A DNA stretch of 26,267 nucleotides from a virus, in the IMG/VR virus record IMGVR_UViG_3300024243_001189, positions 1-26,267 of that record; one strand, written 5' to 3'. This document shows, piece by piece, positions 1 through 26,267 of the stretch. The position numbers and the translations under genes are program-made. The first letter of the stretch is position 1, and every line of letters starts with the position of its first letter. Below the pieces are notes generated by a model. The model saw only the letters and a program-made list of their open reading frames with translations, was not told the DNA's origin and did not search any database.

Positions 1-18
1 GGACTACGGGATGGGGGG

Positions 19-56
19 TGTGACAGAGTGTGTCGCCGGTGTGCCAGAATGTGTCA
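19..56 (-). promoter_or_regulatory. Four phased TGRCACA-like repeats after the methyltransferase gene
   Basis: Read on the minus strand, four 7-mers follow each other: TGACACA (50-56), TGGCACA (40-46), CGACACA (29-35) and TGTCACA (19-25), with start-to-start distances of 10, 11 and 10 bases, about one helical turn. The first includes the TGA stop of the neighbouring methyltransferase gene. Similar pairs occur in three other intergenic regions (11542-11558, 19197-19212, 21838-21853). This phasing suggests binding sites for a regulator or a phage-specific promoter element, but no -10 box is seen here and the function is an inference. Confidence 0.3.
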
Positions 57-629
57 GGCAGCAGGTTTGTGGGCCATCAGGTTCAAGGAGATGTTTTCCT
101 GGCAGGCATAATCTTGACCCTGCCAGATCGCAGGAATGGATACTGCGTCCCAGGTTTGTATGTCGATGAAGTCTGCTTGGAGGAGGACCTTGGCTAGTTT
201 CTCCCTTGTGAAGCACCACTTGTGACGGTCCCAGTCAGGGGTTGTGGATAGGCAAGGCCCAAACAAGGGATAGTCAGGCTCCGGGCCAAAGTATTCCGGG
301 TCTTCAGGGGAGGTGAGAACACAGCCCAGGAGGACCTTCCTGAGATCAGGGACAGCAAGCCTGAGGATCCCCCCGGGGATCAAGGCCTGTCGTAGTTTGA
401 CCAGCAGAGCCGGAGCCAGATCCGGATATACATGCTCGAGGACATGACTCATGTAGATCTCAGAGAAGTGCCCGAGGGGTAGGTCATCAGCCATGATGTC
501 CACTGCGAATCCTGCAGGGGACTGGCTGAGTCGTCCATCCGTATTGGTATATCCGACCAGGTCTTTACCCCCGCACCCGAGCTGGAGCTTGCTGCCCCGG
601 AGAACCTGATTGAGTCTCGACGGAGGCAT
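54..629 (-). CDS. Class I SAM-dependent methyltransferase
   Basis: A 191-residue small class I methyltransferase. The SAM-binding motif I is LQLGCGGKD at residues 15-23, an acidic residue at the end of the second strand follows in NTDGR (29-33), the post-II motif SHVLEHV lies at 61-67, and GGILRLAVPDLRK at 86-98 is the typical motif III strand of the methyltransferase type 11 group. Proteins like this, with the HVLEH signature, are common in polysaccharide clusters and in phages next to glycosyltransferases. The start ATG (627-629) overlaps the stop of the upstream methyltransferase gene by one base (TAATG), so translation is probably coupled. It is the last gene of the minus-strand operon inside the window. 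The acceptor (sugar, protein or small molecule) cannot be read from the sequence. Confidence 0.85.
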   Translation of the reverse strand: MPPSRLNQVLRGSKLQLGCGGKDLVGYTNTDGRLSQSPAGFAVDIMADDLPLGHFSEIYMSHVLEHVYPDLAPALLVKLRQALIPGGILRLAVPDLRKVLLGCVLTSPEDPEYFGPEPDYPLFGPCLSTTPDWDRHKWCFTREKLAKVLLQADFIDIQTWDAVSIPAIWQGQDYACQENISLNLMAHKPAA

Positions 630-1585
630 TACCGTTGGGGGATGCGCTGGTGCATGACGTCGAGAATGTCTGTTCGGGCGAAGCCGGCAGCTCCTGATGC
701 GACGAGGGAGGGGACTTTGTCCTCAGCGGAACCGATGAACCAGCCGCGGCCGTCAAGTAGGTCCATCTGCTGGCAGTTTTTGAATCCGACCTCCTGCATG
801 ATCTGAAGCCAGGTGTTGCCGGTCGGGATCCACCAGTTCCAACCTACCTGGGAGGGCCCCCGGTACTGAGCGTGGGGGTAGAACTTGTCAGGCAGGGTCA
901 TCGTCTCGAACAACAGCACCCCGCCTGGGCGGAGCATGAGACGGAGGATGGCCAGGGCGCACGCTGGGTCTGAGCAGTGGTAAAGCACTCCCGGACAGTA
1001 GATGACGTCGTAGGTGGCCGACGGGTCCAGCAGGGATGCCTTGGGCATGTCGTACAGGCTGCAGCCGTAGACATTGTCACCCCGGATAGAAAAGACCTCC
1101 TTGTGGCGTTTGGACCAGCTTGCAAAAACCGGGACCTCTTCGACCACATCGACTTCAGCCGCCCCGAAGCCATCGAGGAGCATGACCTCGTAGCCGCACC
1201 AGGCCCCCACTACGCAGCATCTATGGCCCTGGGACAGGGCACGTAGGTCAATCCCGGTCTCTCTGAGCCTGGCCGCATTCAAGAGTCCCCGGGTGTGACG
1301 GGCACCGGCCGCACCTTGGGGGCCCATGGCGCCGATTACCTGAAGGCCTTCTCCGTAGTCATGGTCCTGGTCCCAGGCGTAGCAGTCCAGGGCCGTTCCC
1401 TGGTTAGCCGCCCAGGTCTTGACCCATACATCGGTTGGGTTCTGGTCCACGAAGTCAGAGACTTCCTGTTTGAAAGCTTGGGCTTGTGCATCACCGTGTA
1501 AGTCCCGGATCCGCTGCAGGGAATACCCCCCCATGATCTCCTGCTCGATGGCCACTCCTACTTCGTTCAGACTTCCTTGTCTCAT
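629..1585 (-). CDS. SAM-dependent methyltransferase, CmoB/DUF1698-like
   Basis: A 318-residue protein with a roughly 120-residue N-terminal extension ahead of a class I methyltransferase domain. The SAM site appears as VVGAWCGYE (125-133), with an atypical GAWCGYE instead of the usual GCGxG, followed by DVVEE (146-150). YDVIYCPGVLYH (192-203) and RPGGVLLFET (219-228) closely match the pattern of the CmoB / DUF1698 group, which includes tRNA wobble-uridine carboxymethyltransferase and many small-molecule or glycan enzymes. Because it sits among glycosyltransferases, a sulfotransferase and two other methyltransferases, a glycan or sugar substrate is more likely than tRNA, but this is inference. 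The start ATG (1583-1585) has a good GAGGAG site about 9 bases upstream, and a 26-base gap separates it from the TylF-like gene. Confidence 0.8.
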   Translation of the reverse strand: MRQGSLNEVGVAIEQEIMGGYSLQRIRDLHGDAQAQAFKQEVSDFVDQNPTDVWVKTWAANQGTALDCYAWDQDHDYGEGLQVIGAMGPQGAAGARHTRGLLNAARLRETGIDLRALSQGHRCCVVGAWCGYEVMLLDGFGAAEVDVVEEVPVFASWSKRHKEVFSIRGDNVYGCSLYDMPKASLLDPSATYDVIYCPGVLYHCSDPACALAILRLMLRPGGVLLFETMTLPDKFYPHAQYRGPSQVGWNWWIPTGNTWLQIMQEVGFKNCQQMDLLDGRGWFIGSAEDKVPSLVASGAAGFARTDILDVMHQRIPQR

Positions 1586-1611
1586 TGCCTTGCTCCTCGA
1601 TTATGGAGTTG

Positions 1612-2355
1612 TCAGTTCTTGATCCAAAAAACAGGTCCCCCACCTTCGGGGATCGGGATGATCTCTGGGTCCTCTTGCCGTATCTCGAGGTATTCCTCGA
1701 TGGCCTTACGACAGCCCCGCAATGCGTAGTCGTCGATGATGACAATCCCACCAGACTGGACCAAGTCGATGAGGGGCCAACACGCCTTGGTTGACTCATA
1801 CAGATCTCCATCAAGCCTGAGCAGGGCGATCTGACGAATTGGGGGGTGGCCGATTTTATCCCCCGAGTGGATGGCCTCACGTATGGTTTGCTGAAACCAC
1901 CCCTCGTACAGTGTGAATATCTGGGCAGGCATCCCCCTGGCCTCGAGGTTTTGATGCACCGCCGCCGCAGAGCATGCGCTGATACCAGAAGTCACAAGGG
2001 CGCCATCCTTGCCATGGGAGAACAAGGTGTTGTCAATGTTGTCTGTGTCTTCCGGTCCCGCATGAGGGATCCCTTCGAAGCTGTCAAGCAGGTGAAAGTG
2101 GTGCTGAGGACTCGGTCCGGCTCCGGCGCCGCGCCACATGGCGATGACCTGTCCACCTGCGAACACACCGCACTCCACGATGTCACCAGCAATACGGTGA
2201 GCAGCAACATGCCGGGCCAGTGCCCAGGAGGATAAGAGGGTGGGTCTGGTAGACAGACACAGGGGGCCGACGTTGGAGATGAGCCAGTTCTGTTCCTCCT
2301 CAGGAGGCCAGTTGTCAGAGAGGATCGAGGGCAGCTCTTTTGAATTAGAATTCAT
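1612..2355 (-). CDS. TylF/macrocin O-methyltransferase-like enzyme
   Basis: A 247-residue enzyme of the TylF (macrocin O-methyltransferase) family, which methylates sugar hydroxyls using SAM and a metal. Visible family signatures are VECGVFAGG (60-68, SAM loop), LLDSFEGIP (89-97), LLRLDGDLYESTK (178-190, with metal-binding type acidic residues) and GGIVIIDDY (202-210, the conserved IDDY). Length is normal for the family. I chose ATG 2353-2355 because AAGG lies about 6 bases before it; an in-frame ATG at 2395-2397 would add 14 residues but lies deep in the sulfotransferase gene. With the chosen start, the first 11 bases overlap the end of the sulfotransferase gene. Among glycosyltransferases, methylation of a glycan sugar is the likely role. 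Confidence 0.85.
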   Translation of the reverse strand: MNSNSKELPSILSDNWPPEEEQNWLISNVGPLCLSTRPTLLSSWALARHVAAHRIAGDIVECGVFAGGQVIAMWRGAGAGPSPQHHFHLLDSFEGIPHAGPEDTDNIDNTLFSHGKDGALVTSGISACSAAAVHQNLEARGMPAQIFTLYEGWFQQTIREAIHSGDKIGHPPIRQIALLRLDGDLYESTKACWPLIDLVQSGGIVIIDDYALRGCRKAIEEYLEIRQEDPEIIPIPEGGGPVFWIKN

Positions 2356-2932
2356 AGTTTGCCTTGAGAAGTTCATCCCCAAAGAGTTCCTCCACACGAA
2401 GGATCATCTTCGGTTCAGTGTAATAAGACCGATACCCTGGTCGACGGGTGGACCTATTAATATGGGGGAGGGCAGGCATGTCGGTACCAGCCAGCTCACA
2501 AAATGCCTTCAGGTCATTGGCGAGGATTTCAAATCGGAGAATTTTGTCAACGATGCAGGTCCCTTGCACATCCATGAGGAATTCGTGCATGTGCAATGGG
2601 CGACTGGTTGTACTCCCTGTTGATTCTGGTTCAGACAGCCAATGGGTTGGGCATCCATGGGTGACCCAGGCTTCAAAAGAGAGATGCTGATAGATGTGGG
2701 GCGCAATGTTGGCACCCCGGCAAAAGTGGTAGAAAGAGACCAGTCGGTCGAAGGGGTTACGGATGATCGAGAAGGACAAGCCTTCTCTCCAGGTTTTCTC
2801 CCCAACCCTGTCGCGTATGGTCCGTGCTGGGAGATGATTGTGAGTTTCATCTACCAGACCTTGAAATGCTTGATAGATGCTTCGTGTCCCGGTCCTGGGG
2901 ATGGAGACGAAGAACAGTTTTGGAGGACTCAT
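2345..2932 (-). CDS. Sulfotransferase family protein
   Basis: A 195-residue PAPS-dependent sulfotransferase of the Sulfotransfer_2 type. The 5'-phosphosulfate loop is FFVSIPRTGTRSIY (7-20) and the 3'-phosphate motif is FSIIRNPFDRLVSFY (54-68), which has the RNPxxRxxSxY pattern of carbohydrate sulfotransferases. The substrate is most likely a sugar hydroxyl. The protein is short for the family, but both cofactor motifs are intact. I chose ATG 2930-2932, four bases after the TGA of the upstream gene and with a GAGGA site about 10 bases before it; an in-frame ATG at 2998 would add 22 residues inside the upstream gene. Sulfotransferases are uncommon in phages, so the combination with glycosyltransferases and methyltransferases is notable. 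Confidence 0.8.
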   Translation of the reverse strand: MSPPKLFFVSIPRTGTRSIYQAFQGLVDETHNHLPARTIRDRVGEKTWREGLSFSIIRNPFDRLVSFYHFCRGANIAPHIYQHLSFEAWVTHGCPTHWLSEPESTGSTTSRPLHMHEFLMDVQGTCIVDKILRFEILANDLKAFCELAGTDMPALPHINRSTRRPGYRSYYTEPKMILRVEELFGDELLKANYEF

Positions 2933-2936
2933 ATTA

Positions 2937-3650
2937 TCAGATTCCTCTGATGTGCCACTGTCGAATGTCGTCCTGTGGGGTCGGGTAGGTTGAGCCATAG
3001 AGGAACGTGTTGGGAGGCAGGGGTTTGAGGCCCAGACGCTTGGCGAGTACTGTCATCGCAGGCATGTCATGGCGGTGACCTTGTACTCTCTCGTCGTCGC
3101 TGACAAAGCCCTGGGCCTTTCGCCAGGGCCCACACACTACTTCCGGATTCTGCATCATTTCACACATGCCCTTCAGGAAGGCATTCCCTGATGGATGGCT
3201 GGGGTTAACCCCCCAGATTCCGCCAGCGACGATAGGCTCAGCCATAGCCTGTTCTCGAGTCCAACCAAAAACCTTGAGTGCCCGGTCACTCGTCCAGTGC
3301 CCCATACAGCCACTCTCCTGGACAAGATAGACTCCGGTGCGTTCCAGCTCCCTAAAGACGGGCTCCAACGACCTACCTGGCCAGACGGAGGAATCCAGCC
3401 AGATGACCCCTGCTGGGGCCACATCTTTGTTTGCTTGGATAATGGTGGCAGCCTGATCTACGGCATAGGTTTTGAAGGCGTAAGGGAGTTGCTGGTGTGG
3501 GGGACAACCTGCGGGGAGAGTGTGTCTCCAGAGCATTTTCATGCCTCGGTAGTCCACACGGTCAAGTTCGAGACTCAACCGAGACACACCTGAAGCGTAG
3601 TTGCCGTTAACACCAATAGAGATGATGGCTCGATGACTGGGGGGAATCAT
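2937..3650 (-). CDS. Putative glycosyltransferase-like protein with HRHD motif
   Basis: A 237-residue protein. It has an early strand (IISIGVNGNY), PYAFKTYAVDQA (56-67), VIWLDSSVWP at about 82-91 (a strand ending in an acidic LDSS, comparable to the DxD region of GT-A enzymes), GGIWGVN at about 143-149 and GHRHDMPAMTVLAKRLGL at about 191-208. The order of acidic strand, GG-IWGVN and HRHD-x-A is what I recall from phage and cyanobacterial proteins resembling nucleotide-sugar transferases. I cannot assign a family with certainty. The neighbours (three-domain glycosyltransferase upstream, sulfotransferase downstream) support a glycan role. GGGAG lies about 11 bases before ATG 3648-3650, which follows the preceding stop after 6 bases. 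Confidence 0.55.
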   Translation of the reverse strand: MIPPSHRAIISIGVNGNYASGVSRLSLELDRVDYRGMKMLWRHTLPAGCPPHQQLPYAFKTYAVDQAATIIQANKDVAPAGVIWLDSSVWPGRSLEPVFRELERTGVYLVQESGCMGHWTSDRALKVFGWTREQAMAEPIVAGGIWGVNPSHPSGNAFLKGMCEMMQNPEVVCGPWRKAQGFVSDDERVQGHRHDMPAMTVLAKRLGLKPLPPNTFLYGSTYPTPQDDIRQWHIRGI

Positions 3651-3656
3651 TAGTGT

Positions 3657-6600
3657 CTACTCCCTACCAAGGATGGTAGTTCCACGGTGATGGCGAACGA
3701 TGGCGAGGAACATCTCTACGACAGCCTCCCAGGACCACCAACGATAGGCCAGAGCTTTTACGTCTCTGCGCATCTGCTCCTTGAGTTTGTCCATCTCTGG
3801 ATCCTGTCCGGGGGGCTTGGCCCATGTTTTGGCCAGGGCCAGAAGTTCGGAAGGCGTCCCCCAACACAAGGCATGCTTTCCGTCGACAATTCCCCAATGC
3901 TCTTGTCCCTTGAACCGTTGCAAGGCGATGCATGCACTGGCCGCCCCAAGTCTATTGAGGCGGTCCGAACTGTAAGCCGTTAGGTCCGGGGTAATCGAGG
4001 CGTTCACACTCAGGGCCGCAAGGTTGTAGACTGCGGGACAAGCTGCTCGGGGAATTGAGCCGAGTGTTTGGTCTGGTGTCCAACCGCTGCCGAAGATGAA
4101 GATGCCCTGCGGGTCGTGATTGAAAAGGGCTTCGATGCTGGACGTTCGAAGGTCGTAGTCGTAGGTTCTGGACCCGATGAAAACCGACGACCCTTGGAGT
4201 ACTTCTTGGCTGACCTTCATCGGGATTCGATCTGGATCTGTCTGGTCATCGATCCCGATGTCGTAACCCACCTGGAGGTACCCGGGATGAGGGACTTCGT
4301 GCTGGGCAAGCATACGGCAGTAATCGATGTTGCTCTGGAGGCATAGGTCTGCGGCGCGGCCCGTGTCCAACATCCAACGGGTTGGCCGGGGATACCATTC
4401 CTGTCGAACATCCCCATTCCATGTTGCGATGACAGCTCCTGGGGCGCACAACTTTCTGAGCTGCTGGATGAACTCCGCTGTCCCCAGGAATCCTTCATCG
4501 TCCTGAATCTGGTACCAGACCAATGTAGGCCGCAGCTGTCGTGCAGCCTCGAAGATCGCCTGAGCCCGAACCTTTGGGCCAGCTGCTGCAAGGTCTCCAC
4601 GAAGCCGAAGAACCTCTACTGTTTTGCCTATACGGCCGAAGGCCTCACGTAGGCCGATCTGGAGCTCAGCCTCGTGGGCCAGGGGTAGAAGTAGGAGTCG
4701 CTCTTCAGGCCCTGCCGGAATAGGAGAACGCCTGGGCATCTTCCCTGGCTCCGGGACGAGAAGTCGGGGCCACCAATCCCCCGGTGGGGTTGCGTCCAGG
4801 CGGGTAACCAGTCTGTCCAAAGAACCATCCCCATGTTTGGGGCCATACGCTCTGACGTTCTTTCGTCGGAGTCCGTCAGGAACCTGGTGGTCGATAGCCC
4901 GGATCTCCCCGGGAAAGTATTGTGCCCGACGTCCAGCTTTGACCAGTGCAGCTCCCTGCAAGGTGTCACCGGCGTATGTCCTATCGATACGATATTGACT
5001 GTCCCCCCAGAAACCTCCGATGAGCGTGGCCACATCCTCCAAGGCATTCCGTCTGGTCAAGGCGATATTGGGGTGGGCCGACTCGTTGAGGATCGACCTG
5101 AGTGCACCGGTGTGGTGGGGGGCAATCCAGTTGTCCCCCCCATCCGTTGAAAACTCGAAGCATACCTGGTCCAAACCTGGATCTTGGTCCAGACGATCTA
5201 CTGCCTTACGTAGGGACCCCGGGACCAACTCCACATCGTCATTGGCTTGGAATACGTACTGCCCACAGCTTGCCTCGTAGGCGAGATTGAAGGCATCAAT
5301 AGCCCCGGTCAATCCGCCGTGGACCACCCTGCAATCAGGTTGTTCTTTGAGCCATTCCAGAGTCCCATCTGTACTGCCTCCGTCACTCAGGATGAACTCA
5401 AATGGGCATGGGTCCATAACCTTGAAGTCTGCCCGGATGCTCCGTACCATACGCTTGAGGCTCTCCAGCCTGTTATATGTCCCGGAGATGACGGAGATCC
5501 GGACAGGTCCTGGCTGGGTCGGTCCTTTGAAGATGAAGGGGAGGTGGGCCTGAGGGACACGTCCATCACCATCGAGAAAACCTGTGTACTCTTGCCGTCT
5601 CCTGAGTTGATCACGCTCCGTCAGAAGCTTACGCATCAATTCTGAATCTTCTGGGCTGCGACTCGGAACCTGATTTACCACAACAGGGATAGTTGCAGAT
5701 CCTTCGGGGGCCGAAGGGGGGGGAACATGGTGGTGCGCTGGGCTCCCCCGGTGGGCTGCTATTCGAAGCGCCTCACCAAGACACTCCCGCCAGTTCGACA
5801 TGACATGGTGCCAGGTCCATTTATTACGGATGGCTGCCGCGGCCCGGTCCGCCATGTCCTGCAGCTCTTGACGCGGCCTGCGCCTGAGGTCCTCGATGAC
5901 CGCACACAGATGGTCGACGGTCCGTTCAGGGAGCAAACGGCCGAAGTCCTCATTGATGGCCAGCTGGGCTGAGCCCACCTTGGTGGAGGTAGGGATGCAA
6001 CCGCAGGACATACCCTCGAAGATCGGGAAGGGGCCCCCTCCCTCTCCCTTGGACATACAGACGATGACCCCGATCTGGTTGTAGAACTCGGGCATCTTGT
6101 AATGAGGCCAGGCTTGTTGTCCAGGCTGGGCGGTTGAGCTGTCGAGGATTGCGTGGGGGACCTTACAACGTTCGACTGCCTCCCGAAACATCCCTAGTCC
6201 CTTGTAGTCCTCCATGCCACCGACGGCTGGATTCATCCGTTGGCTGTTGCCCGTCCACCCGAAGACCAGGTCCCCTTTTGGTAGGGGGGTCTGGGCAAAC
6301 AGGTCCGGATTGACACCGTTTGGAGTCACGATGATTGGGGGGAGGGCCTGCCCCTTGGCGAGCCTGACGATGTCATCCCGGACCATCTCGTTCCCGACTG
6401 CCAGGATGTCTGTGCAGCGCAACGTAGCCAAGAACTTGGGGCTGAGTCTCCCATTCGGGCCAAGGAAACTCATATGGTCGTCCACGCAAGACACCACGGC
6501 ACCGGGTCGCATAACCGATTTGAGCCTGGGGGTATCGAAGTGCCACAACGAGATCAGGACGCTGTCTGGTTCCACCCTCTTGTCCATGTCTCGGCCGAGA

Positions 6601-6704
6601 CAGATGTTCACTCCATCCACCATGTCCTGAAAGCCCCTGCACATCTCCCGGGCCTTGGCATGGAATACAGAATCAGGCAGATCGATGGTGAGGTAGGCTT
6701 TCAT
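3657..6704 (-). CDS. Three-domain glycosyltransferase (GT4-like, GT2-like, CgeB-like)
   Basis: A 1015-residue protein with three apparent glycosyltransferase modules. Residues about 1-315 look like a GT-B, GT4-type enzyme: VTPNGVNPDLF (126-136), FGWTGNSQR (148-156) and EGGGPFPIFEGMSCGC (221-236), where the two glutamates are nine apart rather than the usual eight. A Pro/Ala/Ser-rich and charged linker follows (about 318-395). Residues about 402-620 are a GT2 A-fold domain: RISVISGTYNRLESL (402-416), FILSDGGSTDGTLEWL (437-452) and the DxD-like QANDDVE (486-492). Residues about 665-1005 resemble CgeB/spore maturation-type GT-B proteins (TWNGDVR at 761-767, FGSGW at 871-875). ATG 6702-6704 has GGAG about 9 bases upstream. 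Probably a multi-step enzyme adding several sugars; donor and acceptor are unknown. Confidence 0.8.
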   Translation of the reverse strand: MKAYLTIDLPDSVFHAKAREMCRGFQDMVDGVNICLGRDMDKRVEPDSVLISLWHFDTPRLKSVMRPGAVVSCVDDHMSFLGPNGRLSPKFLATLRCTDILAVGNEMVRDDIVRLAKGQALPPIIVTPNGVNPDLFAQTPLPKGDLVFGWTGNSQRMNPAVGGMEDYKGLGMFREAVERCKVPHAILDSSTAQPGQQAWPHYKMPEFYNQIGVIVCMSKGEGGGPFPIFEGMSCGCIPTSTKVGSAQLAINEDFGRLLPERTVDHLCAVIEDLRRRPRQELQDMADRAAAAIRNKWTWHHVMSNWRECLGEALRIAAHRGSPAHHHVPPPSAPEGSATIPVVVNQVPSRSPEDSELMRKLLTERDQLRRRQEYTGFLDGDGRVPQAHLPFIFKGPTQPGPVRISVISGTYNRLESLKRMVRSIRADFKVMDPCPFEFILSDGGSTDGTLEWLKEQPDCRVVHGGLTGAIDAFNLAYEASCGQYVFQANDDVELVPGSLRKAVDRLDQDPGLDQVCFEFSTDGGDNWIAPHHTGALRSILNESAHPNIALTRRNALEDVATLIGGFWGDSQYRIDRTYAGDTLQGAALVKAGRRAQYFPGEIRAIDHQVPDGLRRKNVRAYGPKHGDGSLDRLVTRLDATPPGDWWPRLLVPEPGKMPRRSPIPAGPEERLLLLPLAHEAELQIGLREAFGRIGKTVEVLRLRGDLAAAGPKVRAQAIFEAARQLRPTLVWYQIQDDEGFLGTAEFIQQLRKLCAPGAVIATWNGDVRQEWYPRPTRWMLDTGRAADLCLQSNIDYCRMLAQHEVPHPGYLQVGYDIGIDDQTDPDRIPMKVSQEVLQGSSVFIGSRTYDYDLRTSSIEALFNHDPQGIFIFGSGWTPDQTLGSIPRAACPAVYNLAALSVNASITPDLTAYSSDRLNRLGAASACIALQRFKGQEHWGIVDGKHALCWGTPSELLALAKTWAKPPGQDPEMDKLKEQMRRDVKALAYRWWSWEAVVEMFLAIVRHHRGTTILGRE

Positions 6705-6765
6705 TATAGGATGCTCCGGAACTCTGAGGGGGGATTAAACTGAGGGAGTGTTCGGGTGCTGAAGT

Positions 6766-7128
6766 TTACGGAGCGGGAGTGGCTGTGAAGTTGGCCACAC
6801 CGTGTGCACCACCGGCCGAGTCGTACTGGATGAGGATCATGTCGCCGTTGTGCTGATCCTGGATCTGGAACTCGTCGACCTGCAGGCCCTCGGTGGCGGA
6901 AAACTTCATGTAGGGACCCTCGCCGTAGTACTCGCCCGGCCCGGCAACCGCGGCGTGAGAGCCGAGGTTCAGGGTGTCGGTGTCGATGATCGCCAGGATC
7001 GCATTGACCGCGGTGCGGATGGTGTTGAAGCGACTGACCAACGAACCAGGGTAACGGCCGGTGAAGATCAGCGCCCCCTTGTTGAAGGCGTTGTTTGCAA
7101 GCAGGGGAAGCGGGGTAATGGCGCCCAT
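6766..7128 (-). CDS. Small virion-like protein at the head of the glycan operon
   Basis: A 120-residue protein that I do not recognise by family. It opens MGAITPLPLLANNAFNK, has a helical stretch FNTIRTAVNAILAIIDTDTL and a beta-rich second half (YMKFSATEGLQVDEFQI, GDMILIQYDSAGG). Its codons are overwhelmingly C-ending and Gly GGG is rare, like the capsid, sheath and tube genes and unlike the enzymes beside it, which suggests an abundant product. A strong AAAGGAG site (7139-7145) lies about 10 bases before the start, directly after a stem-loop. A structural or decoration protein is the best guess, and it could be the acceptor of the glycan pathway encoded downstream; that is inference. Confidence 0.65.
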   Translation of the reverse strand: MGAITPLPLLANNAFNKGALIFTGRYPGSLVSRFNTIRTAVNAILAIIDTDTLNLGSHAAVAGPGEYYGEGPYMKFSATEGLQVDEFQIQDQHNGDMILIQYDSAGGAHGVANFTATPAP

Positions 7129-7138
7129 GATGTAGGTT

Positions 7139-7175
7139 CTCCTTTATCAGGACAGTCGGCCGGAGCCGGTCCTGA
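7139..7175 (-). promoter_or_regulatory. Leader stem-loop next to a strong ribosome-binding site
   Basis: A stem of TCAGGAC (7147-7153) with GTCCTGA (7169-7175) is extended, after a small AGT bulge, by CGGC/GCCG closing a four-base loop. On the minus-strand transcript the hairpin ends one or two bases before the AAAGGAG site (7139-7145) of the virion-like gene. It resembles the arrangement before the capsid gene. It may protect the mRNA 5' end or set translation level; no T-run follows, so it is not a terminator. Confidence 0.45.
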
Positions 7176-7248
7176 CTCGATGACCGTCCTACCCTAAGCC
7201 GGAGCCGGGCAGGTACGGCGAGATGGGGTTTGACTTCTCGCATTGAGC

Positions 7249-7533
7249 CTACTTCACCCGGACATCGATGGTCAATAAGGACGGCAGACTTTTGAGTTCA
7301 TCGGGGATGGTTGTACCCCCCAATATGAGCAGGCCCGGACTCGAGGCCTCCTGGGTTTGGTAACGGGCCTGGAGGGTACAGAGCCTCTTGTGCTCAGTGA
7401 CAACCTGAGTAAAGGCGCGCTTCATACTCATGCCCGTTCTGGAGCCGGTGGACATCTCGATGATCTCGAGGAGTATCTCACGAGCGCCTGGCTCAACCTC
7501 GATGGTACAACCTCGTTTACGCTTGTGTGCCAT
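7249..7533 (-). CDS. Small basic protein in the divergent intergenic region
   Basis: A 94-residue open frame lying between the two divergent gene clusters. The N-terminus is basic (MAHKRKRGCTIEVEP), followed by a strand-helix-helix pattern (TIEVEPGAREILLEIIEMS, then MSMKRAFTQVVTEHKRL) that vaguely recalls ribbon-helix-helix proteins; I cannot assign a family. There is no clear Shine-Dalgarno site before ATG 7531-7533. A sigma70-like promoter (7546-7574) would give a very short leader or a leaderless message. Its position and charge would suit a small regulator of the divergent clusters, but a chance open frame is not excluded. Confidence 0.5.
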   Translation of the reverse strand: MAHKRKRGCTIEVEPGAREILLEIIEMSTGSRTGMSMKRAFTQVVTEHKRLCTLQARYQTQEASSPGLLILGGTTIPDELKSLPSLLTIDVRVK

Positions 7534-7545
7534 AACTGGGCTTGA

Positions 7546-7574
7546 ACGGTAGCAAGCAAGTCGGTGAGAGTCAA
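7546..7574 (-). promoter_or_regulatory. Sigma70-like promoter for the minus-strand operon
   Basis: On the minus strand: -35 TTGACT (7569-7574), a 17-base spacer and -10 TACCGT (7546-7551). The -35 matches five of six bases; the -10 matches only three of six. Initiation would fall a few bases before the ATG at 7533, giving almost no leader. It is the only candidate I found for the start of the leftward operon. Confidence 0.35.
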
Positions 7575-7650
7575 CAGAGTTTGCGGGGGTACTGACGATT
7601 CTGTGACACGGGGTTGCCGGGGGGGATTTGTGGTGGTAACGTGGCTGGTC

Positions 7651-9561
7651 ATGAGGGATCTCAAAGACCGAATCAGTACGGCACGTGGGGGCAAGCAGGC
7701 GGTGTCCCCAGATGGTGCAACAGGGATGCCCAGCGGGACCCGAGAGGTTAGTGCCGGGGATATGGATGCCGGGGTCGCGGAGGAGTCTGGGCCCCCCGTC
7801 AACATCCAGCGGGTAGGAATGCAGACTTCAGCAATGGAACCTGCTGAGACTGCAGAGCCGGCGGAATGGTATGGCTCCTACGCTGACGGACGCCGCTACA
7901 TCTCCCCCATCCAGTCCGACACTGATGCCGATCTGCTCATCCGGAACTCCTGGGTAATTTCCGGTGTGATCTCGGCCTACCTGGACAATGTGTATGGGCG
8001 GCGCCCCTATGCAGTGCCCAAGGCTGACCCGATGACCCCGGAGGGTAAGCAGACCATTCGGCAGTGGATGCGGATGCAACGAGTCAAGGCCGGGAGCACC
8101 GATAAGTCCTGGCTCGACATCAAGGATTCTGCCCTCGACAAGGTGTGTAGGCAGATCGATGCACGAGTAGAGCTGGAGTCTGCCCTGGTCGACGGGTTTT
8201 TTGCGACTTGTCAGGTGGACCTCCCATACGATCAGATGGCCTCCTTGGCCGGCTACGATCTCGAGGTGAGAGGGCGTACCTTCTTGGAAGTCCTGCGGGA
8301 TGCTCCTGGTGGCAAGCCTGTTGGGATGGTGTGGTCCCCTGCCCGTTTCATCAGAGTTGAGCCCCCAAGCCCTGCGGTCGGGTTCTCTGATCTGATGGTC
8401 CACAACCCATTGGTTTACGAGAAGAACTTCAGGTTTCGTAGGTTCGTAGGGTGCTTCCAGTCTGCAAGCGCCAATGCTGTGAGTCCGGTGGCCTTCTTTA
8501 AGGACTTTGGTGACCCGCGGGTGCGTAGTCGCAGTGATGGACGATACTACGAGACCATGGACCAGCTGCTTGCCCGAGAAATGGGGGAGGAAGTTGGGGG
8601 GTACGGGGGAAACAAGCAGCGCCGCTGGCCTGTCGGGACACCATCCACTGAGATCGTCCGGATGGTGCATACGGCGCCCTGGGCTGCCCTGACGGGGATG
8701 GCCCCTTGGTACTCCACCAAGACAGAGCTCCTCGGGATCCGAGAGTGCGCCCAGGAGAATCGGGGCTTGCTGTCGGGCCAGTTGGTCCCTCTGCTCCTCT
8801 GGATGATCCACGGGGGGCAGCGCATCACCCCGGACCAGACAGAGCTGTGGCAAAAGGATTTGCAGGCTGCTGTCAAGCCTGGCGAACGTTCGGTCGTCAT
8901 CATGCAGGTCATGTCCGACGCAATGGCTCGAGCAGGCAGTCGGGGGGCTGGGGAGCCCAAATCATCCATTGTCAACACCCGGCCGGCTCAGCAGGAAGAT
9001 GCCCTGGCCATGAAGTACACCGAGCAGAGCTACCGGACTGCTCTTCGGGCCTACCGGATGAACCGGGCAGCCCTCGGGGATTTCGAGGGGATGACCCAGC
9101 AGGAAATCCAGGAGGCCCTTCGGTATACTGAAACGCAGGTCTATGGTCCTCGTGGTGAGTCCTGGTGTGCCGGATTGCAACCTATTGTGGATGACCTGGG
9201 TTTGTTGGCTACTCGACTCGAGCGGCCAACCCGGGCTTCTCTGGCCTTGGGGGAGTTGTCTGAGATCCTCGAGCGGTTGGGGAAAGAGAACTTTATTACC
9301 CCTGAACAGGCCTGGCCTACGGTACGCCGAGCCATGAAGGATCTGGGGAGGATTGTCCAGGACAAGGGGCAGTGGAGTAAGTATCCCCGGCGGGTTGTTG
9401 ACGGATTCATGATGGCTCGTGTCCCGCAGGCCGCGGGTAAGTTCATGGGTTTGGATGCCAAGTACATGCCTCCTATTGAGGCCACCGACAAGATGGACGG
9501 GAACAATAAGGGTCCGGTTGTACCGGCTCCGGCACCTGTGGAGGACCCCGAAGATGAGTAA
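7651..9561 (+). CDS. Portal protein
   Basis: The portal forms the dodecameric ring at the capsid vertex through which DNA enters and leaves and to which the tail attaches. With the start used here it has 636 residues. The region after about 300 has the pattern of PBSX/HK97-type portals: EIVRMVHTAPWAALTGMAPWY (about 334-354), then TELLGIRECAQENRGLLSGQL and a hydrophobic LLLWMIHGG. The C-terminal part is helical and ends in an acidic Pro/Ala tail. The gene heads the head-gene module, followed by protease, scaffold and capsid, the classic order. Start choice is uncertain: ATG 7651 lacks a good ribosome-binding site. In-frame GTG codons at 7564, 7630 and 7633 are alternatives; the stretch from 7564 reads as Cys/Arg-rich and not protein-like. 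Confidence 0.85.
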   Translation: MRDLKDRISTARGGKQAVSPDGATGMPSGTREVSAGDMDAGVAEESGPPVNIQRVGMQTSAMEPAETAEPAEWYGSYADGRRYISPIQSDTDADLLIRNSWVISGVISAYLDNVYGRRPYAVPKADPMTPEGKQTIRQWMRMQRVKAGSTDKSWLDIKDSALDKVCRQIDARVELESALVDGFFATCQVDLPYDQMASLAGYDLEVRGRTFLEVLRDAPGGKPVGMVWSPARFIRVEPPSPAVGFSDLMVHNPLVYEKNFRFRRFVGCFQSASANAVSPVAFFKDFGDPRVRSRSDGRYYETMDQLLAREMGEEVGGYGGNKQRRWPVGTPSTEIVRMVHTAPWAALTGMAPWYSTKTELLGIRECAQENRGLLSGQLVPLLLWMIHGGQRITPDQTELWQKDLQAAVKPGERSVVIMQVMSDAMARAGSRGAGEPKSSIVNTRPAQQEDALAMKYTEQSYRTALRAYRMNRAALGDFEGMTQQEIQEALRYTETQVYGPRGESWCAGLQPIVDDLGLLATRLERPTRASLALGELSEILERLGKENFITPEQAWPTVRRAMKDLGRIVQDKGQWSKYPRRVVDGFMMARVPQAAGKFMGLDAKYMPPIEATDKMDGNNKGPVVPAPAPVEDPEDE

Positions 9562-10123
9562 ACTTTCCAAGATGGAGCAGGGCAAGCGGCTTCTTACCTC
9601 CATGCACGGACAACGGCAGATGTATGAAGCCCGAGAGCGGGAAATGCTCCGGCGGGCTGTCATTGATATTGGAGTCCCCCCAGTCGTTCGTGAACTAGTG
9701 GCCTGCAATGCCGACAAGGGTCCTCTGATCATGACGACGATTGCGAAAACTGTCCGTCGGGCCATGGAAGACCCCAGGACACGGCCCCTGTTTCCAACCG
9801 ATGCAGCTTTCAAGGATCGTCTGGAGATCGTGTACGACTGTCTAACCCGTATTTGCGGGGACGGACATGCCCCAATCAAGCTCGCTGCGGACCGTCTATG
9901 GGACATGGTTCTGGCACGGATGGCGGGAGGTGGGCACCCAGACGACATCGCTGAGCAGCAGGTCACCACGAAGGGGGGGGCAGACATCACAGGAGATGAA
10001 GTCACCGACGGTACGTTGGCTCGGGCTTGGGGGAAGAGTGAAGGGGAGGGGGTAGGTATCGCCCGACTGGGGGCCAAGGACATGGTTGACTTTCGTGACC
10101 AGCCGTCTGGACAGGAGGAGTAG
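9554..10123 (+). CDS. Unknown protein between portal and prohead protease
   Basis: A 189-residue mainly helical, charged protein (MSKLSKMEQGKRLLTSMHG; REREMLRRAVIDIGVPP; DAAFKDRLEIVYDCLTRIC) with a Gly/Asp-rich C-terminal third. I do not recognise the family. ATG 9554-9556 overlaps the last 8 bases of the portal gene, and GAGG lies 9 bases upstream, so it is probably translationally coupled to the portal. The stop TAG directly abuts the ATG of the protease gene. Gene order suggests a head morphogenesis or portal-associated role. A run of eight G lies in the gene at about 9973-9980, but the frame stays open on both sides of it. Confidence 0.75.
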   Translation: MSKLSKMEQGKRLLTSMHGQRQMYEAREREMLRRAVIDIGVPPVVRELVACNADKGPLIMTTIAKTVRRAMEDPRTRPLFPTDAAFKDRLEIVYDCLTRICGDGHAPIKLAADRLWDMVLARMAGGGHPDDIAEQQVTTKGGADITGDEVTDGTLARAWGKSEGEGVGIARLGAKDMVDFRDQPSGQEE

Positions 10124-11512
10124 ATGCCGCTGTTTCCGAAAGCTGAAGCTGTAGATCCCTATGAGGACCGAGAGGACGTAATCTGTCGGGCAGCCTGGGT
10201 TGTAGCCGAGGCCATCAGCGAAGGCCTTCGTGAGGGGCCCGGTCGGGACCCTTCTGGCTGGGCTGCGTCCAACCGGGACAGGATTCTTGGGGCGTATCGC
10301 GAACTTCATGCCATGTTTGGTCGGGCCTCCAATCTCGCCGACCGAGTGATTGCAGCGGAGAAGGCCTTCGTTATGGCTTTGGACCTTCTCAAGGTCAAGA
10401 CTCGCTACAACGACAAGTTGTCCGAGGCCGCGGGGATCGGGGTTGCAGAGGGATGGGGGGACGACCTTGCCCCGAATGAGGCTGCACAGGCGTGCATAGA
10501 GGCGCGCGCCCTGGCCCCAGACTGCATCATGATCAGTCCAGGGGACCTGGAACTGGCTGCCCGCATTGGCTCTGAAGGAGGCCAGCCTGAGCCGGTTCAG
10601 GTCCATACGACAACCGCAGCCTCCGGGATCGTAGGGACCTCCATGCTTCAGGCCTTGCTCCCGCCCGGGCTGGTGAGTCCTGTCCCCCTGCTACCTGGAG
10701 CGGGAGATGTACGGGGCATTGAGGACATCCCCTCGATGGTTGCTGGCCTACCTGTCTACGACCTAGCCCTGGTGCGCGAGGGGCTGCTGCAGCAGTCCGG
10801 AATCGGGTCTTGGGATGTTCAAAGGTATCGGGCGGGCAAGGCTGTTCCACAGGTTTCCTTTCTGAACTACAAGCCCGGGCAGACGGTGGCCGGCGCCAAA
10901 GAGGCGGGGCTGCAGCCGGTGGAGTTCACGGTCCCGTTCGAGGTGGTGGGTTGTGGGGCTGGTGCCCTGGCGACAGATGCTGAAAGTCGTGCCCGGGTGG
11001 AGCAAGTCCTGCAACGGTTCTCTGGGATGAAGAAGGCCGGGGACAAGCACGATCCTCGGGGGACCATCCCCTTCGACATGGACGGGGACTTCCCCCTCCA
11101 CCAGATCGTGACCGGTGAGGTCCTCAAGCCGGACACCCCTGATCGGAGCACTTCGTATGATGAGGTGACCGGGGAGAAGCTGTCCGACCATGACATCTAC
11201 GATGACCCGACGATTCTGTTGTCGATGTTCTGGTGGATGGCCAACGCCAAGAGCCGTGTGACCTTTCTGCACACCGAGGATGGTGGCAAGGATGTCTCGG
11301 TGGATGTTCCTGTTCTGGCATGTTGGCAGCAGAGTCCCGATCGGACTTATGTTCGGGACGACAAGTCGGAGAAGATTGTCAAAGCGGGCACCTGGATGCT
11401 CACTGTCTGGGTCAAGTCCAAGCCTATCTGGAAGCTGATCCTGGACAAGAAGATCAAGGGTTTCTCGATCGGCTACATCGCCATGGGGCGCATCGAACAA
11501 GCAGCTGCCTGA
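10124..11512 (+). CDS. Prohead serine protease, XkdF-like, with long N-terminal domain
   Basis: A 462-residue protein whose C-terminal part (about 325-456) fits the XkdF-like phage serine protease family, which cleaves scaffold and capsid precursors during head maturation. The matching features are DFPLHQIVTGEVLKPD, MFWWMANAKSRVTFLHTED (H383 is the likely catalytic histidine), AGTWMLTVWVKSKPIWK (421-437) and IKGFSIGYIAMGRIE (444-458, with the family's GFSIG). The position between portal and scaffold/capsid supports this. The first 310 residues are extra: a helical segment with ISEGLREGPGRDPSGW and a second region with VSFLNYKPGQTVAGAKE. They have no clear family match. GGAGGAG lies just before the ATG, which directly follows the preceding stop. 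Confidence 0.75.
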   Translation: MPLFPKAEAVDPYEDREDVICRAAWVVAEAISEGLREGPGRDPSGWAASNRDRILGAYRELHAMFGRASNLADRVIAAEKAFVMALDLLKVKTRYNDKLSEAAGIGVAEGWGDDLAPNEAAQACIEARALAPDCIMISPGDLELAARIGSEGGQPEPVQVHTTTAASGIVGTSMLQALLPPGLVSPVPLLPGAGDVRGIEDIPSMVAGLPVYDLALVREGLLQQSGIGSWDVQRYRAGKAVPQVSFLNYKPGQTVAGAKEAGLQPVEFTVPFEVVGCGAGALATDAESRARVEQVLQRFSGMKKAGDKHDPRGTIPFDMDGDFPLHQIVTGEVLKPDTPDRSTSYDEVTGEKLSDHDIYDDPTILLSMFWWMANAKSRVTFLHTEDGGKDVSVDVPVLACWQQSPDRTYVRDDKSEKIVKAGTWMLTVWVKSKPIWKLILDKKIKGFSIGYIAMGRIEQAAA

Positions 11513-11541
11513 TCTGCTGGACTGAGCCAGTCTGACGCATC

Positions 11542-11558
11542 TGTGCCAGATTGTGCCA
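11542..11558 (-). promoter_or_regulatory. Tandem TGGCACA pair upstream of the scaffold gene
   Basis: On the minus strand TGGCACA occurs twice, at 11552-11558 and 11542-11548, start to start 10 bases. It lies in the intergenic gap after the protease gene. It is the same element as at 19-56, 19197-19212 and 21838-21853, although here its orientation is opposite to the flanking genes. Confidence 0.35.
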
Positions 11559-11566
11559 GATGGGGG

Positions 11567-11595
11567 TTGCCAAGTGTAGGGTGATGGGGCATTCT
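11567..11595 (+). promoter_or_regulatory. Weak sigma70-like promoter before the scaffold gene
   Basis: TTGCCA (11567-11572), a 17-base spacer and CATTCT (11590-11595). The -35 matches five of six bases, the -10 only three of six. Transcription would begin around 11602, close to the first ATG at 11610, so the leader would be very short. Confidence 0.25.
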
Positions 11596-11609
11596 GCGGA
11601 TCAAAGCCT

Positions 11610-12797
11610 ATGCCCCGTGTATCCTTCATAATGGGTCTCAAAGAAAGACTCCGCCGCCTGTTCTGGATTCGTTCCTACGAAGTGGCGATGGTCCCGGATG
11701 CCGCCAATGCCGAAGAAGAAGGTGAATTCTTCGTTGAGGCAATCAAGCGCGCCGGGACTGGGGGGGACCAGGACATGCCCCATCCCGACCTGATGATCCG
11801 CTTGGGCCAGGCCCTGCTCGCTGCGGGACGTGGAGTCAAGGGATTCCAAGCCGGACAGGTAGGGGATGGGATCGAGGGCCTGGACGGAATGAGCAAGGTT
11901 GTAGAACAAGCTCTGGTCCAGGCCGGAGAGATCCTCGACGAAATGTTGGGGGCTAAAGAGGACGGCCAGGCGCAGGTCCTGCAGGTCAAAGACCTGATCG
12001 AGGGCCTCAAGACGCAGGCCATGATGGTCCAGGGACAGGCCCCGGCCACAAGTAAAGCCATGATCGAAGGCTGCGATACCTTGTATGATACCCTGGGGCT
12101 CGACGATACTGACGAGACACCTGGAAAGAAAGATAAAGGAGACGAGCCCATGAAGAAGGGAACCATCAAGATCGTGGCCAAGGGTGAAAAGGCCCTGGCT
12201 GGCAAGCTGAGCTTCGACGGCACCGAGCTGGAGGTCCAGATCGCTGAGGGTGCCAAGGAGTTCATCCTGCAGGACATCGAGCCGGGCGACCACAAGGTGG
12301 AGCTGGTGGACGGTGAGACCAAGATGGCCGCCGACGTGAAGGTCGAAGAGGGTGTCGAGGCGATCGTTGAGGTCGGCGAAGAGCCCGGGACCAAGACCGA
12401 CAGCGACAAGCTGGACGAGCTGCTGGGTCTGGCCAAGACCCAGGGCGAGCGCCTGGATGTCCTCGAGGCCGACGTCAAGAAGATCAAGGAGCCCAAGGCT
12501 GAGGAAGGGGCTGGCGCCGGGGGTGTGGAGACCATCAAGGTTGACGACGTCAAGAAGATGATTCAGGAGACGGTGGGAGAGATCATGGAGACTGCCGGCA
12601 AGAAGTCCGCCGCGGTTCAGATGGTGTCTGTGCCGGCCACCATCCCGGTCATCGAGGACAAGAAGGGCGCTGAGGGCGGCGAGGGTGATGACGCCACCAA
12701 GGAGATCGAGGGGAAGAAGAACTCCTCGGCCCACGACCACAACCTCAGCAACAGCCCCCGCCTGAAAGCGATCCGCGAACAGGGCGGCGTCCTGTAA
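11610..12797 (+). CDS. Scaffold-like acidic protein with an internal start
   Basis: A 395-residue acidic, lysine-rich protein directly upstream of the capsid gene, where scaffolds or protease-scaffold fusions sit. Residues about 8-30 are basic and hydrophobic (MGLKERLRRLFWIRSYEVAM); 30-170 are helical. Residues 181-260 are strand-rich and PEGA-like (DIEPGDHKVELV). About 265-355 is coiled-coil-like (LDELLGLAKTQGERLDVLEADVKKIK; VDDVKKMIQETVGEIMET), and the end is low-complexity. Codon use changes sharply at 12150, where an in-frame ATG has a strong AAGGAG. The ATG at 11610 has GGA 9 bases upstream but lies in a possible stem; ATG 11631 is an alternative with no visible ribosome-binding site. 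Confidence 0.7.
   Translation: MPRVSFIMGLKERLRRLFWIRSYEVAMVPDAANAEEEGEFFVEAIKRAGTGGDQDMPHPDLMIRLGQALLAAGRGVKGFQAGQVGDGIEGLDGMSKVVEQALVQAGEILDEMLGAKEDGQAQVLQVKDLIEGLKTQAMMVQGQAPATSKAMIEGCDTLYDTLGLDDTDETPGKKDKGDEPMKKGTIKIVAKGEKALAGKLSFDGTELEVQIAEGAKEFILQDIEPGDHKVELVDGETKMAADVKVEEGVEAIVEVGEEPGTKTDSDKLDELLGLAKTQGERLDVLEADVKKIKEPKAEEGAGAGGVETIKVDDVKKMIQETVGEIMETAGKKSAAVQMVSVPATIPVIEDKKGAEGGEGDDATKEIEGKKNSSAHDHNLSNSPRLKAIREQGGVL
12150..12797 (+). CDS. Nested C-terminal form of the scaffold-like protein
   Basis: The in-frame ATG at 12150-12152 (codon 181 of the long frame) is preceded by AAGGAG (12136-12141) with 8 bases of spacing, far better than either start of the long form. The 215-residue product would hold the PEGA-like strand-rich domain, the coiled coil and the tail. 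From this codon on, codon use switches to the C/G-ending, GGG-poor style of the capsid, sheath and tube genes, while the first 180 codons look like the weakly biased genes. This parallels lambda C/Nu3, where a scaffold is started inside a longer gene. It is inferred from sequence alone. Confidence 0.45.
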   Translation: MKKGTIKIVAKGEKALAGKLSFDGTELEVQIAEGAKEFILQDIEPGDHKVELVDGETKMAADVKVEEGVEAIVEVGEEPGTKTDSDKLDELLGLAKTQGERLDVLEADVKKIKEPKAEEGAGAGGVETIKVDDVKKMIQETVGEIMETAGKKSAAVQMVSVPATIPVIEDKKGAEGGEGDDATKEIEGKKNSSAHDHNLSNSPRLKAIREQGGVL

Positions 12798-12806
12798 CGA
12801 AGAGCC

Positions 12807-12834
12807 CCCTCCGGTTTTACTACTGCCCGGGGGG
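12807..12834 (+). other. Stem-loop between scaffold and capsid genes
   Basis: CCCTCCGG (12807-12814) pairs with CCGGGGGG (12827-12834), 8 bp including one G-U, with a 12-base loop. Only TTG follows, so it lacks the U-run of an intrinsic terminator. It may be a partial terminator, an mRNA processing site or a 3' end stabiliser between two highly expressed genes. Confidence 0.35.
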
Positions 12835-12853
12835 TTGAACGGAATCATCAGTC

Positions 12854-12877
12854 GGCCGGTCTGACGGCCAAAAGGAG
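12854..12877 (+). promoter_or_regulatory. Leader hairpin and strong ribosome-binding site of the capsid gene
   Basis: GGCCG (12854-12858) pairs with CGGCC (12865-12869) over a 6-base loop. AAGGAG (12872-12877) follows within 3 bases and lies 9 bases before the capsid ATG. The 11-mer CAGTCGGCCGG at its start is also present in the hairpin upstream of the minus-strand virion-like gene (7153-7163). Confidence 0.4.
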
Positions 12878-12886
12878 AGAACCAAT

Positions 12887-13837
12887 ATGGCTGTCATCGA
12901 AGGCACTGACCAGCGGCCGGTCTACGCCAAGAAGGCCGACGTGGAGATTGCTCAGTTCGCCGCGGGTGGCGAGCTGGTGCGTGAGCAGGTGCGCGACTAC
13001 TTCCTGGTGGCCATCGCCGGCCAGGCAATGATGGAGAAGGTGCGTAACGTCATCATGCCTCGGGACCAGGTCGAATACCCGATCATGAAGCCGTTCGGCG
13101 AGGATGTGTGGCATCCCGTCGCCGAGTACCAGTCCCTGGCTGAGGGTCAGCGCGTGCGCCCGACCTTCGACCAGACCATCTTCACCGCCAAGGAGATCAT
13201 GTGCGAGGTGCGTTACCCCAAGCACGCGCTCCAGGTGCAGGTGGAAGAGGGCCGGTTCAAGGACACCCTGCTGACCTACCTGGGTCTGCACACCAAGGGC
13301 GGCTGGGAGAACCTGATCATCCAGGGCGACACCGCCGCGGGCGCCACTCCGTTCCTCCGTATGTTCAACGGGATGATCGCTGGCGTGACGAGCTACTCGT
13401 TCGATGCGCTGGGTGCCACGCTGGGCAGTTCCCTGCTCCGTACGGCCCGCTTCACGCGGCCCGTCCAGTACCGCGTGGAGGACAAACAGAATCTCGGCGT
13501 GTTCTGCACCGAGGAGACTCAGGACGGCTACGACGAGGAGCTGCGCAACCGGAACACCGAGCAGTCTGACGCCCGCCTGATCAACGGCGAGTCGTACCCG
13601 GCCTTCAAGAACCGGCCGGTCATCGATGTCCCCCGCTGGCCCAGCGCCGGTGGCCAGTGTGACGCGCTGGACTGCAACCCGGGCCGCTTCGTGTTCGGGC
13701 TCCGTGAGGCCATCGGCGTGGAGACCGAGTGGGACCCCCGCCAGCGTTCCCTGTCGGTCATCATGAATGCCTGGATCAGCGAGGGCTGGATCTTCGAGGA
13801 GATGGAGGTCAAGATCGAGAACCTGGCCAGCACGTAA
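12887..13837 (+). CDS. Major capsid protein (HK97 fold)
   Basis: A 316-residue main shell protein. There is a helical N-arm (ADVEIAQFAAGGELVREQVRD), then FTAKEIMCEVRYPKHALQV at about 99-117, as in the E-loop and following region of HK97-like capsids. A helix LLTYLGLHTKGGWENLIIQGD at about 127-147 resembles the P-domain spine helix region, and the A-domain half ends MNAWISEGWIFEEMEVKIENL. Length is typical for unprocessed HK97-fold capsids without a large delta domain. Codon use is strongly C/G-ending, as expected for the most abundant virion protein, and the leader carries a hairpin and a strong AAGGAG. The place after protease and scaffold agrees. The capsid identity rests on synteny, codon use and general pattern rather than on one invariant motif. 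Confidence 0.8.
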   Translation: MAVIEGTDQRPVYAKKADVEIAQFAAGGELVREQVRDYFLVAIAGQAMMEKVRNVIMPRDQVEYPIMKPFGEDVWHPVAEYQSLAEGQRVRPTFDQTIFTAKEIMCEVRYPKHALQVQVEEGRFKDTLLTYLGLHTKGGWENLIIQGDTAAGATPFLRMFNGMIAGVTSYSFDALGATLGSSLLRTARFTRPVQYRVEDKQNLGVFCTEETQDGYDEELRNRNTEQSDARLINGESYPAFKNRPVIDVPRWPSAGGQCDALDCNPGRFVFGLREAIGVETEWDPRQRSLSVIMNAWISEGWIFEEMEVKIENLAST

Positions 13838-13877
13838 GCCGGGAACTCTGCGCCTGACTGAAACTAACGCTTGAACT

Positions 13878-13903
13878 GACCTCCTCCCAGAAGGGGGGAG
13901 GTC
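13878..13903 (+). other. Strong stem-loop before the post-capsid gene
   Basis: GACCTCCTCCC (13878-13888) pairs with GGGGGGAGGTC (13893-13903), 11 bp with one G-U, closed by an AGAA tetraloop. It ends two bases before the GGAGG site region of the next gene and has no U-run. Likely an mRNA stability or processing element between capsid and decoration-like genes; partial termination is an alternative. Confidence 0.5.
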
Positions 13904-13915
13904 CTGGAGGACATC

Positions 13916-14257
13916 ATGGCTATCACCCTCACTGCCCTGGTTGGCAACAACCAGAAGTTCGGTAAGGCGCCGAGCGGCGTCTGCACCCGGTTCACCCTGA
14001 AGCTCGACAACTCCTACGTGGCCGGCGGATATGCCGCCATCGTGGCCACCTTCATCAAGGGCGTGGCGAGCTACGAGGGGATCACCGTCACCCACATCGA
14101 GGACCTGCTCGTCAATTTCGGCGGCGCCTGGTACATCCTGCACTGGGATCGTGCCAACGACAAGCTGCAGCTCATCGTGGCGGCCACCGGTGTCGAGGTT
14201 GCGGGCGGCGCGGCCATCGGCAGTCCGACTGTGGAGCTCGCGGTCCACCACTACTAA
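13916..14257 (+). CDS. Small virion protein after the capsid gene (decoration-like)
   Basis: A 113-residue beta-rich protein (MAITLTALVGNNQKFG; TRFTLKLDNSYVAGGY; WYILHWDRANDKLQLIVAATG). It resembles, in layout, the small structural proteins often found after phage capsid genes that read as DSSYxxGG followed by YDxxNxKL. Strong C-ending codon bias and the place right after the capsid gene suggest a head decoration or other abundant virion protein. GGAGG lies 5 bases before the ATG, directly downstream of a strong stem-loop. A terminator and a new promoter follow it, which separates the head block from the later genes. Confidence 0.7.
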   Translation: MAITLTALVGNNQKFGKAPSGVCTRFTLKLDNSYVAGGYAAIVATFIKGVASYEGITVTHIEDLLVNFGGAWYILHWDRANDKLQLIVAATGVEVAGGAAIGSPTVELAVHHY

Positions 14258-14262
14258 GACCT

Positions 14263-14285
14263 CAGGGCCCTGTGCCCTGGATTTT
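14263..14285 (+). terminator. Probable weak intrinsic terminator
   Basis: CAGGGC (14263-14268) pairs with GCCCTG (14274-14279), loop of 5 bases, followed by GATTTT. The stem is GC-rich but short and the T-run has only four T. It is placed right after the post-capsid gene and just before a promoter, which fits a unit boundary with read-through. Confidence 0.5.
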
Positions 14286-14300
14286 CCAGTAGCCTCCCTC

Positions 14301-14329
14301 TTGCCATAGCAAGTTTCAGGGGTTATCCT
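14301..14329 (+). promoter_or_regulatory. Sigma70-like promoter
   Basis: TTGCCA (14301-14306), spacer of 17 bases, TATCCT (14324-14329). Five of six and four of six consensus bases, with the optimal spacing. It lies between the probable terminator at 14263-14285 and the next gene, whose start is about 30 bases downstream. Confidence 0.5.
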
Positions 14330-14360
14330 CTCCAGGCATACAAACTGCTTGAGGATGCCC

Positions 14361-15557
14361 ATGGCCACCAAAAAGAAGAAAGGCGCTCCGCCCCCTCCCC
14401 CGCCACCTCCGAGTCCAGCTCCGTCCCCGGACCTTTTGTCCGCGGTCGAACCTCCCCCCATCGTGCAAGAGGAAGCAGAAGTTGTCCCTCCCCCGGAGGT
14501 CGCTGCCAAATCTGTTGATGATCTGGTGATCACGGATGAGGACGAGGATGCTGGGAAAGCCCCCGAGGGAAAGGGCGAGGTTGCCACCCCGGAGGTTGCC
14601 ACCCGGGTCATCTCGGAGCCAAGTCCCCAGCATGAGGCGGAGCTGGCCCCTACCCCGGCACCTGTGGACCCGATGCTCCAGAGGATGATGGAGATGATGG
14701 AGCAGCAGATGGCCGACAATGCGGACCTGCGCGCAGAATTGCAGGGCCTCAAAAATCAGGTTGCCACGGTCCCGGGGGCCTCGGCGCCGGCCGAGATCCG
14801 CAACATCGACCTGCGGCCGAAGACCTATGATGAGGTTGACCGGGAGCCCGAGCCGCCCGGTGGATACTTCGCCCGGGTCAAGTGCTACGACGAGTCGATC
14901 GGGCACAAGCTGAAGGGGACGAGCATCCTGCTGCCCAATGGGAAGTGGGCGCGACTTCAGGGAGGTACGGGACTGCCCGGGGACATCCCGGACTGGGCGG
15001 GCCCCATGGGCAAGAACGAGGCCTTGGCCTTCGCCAGAGCACGACAGAACGGGAGGAATCCGATGTCCCCGATGGCCTGCGACGTGGTGACCTTGGAGCA
15101 GAAGCGGGAGATCGATGCCAGGGAGAGCACCCAGCGTCAGTCCATGAGCGGGATGGGGGGCATGTACCAGGGTGATACCCAGGGTCTCGGTGTTGGGGGC
15201 AGCGCGGTTCACCCTCAGACCCAGGTGCTGGTGCGTGGCGGTGACAAGGGGACGGTGTCAGCCACAGCCGCGGCTGACCTTGGTATGGCATCATTGGCCC
15301 GGGGTGGGGCCATGGCACCGGCCAGCGCCCAGAACCGGTTTGGTCTTGACGGTCCCGCCCAGCAGCTGGCTGGGAACGTCGTGGACCAGGTTCCCGCGGG
15401 TGGGGGAAACAAGCCTATTGAGCTGGAGCGGGTCGGTACCCCCTCGGCGTCCAGGCAGCGTCAGTCCGAGACCATGATTGCGGCCATCCACAATGATCTC
15501 GGTGGAGAGCTCCCCGGTGGCGCGGCCAACATGCAACCAGGCCACCGCCGTCCGTAG
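14361..15557 (+). CDS. Proline-rich unknown structural-region protein
   Basis: A 398-residue protein of unknown family. It opens with MATKKKKG and then eight consecutive prolines within a Pro/Ser/Ala stretch (residues about 9-25). An acidic, Pro-rich disordered segment follows to about 100, then a Met/Glu-rich helical, coiled-coil-like piece (MLQRMMEMMEQQMADNADLR at about 105-125). A folded-looking region at about 150-260 includes PPGGYFARVKCYDESIGHK and SILLPNGKWARLQGG, and a Gly/Ala/Gln-rich tail ends the protein. I chose ATG 14361 because GAGG lies 6 bases upstream; ATG 14355 adds two residues. The gene sits between head and connector genes, with its own promoter. A head fibre, minor capsid or linker role is possible but not shown. 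Confidence 0.7.
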   Translation: MATKKKKGAPPPPPPPPSPAPSPDLLSAVEPPPIVQEEAEVVPPPEVAAKSVDDLVITDEDEDAGKAPEGKGEVATPEVATRVISEPSPQHEAELAPTPAPVDPMLQRMMEMMEQQMADNADLRAELQGLKNQVATVPGASAPAEIRNIDLRPKTYDEVDREPEPPGGYFARVKCYDESIGHKLKGTSILLPNGKWARLQGGTGLPGDIPDWAGPMGKNEALAFARARQNGRNPMSPMACDVVTLEQKREIDARESTQRQSMSGMGGMYQGDTQGLGVGGSAVHPQTQVLVRGGDKGTVSATAAADLGMASLARGGAMAPASAQNRFGLDGPAQQLAGNVVDQVPAGGGNKPIELERVGTPSASRQRQSETMIAAIHNDLGGELPGGAANMQPGHRRP

Positions 15558-15561
15558 GTAG

Positions 15562-15590
15562 TTGACCCTCCTGTTCTGTCCTCTTATACT
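15562..15590 (+). promoter_or_regulatory. Strong sigma70-like promoter
   Basis: TTGACC (15562-15567), spacer of exactly 17 bases, TATACT (15585-15590). Five of six matches in both boxes. It is the best consensus promoter in the window. It starts five bases after the stop of the proline-rich gene and lies only about 50 bases before a strong intrinsic terminator. Confidence 0.65.
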
Positions 15591-15596
15591 CTAATT

Positions 15597-15674
15597 TCGG
15601 TAGGACTTGTTTGGCATCAGGTCTTGTCCCCCTTTCGGGCCCCCGGCGTCCAGTGGCGCTGGGGGTTTTCTTTT
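15597..15674 (+). ncRNA. Candidate short RNA or attenuator leader
   Basis: Transcription from the promoter at 15562-15590 would begin near 15597 and meet the terminator ending at about 15674, so the product is about 75-80 nt. A first stem GACTTG / CAGGTC (about 15604-15623, 8-base loop) precedes the terminator hairpin. The first gene downstream starts at 15701. The segment could be a stand-alone small RNA or a leader whose terminator is bypassed under control. No start codon with a ribosome-binding site leads to a sensible peptide in it. Boundaries are estimates. Confidence 0.4.
15640..15674 (+). terminator. Strong intrinsic terminator
   Basis: CCCCCGGCG (15640-15648) pairs with CGCTGGGGG (15657-15665), 9 bp with one G-U, loop of 8 bases, followed by TTTTCTTTT (15666-15674). 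This is a textbook rho-independent terminator on the plus strand, 26 bases before the connector gene. Confidence 0.8.
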
Positions 15675-15700
15675 GGGTGGGGGCAGGCAATAATAGAGTC

Positions 15701-16828
15701 ATGCGCGGACTGACCCAGGGTGAGCAGAGTTCGGCCAGCTGGCCGGTGTTGCAGTTCTTCTGCCGGCAGGGGGGCAAGCTGGCCGATCCGGTGTTGGCCT
15801 CCTTCACGATCGAGGATATCCGATCCGATGGGGTAGCACCTGCCACGTTGGTTGGGCCCACTATCTTGGGAGCTGGAGACAAGCTGGGGACCGGACGGTA
15901 CGCCTTGGCAACAGGGGCAACTGCTGTTTGGTCTCTGGGGACCCATCGGGTCGTGGTGACCTACAAGTTGGCCGCGGCTGGGCCTGACATCAAGCAGGTC
16001 ATCGAGTTTGAGATTCTGGATGAAGTGGACTGGGCGCATGGAGGCGGTGAGTACATAGGATACCTGTCGACTCGTCAGGCCTATCGGGATGACCACGCCG
16101 CGGCCGGCGACACCACGGCAATGCTCCACCGAGAGATTTGTCAGGCATCAAAGCAGATCGAGTTCTGGACGGCCCGGTGTTTCCACCCGGAGTACCGCTC
16201 CGTGTATGTGGGAGGAAACGGGACTGAATGGCTGCTGCCGAACGAGCCCATTATCTGCATCGAACAGATTGCCTGGACCCACCGGGATTCCGACGATGCC
16301 GAGGTCGAAGAGGTTGTGCAGGACTCGAGTTACGAGTGCAAAGCCATGACCCATCTGGACGGGGAGCGGGGCCGGGACGGACGCATCTTCGTTGGGATCG
16401 AATTGATGGACTCCTGGCGCAGTAGTAATGTAAGAGCGAGTGCCTCAACCGTCTGGTCCGACCCATCGAGAGCCTACAAGATCACGGGAGTGTTCGGTTA
16501 CACCGATGGAATCTGGATGCCCGGGGAGCACCTGACGGGGATGGGGGAGACGCCGAGGGACCTGGCCCGGGTGGTTGGCGCCATGGTGTATCGGGCGCTC
16601 GAGGACGCCAACCTGCAGGCCCCCTTTGGCGGAGGGATCGGTGGCGTCTCGATGATCAAGACCCGGGACCAGACCATCAAGTGGGGCGCCTCGGCCGACG
16701 GTGTGGCTGGCTTCGGGGGGGTATTCACCGGAGACTCCGAGTTGGACCGGATCATTCACAGGTACGTAGCGCCAACCCGGATTACTGTTGCTGGTCGGGC
16801 AAGGGATTGGAGTGGAGGGACCTTCTGA
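15701..16828 (+). CDS. Head-tail connector (adaptor) protein
   Basis: A 375-residue protein. Residues about 10-110 are strand-rich and Ig-like (WPVLQFFCRQGGKLADPVLASFTIEDI; HRVVVTYKLAAAGPDIKQVIEFEI). From about 120 the pattern matches phage gp6-like adaptor proteins: YLSTRQAYRDDHAAAG (121-136), helices REICQASKQIEFWTARCF (144-161), then VYVGGNGTEWLLPNEPIICIEQI (168-190), where the typical strand pair leads to a C-terminal helix ARVVGAMVYRALED. Adaptors sit under the portal ring and receive the tail. ATG 15701 is chosen because it follows the terminator; an in-frame codon at 15611 would put the terminator inside the gene. Only a weak AGAG precedes the ATG. The stop overlaps the next start (TGATG). 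Confidence 0.7.
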   Translation: MRGLTQGEQSSASWPVLQFFCRQGGKLADPVLASFTIEDIRSDGVAPATLVGPTILGAGDKLGTGRYALATGATAVWSLGTHRVVVTYKLAAAGPDIKQVIEFEILDEVDWAHGGGEYIGYLSTRQAYRDDHAAAGDTTAMLHREICQASKQIEFWTARCFHPEYRSVYVGGNGTEWLLPNEPIICIEQIAWTHRDSDDAEVEEVVQDSSYECKAMTHLDGERGRDGRIFVGIELMDSWRSSNVRASASTVWSDPSRAYKITGVFGYTDGIWMPGEHLTGMGETPRDLARVVGAMVYRALEDANLQAPFGGGIGGVSMIKTRDQTIKWGASADGVAGFGGVFTGDSELDRIIHRYVAPTRITVAGRARDWSGGTF

Positions 16829-17364
16829 TGGGCCTGGAATACAACGTCTCTGCTCCGCTGATCAATCCTATATGGGTGAGAATTGAGCGGCTTGACCATG
16901 CAGCGACCCACGCCAAGGATCCGCCGGGATCGCAGGGCTCGGCCGGGTACAACTATACTCGGGAAGAGCCCGTTGTGAGCTATGCAGCCGGAGTGGCCGA
17001 TGGCGAACCGGAGTATATGACCGCGGTGGATGTCTCCGCCCAGATGGAGTACGAATCCTTCGAGCGAATTCGGGCTGTATTCGGTGGGGATGCCCCTGTC
17101 ACGAAGCAGGGCTTCGTATTACACCGCCGGCTGTTGCGGCGCCAAGGGCTCATCGACGTGGCGACCGGCCAGTGCCTGTTGAAGAATCGAGACAAGATCA
17201 CGGGCATCTATCGGGGTAGGTCACGGCGGCCGGTCTCCATCGACTTCGCCCTGCCTCTGTACATCTACGAGGTGAGAGGGCCTGGTTCTCCTGGCCTCGG
17301 CCGAGACGGCTACGATCTGCATATCATCTATACGTCTGAAAAAGACGTAGCGATCGGAGCGTAA
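16828..17364 (+). CDS. Head-closure or neck-region protein, unknown family
   Basis: A 178-residue protein that I do not recognise. It opens MGLEYNVSAPLINPIWVRIER. The middle is polar (DHAATHAKDPPGSQGSAGYNYTREEP) and the second half holds strand-like segments (GFVLHRRLLRRQGLIDVATG; PVSIDFALPLYIYEVRG; YDLHIIYTSEKDVAIGA). The start ATG overlaps the adaptor gene stop (TGATG) and GGAGGGA lies upstream at about 16813-16819. In most myoviruses, the slots between adaptor and sheath are filled by head-closure, neck and tail-completion proteins, so a head-closure role is a reasonable synteny guess. Confidence 0.65.
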   Translation: MGLEYNVSAPLINPIWVRIERLDHAATHAKDPPGSQGSAGYNYTREEPVVSYAAGVADGEPEYMTAVDVSAQMEYESFERIRAVFGGDAPVTKQGFVLHRRLLRRQGLIDVATGQCLLKNRDKITGIYRGRSRRPVSIDFALPLYIYEVRGPGSPGLGRDGYDLHIIYTSEKDVAIGA

Positions 17365-17368
17365 TCTC

Positions 17369-18175
17369 ATGGCCGGGCGACGAAGGAATTGGGGTGGGGC
17401 AGGGCAGGTTTCCCTGGGCCAGATGGCTCAGTACCTCAACTCTTTGGTGGACCGAGGGAACATGAACTTGGCGGCCGGGGTTGTTGTCCCCCCTCTAGTC
17501 CAACAGGGTGCCAAACAGGTTGAAGAGCGTTATGACCAGATGGGGAGCGACGTCGACCAAAGCTCGATGAGCTCGATGATAGCCATGGCGGGCAAGCTCG
17601 TCGGGGAAGCACGCCCGGCCAAGCCGCCCCATACGCCCGGCGAGACTTACCGTCGGCTGGCTGAACATGTCACTGTCAGGTTTGGGGGAACAGGTAAGGG
17701 ACCAAGCAGGACGGTTTTCTCTGCAGCCATGGGTATTTTCCCAGGAGGGCATGCCCCTGATCCCAGTCCAAAGTGGCCGAGAGGGACCCCTCTTGAGGTT
17801 GTCGATGGGGGGCTGAATCGGCCCGCCTGGACGATGAGCTATCGGGAGACGAAGCGATCTGTGGCCTACTCGATCATGGTCCGAGAGATGCGTGCGGGGC
17901 CCGGCTCAAGCTCTCGCTATCAAGGAAGGCCCCGCGGGGGGCGATTGCCGGATGGGCCTGCCTCTGGTGGGAGGATTATTATCACCCAGATGGGGGGCAA
18001 GATGGTCTGGCGTGATGAAGCTTGGCCTGTAACCGTCGGCGGCATCTTCGCTCTGGAGCAGGAGGGGAAAGGTGTGATCGGGAATTTGTCACGGATCGCT
18101 GCCGCCCGCAGTGGTATCCGGGGGCGGGCAATCCGTGGAGCGAAGCCCACGGGCGTCCGCCTGATGAGGAGGTAG
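17369..18175 (+). CDS. Neck or tail-completion region protein, unknown family
   Basis: A 268-residue basic protein. The N-terminal half is helical (SLGQMAQYLNSLVDRGNMN; QVEERYDQMGSDVDQSSMSS), the second half is Gly/Arg-rich with strand-like pieces (SVAYSIMVREMRAGPG; GRIIITQMGGKMVWRDEAWPV) and the end is strongly basic. No family is recognised. The helical-then-basic style and the slot before the tail sheath recall HK97 gp10-like neck proteins, but this is only by position. ATG 17369 follows the preceding stop after 4 bases, with GGAG about 10 bases upstream. Confidence 0.65.
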   Translation: MAGRRRNWGGAGQVSLGQMAQYLNSLVDRGNMNLAAGVVVPPLVQQGAKQVEERYDQMGSDVDQSSMSSMIAMAGKLVGEARPAKPPHTPGETYRRLAEHVTVRFGGTGKGPSRTVFSAAMGIFPGGHAPDPSPKWPRGTPLEVVDGGLNRPAWTMSYRETKRSVAYSIMVREMRAGPGSSSRYQGRPRGGRLPDGPASGGRIIITQMGGKMVWRDEAWPVTVGGIFALEQEGKGVIGNLSRIAAARSGIRGRAIRGAKPTGVRLMRR

Positions 18176-18178
18176 CAT

Positions 18179-19192
18179 ATGGCTGTCCCGACCATTACAG
18201 GTATCTCCCCCTCCACAGGACCTGCTGAGGGGGGCCTAATTGTCACGATCACTGGTACCGACTTCGCCATCCATGCAGTCCCGGATGTCCATCCGGCCGA
18301 GGATGTAGCCCCCGGTGTCACTGTCACCTTCGGGGGATGGGCAGTGGACTGGGTTCAGGTTCGCTCTGCGACCCAAATAGTCTGTAAGCTTGGCCCATAC
18401 CATGGCCCTGTTCGAAGCGGGATCCCACCGGTAGTGCTCGATGTTTATCCCGCCGTGGATGTAGTAGTCCAAAATCTGGATGTGACCGGGACGCCGGTGG
18501 TCGGGGAGGTTGCAACAGCTGCATCAGGTTTTACTTACCGACGGCGGGACCTTGGCCCCTCGACTGAGCAAGACCGACCACGGGGGGTACGGGCGAAATT
18601 CACCGATGCAGTACTCGATGAGCTCCGCCGACGAGTCTGTAAGAATATCTCAATGGGGAGGAGCTCTGAATATGCCGAGGGCTCTGAGGCTACTGTAAAG
18701 CTGGCCGGCTTGCCTGGGGTTGGGTGTGTGTTCAAGTGGGTACCTGATCCTGATTATGTCCAACTCACTGCGGGGTACGAAGAAGTTGAGGATCCGTCCG
18801 ACTCGACAGTGGTTCATTCTTTTAAGGGGCTGCGGGTCAAAAGGTTGGAGGCTACACTCCTGCTGGGGGCCAACTCCTCTACTGAAATGGATGAGCTGTG
18901 CGAGCTGCTCGAAGATATGATTGAGGATCAGGAGGCTTTGGTTGTCGATGCGAACCCGACCCTCTACCCCGGTCTGCAGGACGACTACAACTGGCACTTC
19001 GGGCCAGGTGGGGAACCCACCCCCAATCAGCGGGGAGCAGACCTGGATGCTTGTAGTGGTCGGGCGGTCATCTGGGTCCGAGGGATCTTGATGATGAGCG
19101 AGCACTCGGATGCCGATGACAAACGCATTCTGACCATTGAGCAGCAGTGGGCAAATATGGATGGGGAGACATACGATACAGAGCTTGTCTGA
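18179..19192 (+). CDS. IPT/TIG-domain protein of the head-tail junction
   Basis: A 337-residue protein with an IPT/TIG immunoglobulin-like domain at residues about 3-121, recognisable from PTITGISPSTGPAEGGLIVTITGTDF and the later VTVTFGGWAVDW, ATQIVCKLGP and a final GFTYR strand. Residues about 130-337 form a second domain with VCKNISMGRSSEYAEGSEATVKL, a paired-strand region, an acidic helix STEMDELCELLEDMIEDQEAL, and the end KRILTIEQQWANMDGETYD. I cannot place the second domain in a family. By synteny just before the sheath, it may be a tail-terminator or tail-completion protein that carries a surface-exposed TIG domain. GAGGAGG lies 6 to 7 bases before the ATG. Confidence 0.7.
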   Translation: MAVPTITGISPSTGPAEGGLIVTITGTDFAIHAVPDVHPAEDVAPGVTVTFGGWAVDWVQVRSATQIVCKLGPYHGPVRSGIPPVVLDVYPAVDVVVQNLDVTGTPVVGEVATAASGFTYRRRDLGPSTEQDRPRGVRAKFTDAVLDELRRRVCKNISMGRSSEYAEGSEATVKLAGLPGVGCVFKWVPDPDYVQLTAGYEEVEDPSDSTVVHSFKGLRVKRLEATLLLGANSSTEMDELCELLEDMIEDQEALVVDANPTLYPGLQDDYNWHFGPGGEPTPNQRGADLDACSGRAVIWVRGILMMSEHSDADDKRILTIEQQWANMDGETYDTELV

Positions 19193-19196
19193 GAGG

Positions 19197-19212
19197 TGGC
19201 ACAGGTGGCACA
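19197..19212 (+). promoter_or_regulatory. Tandem TGGCACA pair
   Basis: TGGCACA at 19197-19203 and 19206-19212, start to start 9 bases, in the gap after the IPT/TIG gene. A TATGGC hexamer follows 2 bases later. It shares the element seen at 19-56, 11542-11558 and 21838-21853. Function unknown. Confidence 0.4.
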
Positions 19213-19258
19213 GTATGGCCCGTTTTGGCCCTTGCCCTGCCGATTTTGCTGAGGTAGC

Positions 19259-19273
19259 ATGGACCTATTATGA
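19259..19273 (+). CDS. Four-codon leader peptide (MDLL) coupled to the next gene
   Basis: ATG 19259-19261 has a GAGG site (19251-19254) with 4 bases of spacing and encodes only Met-Asp-Leu-Leu before TGA at 19271-19273. That stop overlaps the ATG of the following gene (19270-19272) as ATGA, the classic coupling arrangement. The downstream gene has no well-spaced ribosome-binding site of its own (GAGG is 15 bases away). Translation of this mini-frame is therefore a plausible way to deliver ribosomes to it. Confidence 0.4.
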   Translation: MDLL

Positions 19274-19563
19274 TTCGTGTAGCCAACACCCACAGGTTTG
19301 AAACCTTCGGCTTCTCGTTGCCCCATGACCCTGTTTGTATTGAGAACGGGGAGTGTCAGTGCATCAAAGCGGAGGTCGCACTGATTGGGGGTCATGTGGG
19401 AGAACGTCTGGAGCCCTTGTTCATCAACATCCCCGCAGGTGGAATCAGTAGGTCTGTCCCTGATGCTGTGGCCAGCCTCCCGGTTATCACACGTCGGGTA
19501 TCTGAAGGTAATGCCAGGGTGGACCCGGTCGACGGATTCATCTCGGTGCAGCGTGCTGGGTAA
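19270..19563 (+). CDS. Small unknown protein upstream of the tail sheath
   Basis: A 97-residue protein with strand-like segments (MIRVANTHRFETFGFSL; CIKAEVALIGG; LEPLFINIPAGG) and a mostly polar end (RVSEGNARVDPVDGFISVQRAG). No family recognised. It lies in a gap otherwise without genes, between the IPT/TIG gene and the sheath gene, on the same strand. The upstream arrangement is odd: a four-codon leader ends within its start codon. A role in tail assembly is possible by position only. Confidence 0.6.
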   Translation: MIRVANTHRFETFGFSLPHDPVCIENGECQCIKAEVALIGGHVGERLEPLFINIPAGGISRSVPDAVASLPVITRRVSEGNARVDPVDGFISVQRAG

Positions 19564-19634
19564 GAGAGCCTTTGGTCTGGTAGGCAGACAACTGCTCGTT
19601 GACCAAGGGTCGGCGACTCGAGGAGTATAACACC

Positions 19635-21302
19635 ATGCGTAACGGTCGCAGCCGCGTTGACAACAAGTGGCAGTCCAGCAATCTGCGGTCCATGCCCAAC
19701 AGGGAGTTCGGGGTAACCCAGCTCCTTGGGGTGTTCGAATGGGGGCCTGAGGAAGTAACGGCGGTCACCTCCTTCGACGACTTCAAGCTCAAGTACGGCG
19801 GCTTCTCGGTGGACTACCATGCCGCCCTGCATGCCTACTTGTACTTCGCCATGGGCGGTACCAAGCTGTGGGTCAAGAGGGTGTTCCACTACCTCAACCA
19901 CACATCGGACATCGACCCCCTCACAGCTGCCAAGGGGACCGTTACGTTGGTCTCTGGCGCTGCGGGCCCCTACGGCGTCCAGAATACCCTGCGGGCCGAT
20001 GGCTTGTACTATGGAGACCTGGCCCTGACTGTGCAGCCTGTCGCTGCGCAGAGCGGCCTGGCGGGCTACTTCGACCTGCTGGTATTCCACCCCCGTGAGA
20101 TTCAGCCCATCGAGTGGATTCGCAACGTGACCATGGATTCCACCTCGAACGACTACGTGGAGGACGTGGTCAACACCAGCGCCCGGCGCAGCAACTACGT
20201 CAAGGTCACCGATCTGTTGGCCAGTGGCACCGTAACGCAACGTATGCCCGCGGCCCTGGGATCTGCTGTGGCGTTGGTGGGTGGAGATGATGGATTGGCA
20301 GCCCTCGTGGATGCCGACTACGTCGGGGGCACCGCCGGCCGGACCGGTCTGTATGGCTTCCAGCTGGTCAACGAAGGCAACATGATGTTGGTGCCGGATG
20401 GTCTGTCCTCCACGGTCCAGAACGCCGCCATCTCGTACTGTGAGAACTACCAGTACAAGCAGGAAAAGGTCATCTACATCCCAGAGACGCAGGCTGGTCT
20501 AGGGTATCTGGCCGCGGTGGCGCAGTATTCGGCATTGACCGGGAGCCGGGCGAAGACCGGCATGGCTTGGCCGCGGGTGCGAATCACCAATCCCGACAAG
20601 ACAGTCTTCGGCCTGAACAACGACAACATCGTGTGCGGCTACGGCGGCCTGCTCGCCGGTCTCATCTGCGGTCAGTCCAAGCGGTACCTGGCGCAGATGG
20701 CGGTCAACCCGTCGAACCAGGATTTCGGATGGCTCAATGACATGGTGGTCGGGCTCGAAGGGGCCGACGACAAGCATGAAGTCCTGGACCCCAACGTCCA
20801 GAACTATGTCACCGACTACGGGATCAACCCGATCCTGTTTGGCCGGCATGAGAGGACTGGTCGCTACGGTGCCTGGTTCAACGACTGTCAGTCCGGCGAG
20901 GATGTGACTACGGAGCTGGAGCTCGAGAGTATTGGCAACCAGATGCTCTGCTCGCACCTTCGCTACCGGCATACCGCTTTCCTGGAGCGCCACCGTACCC
21001 AGGGCAACTCCAAGCGGCGTCGGGGGATCATCCAAAAGGCTCTCATCGAGGACAACAAGTACTGGACCTCTCTGGGTGTCTTCGCATCTGACAGTGCCAA
21101 CGAGGCGTTCTTCGTCAATGTGGACCCCGAGGGCGAGAACATCAACAACGCGGTGGTGCAGCGCCAGCAGAAGCTGGTGGTCAAGGAGGGCTTCGCTTTT
21201 GCCTCCCCCGCCCGCTTCGTGGACTTGTACTTCACCAGAGACAATCGCGCCGTCGAGAGCTACATGTCTCAGGCGGCCAAGGCTGCCGGCATCGCAGGAT
21301 AA
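19635..21302 (+). CDS. Contractile tail sheath protein
   Basis: A 555-residue sheath protein, whose subunits surround the tail tube and contract to drive it through the cell envelope. The N-terminus has the usual pattern of a short arm followed by FGVTQLLGVFEWGPEEVTAVTSFDDFKLKYG, where a region like GPxxxPxxxTSxxDFxxxFG is characteristic of sheaths, and LHAYLYFAMGGTKLWVKRV. The C-terminal domain shows KTGMAWPRVRITNPD, SLGVFASDSANEAFFVNVDPEGENINNAV and KLVVKEGFAFASPARFVDLYFTRD, the conserved C-terminal sheath handshake region. Codon use is C/G-rich. ATG 19635 is chosen because GAGGAG lies 9 bases upstream; the frame is open 12 codons further upstream. The tube gene follows after 24 bases. Confidence 0.9.
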   Translation: MRNGRSRVDNKWQSSNLRSMPNREFGVTQLLGVFEWGPEEVTAVTSFDDFKLKYGGFSVDYHAALHAYLYFAMGGTKLWVKRVFHYLNHTSDIDPLTAAKGTVTLVSGAAGPYGVQNTLRADGLYYGDLALTVQPVAAQSGLAGYFDLLVFHPREIQPIEWIRNVTMDSTSNDYVEDVVNTSARRSNYVKVTDLLASGTVTQRMPAALGSAVALVGGDDGLAALVDADYVGGTAGRTGLYGFQLVNEGNMMLVPDGLSSTVQNAAISYCENYQYKQEKVIYIPETQAGLGYLAAVAQYSALTGSRAKTGMAWPRVRITNPDKTVFGLNNDNIVCGYGGLLAGLICGQSKRYLAQMAVNPSNQDFGWLNDMVVGLEGADDKHEVLDPNVQNYVTDYGINPILFGRHERTGRYGAWFNDCQSGEDVTTELELESIGNQMLCSHLRYRHTAFLERHRTQGNSKRRRGIIQKALIEDNKYWTSLGVFASDSANEAFFVNVDPEGENINNAVVQRQQKLVVKEGFAFASPARFVDLYFTRDNRAVESYMSQAAKAAGIAG

Positions 21303-21326
21303 CCCGGCTCTCAAGGAGCACCAATT

Positions 21327-21815
21327 ATGGGTCAGCAGGCACGATCAAGAGAGCTGGCAGGACAGTACAACTTCCTTGTGGAGGACCTGTCGGGCGGCCT
21401 GAGCAACTCGAAGTATCGGGACGTGTCCGGCGGCGACGTCAACTTCGAGATCGCGCTGAACCGTGAGGGCGGTGCGGTCTACGCCCAGAAGATGGCAACC
21501 ATCGCCAATGTGGACGACATCACATTGTCGGTGGGTCTCATCCCCAGCGGCGGGGAGATGTACGACTGGCTGTTGGAGAACTGCGATGTACTGGCCAGTA
21601 TGCCGGAGGGGGCTGGAGTAGACGATCCATACAACCTGCGCACCCTGGCCATCGCTGGGTTGAGCAGGGGCCGGCGCGACCTGATCGCCTGGAACTGTCA
21701 CAACTGCCAGGTCGCAGGTTATCCCATGTTCCAGTTCGACAACAACTCCGGTGACATCCTCATCGAGCAGCTCATCCTCGCTTACGAGTACCCCACCGTC
21801 GAGTTCCTCGGCTGA
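21327..21815 (+). CDS. Tail tube protein
   Basis: A 162-residue tube protein of the gp19-like type, which stacks in hexameric rings inside the sheath. Visible features are YNFLVEDLSGGLSNSKYRDVSGGDVNFEIALNREGG (given here as two pieces: YNFLVEDLSGG, then FEIALNREGG), the strand ITLSVGLIPSGGEMYDWLLE at about 66-85, DLIAWNCHNCQVAGYPMFQF and the closing ILIEQLILAYEYPTVEF, which is the typical final strand. Length is normal for the family. AAGGAG lies 8 bases before the ATG. Codon use matches the other abundant virion genes. Directly after the sheath gene, the identification is secure in context. Confidence 0.85.
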   Translation: MGQQARSRELAGQYNFLVEDLSGGLSNSKYRDVSGGDVNFEIALNREGGAVYAQKMATIANVDDITLSVGLIPSGGEMYDWLLENCDVLASMPEGAGVDDPYNLRTLAIAGLSRGRRDLIAWNCHNCQVAGYPMFQFDNNSGDILIEQLILAYEYPTVEFLG

Positions 21816-21836
21816 TCCTCTCCTCCAGTTTCTCCG

Positions 21837-21864
21837 TTGACACACGTGGCACACCTGGTAGACT
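21837..21864 (+). promoter_or_regulatory. Sigma70-like promoter overlapping a tandem TGRCACA pair
   Basis: TTGACA (21837-21842, perfect), 16-base spacer, TAGACT (21859-21864, four of six). The pair TGACACA (21838-21844) and TGGCACA (21847-21853) overlaps the -35 box and spacer, the usual place for an operator or activator site. It lies 21 bases after the tube gene stop. Confidence 0.5.
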
Positions 21865-21870
21865 TTGTCC

Positions 21871-22074
21871 CAGGTTCGTCGTTCAGCCTTCCTTTAAGTT
21901 GCATCCCCTGCGGAGGTCGGAGCCGCAGTTCGATACCTGCTAACGTCACCCCCCGGTCACGTGGGTAGGGAGCCCTTTCGTCCTGCCTAACTCTGCGCCC
22001 TGTTGCTGGATCCAACCTCTGGAGCAGGGCTGCCGGCGGGCCTAATTACCTATCCCGAACAGGAGCTGTGGCTG
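21871..22074 (+). promoter_or_regulatory. Long structured leader before the tail chaperone gene
   Basis: About 200 bases without a gene separate the promoter at 21837-21864 from the next ATG. Two clear stems lie in it: CTGCGG (21908-21913) with CCGCAG (21923-21928), loop of 9; and GCCCTG (21997-22002) with CAGGGC (22025-22030), extendable by a G-U and an A-U pair. AGGAG (22061-22065) ends 9 bases before the ATG. No tRNA, open frame or U-run is apparent. It may be a structured untranslated leader controlling chaperone and tape measure genes, or a small RNA. Confidence 0.35.
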
Positions 22075-23082
22075 ATGGCTATCGAGATCGAGTGTATCCC
22101 CTCTGGACTGAAGTTGGCCTGCCGCGGGATCAAGACCGGGGACATCCACGACGCCCTCCATTCGATGGGGCAGGGGGGGACCATGACCAAGGACCCTCAG
22201 GGTCGCGATCGAGCCAAGACGGGCCACCTGGCGGCCGAGATGCTGGCCTTGAGCCTGGTCCCCCCTTACGTGGTGCATCCCGGTCCTTATTCCAGCTTGC
22301 AGGTGGGGGAGATGCCCGACCTGCGCGAGGTGATGGTCACCGACGTCCTGTCCGCCATCTACCAGCTTCGCGCTCGGGCCGGAACCCCTATCGAGACCCG
22401 CCCGAATTGCCAGCACTGTGGTCGGATCCCGAAGTCCCCACTGCAGATTTCTGCTGGAGAATGTGAGCACTTTGAGTGCAGTGAGGAAGGGAAGACAGCT
22501 ATCACCGAAGAGGGGGGGCTGTTTGTCACTTATGGCCCCTGGAAGATTGAGATGTGCCCCCCAATCATCCGGCGCTCCTCTGCCTTGGACCGCATCCTGG
22601 ATGGGGGGGAGTACCCCCCGACGTTGGGCTGCGACTCGATGTACATGGCCTCGATCAAGAGCGTGGCGCGAACTGATGGTGTGGGGATCTGGGGGCAGAA
22701 GGAGTTGTCCCCGGAGCAGAAGAAGATGGCCGGAGACCTGGCCGGCGAGAAGGTTGAGGACAAAGGGACTGGGGAGGAGCGTCCTCAGGTCGACATCCAG
22801 CGCAAGCTCACCATCCTGACCGACATTGTCAGGTGGTGGTACAGTCAGGAAGACTGGGGCCTGCTCGACGCTGTCCGCGACAAGGGACAGGAAACCTGGG
22901 GCGACGTGGATACCTTCTACAACTGGACCTGCAGCGTGGACCCAACGGTTTGCCACCAGGAGCAGGAAGGTGGGATCCCTTTGGGCCCGGGGTTTTTTGG
23001 GATTTCGGTCGAGCGCGCGCGCAAGCGCCGGAAGAAAGGTTCCGGGAAGAAGCCCGGGATGCTGGCTGGCCCGCAGAGCTAG
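22075..23082 (+). CDS. Tail assembly chaperone-like protein with a CxxC pair
   Basis: A 335-residue protein. Its first half resembles phage chaperone / gp26-like proteins encoded just before the tape measure gene: IECIPSGLKLACRGIKTGD (4-22), VVHPGPYSSL, REVMVTDVLSAIYQLRARAG (the GDxxxxLxxIRxxT-type helix, at about 84-103) and then CQHCG at about 113-117, a CxxC that in this family precedes a short treble-clef-like segment (second Cys group ECEHFEC). The C-terminal part has WGDVDTFYNWTC and ends basic (RARKRRKKGSGKKPG). Chaperones bind the tape measure during tail assembly. ATG 22075 is chosen for AGGAG 9 bases upstream. The next frame overlaps its end in the -1 phase. Confidence 0.6.
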   Translation: MAIEIECIPSGLKLACRGIKTGDIHDALHSMGQGGTMTKDPQGRDRAKTGHLAAEMLALSLVPPYVVHPGPYSSLQVGEMPDLREVMVTDVLSAIYQLRARAGTPIETRPNCQHCGRIPKSPLQISAGECEHFECSEEGKTAITEEGGLFVTYGPWKIEMCPPIIRRSSALDRILDGGEYPPTLGCDSMYMASIKSVARTDGVGIWGQKELSPEQKKMAGDLAGEKVEDKGTGEERPQVDIQRKLTILTDIVRWWYSQEDWGLLDAVRDKGQETWGDVDTFYNWTCSVDPTVCHQEQEGGIPLGPGFFGISVERARKRRKKGSGKKPGMLAGPQS

Positions 23083-23102
23083 ATTACGTCCTGGAGCAGC
23101 CC

Positions 23103-23387
23103 ATGGCTCCGCTGTGGGTGTGCACATTCTTTGATTTCCCTGTCAGTCGATTCGCCTACCTGTCGCTAGTCCAGACGCTGTTGATGCGTAGTGGGCAGGG
23201 CCTGTCCCTGGGATTTTCCTCCCTGCAAGAGATCAATGAGATGGACCTGACTCTCGCCTGCGAGCTTCGCCAGTTGCTAACCTCCAGCATTGAGAAGATA
23301 ATGGAGGAGCAGGACCGTCCCGGATCGGGAGGCCCCGGCTCCAAGATCTCGATGCGTGATACCCTGCGTGGTTCCCAACGGAGGTAG
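23103..23387 (+). CDS. Second tail chaperone-like frame, possibly made by frameshift
   Basis: A 94-residue product from ATG 23103 (GGAG 6 bases upstream). It reads MAPLWVCTFFDFPVSRFAYL, then LQEINEMDLTLACELRQLL and a polar tail. The frame is open upstream to 22833 in the -1 phase relative to the preceding gene. The upstream codons DAGWPAELDYVLEQP just before the ATG look like true coding and resemble the start of second chaperone proteins. In many phages, this part is expressed only as a C-terminal extension through a -1 slip (lambda G-GT, P2 E-E'). Here both independent initiation and frameshift are possible. It ends 3 bases before the tape measure start. Confidence 0.55.
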   Translation: MAPLWVCTFFDFPVSRFAYLSLVQTLLMRSGQGLSLGFSSLQEINEMDLTLACELRQLLTSSIEKIMEEQDRPGSGGPGSKISMRDTLRGSQRR

Positions 23388-23390
23388 GCC

Positions 23391-26267
23391 GTGGCCGGCA
23401 CTGTAGCGAATCTGTACTCCCGCCTGAATCTTGATGTGGTTGCCCCAACCTCGGGGGAGATCACCCGCGTCAAAAACATGGCCAAGGCCATCACCCAGCT
23501 CGACACCGCCTACAACAAGTTCGGCAGGACCATGTCAGCCCAGACCGTGGTCGGAGGCATCAAGCAGATGAACGCCTTCACCCGGACCTCGGCGGCGGGC
23601 TTTGCCCTGGCCACGGCCGAGATCGAGAGGATGCGCCTGGAGATGGCTCAGGCCCGACGGGAAGCCGTCCAGACAGGTCATGCCATGGCTGGAGCCGGCC
23701 AGCGGGTCGTCCAGCGGACTGCAGGTGCTTCAGCTCCTCGTGCGGGGGGCGGGGCCGGAATGGGTGGGAGCGGGGGCGGAGGACGGCGTCTGGGGGCGAC
23801 CAGGGCACGCGCAGCTGGCGCCAGGGGGATGCAGGGGGGTGGAGGGGGGTTCCGGAACATCGCCGGAGCCTTTGTGGGGATGCTCGTCGGTGGCGCTCTG
23901 TTCCGGGGCATGGGTGTATTCGTCAACAAGAGCAAGGAAATGGAGCTGGCCCTGACCCAGATCCGTGCTCTGACCCGGGCCACCAGCATGGAGATGTCCG
24001 GATACGAAAAGCAGATCCTGAGGGTAGCCAGCCTGACTCCCTTCGATCCGAAGGAGATCGCTGAGGCAGCTCTGTCCCTGCGGCGCCTGACTGGCTCATC
24101 GTCGGCTGCTCTGGCCACCTTGAGGGAGACGGCCTCGCTGTCTGTGGCATCGTTCGGGAAGTTGTCGTTGCAGCAGTCCGCGGCCTTCATGGGGCGTATG
24201 GTTGCAACAGGTGGCAGCGCCAAGGTGGCCAAGGGGCGGGCCGCCCAGCTCTTTGGCCTTGGTCGTGCCCTCGGTGTCGGGATCGAAGACTTCGCCCCGG
24301 TGGCTGGTCAGCTGGGGGCCGCTGCCTTCCGCGGGCAGCAGGACTTCTTGACCACAAGCTCCGTCTTTGCCGTGGCTAGCCAGCTCCAGGGGTCGAACCG
24401 TCGGGCCGCCACCCAGACCTTCCGCCTGATGTCCGAGCTGGGCCGCGGCCGAGCTGAAGAGGGTCTAAGACGTATTGGGGTGTCCACCCGTGCCGGTGGG
24501 AAGATCCGAGGCATCGACCAGATTCTCGGTGACATCATGGACCGCATGATGGGAACCGGGAAGTTCGGGGGCAAGGGGAAGCTCGGGACCCAGGCCGTCA
24601 TGGATGCTCTGTCGTCGAAGACCCCAGCTGGGGTGCCGATTGGGGAGCGGTCGATCCGGCCGCTGGTCATGGCCATCCAGAGGTTCACCCAGGGCGTGAA
24701 AATTCAAGGCAAGGGTGTGCTGTACGGACGGGAGGCTCTAGCAGCTCTGAGGGATGAAGCAAAGCAAGCCAAGAACATCATCGACATGATCGCCGAGCAG
24801 AGGCTCCAGACTCTGAGTGGGCAGATCGAACTGATGGCTGAAGAGATGGGTAAGGCGGCCCGTGTCGTCGGCGACATGTTCACGCCGGCCCTCAAGACAG
24901 TCGTGACCGGCTTGAAGGGAATCGCCGCGGGCTTCCAGTCCTTGGCCAACAACTCCGTGTTCGGTGCCCTGTTTGGAATGCTGACGAAGGTAGGTGTTGT
25001 TGGGGGTTCTTTGTTTGCCTCGGTAGCTCTGCTCAAGGGCGCCAAGGGGTTGCTGACGAACGTGTCTCAATACATCGGGGTGAGCAAAGCTGCGGGTTGG
25101 GCGGGGGGACTGCTTGCCGCGGCTCCTATGGTCAATCCTTACGTCGGGACATACGCGAGGCCTAAGAGTATGCGTTCAGGTCTCGGGGGGCAAATTGGGG
25201 GATTTGGGCCAGTAGGTCGTGGTATCGGCAGCGGTGCTGGCGCTGCCGTCTGGGGTGCAACGATGGGCCTCGGGAAATTCGCTGCTGGACTTGGTATTGC
25301 CTACGGCGCGATCCTGGCCTTCGAGGAGGTCTTGTCCCTGGCCACCAAGGGTTGGAAGGAGTACTGGGCGGACAAACGAGGGGGGGCTGCTGTTGAAGCT
25401 GCTCGTCGTGGAGGAGGAATGGCCTTCGAGGCGTTCGGCGTCAAGGGGGTGAAAGGGTTGGGACGTAAGGATGCAATGGCATTTGCTGATGCCTACCAGG
25501 CCAAGTTCGGCCAGAACTTTGGCACGGAGATGACGAAGTTTCAGAAGGAGTGGGCCGGCTGGCGTCTCAAGTTCCACAAGGAGATCATGGGGAGTGAAGT
25601 TGCCAAGACCACCATGCAGATTCAGAAGCAGATCAACTTGACTGCACGTCAGGTCACACTGCAAAAGGAACTCAACAACACCTTCCAGTACGGCTTTGAA
25701 AAGATGAACAAGGTGTTGCAGGAGACCAAGGCGCTGGCTGCCTATGAGCCCCCTGTCATCAAGTGGGGAACCTACCGTACAGCCACTCGGATGATGCAGA
25801 AGGCTGCTGTCGGAGGTCGGCTCGGGTCGACTGAGCAACGTATGGCCCAGACGGTTGTTGCTTCGTCTCCTGAGGCTGAGATGCTGATGGAGAAGGCGGC
25901 CACCGGGATGGCTACTCCGCGAGAGCATGCTCGGTTAATGAAGCTGCTGCAGGTCCGGCAGGCCGTCCTCACTCATATGGGGACTATGGGTGTCGGCGGG
26001 TTCACCAAAGGCTTCGCCGGCAAGCACGGTAAGGGGGTGTTGGGTCAGGTTGCTGGCATCGGGACCCCACAGAATTTGCAGTATTCCAATCTCCTCACCC
26101 TGGCTGCGGGGGGGAAATATCGAGGCGGCCATGGAAGTTTTGTTCCGGGGTACAACCAGAATGTGGCCGGTCTCCCCGGTGGTCCTCAGGAAAAGAGTGG
26201 GGACTTCGGTCTGTTCGGCTCTGTCCTTGGTATGCCCTTCGGCCGCGGAGGGGGGACTCGGATCGGG
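23391..26267 (+). CDS. Tail tape measure protein (partial, runs off the right edge)
   Basis: An open frame of 959 codons with no stop before the window end, so the C-terminus is missing. The start is GTG 23391 with GGAGG (23380-23384) 6 bases upstream. Layout: N-terminal helices (about 1-100); a Gly/Arg-rich linker (about 115-152); a hydrophobic segment GAFVGMLVGGALFRGMGVFV at about 157-176; the PhageMin_Tail/TP901-like core at about 180-385 (ALTQIRALTRATS, SLTPFDPKEIAEAALSLRRL, FAPVAGQLGAAAF); a helix (LQTLSGQIELMAEEMGKAARV); and further hydrophobic stretches at about 522-550 and 622-645. Such proteins set tail length and often help DNA cross the inner membrane. Place and size fit fully. Confidence 0.85.
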   Translation, partial: MAGTVANLYSRLNLDVVAPTSGEITRVKNMAKAITQLDTAYNKFGRTMSAQTVVGGIKQMNAFTRTSAAGFALATAEIERMRLEMAQARREAVQTGHAMAGAGQRVVQRTAGASAPRAGGGAGMGGSGGGGRRLGATRARAAGARGMQGGGGGFRNIAGAFVGMLVGGALFRGMGVFVNKSKEMELALTQIRALTRATSMEMSGYEKQILRVASLTPFDPKEIAEAALSLRRLTGSSSAALATLRETASLSVASFGKLSLQQSAAFMGRMVATGGSAKVAKGRAAQLFGLGRALGVGIEDFAPVAGQLGAAAFRGQQDFLTTSSVFAVASQLQGSNRRAATQTFRLMSELGRGRAEEGLRRIGVSTRAGGKIRGIDQILGDIMDRMMGTGKFGGKGKLGTQAVMDALSSKTPAGVPIGERSIRPLVMAIQRFTQGVKIQGKGVLYGREALAALRDEAKQAKNIIDMIAEQRLQTLSGQIELMAEEMGKAARVVGDMFTPALKTVVTGLKGIAAGFQSLANNSVFGALFGMLTKVGVVGGSLFASVALLKGAKGLLTNVSQYIGVSKAAGWAGGLLAAAPMVNPYVGTYARPKSMRSGLGGQIGGFGPVGRGIGSGAGAAVWGATMGLGKFAAGLGIAYGAILAFEEVLSLATKGWKEYWADKRGGAAVEAARRGGGMAFEAFGVKGVKGLGRKDAMAFADAYQAKFGQNFGTEMTKFQKEWAGWRLKFHKEIMGSEVAKTTMQIQKQINLTARQVTLQKELNNTFQYGFEKMNKVLQETKALAAYEPPVIKWGTYRTATRMMQKAAVGGRLGSTEQRMAQTVVASSPEAEMLMEKAATGMATPREHARLMKLLQVRQAVLTHMGTMGVGGFTKGFAGKHGKGVLGQVAGIGTPQNLQYSNLLTLAAGGKYRGGHGSFVPGYNQNVAGLPGGPQEKSGDFGLFGSVLGMPFGRGGGTRIG

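Follow-up and report, generated by a model that had tools for sequence, protein, structure and literature searches.

We identified a six-gene cassette on the minus strand of a 26,267-nucleotide stretch of viral DNA (the window; IMG/VR record IMGVR_UViG_3300024243_001189, positions 1 to 26,267). Our preferred reading, which we regard as evenly balanced between right and wrong, is that the enzymes of the cassette work in the cytoplasm and decorate virion proteins with a glycan that is sulfated and O-methylated and is made from host donors. The observations behind it are the presence of the genes, the integrity of their motifs, the fold of one of the products (X237), the linkage of the same kinds of gene in other phages, and the finding of related sulfotransferase genes next to virion genes at four loci. 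Glycan clusters in phages are not new in themselves; what is new is X237 and the context of sulfation. X237, an unclassified protein that matched no library searched and yet has a confident predicted fold, is what is truly discovered here.

The six open, abutting reading frames occupy positions 54 to 6704. A first-pass annotation of the sequence had described six tightly linked minus-strand genes with overlaps and gaps of 26 bases or less, and the coordinates confirmed this. From the preferred starts, the intergenic distances are 6 bases between the glycosyltransferase (GT) gene and X237, 4 between X237 and the sulfotransferase (ST) gene, −32 between ST and TylF, 26 between TylF and MT318, and −1 between MT318 and MT191. 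The same DNA is present in three records. A 114-kb contig contains the window at 100% identity, apart from a single 60-base difference in copy number within the tape-measure gene, and in this contig the cassette runs past the window edge, with the next same-strand gene 128 bases on. Upstream of the cassette, after a gap of 61 bases, lies a gene for a 120-aa protein (6766 to 7128, minus strand) that matches no family in Pfam or PHROGs; with AAAGGAG ahead of its start and a gene-caller score of 30.3, it is possibly an earlier member of the cassette's transcription unit. A promoter and terminator scan was uninformative (2 found versus 4.2 expected and 14 versus 10.8, respectively), and a search for paralogues within the phage's own called proteins recovered the self-matches and nothing else at an E value of 1e-2.

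The largest product is a multidomain glycosyltransferase of 1,015 aa (3657 to 6704, minus strand) with GT group-1-like and GT2 regions. It had been called a three-domain enzyme, and two of those domains stand, with Pfam scores of 63.5 bits for Glycos_transf_2 (cutoff, 23.3) and 31.1 bits for Glyco_trans_1_2 (cutoff, 25). The recognized domains span residues 198 to 305 (GT group-1-like; 125 to 309 by PHROG) and 404 to 566 (GT2). The third is unproven: the last 365 residues matched nothing by family search, PDB sequence, or profile alignment, and the structure of this C-terminal third, when modeled from its sequence alone, had a pLDDT of 39 and was unusable.

X237 (2937 to 3650, minus strand) had no Pfam, PHROGs, NCBIfam, or PDB-sequence match, and its best PDB-sequence rows (E values of 0.4 and up) were short and unrelated. 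Its AlphaFold model is a confident GT-A fold (pLDDT, 90.6), closest to BoGT6a of family GT6 (4ayj; Z 14.3, 3.5 Å over 199 residues) and to domain 1 of the PBCV-1 capsid-glycan transferase A064R (2p72; Z 14.2), with the rows for A064R and glycogenin tied with GT6 within 1 Z. This is the protein that had earlier been labeled a "second transferase-like protein." As to membership of GT6 by sequence, 30 members of the X237 family gave only two stray Pfam matches, each in a single member, and no PDB sequence by profile. The DxD motif of classical metal-dependent GT-A enzymes is missing from the window X237, which reads WLDSS there. The family motif pattern matched 61 of 76 dereplicated viral members, 6 of them with DxD and 55 without the second Asp, leaving 15 unmatched. 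From the model we predict X237 to be a glycosyltransferase of a type not yet classified; a scan of viral contigs found 147 X237 relatives, and the type occurs in many phages. The family is not phage exclusive: at least three bacterial MAG contigs carry X237 in surroundings that look chromosomal, a lower bound, since the narrower pattern used for the bacterial scan was found in only 27 of the 76 viral members. Given its recurrence in viral contigs, confident fold, and defined partner genes, the X237 family would help annotate many "hypothetical" phage genes.

Three methyltransferases follow. The TylF-type sugar O-methyltransferase (1612 to 2376, minus strand) scored 99.4 bits against Pfam TylF (PF05711; cutoff, 23), has PDB relatives (5i10/4cdz, NovP, and mycinamicin III methyltransferase), and retains the residues of DGDLYEST and DDY (D196, D198, D222, D223, and neighbors) that are invariant with two aligned PDB fragments, all in keeping with its first assignment. 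Its start options are 2376 (ATG, with GGAGG upstream), 2397 (GTG), and 2355. Two more SAM methyltransferases had been proposed, and the proposal held outright for one of them. MT318 (629 to 1585, minus strand, 318 aa) is a class I SAM methyltransferase whose C-terminal half resembles CmoB, with 39.5 bits for Methyltransf_23 (cutoff, 27) and 27.7 bits for Methyltransf_9 (DUF1698; cutoff, 23.8) over profile positions 177 to 267 of 315 only. We rejected CmoB itself as an identity for MT318, as the CmoB equivalog models gave 45.1 and 42.6 bits against cutoffs of 275 and 209. MT191 (54 to 629, minus strand, 191 aa) fell below every Pfam cutoff by itself (best, Methyltransf_23 at 19.1 bits versus 27). 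We count it as a probable class I SAM methyltransferase chiefly because of relatives at 27 to 32% identity in L127, L128, L120, and L105 (each about 1 kb or less from X237), L080, and L195, where the relative adjoins a sulfotransferase; the L105 relative scored 34.7 bits for Methyltransf_11, above the cutoff.

The sulfotransferase gene (2345 to 2932, minus strand) probably starts at 2932 instead of 2998, because two homologues (L171 and L178) begin at the same place, which gives a protein of 195 aa. The protein matched Sulfotransfer_2 (PF03567) at 28.4 bits (cutoff, 22) and phrog_3347 with an E value of 3e-11. We take PRTGT to be its 5' PAPS motif and RNPxxRxxS its 3' motif; the PRT and RNPxxRxxS residues are invariant across three aligned phage homologues (the window ST, L171, and L178), the latter two of which were detected by Pfam profile only. 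The claim of a sulfotransferase with intact PAPS motifs therefore survives, and from its sequence the enzyme is predicted to be a PAPS-dependent carbohydrate sulfotransferase.

The kinds of gene in the cassette also occur together in other phages, which along with the family, motif, and fold evidence supports the proposal of a glycan-building set with sulfation and methylation. We compared loci drawn from the best 80 of 339 TylF relatives and the best 80 of 147 X237 relatives, so the association figures describe best matches. After dereplication there were 79 X237 loci, of which 76 are viral; the 3 bacterial loci lack TylF. Of the 76 viral loci, 74 had one or more of the listed glycan or methyltransferase companions, and 50 had an FkbM-type methyltransferase within 4.5 kb. 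TylF occurred anywhere in the fetched locus in 45 of the 76, a figure inflated by the scan design because 34 of the 76 representatives carry TylF-scan identifiers; taken by itself and before dereplication, the X237 scan had TylF in 33 of its 78 loci, always on the same strand, and the TylF scan by itself had X237 in 40 of 78. A portal-, terminase-, or connector-like neighbor lay within 4.5 kb in only 23 of the 76 X237 loci, some of these labels being weak or made by reading, and phage genomes are dense in genes. Within the TylF- and X237-scan loci, phmmer at an E value of 1e-3 found no match for MT318, GT_M, GT_C, ST, or the proteins of 120 and 94 aa, and two for GT_N (L117 and L118; 20.4 bits).

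PF03567 was found in 3 of 50 records searched (of 77 first sought), our own included; the other two are X237 phages with a sulfotransferase gene near X237. In L171 the sulfotransferase gene is directly next to X237, and the cassette is flanked by neck/connector reading frames (phrog_5 and phrog_2595) on one side and a major tail protein gene (phrog_158) on the other, all on a single strand. In L108/L178 it is just ahead of TylF (188 bits) and a GT2_4-type gene. We also assembled 17 sulfotransferase loci from 24 non-self loci, leaving out L183, L186, L187, L196, and L200 (identical) and setting aside L202 and L204 (which match L201 at 97.5% over 3.8 kb and at 88.9% over 2.1 kb, respectively). 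A glycan neighbor was absent from 9 of the 17 by Pfam and the profiles built here; a glycan or methyltransferase neighbor was present in the other 8, by Pfam in L181, L189, and L198 and by our profiles in the remaining five, with the best neighbor match in L185 being to a companion family without a Pfam match. Only 3 of the 17, plus L171 from another scan, were shown to lie beside a recognized virion gene, the remainder having been read by eye. In L189 and L198 a related sulfotransferase comes after the major head protein (phrog_9953 and phrog_1328) and is followed by a GT, in L189 also by a methyltransferase, and in L181 it precedes a tail fiber. The phages of these four loci (L171, L181, L189, and L198) share no virion-protein match with the window phage. 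The first-pass annotation had left open whether the glycan was placed on the virion or the host surface; the gene position in these four relatives favors the virion. The window cassette itself lies on the strand opposite to the head and tail genes, outside those modules.

We infer the catalytic activities, donor sugars, order of steps, acceptor, and benefit as follows. The enzymes would be soluble, cytoplasmic, and glycan decorating; with no hydropathy window above 1.8, the six proteins all lack a membrane segment. The large GT and X237 would transfer sugars from host nucleotide-sugar donors to the acceptor. These sugars would then be O-methylated with SAM by the TylF enzyme together with at least one of the other two methyltransferases, and the sulfotransferase would add sulfate from host PAPS to the glycan. 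None of three families searched for donor synthesis by the phage itself (Epimerase, NTP_transferase, and APS_kinase) had a match anywhere in the 114-kb contig, which may be incomplete. The likeliest acceptor would be one of the virion proteins of the phage (the capsid, the tail tube, or a fiber-like protein whose gene lies just downstream), and it would be modified ahead of assembly or in the course of it. The result would be a particle coat that alters recognition, adsorption, or stability. Possible acceptors in the window, all encoded on the plus strand, are the probable major capsid protein (12887 to 13837; phrog_1623, virion structural protein, E value of 3.8e-31), which matched 41 phage records by tblastn, among them several with a major capsid protein annotation, and the tail tube protein (21327 to 21815; phrog_4542, E value of 2.2e-07). 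Also on this strand are a divergent head-module gene without a PHROG or Pfam match, possibly the portal by position only (7564 to 9561), and a gene for a tail-sheath-like protein (19599 to 21302; phrog_15814, of unknown function in PHROGs), called sheath from its position before the tube gene.

The cassette might instead act during infection on a polysaccharide of the host surface (LPS, capsule, or EPS), remodeling it so that superinfection is blocked or the host altered; we consider this rather unlikely. Passages of PMC7824862 describe cyanophage and jumbo-phage GTase clusters that are variable, hold several GT families, include O-methyltransferases in some variants, and are read as modifying host polysaccharide; by this account the earlier remark that phages are known to carry single glycosyltransferases was an understatement. 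Soluble GTs serve host-polysaccharide pathways too, and some X237 relatives come with sugar-nucleotide genes: an Epimerase-type gene in 16 of the 76 viral loci, and GLF, NeuB, and CTP_transf_3 among 114 neighbor representatives covered by Pfam (of 145 listed, from 342 neighbor clusters). However, those described clusters include sugar-nucleotide synthesis, whereas the contig of the window phage gave no match to the Epimerase or the NTP_transferase family, its six proteins lack membrane segments, and its cassette has a sulfotransferase, a word absent from the main text of PMC7824862. The related sulfotransferases that adjoin virion genes in four loci also speak against a host target.

We think it quite improbable that the enzymes act on a small molecule or another non-virion, non-envelope target or are acquired host cargo with little function. 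The structurally solved TylF enzymes belong, by name, to antibiotic pathways, and a lower G+C content at 2001 to 3000 (0.537; all other 1-kb steps fall at 0.566 to 0.640), together with low codon scores of the ST, X237, and MT191 genes, hints at recent acquisition; against this, all six frames are open, the checked motifs are intact, the DNA is common to three records, and similar gene combinations recur in other phages. Hypermodification of phage DNA bases by GTs and tailoring enzymes, a use of virus-encoded GTs that is in print (Pyle et al. 2024, by its title), is very improbable here, because X237 accompanies FkbM/TylF methyltransferases and GT genes and the TET/JBP, cytosine-C5 methylase, and thymidylate synthase families all lack a match in the 114-kb contig.

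Decoration of the virion has partial precedents. In chlorovirus PBCV-1, A064R and A061L likewise combine a virus-encoded multidomain transferase with sugar O-methyltransferases to give a methylated virion glycan, as parts of a review describe (PMC9614988). That virus infects algae and the third domain of A064R is a methyltransferase, whereas the window phage is tailed, has separate genes, and includes a sulfotransferase, a word that does not occur in the main text of the review. Mycobacteriophage GTs glycosylate capsid and tail tube proteins (Freeman et al. 2023, cited in PMC12363180 and PMC12619734); sulfation and TylF methylation go unmentioned in the relevant passages of the two citing papers. 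OM43 phages, Synechococcus phage S-SRM01, and estuarine viruses also carry sulfotransferases (portions of PMC10580990 and PMC12285232), those of the OM43 phages being Sulfotransfer_3, whereas the window ST sits in a glycan cassette. A passage of PMC10580990 states that the function of sulfotransferases in phage genomes is unclear, and sulfation of a virion glycan would be a concrete, testable answer.

The first-pass annotation knew of no described phage system with this exact set, and we found none among the close single-protein scans and the loci fetched. Scans of viral contigs with GT, ST, and X237 for relatives of the whole set returned just two further records, both from this virus, and tblastn against phage records gave one GT match covering 10% in two records and no match for the other five enzymes. 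More broadly, and tentatively at somewhat under an even chance, we suggest that virion-glycan cassettes marked by X237, as a new GT-A family in which DxD is mostly missing, occur in many tailed phages, and that some of them add sulfate to form a negatively charged, sulfated, O-methylated coat on the capsid or tail. Such a charged, methylated coat, if real, would bear on phage survival, adsorption, and recognition. The window TylF enzyme belongs to the same sequence family as NovP and mycinamicin III 3''-O-methyltransferase, which act in antibiotic biosynthesis as opposed to a phage glycan cassette, and it also shares conserved residues with NovP.

All six minus-strand open reading frames (ORFs) of the cassette at 54-6704 lie where the first-pass annotation placed them, with inter-gene gaps of -32 to 26 bases. 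Pfam supported the annotation's reading of them as glycan-building, sulfating and methylating enzymes for four products that passed its curated cut-offs, namely, the large glycosyltransferase (GT), the TylF methyltransferase and one protein each of the Sulfotransfer_2 and Methyltransf_23 families; the 191-aa methyltransferase (MT191) fell below the cut-offs. The large GT had been described as having three domains, of which Pfam supported two, a GT-group-1-like and a GT2 region, while its last 365 residues matched no family or PDB entry and gave a structure model with a pLDDT of only 39. The sulfotransferase probably starts at 2932, because the N termini of two homologues align there and the overlap with the adjacent ORF, X237 (2937-3650), disappears. 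G+C content falls to 0.537 at window positions 2001-3000, under the sulfotransferase and TylF genes, compared to 0.566-0.640 in the other 1-kb steps, a local drop that hints at recent acquisition of this stretch.

Neither the family libraries (Pfam, PHROGs and NCBIfam) nor PDB sequences gave a match to X237. Thirty members of its family gave only stray single-member matches (two in Pfam and four in PHROGs), and a profile of the family found nothing among PDB sequences. A structure model built from the 30-sequence alignment was confident (pLDDT 90.6, pTM 0.89) and has a predicted GT-A fold. Its closest structural neighbors were effectively tied: the metal-independent enzyme BoGT6a (Z 14.3), the capsid-glycan domain of PBCV-1 A064R (Z 14.2) and glycogenin (Z 13.7). 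Foldseek with the model returned UGGT, LH3, LARGE1 and A064R at E values of about 7e-6 to 3e-4, with TM-scores to the model of about 0.4-0.6, and in a viral structure library uncharacterized phage proteins ranked highest (TM up to 0.77), ahead of other proteins and viral glycosyltransferases. Asp86 and Lys60 are invariant in the 30 sequences, and seven more closely related members share an invariant GHRHD motif. The window's X237 lacks the second Asp of the DxD motif, as do 55 of the 61 dereplicated members (among 76) in which the pattern used for this motif matched. By its predicted fold X237 would be a glycosyltransferase, though probably not a classical metal-dependent one.

Relatives of X237 recur beside similar genes in viral contigs. 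Among loci fetched with TylF (the best 80 of 339 relatives), 40 of 78 carried X237-like ORFs, and all 47 such ORFs were on the TylF strand. When seven X237 sequences were used to scan viral contigs, 147 of 209 pattern matches proved to be relatives; in the loci of the best 80 of these 147, TylF was present in 33 of 78, always on the same strand. Pooling and dereplicating both scans gave 76 viral X237 loci, with TylF in 45 (a count inflated by the scan design), an FkbM-type methyltransferase in 50 and a GT-like gene in 65; at least one listed companion was present in 74. Pfam assigned the FkbM, GT2 and epimerase identities from a single representative of each, and "GT-like" for two frequent families is a reading only, because both lack a Pfam match. 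These two families, typified by L133 5848-6528 (26 of 76 loci) and L028 7917-8669 (24 of 76), resemble glycosyltransferases and may be further unclassified phage families. In four loci (L105, L120, L127 and L128) an MT191-type methyltransferase is at most about 1 kb from X237, and in L195 one is as near to a sulfotransferase. Bacterial homologues are rare: a narrower X237 scan of bacterial and archaeal genomes gave three loci among 38 pattern matches (L173, L174 and L175), all in MAGs titled Phycisphaerales, Synechococcus and Deltaproteobacteria, with surroundings that appear chromosomal.

The sulfotransferase family PF03567 occurred in 3 of the 50 records searched, counting the phage's own. 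In L171, X237 begins at 7983, immediately after the sulfotransferase (7419-7982); neck/connector ORFs (phrog_5, phrog_2595) on one side and a major tail protein (phrog_158) on the other flank this cassette, on a single strand throughout. L108 and L178 are two loci of one 61,153-base record (G030), which is classed as linear although its two ends share an identical stretch of 123 bases; since the sulfotransferase start falls within this terminal repeat, one end reads on into the other, and the contig may be a complete circular map. Before this sulfotransferase come FkbM, a GT-like companion, X237, a second X237-like ORF and, by reading, an aldolase-like ORF, with X237 about 2.4 kb from the sulfotransferase; after it come TylF (188 bits) and a GT2_4-type gene (225 bits).

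Scanning with three sulfotransferases yielded 24 loci besides the phage itself, or 17 once near-copies were removed. Eight (L181, L182, L184, L185, L189, L194, L195 and L198) have a glycan or methyltransferase neighbor and nine have none. L189 (2159-6042) runs from a major head protein through a 145-aa ORF and the sulfotransferase to a GT and a methyltransferase, and in L198 (6656-11028) a major head protein is followed by the sulfotransferase and an 814-aa protein with a GT2 match above and a GT4-like match below cut-off; both are good candidates for capsid glycosylation. L181 places the sulfotransferase between a methyltransferase and a tail fibre. Together with L171, these three are the loci where the sulfotransferase was seen next to recognized virion genes. 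The L193 sulfotransferase ORF (7989-8576) lies, by reading, between an endonuclease-like ORF and apparent tail genes of a T4-like phage, with no glycan neighbors by the profiles built here. Non-cassette proteins of the 114-kb contig, a longer record of the same phage, had no match at E 1e-6 in the sulfotransferase-scan loci, and all but two (a radical SAM protein and one other) were likewise unmatched in the TylF and X237 loci, so the phages carrying these loci are not close kin of the window phage.

In the simplest model, the cassette enzymes would work in the cytoplasm on a cytoplasmic acceptor, with host nucleotide sugars feeding the two GTs, host SAM the methyltransferases and host PAPS the sulfotransferase. 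A hydropathy scan found no membrane segments in the six proteins, and the 114-kb contig had no match to Epimerase, NTP_transferase or APS-kinase, nor to TET/JBP, C5-methylase or thymidylate synthase. We give a virion protein about an even chance of being the acceptor, favored because of gene position in L171, L189, L198 and L181 and because of precedent: mycobacteriophages are reported to glycosylate their capsid and tail tube (PMC12363180, PMC12619734), and PBCV-1 uses A064R and A061L to build its methylated capsid glycan (PMC9614988). Two points count against a virion acceptor: phage GT clusters have been interpreted as modifying the host surface (PMC7824862), a reading that we consider less likely here, and in the window the cassette strand is opposite to that of the head genes. 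Genes for the capsid protein (phrog_1623), tail tube (phrog_4542) and tape measure protein (phrog_1533) are all on the plus strand, as is a sheath-like protein that precedes the tail tube, from which a contractile tail is likely. Past the window edge, in the 114-kb contig, the cassette strand continues with a 122-aa protein, a 420-aa protein that resembles a tail fibre by reading and has no Pfam match, and then small proteins, three with hydrophobic segments; among these three, the one of 254 aa also has a lysozyme-like match below threshold. Given these same-strand neighbors, the cassette is apparently part of a gene run with late-type functions; a promoter scan was uninformative.

Phage glycan clusters (PMC7824862), TylF as a listed phage auxiliary gene (PMC8940887) and phage sulfotransferases (PMC10580990, PMC12285232) are each known separately, and what is new here is the enzyme combination and the X237 family. 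Searches of an open-access collection with few subscription journals turned up no paper that ties sulfotransferases of phages to glycan cassettes or to virion genes.

The window, 26,267 bases long, is a complete IMG/VR virus record. Two longer records, of 42 kb and 114 kb, are identical to it over its first 16,704 bases; beyond these, it aligns with the 114-kb record as two blocks at 100% identity, with a single 60-base difference in copy number within the tape-measure gene. The extra copy in the 114-kb record, at window positions of about 23774-23846, reflects strain variation or an assembly effect. Record G002 encodes the phage's B12-binding radical SAM protein (L012 461-1705, by Pfam) and a 1223-aa ORF (L010 6619-10290) whose start, by reading, resembles an intein (HINT) domain. 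A relative of the radical SAM protein, at 23% identity (L016 11415-12368), lies in the X237/TylF locus L016.
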